Shown here: positions 1-64,000 of the stretch, in pieces
How positions within the stretch are numbered: position 1 is the first letter of the stretch
How the letters are laid out: every line of letters begins with the position of its first letter
Assembly (NCBI RefSeq): GCF_001182045.1
Contig: NZ_CVTY01000006.1
Span: forward strand, 521,376-585,375
Length of the DNA: 64,000 bases
Direction: 5' to 3'
Origin: Dakarella massiliensis
Lineage (GTDB): Bacteria; Pseudomonadota; Gammaproteobacteria; Burkholderiales; Burkholderiaceae_F
The notes under the pieces: model-generated
Databases searched by the model: none
What the model saw: the letters and a program-made list of their open reading frames with translations, nothing else
What the model was told of the DNA's origin: nothing
Position numbers and translations under genes: made by a program

Positions 1-348
1 CGGAAAGACCAGAAAAAATATTTTGGGCACCCGGCTTTTTTCCAAAGTGAGCGGGAAGCTTTGATTTTTCCTATCTGAGATACAGAATTCGCGGTCACAC
101 TTTTCGTATCTGTGACCACTTTTTTGTCACTTTGGTATACATGAGTGAGGAGAAGTATTACGATCCTCCAATCGTCGGATATTCGTTTTATCTACCGCTA
201 ATGCGGAAATGACACAAATTTAAGCGTGCTATAGTCTCTCCATTCGCTTCAGACTAAGTTCTGAATCAGTTCTTTTAATTGAATATTTTGCAATTACCGA
301 ATCAGCCTGCTTCATCGTTTGGTGAATGTGTAGGTGGGGAGAGACCAA
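1..348. other. Intergenic region before the TetR gene
   Basis: No gene is supported here. An inverted repeat, GGTCACA at 93-99 and TGTGACC at 111-117 with an 11-nt spacer, is a possible operator for the following TetR regulator or for an unseen upstream gene. A 23-codon frame at 141-212 follows GGTATACATG but has no support as a gene. The region is AT-rich compared with the genes. Confidence 0.4.
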
Positions 349-951
349 ATGAGAGTACCGGGTAAGAGAGGACCGCGAAGCGGTCCGGATGGCGCAACAA
401 GGGAGGCGCTGCTCGAAGCAGCGTTTAAGGAATTCACGTATCACGGTTTTGACCGCGCGACGACGCGCCAGATCGCCAAGGCCGCGAACGTTGACCCCGC
501 CATGGTGCATTACCGGTTCGGGTCAAAGGAGGATCTGTGGCTCGCGGTGCTCGAAAATATCAAAACCCAAAGCATTCCGTATATCCGTGAAGCCCGGGAA
601 TTGATCTCGGATCCCGATCCTGAGCGGAGTATCAAGGCTCTGATGCAGGTCATTCTTCGGGTCGGCGTGGAAAAGCCGATGATCTCCATGATGATTTTTA
701 ACGAATCCACGACCCCGAGAGCCGATATCATCCGCCGCACGATCGTGCTCCCGTTCGTGGAATCCGCGGTGCCGGTGGTGCAGCGCGCGATGCGCTCCGG
801 GTGCTTCCCGGAAGGGGATCCGTCACTCGCGCTCTTCATGCTGATTGCCGGAGTCTCCCAGGCGGTGTCGAATTACGGCGGTGACAGCCGCGAGCTGAGA
901 GCGAAAGCCGCGCACCTGCTCGATAACCTGACGACTCGCCGGCCGAAATAG
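349..951 (+). CDS. TetR/AcrR family transcriptional regulator
   Basis: A one-component DNA-binding repressor of about 200 residues, the usual length. The N-terminal helix-turn-helix (about residues 12-60) holds the family pattern ATREALLEAAFKEF, then TTRQIAKAANVDPAMVHYRF and GSKEDL. The C-terminal half is the ligand-binding and dimerisation domain, whose ligand cannot be read from sequence. I chose the ATG at 349 over an upstream GTG at 334 because a GGGGAGA ribosome site sits 7 nt before it. The next gene, in the same direction, is a DAPG/phloretin-hydrolase-like enzyme. In Pseudomonas the TetR-type PhlF controls the phl genes that include phlG, so a similar link is possible but is inference. 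A strong terminator separates the two genes. Confidence 0.88.
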   Translation: MRVPGKRGPRSGPDGATREALLEAAFKEFTYHGFDRATTRQIAKAANVDPAMVHYRFGSKEDLWLAVLENIKTQSIPYIREARELISDPDPERSIKALMQVILRVGVEKPMISMMIFNESTTPRADIIRRTIVLPFVESAVPVVQRAMRSGCFPEGDPSLALFMLIAGVSQAVSNYGGDSRELRAKAAHLLDNLTTRRPK

Positions 952-984
952 CATTCCCCCGTTTCTTCAGCGATCCAACTTCTG

Positions 985-1026
985 ATCTCCAGTCCCCGGT
1001 CTCGGGGGCTGGAGATTTCTTTTATT
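985..1026 (+). terminator. Rho-independent terminator after the TetR gene
   Basis: A GC-rich stem (ATCTCCAG at 985-992 pairing with CTGGAGAT at 1009-1016, with CCCCG/CGGGG inside and a GTCT loop) is followed by TTCTTTTATTTG. It lies 34 bases after the TetR stop. Confidence 0.7.
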
Positions 1027-1149
1027 TGCCGTGTTTCCCGGCATCTTCCTCCTATCGGACTATATTGAAAAGCCGTGAAAGGAAGTTGCGTCCGCAATCT
1101 TGAATTTCTGAGGAGGGCGGACCGGACGACCGCAGAAAGAGGATGACTG

Positions 1150-2052
1150 ATGAATTCTGATCGCAATACGCTCTTCACTTTTTTCACGCCCCAGTACGTG
1201 ACGCAGCACCGTAAGAATGAGGCGGCGCTTGAACACACGCCTTACGCGAAGTATTTCACGGATGACCTGGAGGTTCCGCGCGATATGGTCCAGGCGCTGA
1301 AACTCGCGCCGCTCCCGGAAGCATCGCTTTTCCCTCCGACAAAGGCAGGCCTCAACGCGCTGTTCCAATCCCCGTACGATCTCCCCGTCGCCGGTTTCGG
1401 TCTCATTGGGAATAAAGAGACCGGCCGGATCATCTGCAGCTGGAGCCGGCACTTCTTCCTGGGATCGACCTCCGACATGCTCCGCTGGTGGTTCACGTGG
1501 CACATGGGGCACACGGATCGCTATTCGCTCTGGTCTCCGTACGCCCATATTGGAAACACGGTTCCTCACCTCGATCGGATCGATGATCCGAACCGGACGT
1601 ATGAGGAAAAAATGTATGACCCCGAGAACCCGAACCGGGTGACGGAACTGGTGGGTGACATGGTGCTCGACGCGCTGATCCACTTCACGGATCCGAAGAA
1701 GCTCGGTCTCACGGAAGAGACGATCGAGAAGGGCGGTTACACGTTCAGCGCGAGCGGGTGGTCCGAGAATCTCGCGGCACCGGGGCTCCCCGCCGGCATG
1801 ATGTTCCACCTGGGGCGTGAGGTGTCAGGCGGCCTTGAACTCATTTCCCACTATTGGCTTGGGACGCATCGCGGAATGGCGGAACTCACCGGGATGAAGG
1901 ATGCGGTGGAGAAGGCGCTCAGCCTCGCGAAACCGGTGCCGGACGAGATGCTGCTCCGCGGCGGGTACGACATGTCGGTTCACGACATGATTGAGTTCAC
2001 GCGGCTTTCGCAGATCCTTCCGAACCTCTACGCGGAGTTCCGGAATGTTTAA
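1150..2052 (+). CDS. DAPG/phloretin hydrolase family protein (PhlG-like)
   Basis: A 300-residue protein resembling the zinc-dependent C-C hydrolases that cleave acyl-phloroglucinols: 2,4-diacetylphloroglucinol hydrolase (PhlG) and bacterial phloretin hydrolase. PhlG has nearly the same length. Visible marks are WWFTWHMGHTDRYSLWSPYAH at about residues 117-137 and a C-terminal VHDMIEF (about 277-283), where H and E four residues apart fit the zinc-ligand pair of PhlG. No signal peptide is seen, so it is probably cytoplasmic. It likely breaks down plant polyphenol intermediates such as phloretin, plausible in a gut organism. Start is the ATG at 1150 after AGAGGATGACTG. The exact substrate is not decidable from sequence. 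Confidence 0.72.
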   Translation: MNSDRNTLFTFFTPQYVTQHRKNEAALEHTPYAKYFTDDLEVPRDMVQALKLAPLPEASLFPPTKAGLNALFQSPYDLPVAGFGLIGNKETGRIICSWSRHFFLGSTSDMLRWWFTWHMGHTDRYSLWSPYAHIGNTVPHLDRIDDPNRTYEEKMYDPENPNRVTELVGDMVLDALIHFTDPKKLGLTEETIEKGGYTFSASGWSENLAAPGLPAGMMFHLGREVSGGLELISHYWLGTHRGMAELTGMKDAVEKALSLAKPVPDEMLLRGGYDMSVHDMIEFTRLSQILPNLYAEFRNV

Positions 2053-2085
2053 AGCCGTTTAAGCCAATCCAACAGAAACAAGACA

Positions 2086-2112
2086 GCCGCCAGAGAGTCA
2101 CTCTTTGGCGGC
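2086..2112 (+). terminator. Stem-loop after the hydrolase gene
   Basis: GCCGCCAGAGAG and CTCTTTGGCGGC pair almost perfectly around a TCA loop. A wider pair, TTTAAGCCAA at 2058-2067 and TTGGCTTAAA at 2127-2136, encloses it. Only a short T tract follows, so this may be a terminator or a structured 3' end. Confidence 0.6.
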
Positions 2113-2157
2113 GATGCTTTTACTAGTTGGCTTAAAAGGTTTTGGGTCAAAGGAAAA

Positions 2158-2456
2158 GGAGGTTGATTTCCATCCTTGAGAAAAGCTATTTTTAAATCAG
2201 CCGCCCTAGTCGGTCCGCTGTAACGATCCCATCGAAACACCCCCACGGCGTGTGGGGAAAGGGATGCACGCTTACCCGCCGAAGTCCGTCCTCTGTAATG
2301 ATCCCATTGAAACACCCCCACGGTGTGTGGGGAAAGGGATGAGCGCTTAGCCGCCGAAGTCCGTCCGTTGCAAGCTTCCCATTGAAACACCTCTGCGATG
2401 GCAGAGATATAAGGACATAAGGGATTTTCTCGAAGGAAACTTCGGGAAATCAACCT
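2158..2456. mobile_element. MITE-like element with terminal inverted repeats (candidate)
   Basis: About 300 bp bounded by related inverted ends. On the left AGGTTGATTTCC, then TCCTTGAGAAAA; on the right the reverse complement reads AGGTTGATTTCC, then TCCTTCGAGAAAA, with 4 and 9 bases respectively between the two blocks. No transposase is inside. The interior is a 75-bp tandem repeat. A minus-strand frame (2049-2453) is open throughout because 75 is a multiple of three; it starts at TTG without a good ribosome site and is probably not a gene. No clear target-site duplication was found. Confidence 0.45.
2196..2412. repeat. 75-bp tandem repeat, about 2.7 units, with CRISPR-like hairpin
   Basis: Units begin GAAACACC at 2234, 2309 and 2384, exactly 75 bp apart. 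Each holds a hairpin: CCCCAC/GTGGGG in the first two and CTCTGC/GCAGAG in the third, so the stem is kept while its sequence changes. The first 28 bases of a unit resemble a type I-E CRISPR repeat. The 47-nt stretches between them are near copies of each other, unlike spacers. Flanks shared by units include CCGAAGTCCGTCC and GATCCCAT. Confidence 0.75.
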
Positions 2457-2900
2457 GGAGAAATTCTATCTGAAGAATTGGAAAAATGCTAACTAAAAAA
2501 GTTACTATAACTTTTTAAAAATAGTTTGGTTATGTCGGAAAATCAATCTATAGCCGCATTTTGCAATGACTGTCTCATAACCAGAGTTCATGCACAAGAT
2601 GCGGCGGTTATTCCGGTCTTCAGGGCACAGCCTTTCCTTTTTTGTGGATACACGGATCGCCTTTTCTTACCGTCATAATTCGCGGGGTCCTTCGCCTCAG
2701 CCGTGACCCCGTTCCATCGGTTCGCATCAGAACGTCGCCGTCCTTTTTCCCGTCAGAAAGAAAAAAGCAATAGCGTAACGGCAGTCTGATCTCAGGTTTC
2801 TGAAAAAATCTCTTAGAATTCACCCCTTAAATGATTGATTTAAGCGCGCAGTGACGCGCGTCTCCTCACCATCCCCGTGAGGAACAGAAGAGAGATTTAA
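2457..2900. other. Intergenic stretch with no supported gene
   Basis: An AT-rich hairpin (AAAAAGTTA, CTA loop, TAACTTTTT at 2496-2516) lies early in it. Short frames on the minus strand lack ribosome sites and recognisable sequence. The last 20 bases hold AACAGAAGAGAGATTTAA before the next ATG. Confidence 0.4.
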
Positions 2901-3317
2901 ATGGATATCAAGAAAGACAACGCGATGTATATGCAGATCGCGCAGATCGCGGCCGGCCGCAGCTACGCGAAGCGCCTCCAGGTGGGCTGCGTCATCGTGA
3001 AGAACAACTCCATTATTTCGTTTGGCTGGAACGGCATGCCCACCGGCTATGACAACTGCTGCGAGGAAGAGATCGACGGGAAGCTCGTGACCCGTAAGGA
3101 AGTCCAGCACGCGGAACTGAACGCCATCGCGAAGCTCGCCTACAACGGCTACTCGTCTCACGGCGCGAGCATCTATATCACGCATTCCCCCTGCATCCAC
3201 TGCTCGCTCCTCATTCAGAAGTGCGGCATTATCGCGGTCTATTACCACGAGCTCTATCGGGATGACGCCGGCATTCAGTTCCTGAAGAAGGCTGGTATCC
3301 ACGTGGAGCAGCTCTGA
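2901..3317 (+). CDS. dCMP deaminase family protein
   Basis: A 138-residue zinc-dependent deaminase of the deoxycytidylate/ComEB type that converts dCMP to dUMP for thymidylate synthesis. The zinc motifs are present: HAELNAI at about residues 71-77 (H as ligand, E as proton shuttle) and SPCIHC at about 97-102 for the two cysteines. A further Cys pair (DNCC, about 52-55) matches the region that binds extra zinc in this family. No signal peptide. The stop lies 5 bases before the next gene's ATG, so it is probably co-transcribed with the flavodoxin-like gene. Length and motifs are typical, and no lesion is visible. Confidence 0.88.
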   Translation: MDIKKDNAMYMQIAQIAAGRSYAKRLQVGCVIVKNNSIISFGWNGMPTGYDNCCEEEIDGKLVTRKEVQHAELNAIAKLAYNGYSSHGASIYITHSPCIHCSLLIQKCGIIAVYYHELYRDDAGIQFLKKAGIHVEQL

Positions 3318-3322
3318 GCGTG

Positions 3323-3838
3323 ATGAGCGCTATGGACGTTAAACCGCGCCGGGTGCTCGTCACCTATGAGTCCGTCACGGGAAACACCAAGCGGGTCGCG
3401 GAAGCGATCGCGGCGGTGATACCGGGTTCCGTTCTGCTCCCGATCACAGACGCTCCGGCCCCTGAGGGGTTCGACCGGGTGTTTGTAGGCTTCTGGTGCG
3501 ACAAGGGGCACGCGAGTGACGGTGCGGACACGTATCTGAAATCTCACCCCGGTTACCCCTTCATCCTTTTCGGGACCCTTGGCGGTGTGCCCGGGGTCGG
3601 GTACTCGGTCACGTATGAGAATCGGGTGAGGGAAGAGCTCACGGCCGCGAATGTTCCCTTCCGGGATTTCAGGCTTTGGCAGGGGAAAATCGATCCCGCG
3701 CTCGTCGAAAAGTCAAAAGCGCGTTTCCCGATGACGCCTGAGAGGCGCGCGCGGATCGCGGCCGCCGCGACTCATCCGGACGAAGCGGACCTGAATGACG
3801 CCCAGGCATGGGCTCTCGGGCAGTTAACCAGAAGTTAA
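3323..3838 (+). CDS. Flavodoxin family protein
   Basis: A roughly 171-residue flavodoxin-fold protein. The FMN phosphate loop TYESVTGNTKRVAEAI is near the N terminus (about residues 13-28), and GFWCDKGHASDGADTYL and FGTLGGVPG correspond to the 60s and 90s FMN loops. This is the Flavodoxin_3 style of domain seen in gut anaerobes. It is probably a cytoplasmic one- or two-electron carrier. The start is uncertain: GTG 3320, ATG 3323 and ATG 3332 are in frame, and 3323 is taken because it follows closely on the deaminase stop. The partner reductase is unknown. Confidence 0.82.
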   Translation: MSAMDVKPRRVLVTYESVTGNTKRVAEAIAAVIPGSVLLPITDAPAPEGFDRVFVGFWCDKGHASDGADTYLKSHPGYPFILFGTLGGVPGVGYSVTYENRVREELTAANVPFRDFRLWQGKIDPALVEKSKARFPMTPERRARIAAAATHPDEADLNDAQAWALGQLTRS

Positions 3839-3899
3839 CCGAAATGAAACTGACCCCGGTTTGGATGTTTTTTAAAAACACATAAATCATCGATAGTTA

Positions 3900-4049
3900 G
3901 CTTTAGATCAGTTAACTCTCAGTACATTCCAGTAAACCGATAGCTCAATTCCTATTGATCGGCTTTAGTGGTTATGCCACAGACTTAATCTGTGGCTAGA
4001 TGGTAATTTCCTTTACACCGCGGCTGCTCCCTGCATCCGCGGTCTTTTT
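3900..4049 (+). ncRNA. Candidate structured small RNA ending in a terminator
   Basis: Between the flavodoxin and the next gene lie three hairpins in a row: CCGAT/ATCGG around 3937-3962, CCACAGA/TCTGTGG around 3977-3995, and a terminator with ACCGCGG at 4017-4023 pairing with CCGCGGT at 4037-4043 followed by TTTTT at 4045. A terminator 180 bases past the flavodoxin stop, preceded by ordered stems, suggests a separate small transcript. No known RNA family was recognised. It could simply be the 3' end of the upstream transcript. Confidence 0.4.
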
Positions 4050-4149
4050 ATGGGCTTTTCGTATACGGGAAAGTCCATCTCATCAATTCGGTTTCGTTCA
4101 GCTAGACTCATAAGAATCACACTCATTCAGGTTTCTTGGAGGCTTTGAG

Positions 4150-4608
4150 ATGACGAAACGCGTTTTGACTGCGGCCGCGGTTCTGGCTCTTTCACTTGGA
4201 ATGACCACTGCCGCCTTCGCGGCGGACTCAACTGAAGGCAATTCCACCTCGATCGCGAACGAAACGGCTTCCGCACCGGCGAAGTCCACGTCGATCGGTC
4301 AGGACATCAAGGAAGGGGCGACGGACGTCGGCCATATGGCAAAAGACGCCGCGACGGAAACCGGTCACTTCTTCCGTGACGCGGCGAAGGACACCGGACA
4401 CTTCTTCCGCGACGCCGCGAAGGGCACTGGTCACGCCGTGAAGAAGGGCGCTGAGAAGGTCGGAGGCGCGGCCTCTACCGTCGGTCACGGAATCGCGAAG
4501 GGCGCGAAGACCACCGGTCACGCGATCAAGAACGGCGCGACCGCAGTGAAGAATACGTTCTCTGACTCGTACTCCTCCGCTCCGGCTTCCAAAGCCGCCG
4601 GAAAGTAA
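4150..4608 (+). CDS. Exported 11-residue-repeat (LEA/apolipoprotein-like) protein
   Basis: A 152-residue protein with a Sec signal peptide (cleavage likely after AAFA, residue 25). The mature part is a run of amphipathic 11-mers starting GH: GHMAKDAATET, GHFFRDAAKDT, GHFFRDAAKGT, GHAVKKGAEKV, then a shortened unit and two more. This periodicity is that of group 3 LEA and apolipoprotein helices, which are disordered in solution and fold on membranes or on drying. Lysine and alanine dominate. A periplasmic stress or envelope-protecting role is inference. Start is supported by TTGGAGGCTTTGAG before the ATG. It is followed 35 bp later by a rhodanese. Confidence 0.7.
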   Translation: MTKRVLTAAAVLALSLGMTTAAFAADSTEGNSTSIANETASAPAKSTSIGQDIKEGATDVGHMAKDAATETGHFFRDAAKDTGHFFRDAAKGTGHAVKKGAEKVGGAASTVGHGIAKGAKTTGHAIKNGATAVKNTFSDSYSSAPASKAAGK

Positions 4609-4643
4609 CCCATAACACCCAGCAACACAAAGGAAATACCCAC

Positions 4644-4988
4644 ATGCAGAAGGATCTCGGCGGACTGCCGCCCGAACAGGCTCTGGACTATATGGAGAAG
4701 ACCCCGGATCTCGTGATCGTGAATGTCGCGGGACGCGGTTTCTGGGATCGGAACCACTTTGACGGCGCGGTGAACATTCCGACGGAAGATATTGGGGATG
4801 ACGCGTCGATTGAGAAGATCAAAGAGCTTCCGGCGGGCCGCCCCGTCATCATGCACTGCCGCCGCGGTCACATGGTGGTGGACTGGTACCAGAAACTGAA
4901 GGCGCTGCGTCCTGATATTCCTGAAGTGAGCTATATCGCAGGTGTCCCGCCGTTTGACGCCTATAACGACTGGGCGCGCAATAAGTAA
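4644..4988 (+). CDS. Single-domain rhodanese-like sulfurtransferase
   Basis: A 114-residue rhodanese domain. The active-site loop is HCRRGHMV at about residues 72-79, with Cys73 as the presumed persulfide carrier. The family's substrate-entry motif appears as GAVNIPTED (about 41-49). No export signal, so probably cytoplasmic. It is preceded by AAAGGAAATACCCAC, a good ribosome site. Single-domain rhodaneses move sulfane sulfur in thiosulfate or persulfide handling; the acceptor is unknown. Confidence 0.82.
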   Translation: MQKDLGGLPPEQALDYMEKTPDLVIVNVAGRGFWDRNHFDGAVNIPTEDIGDDASIEKIKELPAGRPVIMHCRRGHMVVDWYQKLKALRPDIPEVSYIAGVPPFDAYNDWARNK

Positions 4989-5015
4989 TCTGTCTTGCTT
5001 CGCTCGAGACAGCCA

Positions 5016-5057
5016 AAAAGGCTGACCGGCTTTTTGCCGTGTCAGCCTTTTGTTTTG
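5016..5057 (+). terminator. Rho-independent terminator
   Basis: AAAAGGCTGAC at 5016-5026 pairs with GTCAGCCTTTT at 5041-5051, followed by TGTTTTG. It ends the rhodanese transcript and separates it from the convergent flavoprotein gene. Confidence 0.8.
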
Positions 5058-5093
5058 CCTGATGTAAGGGAAAAGGGGAGAACCCGCCCCAGG

Positions 5094-6508
5094 TTACAAG
5101 GCTTTTGCCGCGCTTTCTCCCGCGATCCGCCCAAACACCACGCAGTCGGGGAGCGAGCAGCCGCCAAGACGCCCCGCGCCGTGGATCCCGCCGGTTACCT
5201 CGCCCGCTGCGTAGAGCCCGGGGATCGGGCTGCCGTCTGTTTTGATCACACGGGATCGGGTGTCGATCTTGAGACCGCCGTTGCAGAAATGAACAAACGG
5301 CCGCTCAAGCCCGTAATAAAACGGCGGCTTCTTGATTTCCTGCGTGAAGAGCGTTCGCCCAAACTCCGGGTCCGGTGCGCCCGGGCGTAGCTGTTATAGC
5401 GGTCCATCGTCTGCGGGAATTCTTTCGGATTCACCCGCATACCCACAGCGACGTCTTCCAGCGTGTCCGCGGTTTTTACGATCCCGCGTAAGAGTTTCAC
5501 GCTCCGGCTCGCGCCTTTCGCGGAGGCGGCGTCGGTCACCACCCAGAAGCGGTGATTCGGGAGTTTCCACACCGCCTGAGAAATGGTTTCCATCGGAGCC
5601 TGCTCGTTCACGAACCGGTGCCCCTGTTCATCGAGATACACATCCGCCCCGACGTAGTTCGTGAGGCGGCCGCCGGAAAACGGAATCGTGAGGATCTTAT
5701 CCATGTCGAGGAGCTCCGCCCCGAGCGCTTCGCCAAAGAGAATTCCGTCCCCTGTCGCGGTGTCGAGCCCATCCCCATAGGGATTCGCGGTCGAGGTGAT
5801 TTCGCGGGTCAATCTCGGGTCGTACTTGGACCGTAGTTCCACGTTTGCCGTATAGCCGCCTGTCGCGAGAATCACGGTTTTCGCGTGAACGATAAATTTC
5901 TTTTTGAGCCGCGATCCTGAAACCACGTACCCGGCGTCCGTCGGCGTTACCCGGGTGACTTCGGCTCCGAAATAAAGCGGTATCCGCATTTCGCGGAGCT
6001 TCCGGTTCACGGCGAAGATGTAGTCGTAGCCCCCGTTCACGATACTCGTGAGGTAGCTTCGGGGGACGAGGCCGCCGAGCGCTTCATACGGATCCGGGAG
6101 CCAGGTGACGCCGAGGCTTGTCATCCAGTCGTAGGCCGCGCCGGAATTCTCGGCGAGAATCCGGATCAACTCCGGGTTCCCGAGCCCTTTTCCGGTTTTT
6201 TCCATATCGGCGATCATGGAGTCGACTGCCGCGCGGTACTCCGCGTCGTGCCCCGGCATATGGCGCACCGCGCTGAAGTATCCGGTCGAAATCGTCGAGT
6301 GGCCTTCAAGGAGCGATTCTTTCTCGAGCACGCAAACGTTGGCTGCCCCCGCGGTTTTCGCCGCGATCGCGGCGGTAAGCCCCGCGAGTCCCGCTCCGAT
6401 CACGCAGACATCCGACTCCCACTCGTCAGCTGGTTCCGCGGTCGACGAAAGCGCCGGTCCCGCGAACGGGATCACGGAGAGGAGCCCGAGAAGATTCCGG
6501 CGTTTCAT
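5094..6508 (-). pseudogene. FAD-dependent respiratory reductase, frameshifted (module 1, flavoprotein A)
   Basis: A flavoprotein of the fumarate reductase/flavocytochrome c family. The N terminus MKRRNLLGLL is a Tat-type signal, and the FAD-binding motif GAGLAG is at residues 38-43. The residue aligned with the catalytic Arg of flavocytochrome c3 (E+4 in GHRFVNEQAPM) is Met306, so fumarate is not the likely substrate. The frame is lost at about 5380-5382: a GGG run on the minus strand lacks one G. Adding it restores APDPEFGRTLF and the C-terminal GLYAAGEVTGGIHG and LGGCSLPDCVVFGRIAG up to the TAA at 5094. Its start overlaps the regulator stop (ATGA at 6505-6508), placing it last in a kinase-regulator-reductase operon. 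A sequencing error is possible. Confidence 0.85.
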
Positions 6509-7152
6509 AGGGCGGCCTCGCTCCCCGGGTCATCGCCGGTTTCATAATCCAGAATCGTGAAAATCCGGACGAGTTCGGCGCTCGATCGGGCGTCAAGTTT
6601 GATCAAAGCGTTCTGCCGGTGCATTTTGACGGTCGTCTCTTCGATCCCGAGTTCCCGCGCGATTTCCTTGTTTCTCAGACCTCTGGCAATGCAGCGGGCG
6701 ACATCGTTTTCGCGCGGTGAGAGTTTCCCGACCAGGCTTTTCAATCGGTTCACCTCATGCTCCCGGACGTCGAGTTCGACAGAGGCCGTCACCGCCGCCG
6801 CGACACGTTCCAGCATTTTGTGGGGCTCCGCCGGCTTCTGGATAAAGTCCGCCGCGCCGTGCCGCATCGCGTGCACCGCGGCGTCCACTTCGCCGTGAGC
6901 GGTAAGGAAGATGATCGAGAGGTGGGTGACACCCCGGTTCTCGAGCTCCTCCTGGACTTCGAGCTCGGTCATTCCCGGCATCCGCATATCAAGCACGACG
7001 CAGCCCGGGCGTTTCAGTTCATCATGCTTCAGAAACTCAACGCCGCTCGCATACGTAATCACTTCCCACCCGAGCGTCTCGAGCAGCATCTTCTGCGACG
7101 CGAGAAGTTCAGGATCATCGTCCACGATTCGGATAAGAGGAGTTTCACTCAT
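6505..7152 (-). CDS. LuxR/FixJ-type response regulator (module 1)
   Basis: A receiver domain (about 1-120) with acidic pocket DDD at 11-13, phosphoacceptor Asp55 in VVLDMRMPG and conserved Lys in FIQKPAEP, joined to a LuxR-type helix-turn-helix (LSPRENDVARCIARGLRNKEIARELG). The architecture matches TtrR/FixJ-like regulators that act with PhnD-domain kinases. The ATG at 7152 was chosen over 7161. It lies inside the kinase gene's end, and the stop overlaps the reductase start by four bases, so translation is coupled. It should respond to the kinase encoded just upstream and control module 1, probably also the divergent cytochrome/flavoprotein operon. Confidence 0.88.
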   Translation of the reverse strand: MSETPLIRIVDDDPELLASQKMLLETLGWEVITYASGVEFLKHDELKRPGCVVLDMRMPGMTELEVQEELENRGVTHLSIIFLTAHGEVDAAVHAMRHGAADFIQKPAEPHKMLERVAAAVTASVELDVREHEVNRLKSLVGKLSPRENDVARCIARGLRNKEIARELGIEETTVKMHRQNALIKLDARSSAELVRIFTILDYETGDDPGSEAAL

Positions 7153-9081
7153 CGGCTGCACCTGTAGAGGGTTCTGAAGAGGGGTTGGGGTTCGACTCGG
7201 GGTCGAGCGCCGGATCCGGTTTCGGTGATTCGTTCACCCGGTCAAAACGGAATTCAAAGATAACGCCATGCGGCTCCGCGTGCTTCACGGTCATCAGAGC
7301 GCCGTGGGCGTCCGCGATTCCGCGGACAATGCCGAGTCCGAGACCAAGACCCGCGGGGTCGGTCGAGTCACTCGCTTCGGTAAGCCGCCTGAAGTTTTTG
7401 TCATCCAATTTCGGGCCCGCGTCTTCAACCGTGAGAAACACGTACTGATCGACCGTCCGGACCGAGGCCTGAAGCGGCCGGCGGGTTTCCGATTTCATCG
7501 CCCGCGCCGCGTTTTTGAGGAGGTTAATGAGAAGGATCTCGAGTTCCAGAGGGTCCCCCGAAATCACCGCGCCCGGGACCGCGGATATGAGGAGCTCCGG
7601 CGAATACTTCCGGTATTCCTCATAGTGACGGAAATTTTCGACCGCCGCAGTGATGACGGACGCGAGATCCACGGGCTTATGCGCGGACTTCTTTTCCCGC
7701 GCGTACCCGCGCACCCGGTCCACGATATCCGTCATCCGGTGCGCCTCGCGGTTCACGGCGTCTGTCGCTTTTTCAAGCGTCGGGTTCGAGGGCGAGAGGT
7801 CTTCTAGCGTCAGACTCATCACCTCGCAGTAATTCGTGATCGTCGCGAGCGGCTGCTTCAGCTCATGCGCGATCATGCTGGAGAGGTGAGAAACGAGAGA
7901 GTTCCGCTCGAGCACCGAGAGCTTTGTCCGCGCCTCACGCTCGTTTTCAGAAAGCCGCTCGTTTTCGGTTAACGCGGCCGAGAGGTCACTCGTCCGCTTC
8001 CGCACCAGGGTGCGGAGCCGCATCTCGTTCATCACGAGGATGAAGATAAGCAGCGCGACACCGGCGAAGATCCAGCGGTACTTGATGAGAACGTCCTTGA
8101 ACGTCAAGGGTTTCGGCGCGAACGGCCCCATCCCGAGCGTCTTATAGAGATCGCCCACGGTGTTCAGCTGCCCCGCGACCTGCCAGGAGAATGACCGCTG
8201 ATCCGGCATCGTAAGGAGAGCAACGGACACCGCTTTAACGAGATCCGGACGCGTGAAATTCAGCGCTCCGAAGACGTTATCCGGGTAAAGCGCCGTCGTG
8301 TGCCGGCACTGAAGGAGACTATCCGCGTGAGGGGAGACGACGCGGAGCACTCCCGTTTCGATCAGTCCCGCCTTTTCGGCGGCTTCGAGTTCACACGCGG
8401 TAAGGACCCCGGCGTCGGTTTTCCCATCCAACACGTTTTCCATCACATCCGGATACTCAAACGTCCGGTAACTCACGCGGCTGAAGAAACTCTTTGGATC
8501 ATAGCCTGCCTGCTTTAAATACCCCGCGAGCGCGAGCCACCCGCCAAGCGAATCCGGGAGAGACGCGGCAACCGACTTCCCCTTCAGGTCCTGGATTGAG
8601 TCGAGATCCTTGCGGTCAGACCGCACGACAACCGCGGATCCCACCGAATACCCGCCATCCTTCGCCCAGATGGTTTTCCGGGTCGCGAGCGCCTGAGCTC
8701 CGAGGGAATTCGTGAGCGTATAGAAGATGTCGGACGGGCCAATCACAAAGTCCGGGCGGTGCCCGGCAATGACGGAGGCCGATTGGTAGGCCGGGATCTC
8801 AAGTACCCGGAAGTGGTATCCGGGAAGGGCGCGCGAGAGCTGGATCAGGGTCGGCGAAATAAATTCCGGCCGGTACCCCGGTTCATTTACGTTGATCACG
8901 CCGATCGTGACTTCTTTCGCCCCTCATTCGGATCCGCGTCGAGCGACGGGTTTTTAGCCGAGTAACTCGCGGGCACGGTCCGGGTCGCCGCTGAGTCAAA
9001 CTGCGGGCCGAGTGCCTCTGCGGGCCCTGTGAGACATAGGGCGGAGACAAGCGCGGCAATGAGAGCGGACTTCTGAAGCAT
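7145..9081 (-). pseudogene. PhnD-domain sensor histidine kinase, frameshifted (module 1)
   Basis: A TtrS-like kinase: a periplasmic PhnD/substrate-binding-like sensor (VIGPSDIF, GYSVGSAVVV, DLKGKSVAASLPDS), one transmembrane segment (WIFAGVALLIFILVM), a histidine phosphoacceptor in MIAHELKQPL and an ATPase domain with NLLKNAARAM and GLGLGLGIVRGI. The signal peptide (MLQKSALIAALVSALCL) is encoded at 8896-9081 in another frame. The kinase frame opens only at 8923 and continues as EVTIGVINVNEPG. One missing G in the GGGG run near 8919-8922 would join them. An internal GTG at 8899 could make a kinase without signal peptide, unlikely for a periplasmic sensor. It is first in the operon with the regulator. 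Confidence 0.82.
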
Positions 9082-9394
9082 GGCGTGCCGGGATGAGAGG
9101 GGGGAATTGTGGTTTTTTGTATGAGGTCATTCTATAGAAGGACCGTGCCGGCTACCCACCTACTTTTTTAGGTAGTCAATTTTTGTCACCATCTATAACC
9201 TTGTACCTAAGCTTAAGTGAAGCTTAAGAGGTGTGAAGGGTGTCGCAGAAACCTTCTAAGTACCTCTTCAAAAACAAGAACTCTGTGAAAAACAACAGAG
9301 TCAGCAGTTTTCAAAGATACCCGCTTTCAGACGGAGAGAGAAAGTCTCAGCAGTACTCCCCAGAATCCGAAAGCCGATTTAAAGGACAACGGAT
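9082..9394. promoter_or_regulatory. Divergent promoter region of module 1 with TAGGTAG motif
   Basis: This 313-bp gap separates the minus-strand kinase operon from the plus-strand cytochrome/flavoprotein operon. It holds TAGGTAG at 9169-9175, with CTACC upstream at 9152-9156 and CACCTAC between. The same TAGGTAG core occurs upstream of flavoprotein 2 (30065), on the aconitase upstream region (36688) and at 46711. Further right, AAGCTTAAGTGAAGCTTAAG forms a short repeat. The motif is a candidate site for the LuxR-type regulators; that is inference. Confidence 0.45.
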
Positions 9395-9751
9395 ATGCAG
9401 ATAAGGTTCAAAGCAGCGCTTGCCGCGGCGATCGGAGCCATGCTCCTCGCGGCCCCGTCCGCTTTCGCTCAGGGCGTGACGATCCACGGATCCCACGCCG
9501 GCATGAAGTGCGAAACCTGCCACGCCGGGCAGACCCAGAAGGCCGCCCCGTCGCAGAAGACCTGCCTCAAGTGCCACGGTTCTTACGAAGCTCTCGCGAA
9601 GAAGACCGCGAAGCCGGGCGAAAAGTTCAACCCGCATGACTCTCATATGGGCCGCATTGAGTGCACGCAGTGCCATTCGATGCACGCCACGAGCCACTAC
9701 ATCTGCCGCGATTGCCACGCGATTCCCGATCGTAAGTTCAAGGGAGAGTAA
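9395..9751 (+). CDS. Periplasmic tetraheme c-type cytochrome (module 1)
   Basis: A 118-residue protein with a Sec signal peptide (cleavage after AFAQ, about residue 24) and four CxxCH heme sites: CETCH, CLKCH, CTQCH and CRDCH. Several further His residues can serve as second axial ligands. It corresponds to the N-terminal heme domain of flavocytochrome c3, here as a separate subunit. It should pass electrons from a membrane quinol dehydrogenase (not in this window) to the flavoprotein encoded 3 bp downstream. A close relative is at 31601, sharing the stretch SYEALAKKT. Confidence 0.93.
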   Translation: MQIRFKAALAAAIGAMLLAAPSAFAQGVTIHGSHAGMKCETCHAGQTQKAAPSQKTCLKCHGSYEALAKKTAKPGEKFNPHDSHMGRIECTQCHSMHATSHYICRDCHAIPDRKFKGE

Positions 9752-9754
9752 ACC

Positions 9755-11299
9755 ATGTCTTCTATTCTGACCCGCCGTAATTTCCTGAAGACCGCTGCCG
9801 CTGCCGGCGCTGCCTCCGCAGCCGCCCCCGCGCTTGCCGCGTCTTCGCAATCCACTGCCGCTCCGAAGCATTGGGATCAGACCGTTGACGTGGTCGTCCT
9901 TGGTGCCGGCGGCGCTGGCCTCATGGCTGCCTGCCAGGTCTATGACAAGAAGGGGAAGGTCGTCGTTTTCGATAAGTCCTACAGCCCCTACCACTCCGCG
10001 ACCCGCATGTGCGGCGGCCTTTTCACCGCCTACGGCTCCGCGATCCAGAAGCGTGAGCACGCGAAGGACTCCTGGCAGGAATTCGCGCACGACATCATGG
10101 ATTACGGCGGCTATATGTCGCTGAAAGAACCGGTGGAACTCTTCGCGAAGCATTCCGGCGAAGCCTTTGACTGGCTCGAGAACCACGGTCTCGCAAAGCA
10201 TCACCTTGAAAAGTATCCGGGCCACAGCAATCTCCGCGCCGTTCGTCAGGACAGCTATCAGGGCAAAGACTACATCGACGTGCTGACGAAGCAGATCGCG
10301 GACCGCAAGATCAAGATCTACGAAGGCACGCCGCTTACGAAGATCTATTTCGACCCGAAGAAGAATGAAGTCCTCGGTATTGAGGCGACGAATCTCGATA
10401 CGGGTAAGAAGTACAACGTCCGCGCGCTTAAGGGCGTCATCATGGCGACCGGCGGCATCACCGGCACCCCTGAGTCTCTCGACTTCTGGGTTCCGTCAGT
10501 GGCTGGCAAAGGCGTCTCGATTGGCTGCCCCGCGAACGACGGCACCGCGATGCGTATCGCCGTGCGTGATGTCGGAACGCCGATCTCCCACATGCAGTAC
10601 ATCGCGTCCTACCCCTGCGGCATTGTGACAGGCGGCCGCCGCGGACCGTACTGCCGCTTCTGGTACTTCACGCAGGCGGGCGGCATTCTGATTAATAAGA
10701 ACGGCAAGCGCTTCGTCTCTGAAAACGAAGGCATCTGCCACATCACGCCGTACCTCGCGAGCAACCCGGGCGGCTACCACATCGTCTTCATGGATAAGAA
10801 GATCTATGACGCGACCCGCGCGAAGTATAAGATCGGCGCTCTGATCGGCCTTCCGTCCTGGAACGACGAGCGCACCGAGGAAGAGTTCAAGCTTGGGAAG
10901 AACCTCTTCCGCGCGAACACGCTTGAAGAGTTCTGCAAGATCTCGGGCGTGGACCTCAAGGGCCTGCAGGATCAGATCGAGATGTGGAATAAGGCCGTTG
11001 ACACGAAGAACGACACCCAGTACGGGCGTCATGACCAGAAGGTGAAGATTGACCTCGCGGGTCCGTTCTACGGCATCAAGATGTATCCGTGGAACAACCT
11101 CTCCTGCGGCGGCTTCCGCGTGACGGATCACCTCCAGGTGCTCGGCTGGGATCTGAAGCCCGTGAAGGGGCTGTATGCTGCCGGCGAAACGGTGGCTGGT
11201 GTCCACGGCGCGTTCTACTGCGGCGGCAACGCCTGCGGTTTCGCTCATACGTCGGGTTACATGGCGGGCCAGATCGCCATGGGACGGAAGGACGTCTGA
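9755..11299 (+). CDS. Tat-exported FAD-dependent reductase (module 1, flavoprotein B)
   Basis: A 514-residue flavoprotein of the fumarate reductase/flavocytochrome c family. A clean Tat signal (LTRRNFLKTAAAAGAA) leads to the FAD-binding GAGGAG at 50-55 and a C-terminal KGLYAAGETVAGVHGAF. The residue aligned with the catalytic Arg of flavocytochrome c3 (E+4 in GKRFVSENEGI) is Ile327, so fumarate is unlikely. Likely a periplasmic terminal reductase using electrons from the adjacent cytochrome. Recent work describes many such reductases for different unsaturated acids and other acceptors in gut Burkholderiales. The substrate cannot be named from sequence. The gene is intact, unlike flavoprotein A of the same module. 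Confidence 0.88.
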   Translation: MSSILTRRNFLKTAAAAGAASAAAPALAASSQSTAAPKHWDQTVDVVVLGAGGAGLMAACQVYDKKGKVVVFDKSYSPYHSATRMCGGLFTAYGSAIQKREHAKDSWQEFAHDIMDYGGYMSLKEPVELFAKHSGEAFDWLENHGLAKHHLEKYPGHSNLRAVRQDSYQGKDYIDVLTKQIADRKIKIYEGTPLTKIYFDPKKNEVLGIEATNLDTGKKYNVRALKGVIMATGGITGTPESLDFWVPSVAGKGVSIGCPANDGTAMRIAVRDVGTPISHMQYIASYPCGIVTGGRRGPYCRFWYFTQAGGILINKNGKRFVSENEGICHITPYLASNPGGYHIVFMDKKIYDATRAKYKIGALIGLPSWNDERTEEEFKLGKNLFRANTLEEFCKISGVDLKGLQDQIEMWNKAVDTKNDTQYGRHDQKVKIDLAGPFYGIKMYPWNNLSCGGFRVTDHLQVLGWDLKPVKGLYAAGETVAGVHGAFYCGGNACGFAHTSGYMAGQIAMGRKDV

Positions 11300-11386
11300 G
11301 ATAAGTAAAAGTCGGGGAACCGGACGATCTCTCCTCCGGTCCCCCGCGGTTCTGGTGAAAAAGCAGTTCAGGTTATAAGTCAGTTT

Positions 11387-11424
11387 GGGATCCGGGTTTA
11401 GCGTAGCCGGATCCCTTATTTTAT
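11387..11424 (+). terminator. Terminator between convergent genes
   Basis: GGGATCCGG and CCGGATCCC form a perfect 9-bp stem followed by TTATTTTAT. It ends the cytochrome/flavoprotein operon, and the symmetric stem could also serve the facing methyltransferase gene. Confidence 0.75.
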
Positions 11425-11429
11425 CCGGA

Positions 11430-12209
11430 TTATGCGGGTTTCCGCCCGATCGTGAGCACCCAGCGCTGCTCGAAACAGATTTCACCTTCTTTCCGGTAAG
11501 GGGCGAAACCGGTCTTCGGGCCGCCCGAGAGCTCCGACACCATCCGATCCCGGATCACCTTTGCGGTTTCGGGCGGCGTCCTCGTGAGGCCCATCCAGGA
11601 CTCGAGATGCTGCTCAATCGGTACGGTGTCTGAGTGTTCAATCGAGAGTCCCTCAGACTCAAAAAGCATCTCCATGTCGTCCTTTGTCAGATTGCTGACG
11701 TGCGACGGATCACGCATCTTTTCGATCGCGTCCCGGGTCGCGCGATCCGGTTCCGGAGTCGCCTCCATATCGATCATGACGAGCCGCCCGTTAGGTTTCA
11801 GAACCCGGACCATTTCCTCAAACGTCTTCACCGGAGCCGAGAAGTGATGAAAGGCGAGCCGGGACATCACGAGGTCGAAACTCCCGGAAAGGAAAGGGAG
11901 GTCTTCAGCGACCCCCTTCTCAAATATCAGATTCGTGAGTCCTGATTGCTCCGCCGCGGCTTTTCCGGCTTCAAGCATCGGGAGTGTGGCGTCGAGACAG
12001 ACCACGGTCTGGACCGCCGGGGAAAAAGTCCGGCCGCAGGCCGCGGTGCCGGCCGCGACTTCGAGCACGAGATCACTTTTCTCCGGCCTCACGGTGTCGA
12101 GCACGTGGTTCAGATAGTCCGCTTTGGAGAACTGCAGCGTCGGACTATCGAAGTTCTTCGCCTGGATCGAGAACGATTCATTGATAAGACTGAGATTTTC
12201 AGGTGTCAT
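11430..12209 (-). CDS. Class I SAM-dependent methyltransferase
   Basis: A 259-residue UbiE/Methyltransf_11-type enzyme. The SAM-binding motif I is VLEVAAGTAACG (about residues 48-59), followed by the acidic residue in VVCLDAT and the motif LPFLSGSFDLVMSRLAFHHF. No signal peptide or membrane segment. The substrate is unknown. Its start overlaps the stop of the upstream ogt gene by four bases, so the alkylation-repair genes and this enzyme form one minus-strand operon. The context hints at a stress-linked role but does not prove one. Confidence 0.82.
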   Translation of the reverse strand: MTPENLSLINESFSIQAKNFDSPTLQFSKADYLNHVLDTVRPEKSDLVLEVAAGTAACGRTFSPAVQTVVCLDATLPMLEAGKAAAEQSGLTNLIFEKGVAEDLPFLSGSFDLVMSRLAFHHFSAPVKTFEEMVRVLKPNGRLVMIDMEATPEPDRATRDAIEKMRDPSHVSNLTKDDMEMLFESEGLSIEHSDTVPIEQHLESWMGLTRTPPETAKVIRDRMVSELSGGPKTGFAPYRKEGEICFEQRWVLTIGRKPA

Positions 12210-12739
12210 AGGGCTGTGCCCGTTTTTGGAATAAAGAGAGAATGCATATCGGCTTTTTCAAGCGTGAGAAGTTTCACCTTCCGGAGGATTCCGCCGGCAT
12301 ACCCGGTGAGACTGCCGTTCGCGGCGACCACGCGGTGGCAGGGAATGATGATTGATATCGGGTTATGACCCACCGCGCCCCCGACCGCCTGAGCTGAAAA
12401 CCGGGTGCCGCCGCGGGACGCGGCGATCCGCTTCCCGATCGCGCTGTATGTCACGGTGGTGCCGTAAGGAATCGAGAGCAGATGGTTCCAGACCGTGGTC
12501 TGAAACTCGGTCCCGATCAGGTGAAGCGGGGGCGTGAAGGAGGGAAAGCCCCCTGAAAAGTAAATGCTGAGCCACTTCGAGGCAGAGTCCAGAATCGGTG
12601 AACCCCCGGTCCTGTAAGTTTTGGGGAGCGTCCGCGCGAAATACTTCTGCCCCTCAAACCAGAGACCGGTGAGCCCGGTCTCATCTGCAGCGAGCAGAAT
12701 CTCCCCGAGCGGCGACTCATAGTGCTTCACGGTGACCAT
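12206..12739 (-). CDS. ogt: Methylated-DNA--protein-cysteine methyltransferase
   Basis: A 177-residue O6-alkylguanine-DNA alkyltransferase. The active-site motif IIPCHRVVAANGSLTGYAGG is intact, with the acceptor Cys in PCHR. The recognition helix region (TTVTYSAIGKRIA) and Asn hinge (GHNPISI) are also present. It directly reverses O6-alkylguanine damage by suicidal transfer. The ATG at 12739 was chosen because it follows the upstream stop by one base and gives a normal length. A close paralogue at 15020 has Ser in place of the acceptor Cys. Neighbours include an AlkA-like glycosylase, giving a repair operon. Confidence 0.9.
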   Translation of the reverse strand: MVTVKHYESPLGEILLAADETGLTGLWFEGQKYFARTLPKTYRTGGSPILDSASKWLSIYFSGGFPSFTPPLHLIGTEFQTTVWNHLLSIPYGTTVTYSAIGKRIAASRGGTRFSAQAVGGAVGHNPISIIIPCHRVVAANGSLTGYAGGILRKVKLLTLEKADMHSLFIPKTGTAL

Positions 12740-12740
12740 T

Positions 12741-13100
12741 TCAGTTCCCATCGGTGAAATATCGGTTTGAGTCATCCGGCGCTTCGCTCCGATCCTTTTC
12801 TGTATAAGAGCGGAGTTCGGCGCAGACCGTGACCCGGTAGCTTTCAATCAGTTTGTCGCGTCCTTCTCTCTGCGCGAGCCGGTGCTTCAGCGTGTTTCTC
12901 CAGCGGCTGACCGCGGCTTCGTCAGTCCAGACATTCATCGAGAGGAGTTTTGAGTGATCCGCGAGGCTCTCAAAACGCTCTGCGCGGATAAAGCCCTCAA
13001 ACCCCGAGAGGAGAGGCTTCAGCATCGCGGCGAGTTCGAGGTACCGTGCCCGGCCTTCAGGGGTCGGCTTCAGTTCAAAAAGGACAATGATGTTCGGCAT
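12741..13100 (-). CDS. Antibiotic biosynthesis monooxygenase (ABM) domain protein
   Basis: A 119-residue single ABM-fold protein of the YgiN/quinol-monooxygenase style. Visible marks are the N-terminal beta strand IIVLFELKPTPEGRARYLELA, the centre GFIRAERFESLADHSKLLSMNVWTDEAAVSRWR and the typical LKHRLAQREGR. These small dimeric proteins act without cofactor on quinones or other aromatics, or as heme-related oxygenases; which one applies here is not clear. The stop is one base from the ogt start, so it is co-transcribed with DNA repair genes. Confidence 0.7.
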   Translation of the reverse strand: MPNIIVLFELKPTPEGRARYLELAAMLKPLLSGFEGFIRAERFESLADHSKLLSMNVWTDEAAVSRWRNTLKHRLAQREGRDKLIESYRVTVCAELRSYTEKDRSEAPDDSNRYFTDGN

Positions 13101-13134
13101 GGCGGTTTTCTCCTTTGTGGTTTTGATATAGGTT

Positions 13135-13848
13135 TCAGGTATGGGCTGAGCGGCCGGATTCGGATTGGGATTTCGGGAGGGCTTTCTTTTTTCTTCCGGG
13201 TTTTCCTTTTTTCACCGGCACAGGCGCGTAATCCCGAAGCTCAGGCACCGCGCCCGCCGCGGCGGCCCAGAGGTAGAGACTCGCGACACTGCCGTACGGG
13301 CTGAAACGCCGCTGGTACTTCCGAAAGAGCGCCGGCGTGATCGCTTTGTGGTGATAGACCATGCGGAGCCCCCGCTGAATCGCGAGATCGCCGAAACTCA
13401 GAATGTCCGGCCGGCCGAGGGAAAATAGGAGAATCATCTCCGCGGTCCAGGTTCCGATTCCCCGGATTCCGGTGAGCGTCCGGATGGCGTCTTCATCCGT
13501 CATTCGTTCGATCGCGCCGAGATCCACTTTGCCGCTAAGAACGTCTGAAGCAAAAGCGGCGATATAGTCCGCCTTCCGGAAAGTCATGCCGAAAGACTGC
13601 AGCCGGGGAATTCCAGCCGCCGCGATTACGTCAGGCGTCACGCTGCCGAAAGCGTCGAGCATCCGATTCCAGATCGTTTTCTGAGCTTTGGACGAAATCT
13701 GCTGCCCGATGATGTGGCGGATGACGGATGAAAAAAGGTCGGGGTCTGTCTCACGGTTGATGTGCCCAAGCCGATCGATCAGACTTCCCAGCCGCGCGTC
13801 CCGCGCTTTCAGATAATCGGTTTCTCTCGCGCCATAGCGAAAAAACAC
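13135..13848 (-). CDS. DNA-3-methyladenine glycosylase (AlkA-like, HhH-GPD)
   Basis: A 237-residue base-excision glycosylase. The helix-hairpin-helix is LTGIRGIGTWTAEMILLFSL (about residues 127-146), followed by the catalytic Asp in SFGDLAIQRG. IIGQQISSKAQKTIW is the usual family motif near the N terminus. The C terminus is basic and low in complexity (GKPGRKKK). It removes alkylated bases such as 3-methyladenine. The start is GTG at 13848. It is the first gene of the minus-strand operon running through the ABM protein, ogt and the methyltransferase. Confidence 0.88.
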   Translation of the reverse strand: MFFRYGARETDYLKARDARLGSLIDRLGHINRETDPDLFSSVIRHIIGQQISSKAQKTIWNRMLDAFGSVTPDVIAAAGIPRLQSFGMTFRKADYIAAFASDVLSGKVDLGAIERMTDEDAIRTLTGIRGIGTWTAEMILLFSLGRPDILSFGDLAIQRGLRMVYHHKAITPALFRKYQRRFSPYGSVASLYLWAAAAGAVPELRDYAPVPVKKGKPGRKKKALPKSQSESGRSAHT

Positions 13849-13963
13849 AATCCGGTCCCCACTCAGTACCCATTCTGAGTATCAATTTATTATTGAAATC
13901 CTTGTCCGGATATCACATTGCGAGCGAAAATCATCACAATATCGTCATCATGAAATTTTCGGC

Positions 13964-14851
13964 ATGGAAAAAGACCGCTATATCAATTCCGTCAATCTGA
14001 ATGCCGGGAGCCGGTTTCCGTATCTGGTGCTGAATGTGGTCGACGATCAGTCGTCGCCCCGGAATCCTGGCTTTCAGGTGATGCATTGGCATGAGGACCT
14101 GCAGTTCATCGCGGTGACAGATGGCCGGGGCGCGGTTCAGACACTCGATGAAACGGTGGAGATTGGAGCAGGGGAGGGCGTCTTTATCAACGCGGATGTC
14201 ATCCACTATGTGCGGAAAATCGGGACCTGCCGCTATCGGAGTTTCATCTTTCCGGCCGCGTTTCTCACATTCTTCCCGGGAAGCCCCGCGGAAAGCCTCG
14301 TGACCCGGGTGACCGAAAATCCGGATATCCATCTGATCCGCTTTTCACCGGACACGGAGTGGAATCGCGGCGTGCTTTCGCTCCTCTTTCGTCTTTCATC
14401 CCTTGAAGATCAGGCCAAAGACGAAACCTACCCCTATGAAGTACTGTCCGTCCTTTCCGAGCTCTGGCTTGTTCTTATCCGGAATCTGAGGCTCCCTGCG
14501 AAGGAAAAGGTGAGCGCGTCTCACCGGAGAATGCAGAAGATCCTTCAGTACATCGCGGTTCACTTTTCGGAACCGATTACGCTTGAGGATCTCGCGCGGA
14601 GCGCGAGTATCAGTAAGTCAGAGTGCGGACGGGTTTTCAGAGTGAGCCTTCAGAGAACGCCGTACCAGTATCTGATGGAGTATCGGATGCAGAGAGCTTC
14701 TGAGCTTCTCGCGGAAACCGATCTTCCGATTGGGACCATTGGTGAAACGGTGGGTTTCAGCCAGGTGAGTCACTTCGGGCACTGCTTCCGGAAGAGAACC
14801 GGACTCACCCCCAGCGCCTACCGACGGGCGCACCGGAAGAAAAACGAATAG
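13964..14851 (+). CDS. AraC family transcriptional regulator with cupin sensor
   Basis: A 295-residue regulator. The N-terminal cupin domain shows MHWHEDLQFIAVTDG (about residues 38-52) and GEGVFINADVIHYV. The C-terminal AraC domain (about 190-290) has two helix-turn-helices (LEDLARSASISKSECGRVF and IGTIGETVGFSQVSHFGHCF) and the closing GLTPSAYRR. It is divergent from the repair operon. A paralogue at 15838 shares most of its sequence. This is not an Ada protein: there is no zinc-Cys methyl-acceptor domain. The ligand is unknown. The upstream region (CTGAGTATCAATTTATT) is also shared with the paralogue. Confidence 0.87.
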   Translation: MEKDRYINSVNLNAGSRFPYLVLNVVDDQSSPRNPGFQVMHWHEDLQFIAVTDGRGAVQTLDETVEIGAGEGVFINADVIHYVRKIGTCRYRSFIFPAAFLTFFPGSPAESLVTRVTENPDIHLIRFSPDTEWNRGVLSLLFRLSSLEDQAKDETYPYEVLSVLSELWLVLIRNLRLPAKEKVSASHRRMQKILQYIAVHFSEPITLEDLARSASISKSECGRVFRVSLQRTPYQYLMEYRMQRASELLAETDLPIGTIGETVGFSQVSHFGHCFRKRTGLTPSAYRRAHRKKNE

Positions 14852-15019
14852 ACGGGTTACCGGATGTCTGAAGGCAGCTCCGATTGATGGCATTCCCGCC
14901 GTGTCTGCCGCTCAAGGCGTAAACACGGCCTTTCCTGAGAAATCTCTCTTTAATAAAAGAGCGGCGGCTGTAATTCTGAAACCCGAGCGGAAAGGAAACC
15001 ACCGCTGATTCGCGATGGA

Positions 15020-15571
15020 CTAAACAACCCCCAGAGGCTGCAGATCGGAAACCGAAGCCGGGATTAAGAGCGACCCCATATCGGTTTTTTCAAGCATCAG
15101 AAGTCTGGCCCGGTGGATAACGCCGCCCGCGTACCCCGTGAGACTTCCGTTTGCCGGCACCACCCGATGGCTCGGAATAATGATTGAAATCGGATTCTGG
15201 CTCACTATGCCGCCCACCGCCTGCGGAGAAGGGCGAAAGCCGGTCCGCGCCGCGGCAACCCGTTTTCCAATCTCGCCGTACGTCGCGGAGGTTCCGTAGG
15301 GGATCGAGTTCAGGCGCTTCCAAACCGCGATCTGGCAGTCGGTTCCGATCAGGTGAAGAGGCGGCGTGAAAGCCGGTTTTTCGCCTGAAAAATAAGCCCT
15401 GAGCCAGCGGACCGCGGATTCCAGAATCGGTGTGCTGCCAGTCTGGTAATTCCGGGTGAGTGTCTGGGCGAAATATTTCTGTCCTTCAAACCAGAGTCCA
15501 ATGAGCCCCGTGTCATCGGCCGCGAGAAAAATTAGCCCAAGCGGGGAGTCGTAGTACTTTACAGTTACCAT
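15020..15571 (-). CDS. Alkyltransferase-like protein, Ogt paralogue with Cys-to-Ser active site
   Basis: A 183-residue paralogue of the Ogt encoded at 12206, alike across its length. The active-site motif reads IIPSHRVVPANGSLTGYAGG: codon AGC gives Ser where the methyl-accepting Cys should be. It therefore cannot act as a suicide methyltransferase. Alkyltransferase-like proteins (ATL) also lack the Cys, usually having Trp or Ala, and flag alkyl lesions for nucleotide excision repair. This protein may do the same or may be decaying. It is divergent from an AraC paralogue, repeating the ogt/AraC arrangement of the first copy but without the glycosylase and ABM genes. Confidence 0.85.
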   Translation of the reverse strand: MVTVKYYDSPLGLIFLAADDTGLIGLWFEGQKYFAQTLTRNYQTGSTPILESAVRWLRAYFSGEKPAFTPPLHLIGTDCQIAVWKRLNSIPYGTSATYGEIGKRVAAARTGFRPSPQAVGGIVSQNPISIIIPSHRVVPANGSLTGYAGGVIHRARLLMLEKTDMGSLLIPASVSDLQPLGVV

Positions 15572-15837
15572 TTCTGATCATGAGGCTAAAATAACGCTCT
15601 GAATCTGACAGCCGGGTCTGGCTGTCTTATTCTGTGAACCATCGGAGGCAGCGCTGAACTGTTACCCGCGTCCCTGCGAATCCAGCCCCGCCGGCTTTCA
15701 GCGCCGGGCAGTGCCGGAGCACGGCCTCATCTCCATTCGTATCACTTCCTGAGTAGCAATTTATTCTCAAAATCCCCGTTTTGATATCAGGAAAATAGCG
15801 AAAATGATCAATAAATCGCCAAACTGGAATTTTTCGC

Positions 15838-16755
15838 ATGGATAAGAACCGTTTTGTCAATTCCGTCAATCTGAATATCGGAACGCGGTTTCCTTATTTC
15901 GTGGTGGACGCGATTGATGACAAGCCGTTTCCGCCGAACCCGGGTTTTCGCCTGATGCACTGGCACGAGGATCTGCAGTTCATCCTGGTGACAGACGGGC
16001 GGATCACGGTTCAGACACTGGATGAAAAGGTGGAAGTGGGGGCAGGGGAAGCCATTTTTATCAACGCGACGGTCATCCACCGCATCACAAAGATCGGGAC
16101 CTGCCGCTATCGGAGCTTTATTTTCCCGGCCTCGTTTCTGTCCTTCTTTCCGGGGAGCCCCGCGGAAGATCTGGTGACCCGGGTGACCGAGAATCAGGAC
16201 ATCCGGCTGATTCGGTTTTCAGCTGATACGGATTGGAACCGCGAAGTGCTCGAGCGTCTTACCAGCCTCTACAAACTTGAGGACCAGGCGAAAGACGAAA
16301 CGTATGCCTATGAGGTTCTGATAGAGCTCGCGAGGCTTTGGCTCGTGCTGGTCCGGAATCTCAGGCTCCCCGATAAACAGAAAGTGAGTCCGCTGCACCG
16401 GCGGCTGCAGAAGATGCTGCAGTACATTTCGCTTCATTTTTCCGAACCGATCACGCTCGAAGACCTGGCGCGGAGTGCGAGTATCAGCAAGTCCGAATGC
16501 GGCCGCGTTTTCAGACAGACTCTTGAGAAAACGCCGTATCAGTATCTTCTCGAATATCGGCTGCAGCGGGGCGGGGAGCTGCTCGCGAAAACCGATCTCC
16601 CGATCGGCGCGATCGCGGAATCCGTGGGTTTCGCTCAGATGAGCTACTTCGGGCAGTCCTTCAAAAATAAAACCGGATTGTCCCCAAGTGCGTATCGGCG
16701 GGCGAAGCGGCAGAATGAGCGGGATCGTCTGTCGTCGAAGGCTCAGTCTGAATAG
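15838..16755 (+). CDS. AraC family transcriptional regulator, paralogue of 13964
   Basis: A 305-residue cupin-AraC regulator clearly duplicated from the neighbour at 13964: shared blocks include NSVNLN, MHWHEDLQFI, IGTCRYRSFIFPA and ARSASISKSECGRVFR. The two helix-turn-helices are near 205-225 and 255-275. The C terminus is longer and charged. Upstream, CTGAGTAGCAATTTATT mirrors the sequence before the first copy, so the promoter was duplicated too. It probably binds a related site and might cross-regulate. The ligand is unknown. Confidence 0.87.
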   Translation: MDKNRFVNSVNLNIGTRFPYFVVDAIDDKPFPPNPGFRLMHWHEDLQFILVTDGRITVQTLDEKVEVGAGEAIFINATVIHRITKIGTCRYRSFIFPASFLSFFPGSPAEDLVTRVTENQDIRLIRFSADTDWNREVLERLTSLYKLEDQAKDETYAYEVLIELARLWLVLVRNLRLPDKQKVSPLHRRLQKMLQYISLHFSEPITLEDLARSASISKSECGRVFRQTLEKTPYQYLLEYRLQRGGELLAKTDLPIGAIAESVGFAQMSYFGQSFKNKTGLSPSAYRRAKRQNERDRLSSKAQSE

Positions 16756-16839
16756 TCTTGAGACGGCCCGGCGGTTTATAGAATTTGGACATTTGATACG
16801 GGATTACCCGTAGACACGAATGTCTCATTCTTAGGAATC

Positions 16840-16892
16840 TTGCTTAGGGTGAGGTTCTTCGGTATATTAAAGCTGTATTTGAAATATAACTT
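16840..16892 (+). promoter_or_regulatory. Sigma-70 promoter with NsrR operator upstream of ric
   Basis: TTGCTT at 16840-16845 and TATATT at 16863-16868 are separated by 17 bp. Immediately downstream, AAGCTGTATTT (16870-16880), one G, and AAATATAACTT (16882-16892) form the 11-1-11 dyad expected of NsrR, whose consensus half is AAGATGCATTT; the halves match at 9 and 8 of 11 positions. NsrR bound here would overlap the start of transcription and be released by nitric oxide. No nsrR gene is in the window. Confidence 0.75.
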
Positions 16893-16912
16893 AAATTAAA
16901 TAAGAGAGAATC

Positions 16913-17647
16913 ATGTCGTTACCTGAATATGCATCGCAGTCTGTCGGAAATGTGGCCTCGAAGAGCACGGCTTTTGCCAAGGTGCTGAACGACGCCGGCG
17001 TTGATTTCTGCTGTCACGGCTCTGACGGCTTCTCCGAAGCCTGCCGCAAGGCTGGCGCTGATCCTGAAAAGGTCGCCCAGGAGCTCGACTCCGTGGTCGG
17101 TGTTCCGGCCCAGATGTCGCACGACTTCAATACCTGGCCGACCGATCTTCTCTCTGACTACGTGCTGAAGGTGCATCACCGCGGCATCCGCCAGGTGGGT
17201 CCGAAGATTCTGGATCTGCTTGCCAAGGTCGTTGAAGTGCACGGCCCGAATCACCCCGAACTCCACGAAATCCAGTCTCTCTTCCAGCAGACCATGGTGG
17301 ATCTGACGAACCACCTGATGAAGGAAGAGATGATGCTTTACCCCTTCATCTATCAGCTCTGCGACGGTGACCTGAACCACCACTCCGTGCAGGCTTTCCA
17401 CTGCGGCTCCGTTGAGTCTCCGATCGGTGTCATGGAAGCGGAACACGAGGAAGAAGGTCAGCGTCAGGAAAAGATCCGTCAGCTGACGAACGACTACACG
17501 CCGCCCGCGGACGCCTGCGGGAGCCTCAAGCTCACCTACGCGCTCCTGAAGCAGTTCAAGGATGACCTGCACGAGCACATCCATCTTGAGAACAACCTCA
17601 TCTTCCCGAGGGCTCTCGAGATTGAATCCCGCGTTGTTGAACGCTGA
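16913..17647 (+). CDS. ric: Iron-sulfur cluster repair di-iron protein (RIC family)
   Basis: A 244-residue member of the YtfE/ScdA/NorA family that restores Fe-S clusters damaged by nitric oxide or peroxide. The N-terminal ScdA_N motif is VDFCCHGSDGF (about residues 31-41). The hemerythrin-like domain carries the di-iron ligands across YVLKVHHRGIRQ, NHLMKEEMMLYPFI, MEAEHEEEG and DLHEHIHLENNLIFP. It is cytoplasmic. An NsrR-type operator overlaps its promoter, which fits the family's control by nitric oxide. It is a single-gene unit closed by a large terminator hairpin. Confidence 0.92.
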   Translation: MSLPEYASQSVGNVASKSTAFAKVLNDAGVDFCCHGSDGFSEACRKAGADPEKVAQELDSVVGVPAQMSHDFNTWPTDLLSDYVLKVHHRGIRQVGPKILDLLAKVVEVHGPNHPELHEIQSLFQQTMVDLTNHLMKEEMMLYPFIYQLCDGDLNHHSVQAFHCGSVESPIGVMEAEHEEEGQRQEKIRQLTNDYTPPADACGSLKLTYALLKQFKDDLHEHIHLENNLIFPRALEIESRVVER

Positions 17648-17676
17648 TTCTTTCTGAAGTAAACGTCTTTCTCCTG

Positions 17677-17758
17677 GGTGAATGGCCAGAGCCGGGTTTT
17701 TCGGTGATGGATCTGCAGAGGAGCGGTAAGAGGGATCCGCTCTGGCTGTTCACTTTTT
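17677..17758 (+). terminator. Long terminator hairpin after ric
   Basis: GTGAATGGCCAGAGC at 17677-17691 pairs with GCTCTGGCTGTTCAC at 17739-17753 (one mismatch region), followed by TTTTT. The 47-nt loop contains its own GGATC/GATCC stem. Confidence 0.7.
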
Positions 17759-17795
17759 AGTTTCGAGGAAAAAAGCAGCACCTGAAGTATCAATA

Positions 17796-17992
17796 GAAGT
17801 GAAAGCACTGTCCTCATGGGCCGTTCTTTCACTCCTCTCAAAGGTTTCCCCCTCTGGGGCAGTTGGCAAACTACGCATCACACTCTCCGACCCGCCGATT
17901 GTTCCAGAGACCTATTGAGAGGAGTGAAACGACTGTCTCTGAGAAGAGAAGAAGCCTGGCACGTTGGGAACCGTGTCAGGCTTCTGTTTTTT
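17796..17992 (+). ncRNA. Candidate structured RNA with alternative hairpins and terminator
   Basis: TTTCACTCCTCTCAA at 17827-17841 is perfectly complementary to TTGAGAGGAGTGAAA at 17915-17929, enclosing an inner CTCTGG/CCAGAG stem. An upstream AGTGAAAG (17798-17805) can instead pair with CTTTCACT (17826-17833), giving mutually exclusive folds. A strong terminator follows: AGAAGCCTGGCACG with CGTGTCAGGCTTCT (17950-17985), then TTTTTT. Reading frames across it are not convincing. It could be a small RNA or an attenuator-like leader. I did not recognise 6S, SRP or another known family. Confidence 0.5.
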
Positions 17993-18151
17993 GATTGTCC
18001 GCTTCCCGCGAGCCAAAGTTTCGCTGAAGACTGTCTTTCCGTTCAGAAGGCAGTAAACCGCGCAGATGCGGGTCCTCTTCCTCTCTCCCCGCCTCGAAGA
18101 ACAGCAGACTTATCGATTGAATTTATTTTTCTTTTATGGGAATTATCCGTA

Positions 18152-18173
18152 TTACTACCCATGATGGTAGTAA
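18152..18173. promoter_or_regulatory. Dyad operator upstream of the PNPOx-like gene
   Basis: TTACTACC at 18152-18159 and GGTAGTAA at 18166-18173 form a perfect 8-bp dyad with a 6-nt spacer, 90 bp before the ATG at 18263. The GGTAG core resembles the TAGGTAG motif found before the respiratory genes. Confidence 0.45.
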
Positions 18174-18262
18174 CCCCGGATTTGGGTTAAATCGCGGTTT
18201 TTCTTCTCTATATTTCACGGCACGCAGGCGCTGTTGCCTGAGAAAACAGGAGAGAGTTTGTT

Positions 18263-18898
18263 ATGACCGAAATTTCCCGCCGTTCTGCTATCGCCCTCGG
18301 TGCCGCTGCCGGACTTGCCACTTTTGCTGATGGCGCTTTCGCCGCCGACGCCCCCAAGTCCACTAAAGATATGCCGATGAAGCATACGGAACTCGCGCTT
18401 TCCAAAGAAGAATGCCTCTATATCATCGAGCACACGGATCACGCGGTTCTCTCGACCGCGGATGCCACCGGTGAACCGTATGGCGTTCCGGTGACCCCGT
18501 TTATGCTGAACGGGAAGATTTATTTCCACGGTATCGGAATGGGCGAAGGCCGCCGCAACGCGAACCTTACTCAGAACCCCCGCGGGTCGCTCTGCTGGAT
18601 CGCGAAGCAGGACATCAATGAGCCGCATCTCACGGTGGATTACGTTTCCGTGATCGCCCGCGGCCCGATTCGCATCGTGACGGACGCGAAGGAGAAGGAA
18701 AAGTTCATGCGCTATCTGCTCGCCCGCTTTACGCCGAGCATCGATATTGATAAGGCCATGGCTGCCCGTACCCAGAAGATCGCTCTTTATATGAATGTCT
18801 TCGAGATGACCCCTGAAAACATCACAGGCAAGGCCAAGGACCGCGGCTACATGCATTACTTCGGTAAGCAGCGTCCGGGCAATAAGTCCTCTGACTAA
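18263..18898 (+). CDS. Tat-exported pyridoxamine 5'-phosphate oxidase-like flavoprotein
   Basis: A 211-residue protein with a Tat signal (ISRRSAIALGAAAGL) followed by an FMN-binding split barrel. HAVLSTADATGEPYGVPVTPFML and GKIYFHGIGMGEGRRNANLTQNP are the usual strand pattern, and SLCWIAKQDI and YVSVIARGPIRIV continue the barrel. Proteins of this type are usually cytoplasmic, so export with a bound flavin is notable but fits an organism rich in periplasmic flavoenzymes. It is likely an FMN or heme-linked reductase of unknown substrate. The start follows CAGGAGAGAGTTTGTT. Confidence 0.8.
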   Translation: MTEISRRSAIALGAAAGLATFADGAFAADAPKSTKDMPMKHTELALSKEECLYIIEHTDHAVLSTADATGEPYGVPVTPFMLNGKIYFHGIGMGEGRRNANLTQNPRGSLCWIAKQDINEPHLTVDYVSVIARGPIRIVTDAKEKEKFMRYLLARFTPSIDIDKAMAARTQKIALYMNVFEMTPENITGKAKDRGYMHYFGKQRPGNKSSD

Positions 18899-18924
18899 AT
18901 TTTCAGAGTCCCGTCTGAACGGCT

Positions 18925-18960
18925 AAGGGGCGATTCCTTTAAACGGAGCCGCCCCTTTTC
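18925..18960 (+). terminator. Rho-independent terminator
   Basis: AAGGGGC at 18925-18931 pairs with GCCCCTT at 18951-18957, followed by TTCTG. It ends the PNPOx-like transcript. Confidence 0.6.
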
Positions 18961-19059
18961 TGTTGTCTGACGCGGAAGGCAACTGTCTTTATTGGATATC
19001 GGTTTCGGAACTCGTTCCGGATTCTGAATTTCCCAGCCAGGAACGGAACCGTCCTTCAC

Positions 19060-20082
19060 TCAGTCAAAAAGATCTTTCGTTTTCCTCGGTTTATCCCGCT
19101 CCCGGAACCGAAGGTACGGCGTGAGGATATAGCGCCCGAGCGCGTAGAAAAGCAGCCGCTTCTTATCCTGTGCGGGTAGGGGCGAGGAGAACTTGTAGTT
19201 CCTGAGCCAGCCGTAATAGACGTCCGCTTCGAGGAGCGCCTTGCTGTCCCCGCGGCCATAGCCAAACCGCACGGCGGCCCACCACATGCCGACCAGTGTC
19301 CGCTCAATCCCCCGGAGCGCGGCGGGCGGGAGCCCATCCGGCCGCTCAAGGAACCGGCGAAGGAAAGGAAGCCCAGCCGAGTCGTTCCTGAGGCTATGCG
19401 TGATGGAGGACTTTCTGAGCCGCCGGCGGTAGAGGTACTGGGGCACGGTGATCGCGGTTTTAAGCCACGGGAGAATCCGGATGAAATACTCCTGATCCTC
19501 CGCGATCCCGAGCCGCGCGTCAAAGCGATAATCCTTGATCCGGTCATACCGGAAACACTTCGTGGGGAGTCCGCGGGAACTGAAGGGCGCTTCGTCCTTG
19601 GTCGCTTCATAGCCAAAAAACACCGCCCCGATGGCATCCTGATCGAGGCGGATTTCTTTGAGATTCGGGACTTTCGGGGTTTCTTTCTTCCGGTCGAAGT
19701 CCGTATAGGGGCAGAGCGCGAGATCGGCCCCGGTGCGTTCAAGCGACTCCGTGAAGGACTCCACGTAGTTGGGATTCAGTACATCGTCCGGATCCACAAA
19801 CGACACGTACTTCACTCCTTTCACCTGACTCACGATATCAAGCCCCCGGTTCCGGGCAGCCGAAACGCCGGCGTTAGGCTGATGCACCGCGGTGAGCCAG
19901 GGGTGAGCGGCCGAGAACCGGTCGACAATCAGGCCGCCACGGTCAGTTGACCCGTCATCCACCGCGATCACGAAGAAAGCTTTTGAAGTCTGCTTATCGA
20001 GTGAATCGAGAAATTCCGGCAGGTACTGGATCACGTTATAGACCGGAACGACGATGGCAAACTGCGACGCGGATATGCTCAT
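19060..20082 (-). CDS. Glycosyltransferase family 2 protein
   Basis: A 340-residue GT-A fold transferase. The nucleotide-sugar site appears as FAIVVPVYNV, IAVDDGSTD (about residues 38-46) and the metal-binding FVDPDD (about 95-100), with GVSAARNRGL between. A likely catalytic acidic pair is GIAEDQEYF (about 193-201). No transmembrane segment is clear. It adds a sugar to a cell-surface glycan, acceptor unknown. It stands alone, not in a visible polysaccharide cluster. Confidence 0.87.
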   Translation of the reverse strand: MSISASQFAIVVPVYNVIQYLPEFLDSLDKQTSKAFFVIAVDDGSTDRGGLIVDRFSAAHPWLTAVHQPNAGVSAARNRGLDIVSQVKGVKYVSFVDPDDVLNPNYVESFTESLERTGADLALCPYTDFDRKKETPKVPNLKEIRLDQDAIGAVFFGYEATKDEAPFSSRGLPTKCFRYDRIKDYRFDARLGIAEDQEYFIRILPWLKTAITVPQYLYRRRLRKSSITHSLRNDSAGLPFLRRFLERPDGLPPAALRGIERTLVGMWWAAVRFGYGRGDSKALLEADVYYGWLRNYKFSSPLPAQDKKRLLFYALGRYILTPYLRFRERDKPRKTKDLFD

Positions 20083-20454
20083 GAGAGGACAGGTATCAAT
20101 GGGTGCCTCATCGGGGGCGAGGCATTCTGACTCGGAATTTTAACAAGGGAAGGATGTCTTGGGATCCGAAAATCCCAAGTTTTCCAGCCTCTGGCATTTT
20201 TTATTTCTTTCGGTAGAATGCCGGCCTCGCATGACTACCTTGGTAGAGTAGCTGTGAACTGCCTTATTAAATCAACAGCTTTCAGACTATCCAATTTCAG
20301 AAACGTCATTAACGAGGACAGGCCTTTCCCTCCCAATCCGAAAAAATCTCGCAGACTTCTGAGAATTTCAGACAAAAGACCAGCGGTCCTCCTGTTAGAG
20401 TTATGGAAAGCAATCTGGGAGCGGTTTCCCGGCGCATGGATTTAAGGAGACAGC
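20083..20454. other. Intergenic stretch, no gene seen
   Basis: 372 bp between the divergent glycosyltransferase and RibD-like genes. ACTACC-TT-GGTAG at about 20233 is a short dyad with the GGTAG core seen elsewhere. The end contains AAGGAGACAGC before the ATG at 20455, a good ribosome site. No RNA family or other gene was recognised. Confidence 0.35.
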
Positions 20455-21114
20455 ATGGCAACAGTTATCTGCCACATGATGGCGTCGCTTGATGGACGTA
20501 TTGACTGCGATATGACGAGCCACCTGGGTTCGAAAGGCTATTACGAAGCGCTCGAAGCCCTGAAGATTGATACGACGGTGGAAGGGAAGGTCACGGCGCT
20601 GCATCACTACGCGAGCGGCCCCTATACGCCGATCGATCCGACTTCTGTCGGAAAGCCTGAGTTCTTTAAGTCGCATGAGTCCGACAAGTGGGCAGTGATC
20701 GCCGATACCCGCGGTACGCTCGTGTGGCCGGAAACGGATGATAAGAACCGGCTCTGCCTCGTTTCTGAACTCGCCCCGCGCGAGTACCTCGACTATCTGA
20801 AGAAGAACGGCATCTCCTATATCGCGGTCGGGAAGAAGTCGATTGACCTCAAGGAAGCGGTGCGGATCCTTGAGACCGAATTCGGGTCCAAGCGGATCGG
20901 TGTGGTGGGCGGCGGCCATATCAATGGCTCGTTCCTTGAAGCCGGTCTGATTGATGAAGTGAGCATGGTCTATGGGGCCGGAATTGACGGCCGCTCCAGC
21001 CAGCCGACCGCGTTTGAAGGGATCTCAGAATCCCACACCGTGCCCTATAAGCTCACGCTGCAGAGCGTGGAAAAGGTCGCTGATCAGTCGGTCTGGATCC
21101 GCTATACGGTTTAA
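20455..21114 (+). CDS. RibD C-terminal/dihydrofolate reductase-fold protein
   Basis: A 219-residue protein with the RibD_C fold. It opens VICHMMASLDGRIDC, the usual first strand and loop, and has the NADPH-binding IGVVGGGHINGSFLEAGLIDEV (about residues 148-169). Stand-alone RibD_C proteins reduce pyrimidine-type or other carbonyl substrates with NADPH; the specific role is not known. No signal peptide. A single gene with its own ribosome site. Confidence 0.8.
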   Translation: MATVICHMMASLDGRIDCDMTSHLGSKGYYEALEALKIDTTVEGKVTALHHYASGPYTPIDPTSVGKPEFFKSHESDKWAVIADTRGTLVWPETDDKNRLCLVSELAPREYLDYLKKNGISYIAVGKKSIDLKEAVRILETEFGSKRIGVVGGGHINGSFLEAGLIDEVSMVYGAGIDGRSSQPTAFEGISESHTVPYKLTLQSVEKVADQSVWIRYTV

Positions 21115-21243
21115 AGCGTCTGGGCGGTAACGGTTAAACCTCTGATGCGCTTCAGTTTTTGTTCAGTCTTGAAATTATTTTCTCCTGCAGAATCAAAGGA
21201 AAAGGTAATATAACTTCAAGCTTTTCTGAATAAAGGATGCGTC

Positions 21244-22101
21244 ATGAAACAGTCGGCTTTTCCGCTCATTACCGCGCCGTGCCTCAAGGGTGTGCTCGAG
21301 GACGGCAAGAACCACGTCGTGATCATTGATGTGCGATCGAACCTCGTTTACCCCGAGAAGGGGCGCGAGGCGTATCTCGAATCTCACATCCCGGGCGCGG
21401 TGTTCGCGGATATGGAGACGGACGTCGCGGGCGTGAAGACCGGGACGAACGGCCGTCACCCGTTCCCGGATCTTGAGACATTCGCTGAAAAGATGCGGAA
21501 CTTCGGCGTCCGGAAGGACACCTTCGTGATTCTTTACGACGGGGGAGAAGCGAATTTCGCGTCCCGACTTTGGTTTACGTTCCGCGCGGCCGGCCACGGG
21601 GATATCCGTGTGCTGAATGGCGGCTTTAAAGCCTGGGTCGACGCGGGGCTTCCTGTGACCGCTGAGATTCCGACCCCTGAAAAGGGCGACTTTGAGGTCG
21701 GTGAGCCGCTGGAACGGGTCTTCACGAAGGAAGAGATCGAGAAGAACCTCGAAACCGGGGAGTATCTCCTTGTTGACGCCCGCTCAAACGACCGCTTCCA
21801 CGGGAAGAACGAAACGATGGATCCGAAGGGCGGCCATATCCCCGGAGCGTTCAATCACCCGTCAGCCGCGAACATCGGACCGGATGGATATTTCCTCCGG
21901 AAAGGTGAACTGAAGGACGGGTTTGAGGACGTTCTGAAGGCCGCTGCCGGGAAGCCCATCATCAATTACTGCGGGTCCGGTGTCACCGCCTGCTGCAACC
22001 ACCTCGCGATGGAAGATGTCGGGATTCAGCCCGCTGGCGTTTACATCGGCAGCTGGTCTGAGTGGATCGCGGATCCTAAGCCCCCGCTCGCGACGGAATA
22101 A
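21244..22101 (+). CDS. sseA: Two-domain sulfurtransferase, 3-mercaptopyruvate type
   Basis: A 285-residue tandem rhodanese. The N-terminal domain shows VVIIDVRSN and HIPGAVFADMETD but lacks an active Cys, as usual. The C-terminal domain has LVDARSNDRFHG, GGHIPGAFNHP and the catalytic loop NYCGSGVTACCNHL (about 238-251). The CGSGVTA loop is typical of 3-mercaptopyruvate sulfurtransferase rather than thiosulfate-specific enzymes. It is cytoplasmic and yields a persulfide and pyruvate. It ends in a clear terminator. Confidence 0.88.
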   Translation: MKQSAFPLITAPCLKGVLEDGKNHVVIIDVRSNLVYPEKGREAYLESHIPGAVFADMETDVAGVKTGTNGRHPFPDLETFAEKMRNFGVRKDTFVILYDGGEANFASRLWFTFRAAGHGDIRVLNGGFKAWVDAGLPVTAEIPTPEKGDFEVGEPLERVFTKEEIEKNLETGEYLLVDARSNDRFHGKNETMDPKGGHIPGAFNHPSAANIGPDGYFLRKGELKDGFEDVLKAAAGKPIINYCGSGVTACCNHLAMEDVGIQPAGVYIGSWSEWIADPKPPLATE

Positions 22102-22128
22102 ACGCTTCCAGCAATAAACCGAAAATGA

Positions 22129-22160
22129 AATCCAGGTGTCCTACGGGCATCTGGATTTTT
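22129..22160 (+). terminator. Rho-independent terminator
   Basis: AATCCAGGTG pairs with CATCTGGATT around a TCCTACGGG loop, followed by TTTATT. It ends the sulfurtransferase transcript. Confidence 0.75.
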
Positions 22161-22237
22161 ATTGGACTCCGGAATCAAAAATGCCGCCCCGAAACCGTGT
22201 TTCATAGGGCGGCACGTTGAATCCGGAATGAAGAGGA

Positions 22238-22661
22238 TTACTTCTTCGCGGGTTCTTTATAGGCCAGGTATTTTTCGATGCTCTGGTCAAGCAGCAGCTG
22301 CCACTGATTGGCCGCAAAGCTTGTCTTCAAAGGCGGGCTGTGTGCACTTGCTGACATCAAGCCCCATGCTGTCGATATATTTGACTTCGTACGAGTGCGG
22401 TCCGATATCTACCCGATAGCGGGCGTGGAACTGGATGTATTTACCGTGGTTCGTCGGCGGGTAGACGAGGGCGACTGAGGTCGGCGTGTCCTTCTCCACC
22501 ATGAAGCGGCGCTCGTTCGCGGCTTTGATCACCGCGTCGTGAATCGCGGACTGACTCTGAGTGACTTCATGCTGAGGAAGCTGCTGAATGGGAAAAGTGC
22601 CCCCGCAGCCTGTTAATGACAGTGTCGCCGCGGTTAAACCGAGAATCAAAAGCGTACGCAT
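22238..22661 (-). pseudogene. Small lipoprotein, probably frameshifted
   Basis: A lipoprotein with a lipobox (LSLTGCGG, Cys about residue 19) and a short mature domain (FPIQQLPQHEVTQSQSAIHDAV, VALVYPPTNHG, ARYRVDIGPHSYEVKYIDS). The first frame ends at 22287 after an unlikely tail (CGQSVAAAA). The neighbouring frame continues as AANQWQLLLDQSIEKYLAYK to a TAA at 22238, which looks like the true C terminus. The join would fall near 22340-22360. Function unknown. It might be a sequencing error. Confidence 0.6.
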
Positions 22662-22857
22662 GACATCCTCTCTTTAATTGGAGATTTAAAGGGTAATGAC
22701 CCGTGGAGAGAAAACGAAATCCCTTCCTGGTTCGTAACCCATAGAGCCTGTGCTATAGAAAACCGGCAGCTTAAGCTTGTTTCCCAGAATACAAGTAACC
22801 GGGGCTAACCTCAAGCAAAAAGATGAGCCGCCAGAGAGAATGGCGGCTGTAACGGGA

Positions 22858-24348
22858 TTATTTCTTTACCAGCCGATAACGCTGCCGGGGGCTCTTTGGG
22901 CGTTCAGTGCCTTCGATTAATCCCCGGTTTTTAAGGCTGCGTATATGGGAAGAAACCGTATTTCTGGATAGCCCGGAACTGTCGATGATTTCATTGACCG
23001 ACATGGAGCCCTGCTTTTCCAAAGCAGCCAGCAAAGCGGCGTCGAAATTTTTCCATATATTTCCGGTCTTCTCGGTCTCCGGGAATTGACGCTTGAAGAA
23101 TGTAATTTGAAAGGCAGAGACAAAGTCTTTCAGATCCGCTTCCGGCAAAAGATCCTCATGCAGTTCCTGTTTGATTTGCTGAAGACCGGAGCCTCTGTTT
23201 TCAATAACAAAGCTGGTCTGGCCGTCATCTTCTTTGTAGGGGGTGAACTCTAATAGCTGTGACAGGCGGGTATTTCGAGTTGCGGAGATACCGTGTGGGA
23301 GACTGCTGAAGGAAGCGGCACCATAAAGGCCTCCAGGATTCAGAATCTCCAGCCGGTCCGCATATAGATTAATTTGTACCTGAGAGCCTCTTCCGTCAGG
23401 CGAGTAATCCCGGTGCTGCAAGGCATTAACAATGGCTTCGCGGCAGGCAGGAATAGGGTAGTCTGTGACCTCCCTGCGGAGCGCCCCCTGAATGAGTGCT
23501 CCCGTCCCCATGTGTTGTCTTAACAGCTCAATGGCGCTTGTCAGCATTTCCGGGATCGATCCATTAATGGGCTGAGTTACCGAATAACGGCCCGGCAGCT
23601 CTTCAGCCTGAGCTTTGGTTACTCCGGGGTAAACCGTGAACGTGATGTTGAGGCGGGGGAAGAATTGCTGTGGGAAGATCCCGGCAGCGAGCAGCCCGGC
23701 TAGCGTTGGTACGTACTTGCCGCCAGCGGCAGGAGCCAAAGCGCCAAGCCTGACGAGGGCCTCATCTCTTGGCATTTTTCCAAACACTCTAGGGGCGATC
23801 TCTCGGTTCCGCTGAACGATCGCATCCAGAATCTCTGGATTCAGATCATCCAGGGTCGCTTCTTCTACAGGCTCCCGATCGAAAGCGGGTTGTTTGTAAA
23901 ATTCCCGCAGACGCTCGATCTCGTAATCTGTCAGCCTTTTGTTACCGTCTTTGGTACGGATAAATGAACCGAACCGCAATCCTTTTTTGGTTATGTAGCA
24001 GGGGCGCTGATTTAATGGGACAGGCTGAATGGAGGCAACCACGATATCGCCGCCTTCAACCGGATAGCGTTCGATATTGAGGCGGCAGGGCGGAGTGAGA
24101 TCGCGTCCCAGCCTAAGGAGCGCGTCATGAATTTTCTTCGCGTCAAAGCCTGGAACCGCAGCCATACTTTTGACGTCGAGACCGAGGATCAGCGTTCCTC
24201 CATCCCGATTAGCAAAGGCGGAGATGGTTTCCAAGAGAGAGTCAGGAAGGCCGTCGCCGGCACTGATCACTTCATAATGCTGCGCGTCAGGTCCAAGGAC
24301 TCGCATTCTTTCAATCGCGTTCTGAATAGGGGGAGGGAGAAAGTTCAT
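22858..24348 (-). CDS. AlbA_2/Schlafen-domain regulator with ATPase-like domain and winged helix
   Basis: A roughly 496-residue protein of the COG2865 type. It contains an N-terminal AlbA_2 domain (about 20-140: LLETISAFANRDGGTLILGLD), an ATPase-like domain (about 300-370: ACREAIVNALQHRDYS, then LEILNPGGLYG) and a C-terminal winged helix (MSVNEIIDSSGLSRNTVSSHIRSL). The ATG at 24348 was chosen because GAGAGAGCC precedes it. These proteins are predicted transcriptional regulators, often linked to defence or stress. A 28-bp dyad sits upstream, probably an autoregulatory site. No toxin partner is adjacent. Confidence 0.82.
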   Translation of the reverse strand: MNFLPPPIQNAIERMRVLGPDAQHYEVISAGDGLPDSLLETISAFANRDGGTLILGLDVKSMAAVPGFDAKKIHDALLRLGRDLTPPCRLNIERYPVEGGDIVVASIQPVPLNQRPCYITKKGLRFGSFIRTKDGNKRLTDYEIERLREFYKQPAFDREPVEEATLDDLNPEILDAIVQRNREIAPRVFGKMPRDEALVRLGALAPAAGGKYVPTLAGLLAAGIFPQQFFPRLNITFTVYPGVTKAQAEELPGRYSVTQPINGSIPEMLTSAIELLRQHMGTGALIQGALRREVTDYPIPACREAIVNALQHRDYSPDGRGSQVQINLYADRLEILNPGGLYGAASFSSLPHGISATRNTRLSQLLEFTPYKEDDGQTSFVIENRGSGLQQIKQELHEDLLPEADLKDFVSAFQITFFKRQFPETEKTGNIWKNFDAALLAALEKQGSMSVNEIIDSSGLSRNTVSSHIRSLKNRGLIEGTERPKSPRQRYRLVKK

Positions 24349-24421
24349 GTTGGCTCTCTCGGAAGGTTTCAATGCATTGGAAGAGTACTGAACTAAGAGA
24401 CTGAACTATACAAGTAAAAGC

Positions 24422-24449
24422 AATAAGTACACTATTAAGTGTACTTATT
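24422..24449. promoter_or_regulatory. 12-bp-arm dyad upstream of the AlbA-type regulator
   Basis: AATAAGTACACT and AGTGTACTTATT are perfect inverted repeats with a 4-nt spacer (ATTA). It lies about 75 bp before the regulator start, a natural place for an autoregulatory operator. Confidence 0.55.
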
Positions 24450-24780
24450 CGTATAGTCCTGGCGGTCCTTCGAGTGGTGTCCGCAACTAAATAACCCTCA
24501 CGAATAGGGGCTCCATCTGAAGGCTTTTAGAAGCGTGAATGGGCGCAAACACCTTCAGCCTGATTCAGGATTTTCCCTTTTAGCCATCAGAAGTACCTCC
24601 GCCATTAACCAACTGTAACCGTGATAAAAGTCATAGTAATGATGATTTTTTAATCAGAAAACGAGAACTTTTTTAGATCTGTGTCAACCCTTAAACGAAC
24701 CTTAAAGTTCTCTTTTTCAGAATCACGCAAATTGCATAAAAGCCAATTACAGCGGAAAACATTCCGACAATATCGTGGTC
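24450..24780. other. Intergenic stretch before ahpC
   Basis: About 330 bp with no gene. It turns AT-rich toward the ahpC promoter. No RNA family was recognised. Confidence 0.35.
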
Positions 24781-24809
24781 TTGCAAAGTTAAAAAATACT
24801 TGATATAGT
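24781..24809 (+). promoter_or_regulatory. Sigma-70 promoter of ahpC
   Basis: TTGCAA at 24781-24786 and TATAGT at 24804-24809 are 17 bp apart. An OxyR-like spacing (ATAG, then four-base blocks every 11 bp) starts at the -10, but only the first block matches well, so OxyR control is only a possibility. Confidence 0.65.
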
Positions 24810-24896
24810 GTTCACCATCAACAACGAAACAATAGTCATTCTCATTCGTATCTGTTCATGACGGTTATTTGTCAAACAACATATGAGGAATTAACC

Positions 24897-25460
24897 ATGT
24901 CTCTTAATGGAAAGAAAGTCGGCGAATTTGCTCTGAAGGCTTACAAGAACGGTGAGTTTATCGATGTGACCGATAAGGACCTGCAGGGGAAGTGGAGCGT
25001 CCTCTTCTTCTATCCGGCTGACTTCACCTTTGTCTGCCCGACCGAACTCGAGGATCTGCAGAACAAGTACGCTGAATTCCAGAAGATCGGCGCTGAGATC
25101 TACTCCGTGTCGTGCGACACCCACTTCGTTCACAAGGCCTGGCACGAATCCTCCGAACGTATCGGCAAGGTTCAGTACCCGATGATCGGTGACCCGACCG
25201 GCCGTCTCGCGAAGGAACTCGATGTCTTCATTGAGGACGCGGGTCAGGCTGAACGCGGTACCTTCGTGATCAATCCGGAAGGCGAAGTGGTGCTCTACGA
25301 AGTGAGCGCCGGCAACATCGGCCGCAACGCGGATGAACTCTTCCGCAAGGTCCAGGCCGCGCAGTTCGTGCACGAGCACGGTGACGAGGTCTGCCCGGCC
25401 AAGTGGCAGCCGGGTGAAAAGACCCTCAAGCCCTCTTTCGACCTGGTCGGCAAGCTTTAA
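24897..25460 (+). CDS. ahpC: Alkyl hydroperoxide reductase C, peroxiredoxin
   Basis: A 187-residue typical 2-Cys peroxiredoxin. The peroxidatic Cys is in FYPADFTFVCPTELEDL (about residue 48), and the resolving Cys is in GDEVCPAKWQPG near the C terminus. It reduces hydrogen and organic peroxides. The ATG at 24897 is preceded by GAGGAATTAACC; an earlier in-frame ATG is not used. It is followed 15 bp later by its presumed reductase, which is broken in this sequence. Confidence 0.94.
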   Translation: MSLNGKKVGEFALKAYKNGEFIDVTDKDLQGKWSVLFFYPADFTFVCPTELEDLQNKYAEFQKIGAEIYSVSCDTHFVHKAWHESSERIGKVQYPMIGDPTGRLAKELDVFIEDAGQAERGTFVINPEGEVVLYEVSAGNIGRNADELFRKVQAAQFVHEHGDEVCPAKWQPGEKTLKPSFDLVGKL

Positions 25461-25475
25461 TGGGGATATGGCATC

Positions 25476-27118
25476 TTGGCAGAAATTAAAACCTACGATG
25501 CTATAGTAGTCGGCGGAGGTCCTGCAGGACTCTCCGCCGCTATTTATTTGGCACGTGCTCGTTTCCGCGTTCTTGTCCTTGAAAAGGAAAAGATCGGCGG
25601 TCAGATCACCATCACGGCAGAGGTCGTGAATTATCCCGGTATCGTGAAGACGAACGGGGAGAAGCTCACCTCTGACATGACACGCCAGGCTCAGAATTTC
25701 GGCGCGGAATTCCTCGCGGCTGAAGTGACGGGGCTTGAGCTTGAGGGTGACTGGAAGATCGTACACACGAACCGCGGCGACTTTAAGACGCTCGGCGTGG
25801 TGTACGCGGCCGGGGCTCATCCGAGACTCGCCGGGTTTACCGGCGAATCCGAATTCCGGGGCCACGGTGTCGCCTACTGCGCGACCTGCGACGGTGAATT
25901 CTTTACGGACCGCACGATTTTCGTGATCGGCGGCGGTTACGCTTCGGTGGAGGTTACGCTTCGGTGGAGGAGGGGCTCTTCCTCACGAAGTACGGAAAGA
26001 AAATCATCATGGTGGTGCGCCGTGACGACTTCTCGATCAACTCCGCTGCGGTTGAGGAGCTGAAGGAGAATCCGAAGGTCGAGCTGCACTTCAATACGGA
26101 AGTCGCTCGGGTCGAAGGCGACAGCGCCGTCCGACGGGTGGTGCTGAAGGATCGGAAGACGGGAGAAGAAACCGTTTACGAATCCGGGTCGGATGGCTTC
26201 TACGGCGTCTTCGTGTTCGTGGGCTACACGCCTGGGAACGATCTGATCAAAGGCCAGGTGGAACTGAACCCGCAGGGGTACGTGATCGCGGACCGGAATC
26301 AGAAGACGAATATCGACGGCGTCTACGCGGCGGGCGACATCTGCGTGAAGGAACTTCGCCAGGTGGTGACCGCGGTGTCGGATGGCGCGGTCGCGGCGAC
26401 GTCGCTTGAGAAGTATCTCGGCAGCCAGTACCGGAAGCTTCAGCTGAAGCGGACGTACGTGAAGAAACTCGAACCGAAGGAAGAGCCGAAGCCTGAAGCC
26501 GCTCCAGCGGCGGACGACAATTCGTTCCTCGACGCGGATACCCGCGCGGCGCTCGCTCCGGTGCTCGGACGCTTCACGAATCCGATTACGCTGAGGCTCT
26601 ATGACGATCACTCGGATCTCTCGCGTGAAGACGCGGAGATGATCAAGGAGCTTGCCAGTCTCTCTGACAAGGTCTCCTACGAAGTGGTCGACGCGGTTCC
26701 GGGTAAGGAACACACGATCGCGATTCTGAACGATAAGAAGGAAGAGGCGGGGCTCCGCTTCCACGGGGTGCCTGGCGGTCACGAATTCAATTCGTTCATA
26801 CTCGCGATGTATAACGTCGCGGGTCCGGGGCAGGACGTGGGTGAGGCGCTGCAGAAGCGGATCGACTCGATCGATACGTCGAAAGCGCTCACGATCGCTG
26901 TGTCGCTCTCCTGCACGATGTGTCCGGATCTCGTCGCCGCGGCTGAAAGGATCGCGGCCGATAACCCGAATGTGACGGTCGACGTGTATGACCTCGCTCA
27001 CTATCCGGAGCTTCAGAAGAAGTGGAACATCATGAGCGTTCCGTGCCTCATCGTGAACGATAAGGACGTCCACTTCGGGAAGAAGGGGGGCGAAGGGATC
27101 CTCGACATGCTGAAGTAA
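25476..27118 (+). pseudogene. AhpF/thioredoxin-reductase-like flavoprotein with C-terminal thioredoxin-fold part, broken by a 17-bp duplication
   Basis: The presumed electron donor of AhpC. The N-terminal reductase part has the FAD motif VVGGGPAGLSAA and the redox pair CATC. A second Rossmann motif VIGGGYASVE leads into KIIMVVRRDDFS. The C-terminal part (about 175 residues) resembles the tandem thioredoxin-like domain of AhpF, with its own CTMC pair, but is placed at the C terminus instead of the N terminus. An exact tandem 17-mer, GTTACGCTTCGGTGGAG at 25936-25952 and 25953-25969, shifts the frame. Removing one copy restores GYASVEEGLFL. The start is TTG at 25476. Reversible slippage, fixed loss and assembly error are all possible. 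Confidence 0.88.
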
Positions 27119-27138
27119 CCTTTCTAGCTTGCCCCACG

Positions 27139-27190
27139 AACCGCTTGTCTTTTGGGCTGGTAAACCCAGAAGGCAGGCGGTTTTTCTTTT
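27139..27190 (+). terminator. Rho-independent terminator
   Basis: AACCGCTTGTCTTTTGGG pairs with CCCAGAAGGCAGGCGGTT, followed by TTTCTTTT. It ends the ahpC operon. Confidence 0.8.
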
Positions 27191-27240
27191 CCCCGGAATG
27201 AAAAATCCCTCCGGCTGTGAAGTGCTGGAGGGATGCGGAA

Positions 27241-27561
27241 TCAATCGTTCGCTTTTTGCTGATAGCTTTCCGAATTCTGAATGATGCGGTTCGCGAGATC
27301 CATCGCTTCATTCATCTTCTCGTTCGGCGTGAAGCTGTGGTCGAGTGACTCGATCAGTTTCTCGGACGCTTTCCGGGTCTGTACTACGGATTCCTCGTGA
27401 GACACTTGGGAGAGCTTCGCGAGTTTCTCCGCCTCCCGGAGCGCCGCGACCCGGATAAAACCGGCAAGCGATACGCCGCTCTTTTCAGCGGCATCCTGCA
27501 GCAGATGCTGCTCCCCGGAACTGAGGCAGATATTGAATTCACCAGAAGCATTTGCAGACAT
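27241..27561 (-). CDS. DUF1778/TacA-like ribbon-helix-helix antitoxin, orphan
   Basis: A 106-residue protein whose N-terminal half fits DUF1778: FNICLSSGEQHLLQDAAEKSGVSLAGFIRVAALREAEKL. Such proteins are usually antitoxins paired with a GNAT acetyltransferase toxin. No acetyltransferase is adjacent here. The C-terminal half (about 60-106) is helical and charged. The ATG at 27561 is preceded by GGAGAAATCT. It may be a leftover antitoxin or a solitary regulator. Confidence 0.7.
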   Translation of the reverse strand: MSANASGEFNICLSSGEQHLLQDAAEKSGVSLAGFIRVAALREAEKLAKLSQVSHEESVVQTRKASEKLIESLDHSFTPNEKMNEAMDLANRIIQNSESYQQKAND

Positions 27562-27693
27562 AGATTTCTCCAATGTGAGGTGTTGCGCCGGAGAGGAAAT
27601 CGATTTTTTTGGTTATTTCGTCTGTACTATTGTGCGCGTTGTTATTTTACTGCCAAAGCTTTAATTTTTCTTAAAGTGATGAAATAAAAATGC

Positions 27694-28695
27694 TCATTTT
27701 CTCACGTAGATCGAATTGAATACCTGGTAGGCGAGTTTACGGTATTTCTGTGTTGATAAATCCGTGGTCCTGAGATCCTTTGATCCTATCGTGAACTGTA
27801 CGTTCACAGCCTTGTTTTCCACAAGGAAAAGCATGTAAAAGGTGTGCAGATAGAGAACATTTCCAAGCCGCTCGGTCTTCACGGTCGCGTCAGCGAGAAT
27901 CGCGGGGTAGGAATCGAGCATCGTGGCTCTCGCGTCCCCGCGTTTCACGATTTCACCAACCGGCGGAAAGATGTCTGTCCAGAAATCGGGAGACTTCACC
28001 ACTTCTTTGAGAACGGGGAGCTCCCAGTTCGCCTTAACTTCCGGATCCGGATTGGTGTCGATTCCGATCACGGAGATCAGCACCGTCTGTTCATCCGCCT
28101 TCATCCATTCGCTCACTACATGCGGGCGGACGGTTTTCGTTTTCTGCACCCAGGAGAGCGGGAACGAGATCTCGATATTGAGCCCCTGAGCCTTGGGGTT
28201 CCCTTTTGTCGAATAGGTTTCTTTGTTCCTCGAGAACTCTTCTGCCGGGTTATGGGTGAAGGAGACGTCGGACAGCGTCCGGAAAATCCGGTCCGTCAGT
28301 TCTGTCGGCTGATCAAGCGTGGCAATAAAGAGATCAAGCTGCTTCTCCGCGAGTTCCTCGTTCCTGAACTTCACGTCCGGCATCAGCTTCCCGATCCGTT
28401 CGTTTGATTTCGCGAGCACCTTGATCCCGAAATCCCCGAAGCATTCAAAGTGTTTCCGCACCGCGGCTTCGGCTCCCGGAAACCGATCCCGGAAGCGGCG
28501 CTGAAACATGAGAACATCCGGCGTGAGAGCGGGGTACGAATGCATGATTTCCGTGAGCGCGGTCTTCTGATACTCCACGTAGCCGTAGGCCTCGGCGAGA
28601 TTCCGGATATCGGATTCCCCAAGACCGTGAGCGGACGCCGCGCCGCTGATTGAGGTGAAGAAGAGGGCAGAGAGAATCAGAGCGGCGGTTTTCAT
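27694..28695 (-). CDS. Periplasmic protein of an uncharacterised family (paralogue 1 of 3)
   Basis: A 333-residue protein with a Sec signal (cleavage after ASA, then HGLGESD). Helical N-terminal half: LAEAYGYVEYQKTALTEIM and FPGAEAAVRKHFECFGDFG. The centre has TLSDVSFTHNPAEEFSRNKETY. The C-terminal half (ISFPLSWVQKTK, then MKADEQTVLISVIGI) resembles a PsbP/DcrB-type fold. Two paralogues lie at 36811 and 38144 and share the same order of motifs. Function unknown. I chose the ATG at 28695 because it begins the signal peptide. Confidence 0.72.
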   Translation of the reverse strand: MKTAALILSALFFTSISGAASAHGLGESDIRNLAEAYGYVEYQKTALTEIMHSYPALTPDVLMFQRRFRDRFPGAEAAVRKHFECFGDFGIKVLAKSNERIGKLMPDVKFRNEELAEKQLDLFIATLDQPTELTDRIFRTLSDVSFTHNPAEEFSRNKETYSTKGNPKAQGLNIEISFPLSWVQKTKTVRPHVVSEWMKADEQTVLISVIGIDTNPDPEVKANWELPVLKEVVKSPDFWTDIFPPVGEIVKRGDARATMLDSYPAILADATVKTERLGNVLYLHTFYMLFLVENKAVNVQFTIGSKDLRTTDLSTQKYRKLAYQVFNSIYVRK

Positions 28696-28845
28696 AGGAA
28701 AACGATCTTTTGAATTAAGTGCTTCTTCGATTCTGAACGGTTTCAGTAACCAAGGCAATGGATACGAATACGGAACGTGTCAGTATTCGGATTGAAGAGT
28801 TTTTATGTGTATGATGTGTATGAAAAATAATCGGAAGCCGAAATC

Positions 28846-29244
28846 ATGAAGTATCTGACCGCGATTGAACCAGGTGACGATGAAAACGCGTTTGGTGTTG
28901 TGATTCCTGATCTGCCGGGATGCTTTTCAGCCGGAAACACTTTGGAAGAGGCACTCAGAAACGGAAAGGCGGCTGCCGAACTCTGGATGGAGTCAGAGCT
29001 CGATAATGGCAGAGCCATTCCAGCCCCATCCTCATTCGAAAAACTCAGAAAGAATCCAGGGTTTGAAGGCTGGATCTGGTCCGTGATTGATGTGGATCCG
29101 GAGGCGCTTTCCGATAAATCGATCCGCGTGAATATCACGCTCCCCGCGAGGGTTCTGACGCGTCTTGACCGCCAGGCCAAAGCAGCCGGCGAAACCCGTT
29201 CTGGCTTCATCGCGAAACTCGTAATTTCAAATCCGGCAGGGTAG
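28846..29244 (+). CDS. HicB-family antitoxin, orphan
   Basis: A 132-residue protein with the partial RNase-H-like HicB domain: MKYLTAIEPGDDENAFGVVIPDLPGCFSAG and LEEALRNGKAAAELWMES, followed by a C-terminal ribbon-helix-helix (NITLPARVLTRLDRQAKAAG). HicB normally neutralises and represses the HicA mRNA interferase. No hicA is visible on either side. Just upstream, a 9-bp direct repeat (TGTGTATGA twice) may be the operator. Confidence 0.8.
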   Translation: MKYLTAIEPGDDENAFGVVIPDLPGCFSAGNTLEEALRNGKAAAELWMESELDNGRAIPAPSSFEKLRKNPGFEGWIWSVIDVDPEALSDKSIRVNITLPARVLTRLDRQAKAAGETRSGFIAKLVISNPAG

Positions 29245-29341
29245 AAACGTCGTTTGCGGAATTCTTATTCTTGACGGCCTCCGGACTTCCGTGAGTAGAA
29301 TTACCGCGATCCAGATCACTTCAAGGCAGCAACGTTTTCCT

Positions 29342-29999
29342 ATGGCACTTCAGACTGACACCCCGGCACTTCCCCCGCTTATCCGCGTCGTGGACGATAA
29401 CGACACGCTTCGGCAGTTGCTTGAATTCATGCTGCAGTGCGAGGGGTATGAGGTCGTGTCCTACGCGAGCGCCATGGATTTTCTGAAGTCTGACACCCCA
29501 AGCCGCCCCGGGTGCCTGATCCTCGATATCCAGATGCCGGAAATGAGCGGACTTGATCTCTTTGACCGGCTGAATCACCGGGGGTACGAAGTCCCGGTGA
29601 TCTTCCTCACGGCGCATGGCGACACCGATATGGCGGTGGGCGCGATGCGGGATGGGGCGTGCGACTTTCAGACAAAAATCGATCAACGTGGAGAAGTTCC
29701 TCCCGGCGGTCGCGCGGGCGCTAGAAAATGACCGTCTGCGGCGTGAAGGCATCAGCCGCGATATCCGGGAAGAGGTGAAGCTTTTCCAGAGTCTTTCGGA
29801 GAGGGAAGAAAAAATCTGCCGCCTCACGATCCAGGGCTTTGTGAGCCGGGCGATCGGGGAGCGGCTCGAGATTTCGCACCGAACGGTGGAGCACTACCGG
29901 GGATCCGCCCTTAAGAAACTCGGGCTTCATTCCTCCGCCGACCTCGCACAGTTTTTCGCGCGGGTTGACGCGTTCCTCGCCGCGAACCCGGAGCGGTAA
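29342..29999 (+). pseudogene. LuxR/FixJ-type response regulator, frameshifted (module 2)
   Basis: A receiver with Asp62 in LILDIQMPE, then a LuxR-type helix-turn-helix (LTIQGFVSRAIGERLEISHRTVEHYRGSALKKLG). The two halves lie in different frames. The break is at the TTT run 29666-29668, where one extra T converts the expected DF-x-QK stretch. The downstream frame resumes as FRQKSINVEKFLPAVARALE. The residue after the conserved Lys is Ser instead of Pro. It is the first gene of the module that includes flavoprotein 2, cytochrome and kinase. Sequencing error and true loss cannot be told apart here. Confidence 0.82.
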
Positions 30000-30054
30000 A
30001 GCGGGTTTTATACGTCTTTCGGCATAGTCTTTCTGACTATTTTCTGATTTCGAT

Positions 30055-30077
30055 GGGGGTCACCTAGGTAGACCCCC
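30055..30077. promoter_or_regulatory. Palindromic TAGGTAG-containing site upstream of flavoprotein 2
   Basis: GGGGGTC and GACCCCC flank ACCTAGGTA, forming an almost perfect dyad centred on CCTAGG. TAGGTAG is at 30065-30071. It lies about 85 bp before the reductase start. It could be a regulator site, a short attenuator stem, or both. Confidence 0.5.
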
Positions 30078-30161
30078 GAAACACAATTTCTCCTGAGAAG
30101 AGGGGATTCGGGTGACCGGATGTCCTCACAAGACCAAGAACTCACTCATGGAGAGATATGT

Positions 30162-31580
30162 ATGCTGACTCGGAGAAATTGGCTGAAAGCCGGTGTCGCG
30201 GCAGCGGCCGCGGGTACCGCGAGTGTCGCTCAGGCTGCGACAGGAAAAGCTTCCCCGTCCCAGAAGTCGAACATCAATAAGACGCTTCCGTCCGAAACCT
30301 TTGACTGCGTCATTCTCGGCGCGGGCACCGGAAGCCTCGTCACCGCGATTGAGGCCTTTGACCGCGGTCTGAAGCCTGTGGTGCTCGAAAAGATGTCCTG
30401 GGCCGCCGGTAACTCCATTTTCGCGTCCGGCGGTATCGCCGCCTGGGGCACCGACCTTCAGAAGGCTCAGGGATTCAACGAAACGAAAAAGGCGTTCCGC
30501 GCTGACATGATGAAAGTGTCGCAGAACCGCGCCGATCCCGCGCTCGTCGACACCTATGTTGAAAATATCGGCCCCGATATCGAGTGGCTGCAGAAGAAGA
30601 TCGGCGTGAAGTTCGCGAAGATCCGCAGCCTCCCGTGGCCGCTCCTTCACCGCAAGATCCCGGTCCGCTTCAACACGAAAGGTCTGAAACTCATCACCGA
30701 TAACCAGTATCGGATCGTGGGCGTTGAGTGCCTGACGGACGACGGCCTCAAGAACTACATGGCGCGTGACGGTGTCGTGATCGGTACCGGCGGCTTCTCC
30801 GCGAACCGCGCGATGCTCTGCCGCTATATGGGAGGTCCGCTCTCCCGCCTCGTACTCCGCGGATCTCAGTACGTCACGGGTGAAAACGTCTCGATGACGG
30901 AGCCGCTTGGCGCGATGCTCGTTCACATGGACCAGTTCCACTGCGGTCCGATCGTGGAGAACACCCACGCGAATCCGAACTTCGTGATTGATGCCGGCAC
31001 GGGTCTTGATGTGAACTGCCAGGGCCAGCGCTTCATGGATGAAGTGTTCACGTACACGCAGAAGTCGATGGCGACCGCGACGAAGACGAAGGAAAACAAG
31101 GCCTATCACCTGATTGACGCGAACTGGCCGCGCTCCGAAATGGCGGCGAAGAAGTTCCTCGGGATGAATAGCGAAGTGATCATCGCGAACACCCCGGAAG
31201 AACTCGCGCAGAAGATGGGGCTGAAGCCCGAAGTCTTCACGAAGCTTTTCGCCGAATACAACAAGGCGCTCGCGGACGGAAAGCTGAAGGATATGAATCC
31301 GCCATGCTCCCTCAAGGATCCGAAGCCCCTCAATAAGCCTCCGTACTACGCGTTCCCGTTCCAGGGCGGTATCACGGCCACGTTCGGCGGCCCGAAGATC
31401 AACTCTAAGGCTCAGATCGTGAGTAACGAAGGCGTCCCGTTCAAGGGTCTCTACGCGGTCGGCAACGCCGCGGGCGGTCTCTTCTTCGGAAACTATATCG
31501 GCGGCTCGCAGCTTGGCGGTGCCACTGTGTTCGGCCGCATTGCCGCGGCTGATATGGCTTCAAAGCATAAGAACGCTTAA
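30162..31580 (+). CDS. Tat-exported FAD-dependent reductase (module 2)
   Basis: A roughly 472-residue flavoprotein. A Tat signal (LTRRNWLKAGVAAAAAG) is followed by the FAD motif GAGTGS at about 53-58 and a C-terminal KGLYAVGNAAGGLFFGNYIGG. The residue aligned with the fumarate reductase catalytic Arg (E+4 in GQRFMDEVFTY) is Tyr298, the substitution known in urocanate reductase UrdA. A stretch of about 25-30 residues that other family members have between GVKF and KIPVRF (containing the GGHSVAR-like substrate loop) is missing. This may be a subfamily trait or an in-frame deletion. The ATG at 30162 has a GGAGAG ribosome site. The cytochrome gene follows after 20 bp. Confidence 0.87.
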   Translation: MLTRRNWLKAGVAAAAAGTASVAQAATGKASPSQKSNINKTLPSETFDCVILGAGTGSLVTAIEAFDRGLKPVVLEKMSWAAGNSIFASGGIAAWGTDLQKAQGFNETKKAFRADMMKVSQNRADPALVDTYVENIGPDIEWLQKKIGVKFAKIRSLPWPLLHRKIPVRFNTKGLKLITDNQYRIVGVECLTDDGLKNYMARDGVVIGTGGFSANRAMLCRYMGGPLSRLVLRGSQYVTGENVSMTEPLGAMLVHMDQFHCGPIVENTHANPNFVIDAGTGLDVNCQGQRFMDEVFTYTQKSMATATKTKENKAYHLIDANWPRSEMAAKKFLGMNSEVIIANTPEELAQKMGLKPEVFTKLFAEYNKALADGKLKDMNPPCSLKDPKPLNKPPYYAFPFQGGITATFGGPKINSKAQIVSNEGVPFKGLYAVGNAAGGLFFGNYIGGSQLGGATVFGRIAAADMASKHKNA

Positions 31581-31600
31581 CCGAAGGGGAGAAAACGACC

Positions 31601-31939
31601 ATGAAAAACTTAATCGTTATGACGCTCGCCATGCTGATCGCGGGGTCCGCCGCGGCTGCCGGAACGACTGACCACTTCCTCGCGGACCGTCACGTCGAGC
31701 GCGGCGTGAAGTGCGAGTCCTGCCACGTGAATGGCGACACCACGAAACCGGTCCGCAAAGCGCAGTGCCTCGTGTGCCACAAGTCTTACGAAGCGCTCGC
31801 GAAGAAGACCGAGAACGTTCACCCGAACCCGCACTTCAACCACTACGGCGAACGCGACTGCACGACGTGCCACAAGGGTCACCAGCAGAGCACGCTTTCC
31901 TGCAGCCAGTGCCACAAGTTCAATCTGAAGACGCCGTAA
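31601..31939 (+). CDS. Periplasmic tetraheme c-type cytochrome (module 2)
   Basis: A 112-residue protein with a Sec signal (MLIAGSAAAAG) and four CxxCH sites: CESCH, CLVCH, CTTCH and CSQCH. It resembles the cytochrome at 9395, including SYEALAKKT. It should deliver electrons to the reductase encoded just upstream. Gene order is reversed relative to module 1, where the cytochrome comes first. Confidence 0.93.
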   Translation: MKNLIVMTLAMLIAGSAAAAGTTDHFLADRHVERGVKCESCHVNGDTTKPVRKAQCLVCHKSYEALAKKTENVHPNPHFNHYGERDCTTCHKGHQQSTLSCSQCHKFNLKTP

Positions 31940-31994
31940 GACAGGAAGCGAGTCCTCCGTTCTTCCTTTGACTTCTCCTCATTCTTGAGGTTCC

Positions 31995-32047
31995 CCGGAA
32001 ATCCCGCCCTTTCTCTCTCCGGGGGCAGACGGATTTCCGGTTTTTTT
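31995..32047 (+). terminator. Rho-independent terminator
   Basis: CCGGAAATCC at 31995-32004 pairs with GGATTTCCGG at 32031-32040, followed by TTTTTTT. It ends the flavoprotein/cytochrome transcript before the convergent kinase gene. Confidence 0.8.
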
Positions 32048-32108
32048 CTTATCTATATAGAGAAGAGAAGCAGAAGGGCCGAAGAGTGGAGGGGAGAAAG
32101 CGACAGAA

Positions 32109-33983
32109 TCAGGAAATCGGATGAGCCGGAGCTGGGATCGTGACGGTCACGGCAAGTCCCCCGGCGGCACCCGGGTTAAAGGCGATCGTTCCCGAGTGGT
32201 TCTGGATGATGGTGCGGACAATGGCGAGCCCAAGCCCGAGCCCCTCAGGCTTCGCGCTCTTTGTGGCGTACCCGAGACTCTCCAGCCGCTCTTTTGTGAG
32301 GACCTCACCGGTGTTCTGAATCGTGAGCCGGATCGATTCCCCATCCGCCGTTTCAAACCGGTTAAGCACCACCGAGACCCGGGCGTCTGCGCCTCCCTTC
32401 CGGTCCGCGGCTTCAAGCGCGTTTTTGATGAGATTCACGACCGCGACTTCAATCTCAAGCCGGTCCCCCTCGATCAGGCACCCAGGGCGGGTATCAGATT
32501 GAATCGCGGTCCGGTAGCGGCTCGAGTCCTCGAGATTCGAGACGGAGCGCGTCACAAGGTCCGAAAGATCAATCACGGTCCGGGTGTCCGAGCCGCTCGA
32601 CCGCTTCGCGTAGTCCCGGACCTTCGTCACGATTTCGTCCGCCTTCAAGGCTTCGCTTCGAATTGTGGTGAGGCCTTTCTGCATCATGGCTTCGGAATTC
32701 GGCCGATGCATGTCTGAGAGTCTCAGAAGGCTCTGCACGTAATTCACGATTGTCGCGAGGGGCTGCCGGAGTTCATGAACGACCATGGAGCTCATCTGCC
32801 CGATCATCCCGTTTTTCTGAAGCGACGCGAGATGCTCGTTTGCCCGACGCGTGCGTTCTTCGAGTTCTTTTTGCTTTGCGTAGGCTTTTGTGAGTTCACG
32901 GGTCCTTCGCTCCACCAGCCGGTCACTCCGGACCGAATGAAGAAGGAGCCCGATGACCGCGGCGATAAAGAGCGTGAGGAACGGCCAGTATTCGGAGAGG
33001 AACCGCCTCAGGGTCCAGTGCCGCAGGTACTCATACGGCCCGATCTTAAGTTCCTTGAAGAGGGTGTCGACCGGGGTGAAATCTGTCGCCATCCCCCAGT
33101 GGAGGTTCCCGGGGATCGGTTTCATCGAGAGGAGGGTGGACGCGGCGAGCCTCGCGACATCCGGTGTCGCGTGAGGCGTAATCGTCACGGTCCAATTCGG
33201 GTAAAGCGCCGTGCTTCGAATGCAGCGGAAGTCTTTCGTTTCCGGTTTCGCGCCGACGACAGCGAGGTCTGAAATATCTTTCCCTTCGGATGCCATATCT
33301 TCAAGGAAACAGGTTCGCAGCACGCCGACATCCGCTTCCCCGTTCCGGAGCGCCGTAACGACAGACGGCATATCGTTCAGCTTCACAATCTGATCCGAAA
33401 AGAACCGGTCGGGGTTGAAGCCCTCCCGCAGGAGTTCCCCCATCGCGACCTGGAAGCCAGTGAAGGCCTTGGGGCCGCTCGTCACGAGCCTCAGTCCCTC
33501 CAGATCTTTCAGACTCTGGTACGTCCGGTCTCCTTTCCGCACGACAAAAACGGAGCCTTCCGCGTGATTCGGATCCGGAAAGCGATCCGACACGAGCTAC
33601 CCGATATCGCGGCTTCCGATGTCAGCCGCCCGGCGGTACGTCCCCGCGGAGCTCAGCACCAGGTCCGTTTTCTTCGGATTGATCCGTTCCCCTGAAAACA
33701 CCTCGGCGTAAAAGTGATCCCGCCCGAACGCTTTTTGAAACGCGCGCACCGTCGGCATGATGATCGCGTCATTCTGGTTCGGCTGCGAGAAGTGCGAGAC
33801 CTGCATCCGGACCACGTCCGGGGCGTCCTTCCGCGCCGCGGTTTCGGGAGTGAGTACGCGCCCGATCGGGTACGGCTCATCGATCCCGGACGCGCCCGCC
33901 GGCGTAACAAGAAGCGGGAGAGCAAGAAAGCCCGCGATCAGGCAGAGGCTCACAGGTTTCAGGCGGTATCTCGCGCGGCGCAT
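32109..33983 (-). pseudogene. PhnD-domain sensor histidine kinase with in-frame TAG (module 2)
   Basis: A TtrS-like kinase: signal peptide (CLIAGFLALPLLVTPAGA), periplasmic sensor, one transmembrane segment (FLTLFIAAVIGLLLHSV), phosphoacceptor His in SSMVVHELRQPLATI, and ATPase motifs NLIKNALEAAD and GLGLGLAIV. A TAG codon at 33597-33599 interrupts the sensor domain after SRDIG. Reading resumes in the same frame with VSDRFPDPNHAEGSVFVVRKGD. An internal GTG restart at 33593 would lack signal and part of the sensor. This is a substitution-type lesion, harder to blame on indel errors. It faces the cytochrome gene and presumably worked with the regulator at 29342. Confidence 0.85.
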
Positions 33984-34052
33984 GGGAATAAACGAATAAA
34001 GGTTCACGGTAACGCCTATAAGTATAGGGAAGAGGACTCGGCCCCTCACAAT

Positions 34053-34093
34053 AAAAAAACACGCTCTTCATCTGAAAAAAGAGGAAGAGCGTG
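34053..34093 (-). terminator. Terminator after the aconitase gene
   Basis: On the minus strand CACGCTCTTC and GAAGAGCGTG pair around a 14-nt loop and are followed by seven T. It lies between the aconitase stop and the kinase start, so the two genes probably have separate transcripts. Confidence 0.8.
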
Positions 34094-34179
34094 AAAACGT
34101 CGTACGTTCAAACGAAGACCAAAGAGAGAATCGCCGCTCCCGGATCGGGAGAATCCAGGAGCGGGTACTGCTAAAGAGC

Positions 34180-36582
34180 TCAGGCGTTCTTCGCCTTAGC
34201 CTGGTTCTGGGCGCGGAGCATGTTAAGCGACGACCCATAACGGAACCACTCGATCTGACGATCGGTGTAGGTGTGGTTCACCTGGACACGGTCCTGAGAC
34301 CCATCGGCGTGACTGAGGATCACGGTGAGCGGTTTACCAGGCTTGAAGTCCTTCATGCCAACCACCGAGATGCGGTCCTTCTCCTGCACCTTGTTCCAGT
34401 CATCCGGATTCGCGAAGGTGAGCGCGAGGATGCCCTGCTTCTTCAGGTTCGTCTCGTGAATTCGGGCGAAGCTCCTCGCGATGATCACCTGGACATTGAG
34501 GTAGCGGGGCTGCATCGCGGCCTGTTCGCGGGACGACCCTTCACCGTAGTTTTCGTCCGCCACGACGCACGAGAACTGGTTCGCGGCCTTATAGCTCTTC
34601 GCGACAGAGCTCACCTTGTCGTAGGTCCCCGTCTTCTGATTGAAGACGTGGTCGAGTTTCCCAGGCTGGAAGGCGTTATCAGCGACAGAAAGCGTGTTAT
34701 CCGAAATCCGGGAGATGTTCCCAACGTAGTGAATCCACTTGCCGGCAGGCGAAATGTGGTCCGTCGTGCACTTCCCCTTCACCTTGATGAGGAGCGGAAG
34801 ACCCTGGATATCCTTCCCGTTCCAGGCGGGGAAGGGGTCAAGCAGCCGCAGGCGGTCGTAGCTCGGGTCGATCTTGATCACTTTCGTCTTAAAGGTCGCC
34901 GTGTGGCAGCCAGTGCCGGCGCGGGCAAAGCCCTTCGGCGGGAGTTCATTTCCGTGCGGGACTTCGAGTTTCACCGCCTTTCCGTCCTTCCCCGTCACGG
35001 TATCCGTCATCGGGTTAAAGGAGAGACGGCCGCCGAGCGCGTAAGCGACCGCGATATCCGGGGACACGAGGAACGCTTCAGTGAGCGGGTTCCCGTCGTT
35101 ACGCTTCCGGAAGTTGCGGTTGAAGCCGTGAACGATCGTGTTCTTACGCTTCGGGTTGTTCTTCCGGTTCCACATGCCGACGCACGGCCCGCAGGCATTC
35201 GCGAGCACCGTGACACCGAGTTTCTGGAAGACCTGCGTGAGACCGTCGCGGTCCATCGTGGCCTTCACGAGGTTGGAGCCTGGCGACAGGAACATCGGGC
35301 ACTTCACAGAAATCCCGTGATCGAGCGCCTGCTGCGCGATGGAGGCGGCGCGCGAAATGTCTTCGTAGGATGAATTCGTGCAGGAACCGATCAGCACCGC
35401 TTCGATCTTGTCCGAAAGCCCCTTCTTCTTCACGTTCTCCTTCATTTCGGAGAGGTTCATGTCAGCGTCAGGCGAATACGGTCCGGACACCTGGGGTTCA
35501 AGAGTCGAGAGGTCGATCGTGATCACCTGGTCATAGAATTTGGACGGGTTCTCGTACACCGCCTTATCGGCTCTGAGGTCGCCCGCGATCTTATTTGCCA
35601 TCAGGACGATCTCTTCGCGGCCTGTCTTCCGGAGGTAATCCATCATGTGGGAGTCATACGGGAAGACTGAGCTTGTCGCGCCGAGTTCCGCGCCCATGTT
35701 CGCGATCGTCGCTTTGCCGGTCGCGGAAAGGGTATCCGTGCCCGGACCGAAGTATTCAATAATGGCGTTCGTGCCGCCTTTGACGGAGAGAATTCCGAGG
35801 AGCTTGAGGATCACATCCTTCGGAGTGGACCACCCCTTCAGTTCCCCGGTGAGCTTCACGCCGATCACCTTCGGCACCGGAAGCTCCCATTCGACCCCCG
35901 ACATGCAGTCCACGGCGTCCGCGCCGCCGATACCGATCGCGATGCCGCCAAGCCCCGAGCCATTCGGCGTGTGAGAGTCGCAGCCCACAATGAGGCAGCC
36001 CGGATACGCGTAGTTTTCGAGTGTCTCCTGATGAATAATGCCCGCGCCCGGTTCCCAGAAGTCGATACCGAGCTTATCGCTCACGTCGCTCAGGAACTTG
36101 TAGGTCACGCGGTTATCGTAGTTTGAGACCTTCAGATCCTTGATCGCGCCGTCGCTCGCGAGCGTCAGGTGATCGCAGTGGATGGAGGAGGGAAGCTGGA
36201 CCTTCGGGAACTCCGCGACGAGGAACTGCTGCATCGCGGACTGCGCGGTGAGGTCTTCCATCACGAGCTGATCCGGGCGGAAATTCGCGAATTCGTGGCC
36301 GCGCTTGAAGTCCCTCGCATCCTCGATGTGATAGAGATGCGTGTAGAGGATCTTTTCAGAAAGCGTGAGCGGACGGTTAAATCCCTTCCGCACAGCGGCG
36401 AGCCGCGTCGGGAAATTCTTATAGAACGCGCGGACGTGCTCGATATTCCTGATCGGATGCTGAACGTTGATGTCCTTCGTCGCTGCGGAAGCGACCGCGG
36501 ACGCTGCGCCATTCATACTCACCGCGGCGGCGGTAAGACCTGAGGCTTTCAAGAGGCTGCGGCGTGAAACCGAAACGGGCAT
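34180..36582 (-). CDS. Aconitate hydratase with a Tat signal peptide (exported aconitase)
   Basis: An 800-residue mitochondrial-type aconitase interconverting citrate, cis-aconitate and isocitrate. Catalytic features are intact: SIHCDHL (about 133-139), the [4Fe-4S] ligands Cys401 (GSCTNSS), Cys464 and Cys467 (ANACGPCVG), spaced 63 and 3 as in pig aconitase, and the swivel-domain GEGSSREQAAMQPR. Uniquely, the first 34 residues are a textbook Tat signal, SRRSLLK followed by a hydrophobic run ending ASA-VASAA. Tat exports folded, cofactor-loaded proteins, so a periplasmic Fe-S aconitase is mechanically feasible. AAAGGAGA precedes the ATG at 36582. It is next to respiratory module 2 and carries the TAGGTAG motif upstream. 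Periplasmic citrate/aconitate use is inferred. Confidence 0.93.
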   Translation of the reverse strand: MPVSVSRRSLLKASGLTAAAVSMNGAASAVASAATKDINVQHPIRNIEHVRAFYKNFPTRLAAVRKGFNRPLTLSEKILYTHLYHIEDARDFKRGHEFANFRPDQLVMEDLTAQSAMQQFLVAEFPKVQLPSSIHCDHLTLASDGAIKDLKVSNYDNRVTYKFLSDVSDKLGIDFWEPGAGIIHQETLENYAYPGCLIVGCDSHTPNGSGLGGIAIGIGGADAVDCMSGVEWELPVPKVIGVKLTGELKGWSTPKDVILKLLGILSVKGGTNAIIEYFGPGTDTLSATGKATIANMGAELGATSSVFPYDSHMMDYLRKTGREEIVLMANKIAGDLRADKAVYENPSKFYDQVITIDLSTLEPQVSGPYSPDADMNLSEMKENVKKKGLSDKIEAVLIGSCTNSSYEDISRAASIAQQALDHGISVKCPMFLSPGSNLVKATMDRDGLTQVFQKLGVTVLANACGPCVGMWNRKNNPKRKNTIVHGFNRNFRKRNDGNPLTEAFLVSPDIAVAYALGGRLSFNPMTDTVTGKDGKAVKLEVPHGNELPPKGFARAGTGCHTATFKTKVIKIDPSYDRLRLLDPFPAWNGKDIQGLPLLIKVKGKCTTDHISPAGKWIHYVGNISRISDNTLSVADNAFQPGKLDHVFNQKTGTYDKVSSVAKSYKAANQFSCVVADENYGEGSSREQAAMQPRYLNVQVIIARSFARIHETNLKKQGILALTFANPDDWNKVQEKDRISVVGMKDFKPGKPLTVILSHADGSQDRVQVNHTYTDRQIEWFRYGSSLNMLRAQNQAKAKNA

Positions 36583-36685
36583 GGCTAAAATCTCCTTTTT
36601 GGTTGTATGCGTATTGAGAGACCGCCGCGTTTTTCTTTGCGGCTCTCTATGTCTCTCGACGTAGTAAGTTTGGATTAGACCTCTG

Positions 36686-36694
36686 CCTAGGTAG
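36686..36694. promoter_or_regulatory. CCTAGGTAG motif upstream of the aconitase
   Basis: CCTAGGTAG lies about 105 bp before the aconitase start and is identical to the core upstream of flavoprotein 2 (30063-30071). Nearby GTCACACGTC and GGGTGACAC give extra GTCAC/GTGAC half-sites, as GTCACC also occurs near the module 1 and module 2 motifs. Confidence 0.45.
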
Positions 36695-36770
36695 CCCGGT
36701 CACACGTCAAAAAAACGACACTTGGGTGACACAAAAAATCCCAAAAACAGGTCCGTTTCTGTTTTCTGGA

Positions 36771-36798
36771 TATGAAAATGCCCGCGCAAGGCGGGCAT
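36771..36798 (-). terminator. Terminator of the 36811 gene
   Basis: ATGCCCGC at 36778-36785 and GCGGGCAT at 36791-36798 pair with a 5-nt loop. On the minus strand the stem is followed by TTTCATAT. Confidence 0.65.
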
Positions 36799-36810
36799 GG
36801 AAATACAGGA

Positions 36811-37842
36811 TCAGTTGAAGATTACTTTAACGGAATTAAAGATGTGATTTCTTAACTTTCGATATTTTTCCGCTGTCTTTTCAGTTGTTTCGGCATCCGG
36901 TGACGCAATCGTGAACTCAACCCGGATGTTTTCGTCAAAATCAAAGTATTCCGCGACGTATGAATGATAGAAAAATGGGTGGTTCTTTTCTATTTTGTCG
37001 CTTCCTTTCCAGTCGAGCAGAAGCGCTGTTCCGGTTGCGCTGTCGCCCACAAAGTCAGCATCAATCCGGCCTTTAGCAATGGATTCATCCTCCAGAGGAC
37101 CGTACTCTTTCCAGATCGCCGCACTATCTTCCTTGATGCGTTTCATCAAATAGCGGTATTCCCTAAAAAACGGAAGATCATCGGTCTGTCTTTCCCGCAA
37201 GACTAAAACGGTAATTAACGCGTGTTCATCGGACTTAGTCCAATAACCAAGGGAAAAAGGATGATCCAGTGGTTTCTTTTCCCAGGATTCCGGGAGAGAA
37301 ATCTGAAACTTCCGAGGCGATTTGTTCGGTTCTCGAGGCAAAGACTCTGAGTATGTCTTTTTGTGAACGAAAAGTTCTTCTGCCGGATATTCAGAGAAAG
37401 TCACATCACTGACCGTTGCGAAAATCCGCTTTTCATCCTGAGTCGGGTGGTCCGTAACCCCGGTGAACTGATGTACTAATTTTAGTGCTTCATTTTTATT
37501 ATGGAATCTGCGGTTCGAGTTGAACTTTCGGAGTTTGGCTTCCAGCTTTCCGGTTAATTTTTCTCTGGTCAGGCCAAACTCGTCAATGTGACTGAGCAAG
37601 GCCTCTTCCGAATTCGGATAGTCAGTATTCCAAACCGCCTCGCTGGCACTGACTTCTATCATTAAATGTTTGTCATTCGGAAACTGTTTCCGGGCGTTTT
37701 CGATCAGCTGTTTCTGCTGGTACACAAATGCGTAAGCCTCAACAAGGTTCTGAAGATCAGTCTGTGTAAACCCGTGCGCCAAAGAGCTTTGGCTGAAGAG
37801 GCAGGTGGCAGCGCCGGCAATAGTGATAATGAGTTTCTTCAT
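36811..37842 (-). CDS. Periplasmic protein of an uncharacterised family (paralogue 2 of 3)
   Basis: A 343-residue protein with a Sec signal (cleavage before HGFTQTDLQ). It shares with 27694 and 38144 the helical start (LVEAYAFVYQQKQLIENARKQFP), the pair WNTDYPNSEEALLSHIDEFG, the centre TVSDVTFSEYPAEELFVHKKTY and the C-terminal strand pattern LPESWEKKPLDHPFSLGYWTKSDEHALITVLV. No catalytic motif stands out. It lies between the exported aconitase and paralogue 3, on the same strand, so an envelope function near respiration is possible but unproven. Confidence 0.72.
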   Translation of the reverse strand: MKKLIITIAGAATCLFSQSSLAHGFTQTDLQNLVEAYAFVYQQKQLIENARKQFPNDKHLMIEVSASEAVWNTDYPNSEEALLSHIDEFGLTREKLTGKLEAKLRKFNSNRRFHNKNEALKLVHQFTGVTDHPTQDEKRIFATVSDVTFSEYPAEELFVHKKTYSESLPREPNKSPRKFQISLPESWEKKPLDHPFSLGYWTKSDEHALITVLVLRERQTDDLPFFREYRYLMKRIKEDSAAIWKEYGPLEDESIAKGRIDADFVGDSATGTALLLDWKGSDKIEKNHPFFYHSYVAEYFDFDENIRVEFTIASPDAETTEKTAEKYRKLRNHIFNSVKVIFN

Positions 37843-38111
37843 GGTGAAGGAGGCAGAGAGAAAAATCAGTTACTGCAGATAGTACCGGATTAGTTACTAA
37901 ATGAACATCCCTGCCTCCTTGATTGATCCACTTGAAAGGCGGCCGACGTTCAGCCTCGGAGTCTCTTGATCCTCTTCTGTAACGAGATTTTCAAAAACCG
38001 TAATGTCACCTCAATCAATAAAGGCCATTGGGAGACTGGACTCCGATATTAGAAAATCAGGATCAGATAGGGGGATAAGAAAAGTTGCCCGCTTCTGCCC
38101 CACGGATAAAG

Positions 38112-38137
38112 GAAAAGCCCGCGGAATCAGCGGGCTT
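38112..38137 (-). terminator. Terminator of the 38144 gene
   Basis: AAGCCCGC and GCGGGCTT pair around a GAATCA loop. On the minus strand this is followed by TTCCTTTATCC. Confidence 0.7.
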
Positions 38138-38143
38138 CGGAGA

Positions 38144-39163
38144 TTATTTGTCTGCGGAAACTAACCGGATAGAACTGAGGATCTGGTCTCTCAGCATCTG
38201 GTACTTGTTACCCGCCCGCTTCGCTGCCTCGGGATCGCATGACGCCACATAAAATTCCACATCCACGTACTGCGATCCATCCTGATAGATCGCTGAAGTG
38301 ATGTGCGTGTAGAAAGGCGTATTGTCTCTCGAGAATTGTCCGTCCCACTCGAGAAGGATCACCGGTGTCCGGTCGAAAATGACGACCTTCGAAGAGCCCT
38401 TCTTAACGAGCTCGCTTTCAAGCGGTCCGAACCGCTTCCAGATTTCCGGCGTCGATTCGATTGCCTTCAGGTTCCGGTAAATGAAATCGGCAGGGTTGTA
38501 GTCATCGTCGACAGGCCGCCTCGCGCCGATCGAGACGACGACGTCCTCATCATTCTTCGTCCAGTAGCCAAGATGCCCCGGAAAACTCATCGGCGTTTCT
38601 TCCCAGGAATCCGGGATCAGGATTCGGAATTTTTTCTCCCCCGCGGTATTCCGAAGCGGATATTTGATTTCGTGCGCTGTCCGATGGAACGCGAACTCTT
38701 CTTCCGGGTAGTCCGAGAAGGCGGCATCCGATAGTGTCCGGCGGCCCCGGTTTTCCTTCTCGGTTGGACTCTTGGACACCAGGCTGTAGTGCAGCACCAC
38801 GGCTTTGGCCTGATTCGCGTCCCGGAATCGGAGATTCTTATCCGAGGCTCCGAGCGTTTCCGCGGTGAGCTTCGCGATATCAGCCCGGCTGAGACCGAAG
38901 TGTCCGAGATGCGTGATCAGCGCGTTTTCCGCGTCCGGATAGAGCAGATTCCATGTGAGACGCGAGGTATCAACCACGCCCAGCACCCCAACGTCGTTCC
39001 TGAATTGCTTCTCCGCCGCCGCGAGCACCTGCTGCCGCTGATAGACATAGGCATACGCTTCTGTCAGATTCATCAGGTCGTTCTGAGTCATTCCGTGGGC
39101 CGACACACCCTGGCTCATAAGGGCCGTGGCAGCGCAGCAGAGAGCCAATGCGATTTTCTTCAT
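38144..39163 (-). CDS. Periplasmic protein of an uncharacterised family (paralogue 3 of 3)
   Basis: A 339-residue protein from the ATG at 39163, with a Sec signal (cleavage after GVSA, before HGMTQNDLM). The family pattern is clear: LTEAYAYVYQRQQVLAAAEKQF, WNLLYPDAENALITHLGHFG, TLSDAAFSDYPEEEFAFHRTAH and IPDSWEETPMSFPGHLGYWTKNDEDVVVSI. Closest to the 36811 copy in sequence and position, suggesting local duplication. Function unknown. The gene is followed by its own terminator. Confidence 0.72.
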   Translation of the reverse strand: MKKIALALCCAATALMSQGVSAHGMTQNDLMNLTEAYAYVYQRQQVLAAAEKQFRNDVGVLGVVDTSRLTWNLLYPDAENALITHLGHFGLSRADIAKLTAETLGASDKNLRFRDANQAKAVVLHYSLVSKSPTEKENRGRRTLSDAAFSDYPEEEFAFHRTAHEIKYPLRNTAGEKKFRILIPDSWEETPMSFPGHLGYWTKNDEDVVVSIGARRPVDDDYNPADFIYRNLKAIESTPEIWKRFGPLESELVKKGSSKVVIFDRTPVILLEWDGQFSRDNTPFYTHITSAIYQDGSQYVDVEFYVASCDPEAAKRAGNKYQMLRDQILSSIRLVSADK

Positions 39164-39370
39164 AGCGAGATAAGCGGGGATCAGGAACCACAGTTCCGGG
39201 CCCACTTCAGTTTGAGTTATGAAAACATCATATTGCTATCAATGGTAAACAGCGCTATAGATCGCCAGAAACCCGGGATTCTGGCGAGTTCCCGGTGATT
39301 CCCATAACGGTCTTTTTGATCAGCCGTAATGCCATATTCTTTCTCTTTGGAAGGGCTGTCCGCAGGGAAA

Positions 39371-40233
39371 CTTGATTTCAATATATCAATTTCAAGATGT
39401 TTTTTTTATGGCTTCAGATTCCACTTGATTTGGGTATATCGAAATCAAGATGAAAAATTCATCGAAACGGGGGAAAACAGGAACATGAATGCCCGAAACA
39501 GACTCTTTCAGCTCAAAAACCGGTCCCGGCAGTCTCAAAATTTGCCGGAAAAAACCGGTTTGAAGACGCTTCTTGATTTCAGTATGTGAGAATCAAGAGG
39601 GATCTCGCAGCTAAAGGGCCGGGGAGACGGAGAAAAGCGCCGGAATTCCCGGATTTGACCTCAGAAAACTTGCCTGATTTTCTCACGATTGCCTAATAAA
39701 TAAGCAAAAAGTGTCAAAAATCCCGGGAAAATACCTTTTACGGTCTCAAACTTGATTTCCGTATAAGAAAATCAAACGACAGGGAAATGACGTTCTTTTT
39801 CCGGAGTCGCTGGAGTCGGAAAGCGGATGGCTGGCTGTTAAAGACCGCGGAATCTTAACGCCGAAACTTATGGAAATCTTCTTACGGAATGAGCACCCTG
39901 CGGTGAAGCCAAAGAGTCTTTGTTTCTTACTGCCAGATAGAGAAACACCGCCCAGCCCCGCAAGGTGTTCAGGACTCGGGGGTGGGCGGTGCAAGGAGCC
40001 CACAGCGCGAAAACGCACAAACGCTGTGGGCCAGCAAATTATACTGATTTGCTATCAATTGCCAAACCACGGCGGGGTATTTTTTATTCGTACTGTCCGC
40101 CAGGGGGCCAAGGCGGCACGCCGGCCCCCGACCGATTTTCCTGTGGATGCCAAACAGACAGGGAAAAGTCTTCGTTTTCCTCGGAAAATACCGTTTTTCT
40201 CCGAAATCTTGATTTCTGTATAAGTAAATCAAG
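39371..40233. repeat. Five copies of a 26-bp palindromic element
   Basis: Copies at 39371-39396, 39424-39449, 39572-39597, 39751-39776 and 40208-40233. The consensus is CTTGATTT, then ten bases usually containing GTATA, then AAATCAAG. Copies 2 and 5 are perfect 8-bp palindromes; copies 3 and 4 differ at one or two arm positions; copy 1 is the most diverged. All have the central TATA in the same orientation. Spacing is irregular (53, 148, 179 and 457 bp), so this is not CRISPR. It could be an operator array, a replication or partition site, or part of a mobile element. Confidence 0.75.
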
Positions 40234-40444
40234 TAAGGGAGAGAAGAGGCGTGGAGGTCGGTTTCCAGGCAAAAATAAACGGACCCGCGCAGGAGAGAGA
40301 GCTCGCGGGTCCGTCGGAGAGCAACCAAAGGAGAGAAAAGCCCGCTGCTCATCCGGTGGAGAGAGTCCGGATCTGGCAGCGGTAAATATAAAAACACCTA
40401 GCTCCGGGAGCGGCGCACCTATCAAGCCGCTGTTGCTTCCCGGA
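39946..40444. other. Run of seven strong hairpins without a gene
   Basis: Within 500 bp: CACCGCCCA/TGGGCGGTG (39946-39991), GCCCACAGCG/CGCTGTGGGC (39998-40031), AGCAAAT/ATTTGCT (40033-40053), GGGGGCC/GGCCCCC with inner GGCG/CGCC (40103-40129), ACGGACCCGCG/CGCGGGTCCGT (40279-40314), CCGCTGC and ATCCGG with their partners (40342-40382), and TCCGGGA plus CGGC with their partners (40403-40444). The fifth is followed on the minus strand by TTATTTTTG and may be a terminator. Frames crossing the region lack start signals and are not believed. The rest of 39164-40598 holds the 26-bp palindromes and no gene. Confidence 0.65.
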
Positions 40445-40598
40445 ACAGAGTTAAGGATACGGATCCGAGTACGTAAGTAGTTGAACTTAGATTAAACATT
40501 GTGGCGGGAATCCGACTGCCGCGTACGGGCGTCCATGGACGGCTGTGAAGATTGTGTGGGATTGAATTTATTTGATTTATCCGCGCTCTGAAACGAGA

Positions 40599-42449
40599 AT
40601 GTCAGAGTACGTATCACTTATTCATTCAACGGACACCCGCCCGAGGTGTTTTTTCACCGTGCTCAGAGCCTCTCTATCCGTCATCAGTCTTTTCGCAGCT
40701 CTGATCGCTTTCGGTCCCTATCCCGCCAGCGCGTCAGAGCGCCCCGTCACGATCGGAATACAGGAGTCGCTCGACCCTGATTTCTTTGTGAATACGATGG
40801 GGCCGACACTGAGGACACTGAGAGACAAAAATCCCGGCAGGACTTTCCGGACCGAAGTCCTGTCGATGGAAGGGCTGACTGACGCGATCAAAAATCATCA
40901 GATTGATTTTTTCATGTCGGACAGCGGGTTCTTCTCCTACCAGGCGCTCGAATCCGGGGCGACGAATGTCGCGGCGAGAAGCGTTTCGGGGATGAACCCC
41001 GGTCGCAGCACGAGCGCCGTGGTTTTTGTCCGATCCGATCGGTCTGGTCTCCAGTCGATCGGAGACCTGAAGGGGAAAACTGTCGTCAGTCAGGATCCGA
41101 ACGATTTCTCTTCCTGGGTGGTTTTCCAGGGGGAAGTCGCGAAAGCGGGGTTTGATCCGGATAAATTCTGGGGGCGGGAGCTTTTTACCCACTATGACTA
41201 TCCGAATGTGGTTGACGCGGTGCTTTCAGGCGACGCCTATGTCGGCATCCTGAAGGCCTGTGATCTCGAGAAACAGCTCACGCTTCACGCCTTTAAGCCG
41301 GACGCATTCCGGGTGATCCGCGAGCAGACAGACAAAAAATCCGCCTGCCGCCGTTCCGCTCCGCTGTACCCGGGGGTCGTATTCGCGGCGCTCCCCTATA
41401 CCGATCCCGCACTTGTGAAGGCGACCGCGCTCACGCTGCTCGCCGAAAAACCGGCCTATGACGGGACTGTCTGGGCGATCGCGAATGACTCAGCCGCGGT
41501 CACGAATCTCTATAAAGTGCTGAAATCCGGCCCATACGCTTACCTGAAGGAAATGAACTGGGAAGCGTTCTGGGAAAAGTACCGGTACGCGGTTTATGTT
41601 CTCGCCGCGCTGATTCTCCTCTGGGCAGCTCACACAGTGCGTGTGAACCGGCTGGTGGATATCCGGACGCGGGAACTCCGGGAGTCGATGGCGGAAAAAG
41701 AAAGACTCGAAAAAGAGAATCAGATGAAGAGCCAGACGCTCTCACAGCTTGAAAGGGCCGGGACCGTGAGCCAGATGTCGCTGCTCGTCGCGCACGAACT
41801 CCGGCAGCCTCTGACCTCTCTCATGAATTTCGCGGGCGGTCTGCGGCTCTACCTCTCGAGGATCAAAGGCGATGATCCGACCGTGACGGAAACCACCCGG
41901 GTGATAGAGGAAGAGGCGGTCCGGGCCTCTGATATCGTGGAAAAGGTTCGCCGCTACGCGAAACAGGATCGCCCGCGGCCGGTTCCGGTGACGATTGAGA
42001 AACTGGTGAATGAGGCTGTCAGGCTTTTCAGCCGCACCTCAGCTGCGGAGGGGATCCATATCGAGCCGAGCGTAAATCCGGACATCACGGTGCTCGGGGA
42101 TCCGATGGAACTCGAGCTCGTCCTCGTGAATCTCCTCAAAAACTCAGCCGCCGCGATGCGGGATGAGACGGACAAACGGATCACGATCCGGGTCCTCGAT
42201 CTTGGGAACGACACGGCCAGTGTTGAAGTCACGGATAACGGGGTTGGCGTGTCCGAGGAAAAACTTCAGTCACTCAGCCGCCCGGTGACGAGTCTCAAAC
42301 CGGATGGGCTGGGTCTCGGCCTCAGTCTTGCCCGGTCGATTATCGAGCGCCACGGCGGCCATATCGGATTCCGGAGAGAAAAGAGGGGACTCACGGTGAC
42401 CGTCACCCTTCCCACCATCCACCCGGCCGCAAGAGGGAGCGAGGCATGA
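40599..42449 (+). CDS. PhnD-domain sensor histidine kinase (module 3, intact)
   Basis: A 616-residue TtrS-like kinase. It has a signal peptide (VISLFAALIAFGPYPASA), a periplasmic PhnD-like sensor (about 48-315: VTIGIQESLDPD, FFMSDSGFF, SIGDLKGKTVVSQDPNDFSS), a transmembrane segment (about 330-348), a short coiled coil, phosphoacceptor His399 in LLVAHELRQPLTSL, and ATPase motifs NLLKNSAAAM and GLGLGLSLARSI. It senses a small periplasmic molecule by a substrate-binding fold. The ATG at 40599 (MSEYV) is preferred over an upstream TTG. The regulator gene overlaps its end by four bases. It is the only one of the three such kinases here that reads intact. Confidence 0.9.
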   Translation: MSEYVSLIHSTDTRPRCFFTVLRASLSVISLFAALIAFGPYPASASERPVTIGIQESLDPDFFVNTMGPTLRTLRDKNPGRTFRTEVLSMEGLTDAIKNHQIDFFMSDSGFFSYQALESGATNVAARSVSGMNPGRSTSAVVFVRSDRSGLQSIGDLKGKTVVSQDPNDFSSWVVFQGEVAKAGFDPDKFWGRELFTHYDYPNVVDAVLSGDAYVGILKACDLEKQLTLHAFKPDAFRVIREQTDKKSACRRSAPLYPGVVFAALPYTDPALVKATALTLLAEKPAYDGTVWAIANDSAAVTNLYKVLKSGPYAYLKEMNWEAFWEKYRYAVYVLAALILLWAAHTVRVNRLVDIRTRELRESMAEKERLEKENQMKSQTLSQLERAGTVSQMSLLVAHELRQPLTSLMNFAGGLRLYLSRIKGDDPTVTETTRVIEEEAVRASDIVEKVRRYAKQDRPRPVPVTIEKLVNEAVRLFSRTSAAEGIHIEPSVNPDITVLGDPMELELVLVNLLKNSAAAMRDETDKRITIRVLDLGNDTASVEVTDNGVGVSEEKLQSLSRPVTSLKPDGLGLGLSLARSIIERHGGHIGFRREKRGLTVTVTLPTIHPAARGSEA

Positions 42450-43126
42450 CAATGGAAAATCTGAACCCGAAACTGAATCCTCTCGTCAGAATTGTGGACG
42501 ATGATGAGAGGGTCCGGCAGTCTGAAGCGTTTGTGCTGAGGCTCTCCGGCTGGGACGTGAAGGAGTACGAGAGCGCCGAGCGGTTTCTCGAGTCGGATGA
42601 CAAGGAGCGCTGCGGGTGCCTTGTTCTCGATATCCGGATGCCGGGGCTGAGCGGAATAGAGCTTCAGAAGGAACTGATCCGGCAAGGGCGCACGATCCCG
42701 ATCCTCTTTCTCACAGGCCACGGTGATCTGGATATGGCAGTTGCCGCGCTGAAACGCGGGGCAGCTGACTTTGTGCAGAAACCGATGCGTTCGGAGACAC
42801 TCACCGAGTCCGTGAAGCGGCTTGTCGCGTGGCATGAAGCCGTCTGCAGAAAGAGGATTGAAGCGAAAGCCGCGGCTGATAAGCTTCGGACACTCACGCC
42901 GAAGGAACTCGAAATCTGCCGCGAGGCCGCATCTGGGCTTCATAACAAAGAGATCGCCGAGAAACTCGGTGTCACCGAACAGACCGTGAAGATTCATCGC
43001 TGGAACGCGACCAATAAGCTTGAGGTGAAGAGCGCGGTGGAAATCGCTGAACTCCTTAAAAAAGCGGATGAAGCCGGGAAACCTGAAATTTTCCCGATCA
43101 CCGGCGGACTGAGTGAGGATGAATGA
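42446..43126 (+). CDS. LuxR/FixJ-type response regulator (module 3)
   Basis: A 226-residue regulator: receiver with acidic pocket DDD, phosphoacceptor Asp62 in VLDIRMPGLSG, switch Lys in DFVQKPMRS, and a C-terminal LuxR-type helix-turn-helix (LTPKELEICREAASGLHNKEIAEKLGVTEQTVKIH). Start overlaps the kinase stop, and its own stop overlaps the next gene, indicating coupled translation of kinase, regulator and flavoprotein. It should control the two downstream flavoproteins. Confidence 0.9.
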   Translation: MTMENLNPKLNPLVRIVDDDERVRQSEAFVLRLSGWDVKEYESAERFLESDDKERCGCLVLDIRMPGLSGIELQKELIRQGRTIPILFLTGHGDLDMAVAALKRGAADFVQKPMRSETLTESVKRLVAWHEAVCRKRIEAKAAADKLRTLTPKELEICREAASGLHNKEIAEKLGVTEQTVKIHRWNATNKLEVKSAVEIAELLKKADEAGKPEIFPITGGLSEDE

Positions 43127-44451
43127 TGGAAATCGCCTCTTCACGGAGAAAATTCATCATGGCGGCCGAAAACGGTCTCCGCGTTCTGGTTCTCGAAAAA
43201 GAGGAGCATATCGGCGGGAGCACAAGGATCTCAGGCGGCTTTTATTCCTGCGTCGACCCGGGCCGTCAGAACGCGCTGAGGATCCGGGATTCAGAGCCCT
43301 TTTTTCTCAGTCAGGTTCTTCAGAGCGGCGGAGGCCACTCGGACCCGGCGCTTGCCCGGACTCTGGTGTTCGGCGCGACCCCGATGCTCAGGTGGCTTGA
43401 GTCCCAGGGGATGAAATTCATGCCTTCTGTCACCGAGGCTTATGGCGCTGAGTGGCCGAGGGCCCATAAACCCCTGATGCCAAACGGCGAAGGCTATATC
43501 CGGACGCTCAGTAACCGGGCGTCCGCTCTTGGCGCGGAAATCAGGACGGGGACCGCCGCGGTGGCACTTCTTCAGTCTGACGGCCGAGTAACCGGGGTCA
43601 GGGTGAACGACCGAGGCACTCTCAGAAATCTGAACGCGAAAAAGGGCGTGATTCTCTCGAGCGGCGGCTTCGGCGCCAACCGGGAAATGATTCACCGCTT
43701 TGCGCCTAAATACGATGGGCTCACCACGAATGCCGCGCCGGGATCTACCGGAGAAATGATTCTCGAAGCGGAAAAAATCGGTTCCTCCCTCACCGACATG
43801 GATCGGATTCTCTGCAACCCCGGAGCCCCCGAGGGAAGGACGCACCACGCCCGTTTCCACATGATCGTGGATCAATTTATTCTGGTGAATCATCAGGGGA
43901 GGCGTTTTATCCGGGAGGACGCGCATCGGAATCAGCTGACAGACGCCGTGCTTAAGCTTCCTGAGCGGTACGCGTACACCGTGATCGACGATCGGGCATT
44001 CCGGAATCTCAGCATCCTCATGCAGAAAGAGGCGACGCTCGCGATTGAGACGGGGGACGCCTGGTGCGCGGACACGGTTCCGGAACTCGCCTCGCTCATG
44101 GGACTCCCGAAGGGAAATCTCGCACGGACCGTGGAGCAGTACAACCGCTCCGTCAAAACACGTCAGGATCCCCTCGGAAAAGCGGCTTCCGCGCTGAAAT
44201 CCCCGATTCTGAAGCCTCCGTTCTGGGGGTGCTACGCCGGCATGTCAACGCTTTACACGCTTGGGGGCGTGAGGATTTCACCTCAGGCCCGCGTCCTTAC
44301 AGCGTTGGGAAAGCCTATCCCGGGACTCTGGGCCGCGGGCGAAGTCACGGGCGGGGTTCATGGCGTTAACCGTCTGGGAGGCTGCGGAATTCCGGATGGA
44401 TTGGTTTTCGGGCGGATCGCGGGGCTGGATGCGGCAGGGATAAAGTCCTGA
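43123..44451 (+). pseudogene. FAD-dependent reductase lacking its Rossmann motif (module 3)
   Basis: A flavoprotein whose Tat start (SSRRKFIMAA) runs directly into ENGLRVLVLEKEEHIGGST. The rest of the signal and the GxGxxG nucleotide-binding strand, about 40-50 residues in relatives, are gone while the frame is kept. Without it FAD binding is unlikely. Downstream it looks normal: GGFGANREMIHRF, GRRFIREDAHR with Arg at the catalytic E+4 position, and GLWAAGEVTGGVHGVNRLGG. It overlaps the regulator stop by four bases. The most likely reading is a decayed paralogue in a module whose second flavoprotein (44565) is intact. Confidence 0.8.
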
Positions 44452-44564
44452 TTTTCACGCATCTAAAACTTTTGTTTAAGGATTTTCAGACGCCGCGAAA
44501 CTAGATTTTCTCTATAGAGCAAGGAACTCGAAAAACAGTTCCTCTATTCACTAAGGAGAGAATC

Positions 44565-46067
44565 ATGACCGTTAGTATCAACCGCCGGAATCTGCTTGGA
44601 GCCTCTATTACCGCGGGTCTCGCCGCCGCGGCCCCTGCCGCTTTTGCCCACCCGGCAGCAAAGATGCCCGCCAAATGGGATGAAACCTTTGATGTGGTCG
44701 TTATAGGCTCAGGATTCGCCGGACTCTCAGCCGCGATTGAAGCAAAGACCGCGGGCGCGAATGTCGTGGTGTTTGATCAGATGCCGATTCCGGGCGGAAA
44801 CTCCATCCTTTCAGCGGGCGGCTTCGCGGCTCCGGAGAACGACATGCAGAAGAAAGCCGGCATTCAGGACAGCCCGGAACTCCTTCTCAAAGACATGCTG
44901 AGAGCAGGCGGCAACCTGAATCAGGTGCAGTGCGCGAAGGTCGTGGCTTACGGCGCTTATGACTCGTACCGGTGGGCGACGGATTTCATCGGTGTGAAGT
45001 GGGACCGTCTCGGTTTCCAGGGCGGTCACTCCGTTGCCCGTTCCTGCAGTTTTAAGAATGGCACCGGAGCTGACATCATCGGGCCGATGCTCGATAAGTG
45101 CAAAGAACTGGGGATTCCGGTCCGGCTCCGAACCAAGATGACCAATATCGTGACGGACGATAAGGGCGCGGTGCTTGGGGTTGAGATTCTCAAAAACTTC
45201 CGGTTCCCGAACCAGAAGTCCGGCAAACCCGCTGCGGTCCGCGCGCTCCGCGGCGTGGTGCTCGGCGGCGGCGGATTCTCCCAGAACATCAAGATGCGCA
45301 TGATGCAGGACCCGCGGCTCACGTCGGAACTGGGTTCCACCAATCAGCCTGGTGCTGACGGCGCGGCCCTTCAGGCCGCCGAACGGATCGGCGCCGGTAC
45401 GACGCTGATGGATTGGATTCAGCTCGGCCCCTGGACGAGCCCGGACGAAGTAGGTTTCGGTGAATGCCCGAAATTTGTCGAGGCGTCTGTTGGCTACGGT
45501 CTCATGGTGGATCCGCAGACCGGGAAGCGTTTCGTCCAGGAAACCGGCAACCGCAAGGTCCGCGCGGACGCCATCATCGCGACCGGTCACCCCTCGATCA
45601 TCATGATTTCGGAAAAGAACATGAAGAAGCATGTGCCGCAGAGCACGGTGGACGCGGGTGTCAAGAATGGCTCGATCAAGCGGCTCGAGGGGCTAGACGC
45701 GGTGGCTGCCGCCTATAAGATCGATCCCGCGGCACTGAAGGCTACAGTCGCACGTTGGAATCAGGCGATCCAGAACCGGGCTGATCCGGATTTCCACGCC
45801 ATGATCTTTAAGGACGCGGAGCCGAACGAAGGCGTGTTTTACGCCTGCCGCCTCTGGCCTCGGGTGCACTACTGCATGGGAGGTCTGACCGTGACCCCGA
45901 AGGCCGAAGTGATTGACACTGACTTCAATATCATCCCGGGTCTCTTCGCTGCGGGTGAAATCTGCGGCGGTGTCCACGGCATGGTGAGACTCGGAACGGT
46001 GTCCATCGCGGACTGCGTCGTGTATGGCAGGGTCGCCGGAAAGAGCGCCGCGGCGCACCGGGCCTAG
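44565..46067 (+). CDS. Tat-exported FAD-dependent reductase, fumarate-reductase-like active site (module 3)
   Basis: A 500-residue flavoprotein: Tat signal (INRRNLLGASITAGL), FAD motif GSGFAG at 48-53, GGFSQNIKM, and C-terminal GLFAAGEICGGVHGMVRLG. The catalytic position (E+4 in GKRFVQETGNR) is Arg330, as in flavocytochrome c3, and the substrate loop GGHSVARS at about 153-160 is present. Of the intact reductases in this window it best fits a fumarate or other unsaturated dicarboxylate or tricarboxylate substrate. No dedicated cytochrome gene is adjacent. It has its own 113-bp leader and a GGAGAGAATC ribosome site. Confidence 0.88.
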   Translation: MTVSINRRNLLGASITAGLAAAAPAAFAHPAAKMPAKWDETFDVVVIGSGFAGLSAAIEAKTAGANVVVFDQMPIPGGNSILSAGGFAAPENDMQKKAGIQDSPELLLKDMLRAGGNLNQVQCAKVVAYGAYDSYRWATDFIGVKWDRLGFQGGHSVARSCSFKNGTGADIIGPMLDKCKELGIPVRLRTKMTNIVTDDKGAVLGVEILKNFRFPNQKSGKPAAVRALRGVVLGGGGFSQNIKMRMMQDPRLTSELGSTNQPGADGAALQAAERIGAGTTLMDWIQLGPWTSPDEVGFGECPKFVEASVGYGLMVDPQTGKRFVQETGNRKVRADAIIATGHPSIIMISEKNMKKHVPQSTVDAGVKNGSIKRLEGLDAVAAAYKIDPAALKATVARWNQAIQNRADPDFHAMIFKDAEPNEGVFYACRLWPRVHYCMGGLTVTPKAEVIDTDFNIIPGLFAAGEICGGVHGMVRLGTVSIADCVVYGRVAGKSAAAHRA

Positions 46068-46192
46068 ATCTAGGTTCCTCGCGAGAGCATGAGCGTTCGG
46101 GGAGATATGCCCGGAAGCGACACAGTTTCATGCCTCTCGTAGCAGAAACTGCCGGCGACCCCTCTCCTCAGCCGGCAGAGCGGTAATGAAAT

Positions 46193-46231
46193 CGCCCCAG
46201 AGCGCTGAAGCCCTGGGGCGGTTCCATTTTT
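46193..46231 (+). terminator. Terminator after module 3
   Basis: CGCCCCAG at 46193-46200 and CTGGGGCG at 46213-46220 pair, followed by GTTCCATTTTTG. A second hairpin, CTGCCGGC/GCCGGCAG, lies just before it (46150-46177). Confidence 0.7.
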
Positions 46232-46320
46232 GTCATCCGGCTCCGTCTCCGAGAGGCCGGTGGTTCCTTCCGTCCGGCCGGCAAGAGTTTCAGGGGGACA
46301 GCCGAATCGGAGGAACGTTC

Positions 46321-46536
46321 TTAGGCGTGTTCCAGCGCCATTTCGTCCGGAACCTCATGGTCCGACGCGAAAAAGCGGTAGATCGCCTGTTCGACAGAGT
46401 GTTCACAGTACTTCTTCAGGCCGCGGGGTCCGCGGGAAGGGGAAGTTCTGTTCGGCAGCTCCGGGAGCGGGCGGTAGTCGCCCGCAGCCAGCCGATAAAA
46501 CTCCATCTCAAGCCGGAGGTTATTTTTTGTTTTCAT
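46321..46536 (-). CDS. Small hypothetical protein
   Basis: A 71-codon frame from an ATG at 46536, with codon use like the genes around it. The product begins MKTKNNLRLEMEFYRLAAGDYRPL, has a Pro/Ser/Arg-rich middle and ends ASDHEVPDEMALEHA. No signal peptide or known domain. The ribosome site is weak. Opposite-strand frames here look less gene-like. Not recognised. Confidence 0.4.
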   Translation of the reverse strand: MKTKNNLRLEMEFYRLAAGDYRPLPELPNRTSPSRGPRGLKKYCEHSVEQAIYRFFASDHEVPDEMALEHA

Positions 46537-46584
46537 TTTTATGACATCAAAAGCTTGTTCAAAGCATCGGGGGCAGTCTGCCAC

Positions 46585-47190
46585 AGGTTTCTTAAATTTG
46601 CGAGACTATTTTGAGACGGCTTATTTTTATGAGAACGATAAAAAAAGATACAGGGCTTTTTTCAGTCGTTTAAATGGTTTGACGTGATTAATAAACCTTT
46701 TGGGTAGTACTAGGTAGATATAGCTTGAGTCCTTTGCAAGTTATGTTGGATATTCAAAAAGAGAATAACGAAAAGCGTTTCTCAGATCGCCCGAGTGACT
46801 GAAATCTGATCCCGCTGGCCTTCAAATTCTGACAGCTTCCCCGGGTTTCCTGCCCTTATTTGTCAACCTGAAATAGTTAACTGAAATTAACTCATCTATT
46901 TTTGAAATTACGGAAAAGTTACTAGCTCTCCGATTTCCCTGTTGCCGGAAGGCAACAGAATTCTGTATTTATTTGCGAAATCGGAAGCGACACGAAATAA
47001 TGAGTAAAGATTCCATAATTACCGTAATCCTTACTTCGGTCCATCTGTCAACTTGAAGAACAACCAAAAATAAACAGGTGAGGCGAAAAAGTCAGAATCC
47101 ATCCCTCTCAGCAATTCCCCTTGAAGGGCAGTTTCTGACCCGAGGTGAGTCTTTAATCCGGCTCAACACACCATTGGACGAGTATTCACC
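46585..47190. other. AT-rich intergenic region before the autotransporter passenger
   Basis: About 600 bp without a supported gene. GGGTAGTACTAGGTAG at 46702-46717 contains the TAGGTAG core and a second GGTAG ten bases upstream. An imperfect stem GTTGCCGGAAGGCAAC at about 46941-46956 is also visible. The long distance to the next gene suggests a complex promoter, but no clear -35/-10 pair was identified. Confidence 0.4.
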
Positions 47191-48843
47191 ATGAAGCAGA
47201 GAAAAACCTATGCCCTGAAGGGGACGAAGGCGGCGGCAGCGGTCGCCGCGGCGCTTTTCGCGATCGGCGCGGCGCACGCGTCGGAAGTCACGTATACCCA
47301 GATAGGCACATCGATCAACGCCGCCGGGACTGACGCGGTCGTGTCTTATACCGATCAGACGGATACCGCTGCGGTCGGATCCCTCGCGCCGGTTGAGGCA
47401 GGATCAGACACGGACGCCGCGACAGGCATCACGCTGACCCTTAACTCCCTCACGGTCACGAATACCGTGTCCGCCGCGAGCTCTGGAATCAGTCCTTACG
47501 GCATTTCGTCCGCGAACAGTCTCACCGGGACGTCGACTGGCTCGACAACGGGAGGCGTTCACCTCGCGGTGGCGGGAGATGTGAATGTGACGACAGTCGG
47601 GGATTCGCTCGTCACGGGGTCAAACAACAATATTGACGGCACGATCGGCGGGAATCTGACGGTGCGTTCGACTGAAGGGGGCGCCGCGATCCTCGGGAGC
47701 GCCGGAACGACGGATCGGTACGTGTACCGGGGCGTCGACCTCACGCTCTCAGGCGGCACCGTGTCGATCACGGCGGATAAGGGCTACGGCATTGAAACGA
47801 ATGCCGCTTCAGCGATTGTTCAGATCGCCGGGGCCGGGACCACGACAGTCACGTCAAGCAGCACTTTCGCTATTCGCGCGGACAGCGGCATCGTGAATCT
47901 TTATGGTACGGGGGAAGACCACGACGGCGGCACGGTGACGGCTGAGAGTCTTCAATCCGCTGCCGCGGCAATCATGTCGGATTCGGATGGCACTGTCACG
48001 ATTGACGCTGGCAGCGTGACCGTGAAAGACACCGCCGCTTCGTCCGCCGCGATTAAAGTCACCGGTCACGGGCTGGTTAGCCTGAAAGCGAACGATGCTT
48101 CGGGCACCGGAGTTCAGGTGCTCAATAATTCCGACTCTCCGACGATTTACGCGTCAGACGAAGGCAGCGTCGTTATTCGGGCGGACGGCGCCCCAATTCA
48201 GGTGATCAACCAATCCGGCGGCCAAGTGATTCTCTCTGATAATGCCGATCCTTCGACCGGCGTCACGATTAACGGGGATCTCCAAGCATCAAGCGTCCAG
48301 GTGGTTGGGAACGTGACAGCCAGCAATGATTCCCGCGTCGCCATTCACGAAAGCGGAGCGGGTTCCTACCTGAAAGCGAATAAGATCACGGCATCCGATA
48401 GCTGGGTATACCTGGTGCTGACGGGAGACGCTGCGTACACGTCGCAGACCGGCGGCACGTCAGAAGTCTCGGTGGACGGAACAGGAGGCCGTTTCCTCCT
48501 TCAGGAGCAGGATACGGCGTCGAGTCTCGCGGGTATCAGCCTGACCTCGGGAGCAGGAGCCATAGTGATGCTCTCCGGCACGTCGACCCTCACCGGGAAC
48601 GTGACCGAGTCAGGCTCGGGGACCCAGCTGCAGGCTGACTTCGGGACCGGCACCGCGTGGACAGGCGACCTCTCGGCGTCGGACGGCGCGTTGGCGACTG
48701 TGACGCTCGCCGGCACCTGGACCGGTTCCTCAACGCTTTCAGGCGGCACCGCGGATCTCATGTTCACGGACCCCGCGGGTATCTGGAAAGCGGAGAAGAA
48801 CGGCGTCGGCCGCCGCAGCTATCGGCTGACGATCCTGAAGTAA
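47191..48843 (+). CDS. Autotransporter-like passenger protein lacking a beta-barrel
   Basis: A 550-residue protein with an extended signal peptide (basic start MKQRKTYALKGTK, hydrophobic AAAAVAAALFAIGAAHA). The mature part is rich in Thr, Ser, Gly and Ala with beta-helix-like repeats such as GTVSITADKGYGIETN, GLVSLKANDASGTGV and GSVVIRADGAPIQV. The last residues (SGGTADLMFTDPAGIWKAEKNG, then RRSYRLTILK) depart from the pattern, and no roughly 250-residue outer-membrane barrel follows. Related autotransporters end in a barrel, so this one is probably truncated or relies on another anchor. A terminator follows closely, so the end is not a window artefact. Confidence 0.72.
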   Translation: MKQRKTYALKGTKAAAAVAAALFAIGAAHASEVTYTQIGTSINAAGTDAVVSYTDQTDTAAVGSLAPVEAGSDTDAATGITLTLNSLTVTNTVSAASSGISPYGISSANSLTGTSTGSTTGGVHLAVAGDVNVTTVGDSLVTGSNNNIDGTIGGNLTVRSTEGGAAILGSAGTTDRYVYRGVDLTLSGGTVSITADKGYGIETNAASAIVQIAGAGTTTVTSSSTFAIRADSGIVNLYGTGEDHDGGTVTAESLQSAAAAIMSDSDGTVTIDAGSVTVKDTAASSAAIKVTGHGLVSLKANDASGTGVQVLNNSDSPTIYASDEGSVVIRADGAPIQVINQSGGQVILSDNADPSTGVTINGDLQASSVQVVGNVTASNDSRVAIHESGAGSYLKANKITASDSWVYLVLTGDAAYTSQTGGTSEVSVDGTGGRFLLQEQDTASSLAGISLTSGAGAIVMLSGTSTLTGNVTESGSGTQLQADFGTGTAWTGDLSASDGALATVTLAGTWTGSSTLSGGTADLMFTDPAGIWKAEKNGVGRRSYRLTILK

Positions 48844-48866
48844 ACACTTTCAGTTTTACATGTCAG

Positions 48867-48900
48867 ATCCGTCCTGATTGATCGTCAGGGCGGATTTTTT
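48867..48900 (+). terminator. Rho-independent terminator
   Basis: ATCCGTCCTGA and TCAGGGCGGAT pair around TTGATCG, followed by six T. It closes the passenger gene. Confidence 0.85.
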
Positions 48901-49131
48901 GCGTCTCTGTCACCCGCGGTTCAGGAGAAAAAGCGAGCTGTTCTGAAGCATCCCCCTGTCTTCCCCCTTCAAAAGAAACGGTATTGCGATCCAGGGACAG
49001 TATTGACGAGGAACTCTGATTCATCCGTCATCAAAAATGCTACTTTTATTTCAGGAGACAAAGATTCCGAAGTTCCGGAAACCGCTGATAAATCAGGATG
49101 GTTACCGGATACCCGGAAAGGAGATGATCTG

Positions 49132-49749
49132 ATGGCAGAGACAGAAGAAAGTGTCACAGCCCCCGTGGCCGAAGTGACTGAACCCAAGGCGCCCGAAACG
49201 CCGGAAGTGCTGGATGAAGAAGGGGACGACGAAGACGAGGATGACGGCTTCGTAGAGGATGACGAGGAAGAGGGGATCAGTGAAGAAGAAAAGGAAGAAA
49301 CCGCGCATAAAATCGAGAAATTTGTGACGGATGAAATTCCCTCCCTTCGCGAATTCATCGTCAGCGACTGGAATGAATCCGGAAAATATAAGTCCGTCCT
49401 GGATCCCGATCCGGAAAAGCCTCTCCTCTTCGTGAACGACGAGGAAAAGAAAGCGTTCATTCCGTTCTGCGAGGAGCGTCTTCACCGCGTTCCTCTCGGG
49501 TATAGCGGGGAGTGCGGCCCCACCGAAGAGCTGCTCTGTCTCGCGATTGACCGCCTGAATGGACACGCGTGGGAAAGCTGCATGTGTTTTGGAGACTGCT
49601 ACGTGATCTCCGCGGACGGGAGCCCCACGATCAGTTACTGCGAAGGCTCAGACAACCTGCTGGGTCACTGGGGCATCAGTTACGGCGCAGTCGCTGAAGA
49701 AATCCGGGACGCGCCTCTCGTGAAGGGCGATACCGTCTATTGGTTCTGA
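49132..49749 (+). CDS. Hypothetical protein with acidic N-terminal linker
   Basis: A 205-residue protein from the ATG at 49132, which has AAAGGAGATGATCTG just before it. Residues about 20-60 are strongly acidic (runs of D and E) and probably disordered. The rest forms a compact domain with CEERLHRVPLGYSGECGPTEELLC, ESCMCFGDC and a closing GDTVYWF. Several Cys residues are notable in a protein with no signal peptide. No family was recognised. Confidence 0.6.
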   Translation: MAETEESVTAPVAEVTEPKAPETPEVLDEEGDDEDEDDGFVEDDEEEGISEEEKEETAHKIEKFVTDEIPSLREFIVSDWNESGKYKSVLDPDPEKPLLFVNDEEKKAFIPFCEERLHRVPLGYSGECGPTEELLCLAIDRLNGHAWESCMCFGDCYVISADGSPTISYCEGSDNLLGHWGISYGAVAEEIRDAPLVKGDTVYWF

Positions 49750-49854
49750 TCGCGAGAATCCCGTATCCGTTCGGTGAAACTGACCGGACGGCTTTTTTCT
49801 GGGCGGAGAGCAAGGCAGTAAATGAGACCGAATGCCTGACAATCGTTCATTCGT

Positions 49855-50024
49855 ATGGAAACACTGAAAACCATCGGCATGGTAATTTTTATCGTCGCGG
49901 TTCTTGGCTTTGGACTTGTATCAGACTCGGTCTCTTTTGGGTCGCCTCCGCCGCGAGCCTCATCGCGGTCCCCATCATCGCCGTGGTTTTCGTCCTGAGT
50001 CTCATATTCGGAAGGAAAGAGTAG
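49855..50024 (+). pseudogene. Small two-helix membrane protein, probably frameshifted
   Basis: The frame from ATG 49855 encodes a first hydrophobic helix (TIGMVIFIVAVLGFGL), then runs into a non-membrane tail ending at 49998. A neighbouring frame carries a second helix (LFWVASAASLIAVPIIAVVF) and a basic end (FGRKE) stopping at 50024. One base gained near 49940 would join the two into a protein of about 55 residues. Function unknown. A sequencing error is possible. Confidence 0.45.
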
Positions 50025-50120
50025 ATGGCGCGAATACTGCTGAAGAGGCGCCTTGCCCGCTATATCGCGACCGATCTCGCCGGCGTAGCGGTTGGTTTCC
50101 TCTTAGCGCTGATTCTTTGA
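50025..50120 (+). CDS. Candidate 31-residue membrane peptide
   Basis: A short frame starting one base after the previous stop, with GGAAAGAG eight bases before its ATG. The product is MARILLKRRLARYIATDLAG followed by a hydrophobic VAVGFLLALIL, a basic start plus one membrane helix. It is too small for homology by eye; coupling and ribosome site are the only support. Confidence 0.35.
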   Translation: MARILLKRRLARYIATDLAGVAVGFLLALIL

Positions 50121-50247
50121 TCGGGCGAACAGCTGTTTCAGGGCCACGCGGACATGTCTGCGGCCCTGAAACGTTTCGGCGGGGACTCTATCTCCGGAGA
50201 GACAGCGGGAGGGGGAGAGTGACTTTAGGGAAGTCTGATCCCCAGGA

Positions 50248-50709
50248 TTACCAACCCGTATGCGTCGTGTTCCCGAAACCGTCAGAAAAGGAATTGGAAT
50301 GGATGGAACGGTTCCCCACGCGGCCTGATGTCGTGGTGTTGCCAAATACGTCACTATAGGAATTCGTGTTCACGGAGCTGTCCCCGATACGGCCGGTCGT
50401 CGTGGTGTTGCCAAACCCGTCACTGTAGGAATTCGTGTTCACGGAGCTACCTCCGACACGGCCGGTCGTTGTGGTGTTGCCAAACCCGTCACTATAAGAA
50501 TTCGTGTTCACGGAACTATCCCCGATACGGCCTGTAGTCGTGGTGTTCCCGAAGCCGTCGCTGTAGGAATGCGTACTCACATAGTCGCCGTTCTGGTTAT
50601 AACCGCTGCAGTTGGTGTTGCCGAATCCATCGCTGTAGCAGTTAACGCCTGCGAGGGCACTGCCGCTAAAGCAGAAAGCTGAAGCTAAAACCAGAATAAC
50701 TTTTTTCAT
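50248..50709 (-). CDS. Secreted 23-residue-repeat protein A
   Basis: A 153-residue protein with a Sec signal (cleavage after ALA, residue 20). The mature part is about five tandem 23-residue units of the form SYSDGFGNTTTTGRIG followed by DSSVNTN, encoded by 69-bp DNA repeats. There is one Cys pair before the repeats (NCYSDGFGNTNCSGY). No known domain. A homologue with the same unit length but different residues (DAFGD in place of DGFGN) lies at 55101. Each copy sits next to a MazG-like gene. Function unknown; the regular Gly/Asn/Asp pattern suggests a beta-solenoid or calcium-binding-like repeat. Confidence 0.75.
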   Translation of the reverse strand: MKKVILVLASAFCFSGSALAGVNCYSDGFGNTNCSGYNQNGDYVSTHSYSDGFGNTTTTGRIGDSSVNTNSYSDGFGNTTTTGRVGGSSVNTNSYSDGFGNTTTTGRIGDSSVNTNSYSDVFGNTTTSGRVGNRSIHSNSFSDGFGNTTHTGW

Positions 50710-50837
50710 GGGATGGACTCCGTGTGTGTTTTATGAATAAAAACCATTACTGCAGTATAACGATTTTCTAACCCCACCCCCGATGCGGCTAATCAAAGGC
50801 TTCGCGGGGCGGCATTCAGTCAAAAAAGGAAACTCTG

Positions 50838-51182
50838 ATGAGCAGGAACACATTTGAGGACGCGGCAGCCAAAGCGATTCAGTTCCGGGACGACCGGGAG
50901 TGGAAGCCGTTCCATAACCCGAAGGATCTCGCGATCTCGGTGTCGCTTGAAGCCTCGGAGCTCCTCGAGCTTTTCCAGTGGTCCGGAGCGGACCTTGAAG
51001 CCGCCGGGAAGAAGCCTCAGATGGCGGAAGAACTCGCGGACGTCATGATTTACTGCATCTATATGGCGGACGCCCTCCATATCGACATACCGGACGCGAT
51101 CCTGAAAAAGATTGAAAAGAACGCGGCGAAGTACCCGGTCGATAAGGCGAAGGGAAATTCAAAGAAATACACGGAGCTCTGA
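50838..51182 (+). CDS. MazG-like nucleotide pyrophosphohydrolase (copy 1)
   Basis: A 114-residue all-helical NTP pyrophosphatase of the RS21-C6/dCTPase type. The metal-binding motifs are EASELLELFQW (E-x-x-E-x-x pattern, about residues 39-49) and EELADVMIYCIYMAD (about 64-78). It hydrolyses non-standard or excess (d)NTPs to the monophosphate. It is divergent from repeat protein A. A close paralogue is at 54560. Confidence 0.87.
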   Translation: MSRNTFEDAAAKAIQFRDDREWKPFHNPKDLAISVSLEASELLELFQWSGADLEAAGKKPQMAEELADVMIYCIYMADALHIDIPDAILKKIEKNAAKYPVDKAKGNSKKYTEL

Positions 51183-51281
51183 AAATCTCCCCCGTTCTTA
51201 CCGCCACTGAATCCCCCTCTCATGTGCCTAAAGAAGTTCGCGAACTTATTCCCTGACCTTTATCTCTGTTCATAATCACTA

Positions 51282-51307
51282 ATATCTAATACTTTTGTAT
51301 TGGATAT
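51282..51307. promoter_or_regulatory. Dyad upstream of the FMN/FAD reductase
   Basis: ATATC-T-AATAC, TTTT, GTATT-G-GATAT: an 11-bp-arm dyad with one mismatch and a 4-nt spacer, about 76 bp before the reductase ATG. A candidate operator; no regulator gene is adjacent. Confidence 0.5.
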
Positions 51308-51382
51308 AGGGCTTATTTGATAGAATTGTTGGCGGATTGTTAAGCCGGTCTGCCTTAAGACCGGCAAACAGAGGAGAGCAAT

Positions 51383-53185
51383 ATGAAATTTCATTTCTCC
51401 GCCGCCGCAACTCTTGTGATGTCTGTTGCCGCAGCGTATTCGATGGCAGCCACGGCGGCTGTCACTGACGGTGTGTACGAAGGCGAAGCTCACGGACGCA
51501 ACGCCCCGGTCAAGGTTTCCGTTACGGTTAAGGACGGCAAGATCGCGGACGTCAAAGTGATCGACCAGAAGGAAACAAAGGGCATTTCCGACGCCGCCCT
51601 GAAGAACATCCCGAAGGAAATCGTTGAGAGCCAGAGCACGAAGGTCGACGTGGTGAGCGGCGCCTCTCTCACCTCCAAAGCCATTATCGGCGCGACCGCG
51701 GCGTCTCTCGCTAAGGCTGGCGCCACGCAGAAAGACTTCGCGAAGAAAGTGCCGCATAAGTCACTCGCCGGCAGTCCCGCGAAAGAAGTGGATACGGATA
51801 TTCTCGTGATCGGCGGCGGCAACGCCGGCATCACGGCTGCGGTTCGCGGTGTGCTGCAGGGAAAGAAAGTGATCCTCATTGAGAAGCGTGCCGCGGTCGG
51901 CGGGGTGTCCGCCCTGAACCACGGCGGCTTTGTCGCGCTCGGTACACGCTATCAGCGTGAAGTGATGAAGGAAACGAAGGATTCACCGGAACTCCTCTAT
52001 AAAGATATGCTGCGAAGCGGCCGTAACCTCAACGACCCGGTTGTCGCCCACATGGTGACGCAGATGACCGGCAAAGTCGGTGACTGGCTGATTGATGATC
52101 TCAAGTTCCCGTACGGCGCCGCCTGGGTGAAGTTCCCGGACCACAGCGCGGATCGTCAGATTTCCATCAAAGGCAACTCGGTCAAGTACCAGCAGCTGAT
52201 GCTCGATATCTATAAGAAGCACGGCGGCGTCATCATGACCGATATGCGCGCGAATAAGTTCATGACGAAGGGTCACGGCGTAGTGGGTGTCAAGGCAAAC
52301 GGTCTGTATGGCCAGCCTTATACCTTCAAGGCGAAGTCTTTCGTCCTCGCCTCCGGCGGCTTCGGCGCGAACCGCAATAATTTCAAGGATAAGAAGGCCC
52401 ACGTCCTCTTCTATGGTCTGCCGACCGAAACGGGTGACGGTCTCCGTATGGGCCGCGAAATCGGCGCCGATACGCTGAATCTCGAACTCGCGACGACGTA
52501 CCCGAACGGCGTGGAAGTCCAGCCCGGCCGCTCGATTGATACGACGGGTTCGTCAAGCTTCGCCGTGAAGAAGAACGCAATCTTCGTGGACGCTACCGGT
52601 AAGCGCGTGATTAACGAAAACGCGTCGCTTGCCGCACTTGCTCAGGCGACTCTGAGGGCTCCGGGTCACCTCCTTTATCTCGTGATGGATAAGCAGGGCT
52701 ATGACACGTATGTCAAGAAAGCGATTGATGATCATACGTTCACGAGCCCCGCGGTCTTTGAGTCCTGGAAGACGCTGATCAATAACGGCCGTCCGGCTCA
52801 CTGCGAGGGGACACTCGAAGCCTGCGCGAAGACGATGGGCATCAATCCGAAGGGGCTGCTCGCTCAGGTCGCTCAGTGGAACAGCGAAGTGAAGGCCGGC
52901 AAGGACACGCAGTTCGGCCGCACGAATCTGCACGCGATCGGTGAGGGTCCGTACCACATCATCGAACAGAAGGCCCGCTATCAGACGACGCTTGGCGGTC
53001 TCCGCGCCAACGCCCAGTTGCAGATCGTGGATAAGAGCGGCAAGCCCTTCAAGAATCTGTACGGCGCCGGCTGTGTGGTCGGCGGCGCGAACGGCGCGCA
53101 TCCGCTCCCTGCCATGATGAACACCTGGGCAATCGTCTCAGGTTACGTGGCTGGTGACAATGCCGTCAAGAACGCCAGCAAGTAA
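51383..53185 (+). CDS. Periplasmic FMN- and FAD-containing reductase (UrdA-like architecture)
   Basis: A 600-residue exported reductase with a Sec signal (residues 1-26), an FMN_bind domain (about 28-110) and an FAD-binding reductase domain (GGGNAG at 144-149; GGFGANRNN; GAGCVVGGANGAHPLPAMM at the end). The covalent flavinylation motif SGASLTS is at 92-98. FMN would be attached there by an ApbE flavin transferase, not seen in this window. This replaces the heme subunit as electron entry, as in urocanate reductase. The catalytic position (E+4 in GKRVINENASL) is Leu416, so the substrate differs from fumarate and urocanate. Single gene with terminator. Confidence 0.9.
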   Translation: MKFHFSAAATLVMSVAAAYSMAATAAVTDGVYEGEAHGRNAPVKVSVTVKDGKIADVKVIDQKETKGISDAALKNIPKEIVESQSTKVDVVSGASLTSKAIIGATAASLAKAGATQKDFAKKVPHKSLAGSPAKEVDTDILVIGGGNAGITAAVRGVLQGKKVILIEKRAAVGGVSALNHGGFVALGTRYQREVMKETKDSPELLYKDMLRSGRNLNDPVVAHMVTQMTGKVGDWLIDDLKFPYGAAWVKFPDHSADRQISIKGNSVKYQQLMLDIYKKHGGVIMTDMRANKFMTKGHGVVGVKANGLYGQPYTFKAKSFVLASGGFGANRNNFKDKKAHVLFYGLPTETGDGLRMGREIGADTLNLELATTYPNGVEVQPGRSIDTTGSSSFAVKKNAIFVDATGKRVINENASLAALAQATLRAPGHLLYLVMDKQGYDTYVKKAIDDHTFTSPAVFESWKTLINNGRPAHCEGTLEACAKTMGINPKGLLAQVAQWNSEVKAGKDTQFGRTNLHAIGEGPYHIIEQKARYQTTLGGLRANAQLQIVDKSGKPFKNLYGAGCVVGGANGAHPLPAMMNTWAIVSGYVAGDNAVKNASK

Positions 53186-53204
53186 TTTCGGATTACCCTG
53201 ACAT

Positions 53205-53240
53205 AATCTCCGCTCCGGACACCGAAGCGGAGATTTTTTT
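53205..53240 (+). terminator. Rho-independent terminator
   Basis: AATCTCCGCT and AGCGGAGATT pair around CCGGACACCGA, followed by TTTTT. Confidence 0.85.
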
Positions 53241-53320
53241 GTTTGGGGAAGGGGCCCGCTGGGGCATCTGCCTGAAATCGGAGATGCGGTTTGCTGCGGA
53301 AATTCCTGCGGAGGTATGAC

Positions 53321-53348
53321 AAAGAAAAGAGCCGCTTTTCAGCGGCTC
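53321..53348 (-). terminator. Terminator of the 58-residue gene
   Basis: GAGCCGCT and AGCGGCTC pair around TTTC. On the minus strand the stem is followed by TTTTCTTTG. It lies 30 bases past the stop of the small gene at 53379, supporting that gene. Confidence 0.75.
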
Positions 53349-53378
53349 GTCTGTGTTCCAGTGATGGGTAAGGCTGAT

Positions 53379-53555
53379 TTAATCGTCAGTCTTTTCTGGC
53401 TTCGCCTTCTCCTCCGTCTTGGCGCTCTTATCGGCAGAGTCGTCGGAGGCGGGGCGAGGGCGATGCGCGCCAATAGCCCAGGCGCTGCCGCCCCAGGCCA
53501 TCATGCTTTTCTGCAGCTCTTCAAGTTCTTCAGGGGTCGCTTTTCTTGTGGCCAT
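53379..53555 (-). CDS. Small hypothetical protein, 58 residues
   Basis: A short gene: MATRKATPEELEELQKSMMA, then WGGSAWAIGAHRPRP, then a charged tail rich in Lys, Glu, Asp and Ala. The ATG at 53555 has GGGAGAACAGGT just upstream, and a terminator follows the stop. Codon use is like neighbouring genes. No signal peptide or known domain. Function unknown. Confidence 0.65.
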   Translation of the reverse strand: MATRKATPEELEELQKSMMAWGGSAWAIGAHRPRPASDDSADKSAKTEEKAKPEKTDD

Positions 53556-53595
53556 ACCTGTTCTCCCAATCCCTCATCAAGGGAACGTAAGGATT

Positions 53596-54405
53596 TCAAT
53601 ATCGCTGTAAAACCGCACAGCCATTCTGGCAATAGAGAAGGAAACCGTCAAGGGATCCCGCTGTAGGAGTTATAAAAAATTGACATATAAAAATGAATTT
53701 ATCCGTTTTATTCCAAGCGTTTCCGTATCTCTTTGATTGATTAAACGGGTACTGATTCGCAAGATTCCGCCTTGGTAATCCCTGTAGGGTGCGTGAATAG
53801 ATCAAAGGAGAACATCGACTTGGGAGGGATGAACTTACTGACTGACGCTGATGAAGGGTAAGAAGAGATTCAATATGATTAAAAAATGAACCTATTTTTT
53901 CTTGTTCTGAAAGATTTAAGGGAAAAGAAGTCGCTACTTTACCGATTTCTTCTTTATTGATTTTCAGAGGTATTGCAGTCAGAAGCGATCTTGCTTTGAG
54001 CCCCTTTTGGAAGTTCTTTGAAGCAATAGAGTTGCAAAGAAAATCTGAATTTATGTGCTTTGGCTTTAATAACGCCAAACTCACATAAAATGCATATTTT
54101 TCATCAGATTTAATAACCTTTGCAGTTCCAATATCACCTATGCGAGTCATCAAAATATCTCCCTTTTGTGGGAATATTTTGAAATCACGAATAAAATCAG
54201 CTTCTGAGATATATTTTTCAGACTCAAGCGTTGCTATGTTCTCAACTGAAAGGAACCTTACCCCACTTGAAGTGTACTTTGGGGTTTGATGAACACCATC
54301 ATAAACATCAGCGATTTCATTAAGTTTCCGCTGTTCCCAAGTGTTTGCAAATCTAAACGCTTTCCCCCTTTTCCCAGAAAAGGTTGGCTGAAAAATTCGG
54401 TCGGT
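53596..54405 (-). pseudogene. Type I restriction specificity subunit (HsdS) fragment
   Basis: A remnant of an HsdS target-recognition domain. The open frame (no start codon at its 5' end) reads TWEQRKLNEIADVYDGVHQT, FLSVENIATLESEKYISEADF and KGDILMTRIGDIGTAKV, then EEIGKVATSFPLNLSEQEKI and ESLLTLHQRQ, the usual end of the conserved helical spacer. After that the sequence loses similarity. No hsdM or hsdR is nearby. The stretch is distinctly AT-rich compared with flanking genes, consistent with acquired DNA. Not functional as it stands. Confidence 0.8.
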
Positions 54406-54412
54406 TCAAGGG

Positions 54413-54456
54413 GGTACAGATTTCATTGCACCTCGTGAGGTACAGATTCCATTGCG
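54413..54456. repeat. Short direct repeat at the edge of the HsdS remnant
   Basis: GGTACAGATT(T/C)CATTGC occurs at 54413-54429 and 54439-54455, 26 bp apart, with CCTCGTGA between. It marks the junction between AT-rich HsdS DNA and GC-rich chromosome and may be a recombination scar. Confidence 0.45.
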
Positions 54457-54559
54457 TTTTTCTACGAAGCCGATGGGATAAGCAGCACAAACGCCACTAG
54501 TCTTGATACTTTCCTCACCTTATCTGATAACCTCGATAGATCGAAATAAGAAGACGATT

Positions 54560-54904
54560 ATGAGCAAAATCACATTTGAAGAAGCGGCAGCGAAGGCAAT
54601 CGAATTCCGGAACGACCGGGACTGGAAGCAGTTCCATAATCCCAAGGATCTCGCGATCTCGGTTTTTCTGGAAGCCTCGGAACTCCTTGAGCTCTTCCAG
54701 TGGTCCGGCGCTGATCTCGAGGCCGCCCGGAAGAAGCCTGAAATGACGGAAGAGCTAGCGGATGTGATGATCTACTGCATCTATATGGCGGACGCCCTCA
54801 ATATCGACATTCCGGAAGCGATCCGGAACAAGATTGATAAGAACGCGGCGAAATACCCGGTCGAAAAGGCAAAGGGCAACTCAAAGAAGTACACGGAACT
54901 CTAA
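54560..54904 (+). CDS. MazG-like nucleotide pyrophosphohydrolase (copy 2)
   Basis: A 114-residue paralogue of the enzyme at 50838, identical at most positions, with the same EASELLELFQW and EELADVMIYCIYMAD metal motifs. The ATG at 54560 gives the same N terminus as copy 1 (MS-x-x-TFE). It is convergent with repeat protein B. The pairing of a MazG-like gene with a 23-residue-repeat gene is thus repeated, though in opposite relative orientation. Confidence 0.87.
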   Translation: MSKITFEEAAAKAIEFRNDRDWKQFHNPKDLAISVFLEASELLELFQWSGADLEAARKKPEMTEELADVMIYCIYMADALNIDIPEAIRNKIDKNAAKYPVEKAKGNSKKYTEL

Positions 54905-55043
54905 ATCCGGTCTTCATTCACCCTTCATAGCGTCTCTGAATTCCCTCCTGGTGAGCCGCACACCGGAAGTGGGAGCAGGGCGGCCGGAGTTCGTAACGGA
55001 AAAAAATTTTTAAGCCTGACGGAGCAAAAGATACTGCATACAA

Positions 55044-55070
55044 AAAGCCGGTCCTAAATGGATCGGCTTT
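55044..55070. terminator. Terminator between convergent genes
   Basis: AAAGCCG and CGGCTTT pair with inner GTCC/GGAT. A-rich on the left and AAAT on the right, it could act in both directions between MazG copy 2 and repeat protein B. Confidence 0.6.
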
Positions 55071-55100
55071 AAATCGGGGTTCAGGAACAATCAGTTATAA

Positions 55101-55556
55101 CTACCTGTTGGACGTGTCTCCAAAGGCATCTGTGTGAGCGGTACTGTTTAATTTTTTCTTCCCAATGTGCCCGGTTGTGCTGACATCTCCAAAGGCATCT
55201 TTATGGGCGGTGGTATTTACCTGACTATTCCCAATATGGCCAGTTGTGCTGACATCACCGAAAGCATCTGTGTGGGCGGTGGTATTTACTTGGCTATTCC
55301 CGATATGCCCGGTTGTGTTGACATCGCCGAAGGCATCTGTGTGAGCTGTGGTGTTTACTTTACTATTCCCAATATGCCCAGTTGTGGTGACATCTCCAAA
55401 GGCATCTTTGTGAGAGGTGGTGTTGACATAATTTCCATCCTTGTCATATCCGGTACAGTTCACGTCGCCAAACGCATCAGTATGACAGGTAACTTCCGCG
55501 ATAGCACTTGTGCTGAAACAGAGTGCCGCAGCTAAAACCATCACAAATTTATCCAT
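55101..55556 (-). CDS. Secreted 23-residue-repeat protein B
   Basis: A 151-residue protein with a Sec signal (cleavage after AIA, residue 20) and about five 23-residue units of the form AHTDAFGDVNTTGHIG followed by NSQVNTT. A Cys pair lies before the repeats (TCHTDAFGDVNCTGY), as in protein A. The DNA repeat is 69 bp. The last unit stops abruptly (DAFGDTSNR). It is homologous to the protein at 50248. Unknown function; probably a periplasmic or surface repeat protein. Confidence 0.75.
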   Translation of the reverse strand: MDKFVMVLAAALCFSTSAIAEVTCHTDAFGDVNCTGYDKDGNYVNTTSHKDAFGDVTTTGHIGNSKVNTTAHTDAFGDVNTTGHIGNSQVNTTAHTDAFGDVSTTGHIGNSQVNTTAHKDAFGDVSTTGHIGKKKLNSTAHTDAFGDTSNR

Positions 55557-56457
55557 TTGAAAGCCCCATATCTAGCTATAGCAGGAAATCATTTCTGTTA
55601 CTTTTCAAAGTATAGCCTTCAAACGTGTTTAAAAAAGAGTTGTGAAATAAGTGGATTCATTTCATTACTTTAAGTTTTCGTATATATAGATTTCATTACG
55701 TTCTGAGGCGCAATTTGTAATGTCAAATAAGAACCGTCTCGTCGCAAAGGAAGAAGCTGGGTGGACTCTTTTCTCGTGACGACAGTAGCTAAATCTGCAT
55801 TGCCACTGTCACTAACGGCACCTGGAACCGCTTTTACGCTGTGAGTAGAAGGGCCGAGATGCAATAAAGCGGAGAACCACAAACAAGGATGCTGCGCCTG
55901 ACAGATCCAATTCCTTAATGTCTGACACTTCCTGCCCAAAGTTCTTTTTGGATCGTTTCTGATCGTCACTCAGCCCCTTCACCCGCATTCTCAAACGTCA
56001 GTCCTGAGGAAAATCCATGGACGCTTCCCAGACTGCCCGGATCCCCAAACCTGACTTTTAGCGTTCCGTTCCAGGATCCAGCTTTCAGGATTTTTCAGAT
56101 CTTTCAGAATTTATGCAGATATAAATCTGTAAATTTAACTTTGCATAGAAAACAGAGATCGATTTAAAACGGCTCAAATTTTGAGGTACGAGCCCTTGAC
56201 CACCAAATCGGATTCAATTTGATGGCTCTCGGGGTCATTTTTCCGCCCTTTTTTCTCCAAGAATAGGATAATATAATGTCGATTATATTATTCAATCCGT
56301 GAGGGCGGTTTATAAAAAGTCCGTTTTCAGGCTCTTCTAACGCCTTCCGGTGCTTCCAGTACCCCAAAAACGGATCCTATTTTTCCTATAATTCAAAAAT
56401 AGAATCCTTTTTTCGATGCCTGTCATCCCGTTTTTCTGAATTAAGGTATACAAAATT
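55557..56457. other. AT-rich stretch without a supported gene, before the integrase
   Basis: Two overlapping minus-strand frames near 55670-55994 have no ribosome site and resemble nothing known; they may be debris of an element. A strong dyad, ATAATATAAT and ATTATATTAT around GTCG (56268-56291), lies about 170 bp before the integrase and is a candidate operator or recombination core. A short minus-strand frame (56164-56367) crosses it and is not convincing. Confidence 0.45.
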
Positions 56458-57429
56458 ATGGAAAGTGAAGTCCTCGATCCGGTACAGAATGAGCTCATCA
56501 TTCGCCATAATTCTGACGCTCCTGAAGTGAACCCTGCTATGGCGTTTATCGCCACTCTGCATGGTGGTACTTCCCGCTACACGATGACAAGCAAACTGAA
56601 CGTAATCGCGCACTGGGCCGGAGCAAAAGACCTCCGTTTTCTCAACTGGTCCGCGATGCGGTACGAACACGTGCTCGCCTTTATCACCGCGATGCAGCAG
56701 CCAGACGAAAACGGGAAGCCCCGGATGAGCCCCCGCTCGATCAACTGCTACCTCTCCGCGTTCAAGGGCGTCGCGAACCAGGCGTTCCTTCTGAAACAGA
56801 TGGACGCGGAGACGCTCGCCCGAATTAAGCTCGTGAAATCCATACGGTTTCTGCGCCTCGCGGCCGGCCGCGCGATCACGGAGGATGAGTCTGAGGCGCT
56901 CCTCGACGCTACCCAGATTGAGATGAACCCGATCACGATCCGTGATCACGCTATTCTCTGCCTGCTTCTTGGCTGCGGGATGCGCCGAGCGGAGGTCTCC
57001 GCGATCAAACTGAAGGGCGTGAACCTCGCGGATAGCTCCATCCGCTTTATCGGCAAAGGCGATAAGGAGCGAGAAGTGTTTCTGATCCCGGAAGTGAAGG
57101 ACGCTCTTGCCCGATGGCTCGATGTCCGCGGAAAAGAAGGGGAATTTGTCTTTGGGAAGTTCTTCAAGGGCTGGAAATTTGACCCGAGCGCGCCGCTTAC
57201 CCCGCACGCCGTGGGGCATGTCGTCCAGGAGTACCGGATCCGGGCGGGGCTTGAGGATATCACGACGCATGACCTCCGCCGTACGTTCGCGACCCGGCTT
57301 CTCGACAGGAAAGTTGATATCTCGACCATGAAAGATATGATGGGCCACGCAAGCATCACCACCACCGCGCTCTATGACCGCCGAGGCCGCAAAGCCCAGC
57401 GGGAGGCGGCAAAGAAGGTGAAGCTCTGA
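56458..57429 (+). CDS. Tyrosine recombinase/integrase, orphan
   Basis: A 323-residue phage-type recombinase. The N-terminal SAM-like domain is about 20-115. The catalytic domain shows the R-K-H-R-H-Y set: LGCGMRRAEVSAI, KGDKER, THDLRRTFATRL and MMGHASITTTALYDRR with the nucleophilic Tyr. No excisionase or phage genes are adjacent. It may mobilise the AT-rich accessory DNA around it, or be a stand-alone inversion enzyme. It is closed by a terminator. The integration target cannot be told. Confidence 0.9.
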   Translation: MESEVLDPVQNELIIRHNSDAPEVNPAMAFIATLHGGTSRYTMTSKLNVIAHWAGAKDLRFLNWSAMRYEHVLAFITAMQQPDENGKPRMSPRSINCYLSAFKGVANQAFLLKQMDAETLARIKLVKSIRFLRLAAGRAITEDESEALLDATQIEMNPITIRDHAILCLLLGCGMRRAEVSAIKLKGVNLADSSIRFIGKGDKEREVFLIPEVKDALARWLDVRGKEGEFVFGKFFKGWKFDPSAPLTPHAVGHVVQEYRIRAGLEDITTHDLRRTFATRLLDRKVDISTMKDMMGHASITTTALYDRRGRKAQREAAKKVKL

Positions 57430-57469
57430 GCTGACGGACGCTCTGGGATAGGCATCCCACAGAAATAGG

Positions 57470-57522
57470 AAAGCCCGCTGAACCAGGCACTATGGGGGCT
57501 CGTAATCCTGGTCGCGGGCTTT
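57470..57522. terminator. Long symmetric terminator after the integrase
   Basis: AAAGCCCGC and GCGGGCTTT pair, with inner ACCAGG/CCTGGT, around a GC-rich loop. T runs are short, but the stem is strong in both directions. Confidence 0.6.
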
Positions 57523-58266
57523 CAGCTGATTCCTCGAGCCCTTGTGTCAGTTCAACCCCCCATTTGGATCGATCGCAACCGACCCCACCCGAATCACGGC
57601 TCTAAAAATCAGCCTTACTTTTTTTATTTTATAACCACTGACTATCCCCTGCCAGACCAAAACACGGGGTGGTCCTGCGAAACAGCTGTTGATTTTTGCA
57701 CTCATCCTAAGCACAAAACACAATGGTCACGGCTGGCTCATATCTGCCGCAGATAATCATTTAATTATCCATTTTTATACATTTTTTATTTCTCTAGAGT
57801 GCTTTTTCTCTCTTTCCATCACTTGCTGTTTTCTATTTTTTAAACTTAAAAATCACTATTTCAGGGACCGTTTTCTGGCTGGCTTTCCCTCTAAAACCAT
57901 AACGACATCGGCGATCCTCAAAGCCATCCTTCCTCCTCGCTCATCGGCATCCAGAAGGTTCGGTTCCACTCTCTGAAGCTCTCCAGAGAATTCAGACCAT
58001 TTACCGTATGGAATAACGGTATTTCCAGCATTGATATCAATCTTTAAATTACCAAGATAAATTGATCTTTAAAGATAACTTCAAAAAATTTAAGCGACAC
58101 TAATTTATCCCTGATAAATAGCCAGTAAAAATAGATAGAAAACTACATCACAGAGATAAATTTATGTATCACTTTAAAGAAAAAGAGGATTCGAAAAATC
58201 TCAAAAAATAAGCCCGGAAATCGATTTTTTTCGATTCCGGGCGGACGCGATTTGTATTATAGGATT
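57523..58266. other. AT-rich stretch with a possible gene fragment
   Basis: No intact gene. A minus-strand frame from 58068 to the TAG at 57856 reads LGNLKIDINAGNTVIPYGKW, then GELQRVEPNLLDADERGGRM and LEGKPARKRSLK. It looks like real coding sequence but has no start codon for its full length, so it may be a 5'-truncated fragment. Other frames are unconvincing. The rest is very AT-rich (T-tracts near 57610 and 57780; A-tracts near 58190). Confidence 0.35.
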
Positions 58267-59640
58267 CTATTTTATGTTTAAGGGAGCGTCTGATCGGAGA
58301 AAACCGCGCGGAACGATCCCAATTATGAACCGATGCGTGACCTGACCCCGGAATCCGCGGTAGTTTTGGTCCGGATTCCAGGGGTTCGCGGCCGGAAAGG
58401 CCTTTTTTGCCTCGCGCCAGTACTGGAGTTTGGGCGGAGGGACGCCTTTTGAGTCATGAGCGGCGATCCAGAACCGCCCCTCATGCGTCACCGTGTCGCG
58501 GGGAATGGCGAAATTGAGCTTGCAGACCATAAGAAGCGCGTTCCGCCAGACGGAAAGCCCTTCTACTTCCTTATTGATCGGGAAGAAGACGTGCTCTGTC
58601 CCCTCTTTCGCGGCTTCAGGGAGAAACGCGAGGAAAGAATCCGTCTCAATCGTCTTCCGATGCCGCCCTTCCCTCGTAAACACGTCGATCCGCTGTTTCA
58701 TCCAGGGGTCAGCCGTGGAGCTCTGCAGCACATAGATAAAGCGGCCGTCGGTTGTGAGCCCCGACACAAAGCGTCTCGGGCGTTCATCGCGGAAAAGAAT
58801 CGTGAGGACGGGTTTGGCGCTGTCGGGGTGAGTGAGGAGTTCAAGGCGCTTAAAGACGCTAATACGTCCCTGGACGAACCCCAGCAGGTATTCCCCATCC
58901 GGCGACAGCCCCACCTGGTGAAAGTCGCTCTTCGGGGTCCGGGTTACCCGGAAGTCCGACTCCCTGGTATCGCTTCCGCGCCACAGGATCCGCGTGACGC
59001 CGTTCCCCGCGGGGGAATCGGCTGAGGGGCCTTTCGTCGTGTAGATCACCGTCCGCCCCTCTTCCCGCACGGCCTGGCAGCCCTGCCCGTGCCCGAGACC
59101 GAGGAAAGCGGCGCTCGCCACCGGAGACAGCTGATCCGTGTCCGTCTCAATCCGGAACGCCGGCCGTTTATCAGGGAATTGAGGGAACGCGTATTCCGAC
59201 ACCCGGACAACGGACTTATCGCTCCAGCCGGGGTTCCGGACGTTTTGGGAGAGGAAGACAGAGCCTCCGCAAACCGACATGTCCTGGACCCCGACCTTCT
59301 CCACCGCGTATTTCAGGTCGCCGAAGAACATCTGATCGAGGATTTCTGAATCCGCCGGCGTCGTGAGTGCCACCTCGTGCCCGGTGTCAAAGGTGAGAAT
59401 TCCCGGTCCATAGAGACGGGAGAGATCCACGCGGCTATCAATCCGGTACATCCCCTCCGGCACATAGACCCGATCGTGGGTTTTCAGCGCATCGAGAAAC
59501 GCGGCCGTGACATCCCGGGAACCATCGGTGGCGGGAACATTAACCGCGTATTTTTCACTTCCGGGCGTTGTTTCAGCGCGGGCGTCGGTACCCGCCAGTA
59601 ATCCGGCTGAGCAGGCAAACAGCATTCGGCGGCTGATCAT
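58267..59640 (-). CDS. Exported beta-helix/pectate-lyase-like protein
   Basis: A 457-residue protein from the ATG at 59640 (AAGGAAAAA before it). The N terminus MISRRMLFACSAGLLAGTDARA is a Tat-like or Sec signal. Residues about 35-90 (DGSRDVTAAFLDALKTHDRVYVPEGMYRID) are the capping motif that starts pectate-lyase/tailspike beta-helices. The rest, with repeats such as VGLSPDGEYLLGFVQGRISV and GLTTDGRFIYVLQS, looks more like a beta-propeller. No lyase residues can be named. It could act on or bind a polysaccharide outside the cytoplasm. It stands alone between accessory DNA and the HxlR gene. Confidence 0.6.
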   Translation of the reverse strand: MISRRMLFACSAGLLAGTDARAETTPGSEKYAVNVPATDGSRDVTAAFLDALKTHDRVYVPEGMYRIDSRVDLSRLYGPGILTFDTGHEVALTTPADSEILDQMFFGDLKYAVEKVGVQDMSVCGGSVFLSQNVRNPGWSDKSVVRVSEYAFPQFPDKRPAFRIETDTDQLSPVASAAFLGLGHGQGCQAVREEGRTVIYTTKGPSADSPAGNGVTRILWRGSDTRESDFRVTRTPKSDFHQVGLSPDGEYLLGFVQGRISVFKRLELLTHPDSAKPVLTILFRDERPRRFVSGLTTDGRFIYVLQSSTADPWMKQRIDVFTREGRHRKTIETDSFLAFLPEAAKEGTEHVFFPINKEVEGLSVWRNALLMVCKLNFAIPRDTVTHEGRFWIAAHDSKGVPPPKLQYWREAKKAFPAANPWNPDQNYRGFRGQVTHRFIIGIVPRGFLRSDAPLNIK

Positions 59641-59894
59641 TTTTTCCTTTCGTCCGGGAAAAAGGCGAGCTCTAGTGTTGATGAGTTCTCCGCTTTGGCG
59701 GGCTGTTTTTAGAAGCAAAGAAGAGGCACCAAAAGCCCCTTCAGACTGCCCCGAAGTGTAAGCGCGCCGGGGGAAAACGGGGTTCACGCTTTCACGGAGA
59801 CGGAAGCTTGAGCGGAGTCTTTTGCCCCGCGCTTTAGTCTCAACCCGAATCCCCCCGCCCGGTGACAGAAGATGGAATTCCCCTCTGTCAGGCA

Positions 59895-60248
59895 TTACGC
59901 CGCTTTGACGGACGCGAGAAACGCCTTCTGGTGGTTTTCGCCCCATTTATAGAGGCCGTCGAGCGACGGGATCAGCTGTTTCCCGAGGTCCGTCAGCCGA
60001 TAGGTGACGGAGGGCGGCACCGTGCCCGCGGACTCCCGGATCACGAGACCGTCCGCCTCCAGCTCCTTCAGGGAGCGCGTGAGCATGGTGTTTGTCACCC
60101 CATGGATCCGACGCCGCATTTCGTTGTAGTGCAGCTCATCCTCCTGCGTGAGATTCCAGAGGATCGGGATCTTCCACTTCGAACCGATCAGATCCATCGC
60201 GTAGACAATCGGGCATTTCTCAAAAATTTGGTCTTTGTACTGGGGCAT
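59895..60248 (-). CDS. HxlR family transcriptional regulator
   Basis: A 117-residue winged-helix regulator: CPIVYAMDLIGSKWKIPILWNL with the conserved Cys near the N terminus, then RIHGVTNTMLTRSLKELEADGLV as the recognition region and the basic wing VTYRLTDLG. HxlR proteins sense aldehydes, quinones or oxidants, often by that Cys. It is divergent from an Old Yellow Enzyme gene, the usual target arrangement. The ATG at 60248 gives the normal family start. Confidence 0.85.
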   Translation of the reverse strand: MPQYKDQIFEKCPIVYAMDLIGSKWKIPILWNLTQEDELHYNEMRRRIHGVTNTMLTRSLKELEADGLVIRESAGTVPPSVTYRLTDLGKQLIPSLDGLYKWGENHQKAFLASVKAA

Positions 60249-60345
60249 TCTGAGATTTTTTCTAAGGAACAAAAATGTACGTACTTGTACAAATGTATCC
60301 GTGATCATAAACTTCACGGCACCAAAAATAAAAGAGGTTTTGAGG

Positions 60346-61359
60346 ATGGAAAAGGTGACAGACCCCGCGGAGCTTTGCGGGATGCGGTTAAAGAATCATC
60401 TGGTCCGGTCAGCGACGTGGTTTGGTCTCTGCAGGCCCGATGGAACGCTGCTCCCGGAGATGTATGAGCGGTACGAAACACTTGCCGCGGGCGGTGTCGG
60501 AATGATCATCACGGAGCTCACCGATGTGTCGGAATGGAATAACGCGATCGGGGACAACATGCGGCTCTACAGCGACCGGCTGATTCCGGACTATCAGAAG
60601 CTTGTCTCGATCGCTCACCGGTACGGAGCCGTGATACTCCCGGAACTCAACATGTATCTCTACGTGTCGAGCGCCGCGCCTCACCGGGTGATTGAGGTGA
60701 ATAGCCTCTCGATTGACGACATCGCGGATATCCGGCGGCTCTTCGTGGACGCCGCGGTCCGGTCTTACCGCTGCGGGTTTGATGGGGTGCAGCTCCACCT
60801 CGCCTACGGCTGGCTCCTCTACCGCTTTCTCAGCCCCTGGTTCAACCGGAGGCGGGACGCCTATGGCGGCAGTGTCGAAAACCGCGCCCGGATCGTGACC
60901 GAAATCATTCATGGGATCAAGGAGCGGCTCCCGGGGTACCCGGTCTCCGCGAAATTCAGTTTCTACGTGAACCGATCCCTCACGGATTACGACACCGAGA
61001 ATTGCGTCGCGATCTGTGATTTTCTCTATCAGAATGGGCTCGACTTCATCGAGGTGCTCGGTGACCACTCGGGGCTTGAGCATGGGAACCATCACCCGTC
61101 CTGCTACCAGGATCTCGCGATCGCGGTGCGGCAGCAGAGCGACATCCCCCTCATTCTCACGGGATGCAATTCCGACCCAGGTGTGATGAACGCGCTTCTC
61201 AACGATCACGGCATTCCGTTTTTCGGAATCAGCCGTGGACTGATCCGGGAACCCGATCTCCCGAACCGCTGAGCCGCGGGTGACGCGGCTCCGGGGCACT
61301 GCATTCACTGCGACGGGTGCTATCAGACCCTCGCGCATCACTGCAGATTTGTTTATTAA
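60346..61359 (+). pseudogene. Old Yellow Enzyme-type oxidoreductase with in-frame TGA
   Basis: A TIM-barrel flavin ene-reductase: LKNHLVRSATWFGLC (FMN site), GVGMIITELTDV, the substrate-binding DGVQLHLAYGWLLYRFLSPWFNRRRDAYGG, and GNHHPSC. The frame stops at TGA 61270-61272 after REPDLPNR. In the same frame it continues AAGDAAPGHCIHCDGCYQTL and HHCRFVY to the TAA at 61357. Relatives usually have Trp at the TGA position (PNRW), so TGG to TGA is the simplest explanation. The lost tail holds a Cys-x2-Cys-x2-Cys-x7-Cys cluster. It is under likely HxlR control. A truncated 308-residue protein might still bind FMN. Confidence 0.8.
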
Positions 61360-61371
61360 AAGGAAAACACG

Positions 61372-61701
61372 ATGAAAAAAGTGAAAATCACGGTCGTCAA
61401 GTGCGGCTGGAATCAGGAACTCGTCGACAAATACGCGACGCCGGGGCTGAAACCCTGTGACTACAACACCGAAGGCATGACCTTCATCTCAAACGGCTGG
61501 CAGAAGCCCGCCGGGCTCTGCGACAACGCCTGGAAGTCGATGATGGAGTATGTCTTCGCGCTCTCGCACGGCGCGGAGAACTTCTACGACGGAGAACTCA
61601 AAAACCGGAACGCCTTTGTCGCGTCCTGTAACGACGGCTTCCGCCCGGTGAGTTTCCTCATCGAAGCGATGGATGAAGACGCTGATCAGATGTTTGAGTA
61701 A
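61372..61701 (+). CDS. TIGR04076 family protein
   Basis: A 109-residue protein starting KKVKITVVKCGWNQELV, with CDYNTEGMTFISNGWQKPAGLCDNAWKSM and VASCNDGFRPVSFLIEA, the spaced Cys/Trp pattern of TIGR04076. The family's function is not established. It is often found with flavoproteins and redox genes. Here it is 12 bp past the OYE tail and 24 bp before a flavin reductase, so the three form an operon. Ribosome site AAAGGAAAACACG. Confidence 0.8.
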   Translation: MKKVKITVVKCGWNQELVDKYATPGLKPCDYNTEGMTFISNGWQKPAGLCDNAWKSMMEYVFALSHGAENFYDGELKNRNAFVASCNDGFRPVSFLIEAMDEDADQMFE

Positions 61702-61725
61702 GAGGAAAGGAAGAGGCTCGCAGCC

Positions 61726-62229
61726 ATGAAAGAAATCAATATTGGGAAAGCCACGGTTCTCACGTCCCCGGAACCCCTGATGCTCGTCTGCACGAAGAAA
61801 GAGAACGGAGCCCTCAATATGGCCCCGGTGTCGTTCTTCATGTATTCGTCCTTCAACCCCCCGATGCTCGCGTTCGCCATGCTGCGGACGGCAAACTCGG
61901 GCGAAAACTTCCGCCGAACGAAGAAAGCGATTATCGCGGCCCCGGGCGTAACCCTCCGGGACGCGGTGAAAGCGTTCGGCACTTCAACCGGCGCGAAGGT
62001 CGATAAGCTTGAGAAAATGCCGATCGCGCTCCAGCGTGTGGAAGGGTCGGATATCGAGATTCCGGAAGACACCCGCGTCGCGCTCCTCGTGACCCTCCGC
62101 GAGACGATTGAATCCGGCGACCACTTCCTCTATCTCTGCGATATTGAGAGGATTTTTGGGGACGACTCGAAAGAAGCGCTCTTCGCCTGGGACGGCTATG
62201 CGACCGTGACGCCGGCAAAACGAGCCTAA
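61726..62229 (+). CDS. Flavin reductase-like, FMN-binding split-barrel protein
   Basis: A 167-residue flavoprotein of the flavin reductase-like domain. NMAPVSFFMYSSFNPPMLAFAM (about residues 31-52) is the FMN-binding strand pattern, and SGENFRRTKKAII follows. The C-terminal part (VALLVTLRETIESGDHFLYLCDIERIF) is the typical closing strand pair. It reduces free flavin or serves as an FMN-bound electron carrier, a natural partner for the OYE gene. No lesion seen. Confidence 0.83.
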   Translation: MKEINIGKATVLTSPEPLMLVCTKKENGALNMAPVSFFMYSSFNPPMLAFAMLRTANSGENFRRTKKAIIAAPGVTLRDAVKAFGTSTGAKVDKLEKMPIALQRVEGSDIEIPEDTRVALLVTLRETIESGDHFLYLCDIERIFGDDSKEALFAWDGYATVTPAKRA

Positions 62230-62253
62230 CCATTCCCCTGGGTTTGACCGAAG

Positions 62254-62289
62254 AGACCGTGAGCCGCCAAGCGGCCCGCGGTCTTTTCG
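62254..62289 (+). terminator. Rho-independent terminator
   Basis: AGACCG and CGGTCT flank an inner GCCGC/GCGGC stem with a CAA loop, followed by TTTCGTTTC. It closes the OYE operon. Confidence 0.75.
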
Positions 62290-62350
62290 TTTCACTATAT
62301 AGAGAGCGTGTCAGCCAATCAGTATGAGCTGGCCCGCTTTCCGCAGGGCT

Positions 62351-62760
62351 TTACTTCAGCGGGAAGCCGCGCCCCTTCAGCATCGCGGTCATGTTTTCAC
62401 GGCCATCCATATAGTCAAGGCTCGTCGCGCCGTTCACGACTTCAAAGGTCCAGGACTTCAATTTCATCCCGTTCGCCTCACGGTACGCGCGGAAGTTCCG
62501 CTCTTAGGTTTCAACCGCTCCCTTCAGATCGATCGGGCCGTAGCCATTCTTAAACGCCACGGCGTTCTGCGGGAGACGGGGACGGACGAGCGTCTGCACG
62601 CCATCCGCCGGCCACCCGACGAGAAGCCCGGCCACCACAAAGCTTTGTTCCGGGAGGTGAAGCAGGTCGCAAAGCGCCGTTTCCTCGTCCCGCAGCGCCC
62701 CGATATAGACGGTTCCGAGATCGAGAGACTCGGCGGATACGCCTGAGGATTGAAGAACCT
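62351..62760 (-). pseudogene. Nitroreductase remnant (5'-truncated, in-frame TAA)
   Basis: The C-terminal two thirds of a nitroreductase: ESLDLGTVYIGALRDEETAL, CDLLHLPEQSFVVAGLLVGW and RPRLPQNAVAFKNGYGP. An in-frame TAA at 62504-62506 interrupts it after GAVET. The same frame then reads NFRAYREANGMKLKSWTF and MTAMLKGRGFPLK to a TAA at 62351. The N-terminal FMN-binding part is missing; the sequence runs straight out of the modB stop. Clearly non-functional. Confidence 0.85.
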
Positions 62761-63467
62761 CAGGCCTTATCGCTCGCCCCCAGACGGTCGAGAAGCACAT
62801 AGAAGCAAAGCGAAATCGCGGCGAGCACTCCGCAGAGCGCGGTGGCTTCATCAAAGTCGCCCCGGCCCACGGCGTTAAAGATCTCAAGTGACACCGTTGC
62901 GGTGCGATCTTCAATGTTGCCGCCGAGCATCATTGTGATCCCGACTTCTCCGATCGCCCTGCCGGCTGCGAGGATAAACGCGGCGGCGAGCGGCTTACGG
63001 ACGAGCGGCACGGTGATCAATAAGAAGCGCTTGAGGGGCGAAAGACCGCAGAGAGCGGCGGCCGCCTCCAGGTCCCGGAGTTTCGCGTCCGAAAACGCGG
63101 CTTTAAGCGGCCGGACAACAAGCGGAATGCCGGCTACAAAGGCCGCGAGAATCACGGCTTCCGGAGTAAAGAGCACCCGGATCCCCCACTCCGTTTTAAG
63201 CCAGCTGCCAATCCACCCGTTCTGCCCGAGGAGCACCATGAGAAGGTACCCGAGCGCGATCGGGGGGAAGATGAGCGGGAGTGTCGTCACAAACCCCACG
63301 AGTTTCGTGAGAACGTTCTGCTGCCGAGCGAGCCAGAAGGCGATGGGAATGGAAACCAGGGCATGCAGCGCGAGACTCCAGAAAAGCGCGTTACCGGTGA
63401 GCCACAAGGGGCCGGTGAGGGACTCCCAGAGGTCGGGGGAGAGGAAGATCGAAAGCCACTCAGGCAT
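62760..63467 (-). CDS. modB: Molybdate ABC transporter permease
   Basis: A 235-residue inner-membrane permease with five or six hydrophobic helices (for example LFWSLALHALVSIPIAFWL and LVGFVTTLPLIFPPIALGYLL). The ABC-contact EAA-type loop is LEAAAALCGLSPLKRFLLITVPLVR (about residues 133-157). The LPLIFPP and GEVGITMMLGGNI stretches match ModB. It imports molybdate for molybdopterin enzymes. Its start overlaps the modC stop by eight bases. Confidence 0.88.
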   Translation of the reverse strand: MPEWLSIFLSPDLWESLTGPLWLTGNALFWSLALHALVSIPIAFWLARQQNVLTKLVGFVTTLPLIFPPIALGYLLMVLLGQNGWIGSWLKTEWGIRVLFTPEAVILAAFVAGIPLVVRPLKAAFSDAKLRDLEAAAALCGLSPLKRFLLITVPLVRKPLAAAFILAAGRAIGEVGITMMLGGNIEDRTATVSLEIFNAVGRGDFDEATALCGVLAAISLCFYVLLDRLGASDKA

Positions 63468-64000
63468 GGTTCCCCTCCTCCTTCAGGAATCCGCAGGACT
63501 CCAACACCGACCGGGTGTCCCCGGTCGCGGCGATCTTTCCCTTAGATAGCCCAATCGCTTTTTGAGACACCCGAAGCGCCTCAGCCGGGGAATGCGTGAT
63601 CATAAGGACCGGAACGTCGATCAGCGTCGGAAGCGCCGCGATTTGTTCGAGGAGCCTTGCCTTCCTGGGGGGATGCAGCGACGCAAGCGCCTCATCGAGA
63701 ATCAGTAAGGAATCCGCCGCCATCACGCCCCGAGCAAGCGACACACGCTGGGATTCGCCGCCTGAAAGCGTTCCCGGCTTCCGGTCGAGGAACGGCGTGA
63801 TTTCAAAAAATCGGGCGACATCGTCCAGCGCCACGCGCGCCTTCCGGCCGCCCCACTTTTCGGCGAGCGTCAGGTTCCCGCGGACCGTGAGGTGCGGGAA
63901 AAGCCGGTGATCCTGGAACACCATGGAGACGCCGCGTCGGTGCGGCGGGAGGACAAAGCGCCTGTGCGTATCCACGATCGGCTGCGTTCCGAGCCCCAGG
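63460..64000 (-). CDS. modC: Molybdate ABC transporter ATP-binding protein, partial
   Basis: The C-terminal part of an ABC ATPase; the 5' end lies beyond the window, and the frame is open to 64000. Visible are the Q-loop VSMVFQDHRLFPHLTV, the signature LSGGESQRVSLARG, Walker B LLILDEALASL (Ala where Pro is usual) and the switch His in MITHSPAEA. The C-terminal regulatory TOBE domain of classical ModC is absent; the protein ends shortly after the ATPase domain. It couples ATP hydrolysis to the ModB permease. Confidence 0.85.
   Translation of the reverse strand, partial: LGLGTQPIVDTHRRFVLPPHRRGVSMVFQDHRLFPHLTVRGNLTLAEKWGGRKARVALDDVARFFEITPFLDRKPGTLSGGESQRVSLARGVMAADSLLILDEALASLHPPRKARLLEQIAALPTLIDVPVLMITHSPAEALRVSQKAIGLSKGKIAATGDTRSVLESCGFLKEEGNHA

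What the first reader, a model, noticed from the sequence alone, without database searches (positions are those of the whole stretch)
34180..36582. Aconitase with a Tat export signal: possible periplasmic citrate/aconitate metabolism
Seen: a full-length aconitase with all three Fe-S cysteines (401, 464, 467) and a clear N-terminal SRRSLLK Tat signal ending in Ala-x-Ala sites. Known: aconitases are cytoplasmic or mitochondrial, and Tat carries folded cofactor proteins. Inferred: it acts in the periplasm and makes cis-aconitate from imported-free citrate or isocitrate. This enoate resembles the substrates of the exported flavin reductases nearby, and its reduction would give tricarballylate. That would be a two-step citrate respiration outside the cytoplasm. 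Caution: the nearest reductase (30162) has Tyr at the catalytic position, so the 44565 enzyme (Arg) may be the better partner.
Basis: partly seen in the sequence, partly recalled or inferred. Interest (0 to 1): 0.93.

Follow-up and report, generated by a model that had tools for sequence, protein, structure and literature searches.

The report
Exported aconitase feeding a respiratory reductase
A bacterium of a gut-dwelling genus, in whose genome no citrate synthase or isocitrate dehydrogenase gene was found, carries two aconitases with an export signal, predicted to work outside the cytoplasm, where they would turn a citrate-like acid into a molecule that a neighbouring flavin enzyme likely uses as a stand-in for oxygen.

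Summary
In detail: window 34180-36582(-) encodes an 800-aa mitochondrial-type aconitase with a twin-arginine export motif. The motif is in 15 of 15 related loci found in the family, and these aconitases form one supported clade apart from shorter, signal-less enzymes. The genome has a second Tat-aconitase; searches found no signal-free aconitase, citrate synthase, isocitrate dehydrogenase or citrate-lyase alpha gene, so a TCA-cycle role is very unlikely.

The likely partner is the nearest flavoprotein (30120-31580), not the 44565 enzyme. A tetraheme cytochrome follows it. In four Sutterella-type loci aconitase, this reductase and a cytochrome lie in a row; orthologous sensor kinases sit beside the aconitase alone in Mesosutterella and beside the reductase alone in some Sutterella-type genomes.

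Best reading: extracytoplasmic dehydration of a citrate-like acid, then enoate reduction as anaerobic respiration (citrate to cis-aconitate to tricarballylate the leading case). Caveat: the window's clade has lost Arg580 (Val here), so its exact substrate is open. Export, substrate and direction are untested.

The parts
34180..36582 (-). Tat-signal mitochondrial-type aconitase, clade A (Arg580 to Val, Gln72 to Glu by 1aco numbering); signal about residues 1-33
30120..31580 (+). flavoprotein with a twin-Arg N-terminus and TcuA-like active site (H, Y, T, Y at Fcc3 363, 402, 504, 544; R at 336); predicted enoate (aconitate-type) reductase
31601..31939 (+). small cytochrome c with signal-like N-terminus and four CxxCH (PF14537), predicted electron donor to the reductase
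32109..34049 (-). sensor histidine kinase with PhnD-like domain; interrupted here by one in-frame stop (at about 33597), intact in G002 (L036)
29342..29996 (+). response regulator, matched in two frames (frame-broken) here; intact in G002 (L036)

Best explanation
The window encodes an aconitase with a twin-arginine export signal that is predicted to work in the periplasm, where it would dehydrate a citrate-like hydroxy acid to an enoate (cis-aconitate or a close analogue) that the neighbouring TcuA-like flavoprotein, predicted to be fed by a tetraheme cytochrome c, likely reduces to tricarballylate or its analogue as anaerobic respiration. Shown from sequence: the export motif and its conservation; no citrate synthase, isocitrate dehydrogenase or signal-free aconitase found in this genome; the TcuA-like residues and phylogeny of the reductase family; and the recurring gene neighbourhood and shared kinase clade. 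Inferred: actual export, the substrate, the direction of the reaction and the electron path from quinol. The reductase, cytochrome and two-component pair look like the older core module, because they also occur without aconitase. The exported aconitase would be an add-on that makes the acceptor from the more common hydroxy acid. Reduction would pull the aconitase equilibrium, which by itself favours citrate (recalled). The window copy belongs to a clade without Arg580, so its own substrate may be a relative of citrate rather than citrate itself; the second genomic copy (clade B) keeps Arg447, 452, 580 and 644.
For: Twin Arg in 15 of 15 family loci and one clade of Tat-aconitases, 100/98. TatC in 12 of 12 Tat-aconitase genomes. 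In G000: PF00330 gives two Tat-aconitases and two LeuC-type proteins only; no PF00285; the one PF00180 protein is LeuB; no PF03971; no PF04223. Citrate synthase was not found in 9 of 12 Tat-aconitase genomes. The reductase family is sister to TcuA, 100/99, and shares nine residues with TcuA that are rare in 30 other flavoproteins. Aconitase, reductase and cytochrome follow each other on one strand in L042, L085, L086 and L088, and lie within one 6.5-kb stretch in the window and L036. One kinase clade (98/97) holds kinases beside aconitase without the reductase within 3 kb (5 Mesosutterella loci), kinases of loci with both (L042, L086, L088) and kinases beside the reductase without aconitase (L108, L109, L115). 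The reductase family (E up to 1e-120) is in 12 of 12 Tat-aconitase genomes against 20 of 55 others (Fisher p 3.8e-5, not corrected for kinship).
Against: Clade A lacks Arg580 (V in 14, Y in 3 of 17 rows) and clade B has Q72 to H in 12 of 12, so neither clade has a fully canonical pocket. The reductase scores 195-233.5 bits against TcuA's 369-bit cut-off. It lies within 3 kb of the aconitase in only 6 of 15 loci, and the four Sutterella-type loci are from related genomes, not independent. 20 of 55 genomes have the reductase without Tat-aconitase, so its substrate need not come from aconitase. The window's own kinase is outside the shared kinase clade. TcuA's known direction is oxidation. TIGR01409 is below cut-off. 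Three g16 genomes keep citrate synthase, and one of them, G019, also has an AcnA-length aconitase. In the window the kinase and regulator genes are broken.
Confidence: 0.55

Rival explanations
1. The exported clade-A aconitase acts on a different 2-hydroxy acid that lacks or alters the carboxylate normally held by Arg580 (for example a 2-alkylmalate such as citramalate), and the reductase reduces that alkyl-enedioate. The scheme is the same two-step respiration with a different acid.
For: Arg580 is Val or Tyr in every clade-A row aligned, while the cluster cysteines and catalytic residues stay in all complete rows but one (P0012 has Tyr for C358). A passage of PMC7308503 says the small-subunit substrate recognition region sets substrate preference in the related isopropylmalate isomerase and homoaconitase; that this region matches the Arg580 stretch is recalled.
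Against: The partner reductase keeps the full TcuA signature. Clade A gains a basic residue at 1aco position 450, between Arg447 and Arg452, which might compensate.
Confidence: 0.25
2. The pair runs in TcuA's known direction: tricarballylate is oxidised outside the cytoplasm to cis-aconitate, and the exported aconitase hydrates it to citrate or isocitrate for uptake.
For: TcuA oxidises tricarballylate to cis-aconitate (title of a cited reference in PMC10468695). A DASS anion transporter lies near copy 2.
Against: In G000 no citrate-lyase alpha, isocitrate dehydrogenase or citrate synthase gene was found that could use the product. The flavoprotein plus tetraheme cytochrome layout is that of periplasmic enoate reductases such as Mrd/Mcc (PMC4427408).
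Confidence: 0.1
3. The exported aconitase simply interconverts citrate and isocitrate for import, signalling or iron handling, and its nearness to the reductase is incidental.
For: Nine of 15 aconitase loci have no TcuA-like reductase within 3 kb; in L035 one family member (L069) lies about 8 kb away.
Against: The shared kinase clade and the repeated gene neighbourhood in two genera; no cytoplasmic isocitrate dehydrogenase was found in G000 (isocitrate lyase was not tested).
Confidence: 0.08
4. An ordinary cytoplasmic aconitase with a mis-called or non-functional N-terminal extension.
For: One of two Tat models is below cut-off; no localisation data exist.
Against: Motif in 15 of 15 loci, with a purine-rich ribosome-binding-like stretch before the long start in the 14 loci checked; no TCA partner genes found in G000.
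Confidence: 0.05

Closest known systems
Mitochondrial-type aconitase (TIGR01340; 1aco; Parabacteroides and similar enzymes)
   Same: Full-length match, [4Fe-4S] cysteines and nearly all compared active-site residues; 57% identity to Parabacteroides enzymes over 93% of the query
   Different: Tat signal, predicted extracytoplasmic site, Arg580 to Val and Gln72 to Glu, no TCA partners found in the genome
TcuA, FAD-dependent tricarballylate dehydrogenase (NF006130)
   Same: Sister clade of the partner reductase; nine shared signature residues. On a Hydrogenophaga plasmid tcuA lies beside genes annotated as 3-isopropylmalate dehydratase subunits and PrpF
   Different: None of the 5 TcuA rows has residues at the twin-Arg columns; the oxidative direction is the known one; the partner here is below TcuA's cut-off and has a tetraheme cytochrome beside it
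Mrd/Mcc methacrylate reductase system of Geobacter sulfurreducens AM-1 (PMC4427408, passages)
   Same: Tat flavoprotein plus separate periplasmic tetraheme cytochrome reducing an enoate as electron acceptor
   Different: No dehydratase that makes the acceptor is described in the passages seen; different flavoprotein active-site class (inferred)
Periplasmic fumarate and urocanate reductases (Fcc3, UrdA)
   Same: Same FAD_binding_2 superfamily; exported
   Different: The partner lacks the Arg402, His504 and Arg544 equivalents

Membership tests
Mitochondrial-type aconitase TIGR01340 | Whole-protein score over the curated cut-off | tested here: met
   933.4 bits against 825.35
Mitochondrial-type aconitase TIGR01340 | Three Fe-S cysteines and catalytic residues (D100, H101, H147, D165, H167, S642; list recalled) | tested here: met
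   window row
Mitochondrial-type aconitase TIGR01340 | Complete substrate-binding set, including Gln72 and Arg580 (roles recalled) | tested here: not met
   Glu and Val in the window protein; filed as an aconitase by family, substrate left open
Mitochondrial-type aconitase TIGR01340 | Citrate/isocitrate isomerase activity | not testable with these tools
   needs an enzyme assay
Tat substrate | Twin-arginine motif conserved in close relatives | tested here: met
   15 of 15 loci; 16 of 17 closest database proteins
Tat substrate | Tat signal profile over cut-off | tested here: inconclusive
   first 60 residues: PF10518 22.8 against 22.7; TIGR01409 13.1 against 16.7. Copy 2 had no PF10518 hit and 16.6 against TIGR01409's 16.7
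Tat substrate | TatC in the genome | tested here: met
   12 of 12 Tat-aconitase genomes
TcuA tricarballylate dehydrogenase (partner 30120-31580) | Score over NF006130 cut-off 369 | tested here: not met
   194.9 bits; four relatives 219.1-233.5
TcuA tricarballylate dehydrogenase (partner 30120-31580) | Groups with TcuA and shares its signature residues | tested here: met
   clade 100/99; nine shared positions
Fumarate reductase Fcc3 type (partner 30120-31580) | Arg402, His504, Arg544, His365 | tested here: not met
   Y, T, Y, G
Mrd/Mcc-type flavoprotein plus tetraheme cytochrome | Tat flavoprotein next to a small cytochrome with four CxxCH | tested here: met
   four CxxCH in the window, L036, L085, L088; three in L042, L086. 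Twin Arg in 15 of 15 family rows, though PF10518 is below cut-off for 30120 (15.9 against 22.7)

The most novel reading that the evidence does not exclude
A new mode of anaerobic respiration: Sutterellaceae dehydrate a hydroxy-tricarboxylic acid outside the cytoplasm with an exported [4Fe-4S] aconitase and respire the resulting enoate with a TcuA-like, cytochrome-fed reductase, so that citrate itself serves as terminal electron acceptor and tricarballylate is excreted. Two aconitase clades with differently altered pockets would give two parallel versions for two related acids.
Probability: 0.45. Interest if true: 0.93.

Novelty: new variant of a known kind. Interest (0 to 1): 0.86.

Why it matters
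Aconitase is a textbook enzyme of the cytoplasm or mitochondrial matrix. An exported one, in organisms where the TCA enzymes around it were not found, would be a clear case of a central enzyme moved to another compartment and job. It would add citrate, or a close relative, to the respiratory electron acceptors of gut bacteria, and predict tricarballylate as a microbial product of citrate. Tricarballylate and citrate bind metals, so the host side is of interest too (recalled). It also gives a concrete medium hypothesis for Mesosutterella multiformis, described as difficult to cultivate because its metabolic requirements are unknown (PMC7765368 passage). The 30120 family would be a first place to look for an aconitate reductase.

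Tried and rejected
Rejected: TCA-cycle role (no citrate synthase, IDH or signal-free aconitase found in G000). Rejected: 44565-46067 as partner (fumarate/urocanate-type residues, own kinase and regulator at 40572-43126). Rejected: fumarate reduction by 30120-31580 (clamp residues missing). Rejected: filing 30120-31580 as TcuA itself (cut-off not met). My notebook entry wrote His504 to Ala; the alignments show Thr at 504 and Ala at 505, and the report uses that.

Led nowhere or limited: the search for related loci in genome contigs returned 2 loci. Paper searches: no listed title or abstract start reports an exported aconitase or aconitate respiration. Listed of found: 15 of 16, 15 of 15, 15 of 141, 5 of 5, 10 of 71, 10 of 18; open-licence papers only. 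The role of Arg580 could not be cited: 'Arg580' had no occurrence in the 10 of 27 papers listed, so it is recalled. No structure was predicted. PF03971 is a weak control, ringing in 1 of 14 control genomes. In one search many genomes had only 22 candidates scored, so its match counts are lower bounds. Of G000's 49 PF00890 matches, 30 got loci.

Rows dropped: L084 left out of the count as a duplicate of P0002; P0004 left out of the aconitase tree as a hybrid. Before the tree four short or duplicate flavoprotein ORFs (window 5246, L058 3042, L052, L073) were left out. Between eight rows (five long branches, P0155, P0225, L066) were dropped and six plasmid-record rows added; in both trees the TcuA rows and the 30120 family group together. 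The Azospirillum row falls with TcuA and was left out of the comparison. In one search the L108 kinase is split and counts as two rows. Of the 103 shorter aconitases, 7 were put in the tree.
Full report
OBSERVATION. The ORF at 34180-36582(-) is 800 aa long, starts with ATG and has an aggag upstream. It belongs to the mitochondrial-type aconitases: TIGR01340 933.4 bits, cut-off 825.35; 1aco is the best solved relative. C401, C464 and C467 match the cluster cysteines. The N-terminus SRRSLLK plus hydrophobic stretch and Ala-x-Ala passes PF10518 narrowly (22.8 against 22.7) and misses TIGR01409 (13.1 against 16.7). Conservation is the stronger evidence. In the family scan, 12 of 67 genomes carry 15 such loci, and all 15 have the twin Arg (in L089 the sequence just after it is masked). 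Of the 120 best of 7996 database hits, 16 have the motif, all among the first 17; the other 103 are 747-752 aa long and lack it. A tree with seven of those 103, a Fibrobacteres piece and 1aco puts all Tat-aconitases in one clade (100/98) with two subclades, A (18 rows, window included) and B (12 rows), each 100/100.

NOT A TCA ENZYME. G000 (98.8% complete) has four PF00330 proteins: the window aconitase, a second Tat-aconitase (C6:217108, QVSRRTLLK), and two LeuC-type proteins of 473-475 aa, judged by length and, for one, by its place beside leuB. No citrate synthase was found. The only PF00180 protein is LeuB, 485.7 bits. No PF03971 and no citrate-lyase alpha was found. Of the 12 Tat-aconitase genomes, citrate synthase was not found in 9 (five same-genus genomes, G013, G084 at 79% completeness, G085, G090) and was found in 3 (G019, G069, G072); of five relatives without Tat-aconitase 4 have it. 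Of the 12, only G019 also has an AcnA-length aconitase; G069 and G072 are 87-88% complete. One of the 12, G090, has citrate-lyase alpha. TatC is present in 12 of 12.

ACTIVE SITE. At 24 1aco positions the window protein differs at two: Q72 to E and R580 to V. R580 is V or Y in all clade-A rows (14 and 3 of 17 counted), and clade A has Arg or Lys at position 450, where the signal-less rows have mostly Ala. Clade B keeps R580 but has Q72 to H in 12 of 12. Nine shorter, signal-less database enzymes and 1aco keep Q72 and R580. From recall, Arg580 contacts a substrate carboxylate. So both Tat clades may have shifted specificity, the window's clade more.

PARTNER. The window has regulator, flavoprotein (30120-31580) and tetraheme cytochrome (31601-31939) on plus, then kinase and aconitase on minus; G002 has the same order with kinase and regulator intact. 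In L042, L085, L086 and L088 a homologous flavoprotein (44-47% identity to 30120) and cytochrome follow the aconitase on the same strand. Gaps from aconitase to the flavoprotein's longest ORF are about 170, 415, 1750 and 340 bp. Cytochromes have four CxxCH (window, L036, L085, L088) or three (L042, L086). So 6 of 15 loci have such a reductase within 3 kb. In L035 a family member (L069) is about 8 kb off. L038 has a UrdA-like protein next to the aconitase (58% identity to UrdA); L041 has a 44565-type protein 2.4 kb away; in the other loci no TcuA-like reductase was seen within 3 kb.

WHY TYR IS RIGHT. Against Fcc3 the 30120 protein has Tyr for Arg402, Thr for His504, Tyr for Arg544 and His for Gln363. 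Five annotated TcuA proteins have the same four. A scan of 15 family members, 5 TcuA and 30 other flavoproteins lists eleven columns shared by the first two groups and held by at most a quarter of the third; nine of them are Fcc3 positions 328 G, 336 R, 337 G, 363 H, 402 Y, 504 T, 507 F, 540 F, 544 Y (the other two, 483 and 550, also vary within TcuA). In a 51-row tree the family (100/99) and TcuA, with one Azospirillum protein, form a clade at 100/99. It is not TcuA by NCBIfam (195-233.5 bits, cut-off 369). TcuA turns tricarballylate into cis-aconitate (reference title seen in PMC10468695). The arginine clamp of UrdA and Fcc3 is described in PMC7921117 (passages).

REGULATORY LINK. Kinases of one type (PhnD-like domain in the two scanned) sit immediately beside the aconitase in 9 of 15 loci and about 6 kb away in L088. 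In a kinase tree a 12-row clade (98/97) holds five Mesosutterella kinases beside clade-B aconitase with no TcuA-like reductase within 3 kb, kinases of three loci with both enzymes (L042, L086, L088) and of three loci beside the reductase with no aconitase (L108, L109, L115). Thus orthologous sensors lie with one enzyme, the other or both. The window's own kinase is outside this clade. Five other reductase-side kinases (L110-L114) and three more (L119, L122, L123) are not in it either.

CORE AND ADD-ON. The reductase family (E up to 1e-120) is in 32 of 67 genomes: 12 of 12 with Tat-aconitase and 20 of 55 without (Fisher p 3.8e-5, not corrected for kinship; G069 has only a 43% paralogue). I took 16 reductase loci away from Tat-aconitase, one per genome, from 16 of the 32 genomes: 15 have the cytochrome beside the reductase and 11 have kinase and/or regulator beside it. 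So reductase plus cytochrome is the core, and aconitase looks like an addition in some lineages. This also means that the reductase substrate can come from elsewhere, for instance dietary aconitate (inference).

MECHANISM. Hydroxy acid enters the periplasm; exported aconitase dehydrates it; the TcuA-like flavoprotein, fed through the tetraheme cytochrome, reduces the enoate. Citrate, cis-aconitate and tricarballylate are the leading set. The layout parallels Mrd/Mcc (PMC4427408 passages), with a dehydratase placed in front. Export, substrate, direction and electron source are inferred. Confidence 0.55 for the two-step scheme; lower for citrate as the substrate of the window copy, because of Arg580.

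LITERATURE. The listings (titles and abstract starts, most of them cut lists) showed no exported aconitase and no aconitate respiration; the library is open-licence only. PMC8184944 and PMC7308503 were seen as passages, PMC7765368 and PMC4392294 as passages. The M. multiformis paper PMC7765368 has no occurrence of citrate or aconit.

Noticed in passing
window 32109-34049 and 29342-29996: The kinase beside the aconitase has one in-frame stop and the regulator is split over two frames here, while both are intact in G002 (L036). Genuine decay or assembly error is not decided.
   Followed up: partly
window 40572-46067: A separate co-directional module: sensor kinase, LuxR-type regulator, and two flavocytochrome-type proteins (43123 and 44565), the latter with fumarate/urocanate-type active-site residues.
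   Followed up: partly
window 5246-11299: A third module: tetraheme cytochrome (9395-9751) and twin-Arg flavoprotein (9755-11299), with a kinase and a regulator-like ORF on the other strand (7145-8899, 6505-7161) and another flavoprotein at 5246-6508; 9755-11299 is a long branch with no clear relative in the tree.
   Followed up: partly
G000 genome: 49 PF00890 matches (some are pieces of one gene) in a 2.48-Mb genome: a large set of flavin reductase-type proteins.
   Followed up: partly
window 27694-28758, 36811-37842, 38144-39205: Three related proteins of 343-354 aa with signal-like N-termini (36811 is 29% and 37% identical to the other two) flank the aconitase locus; no Pfam or NCBIfam match for the latter two.
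   Followed up: no
L035:3776-5188 (G000 second Tat-aconitase locus): A DASS-family anion transporter (363.9 bits, TIGR00785) lies close to the second Tat-aconitase and its regulator, also in G002 (L037); it could carry a di- or tricarboxylate.
   Followed up: partly
L090 (Hydrogenophaga plasmid NZ_CP044550.1): tcuA sits in a run with genes annotated as 3-isopropylmalate dehydratase large and small subunits, PrpF and tripartite tricarboxylate binding proteins: a TcuA-dehydratase pairing without the Tat-aconitase layout.
   Followed up: no
L038:7055-11425 (G019): A UrdA-like flavoprotein (58% identity to UrdA) lies directly upstream of a Tat-aconitase in a genome that keeps citrate synthase and an AcnA-length aconitase.
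   Followed up: no
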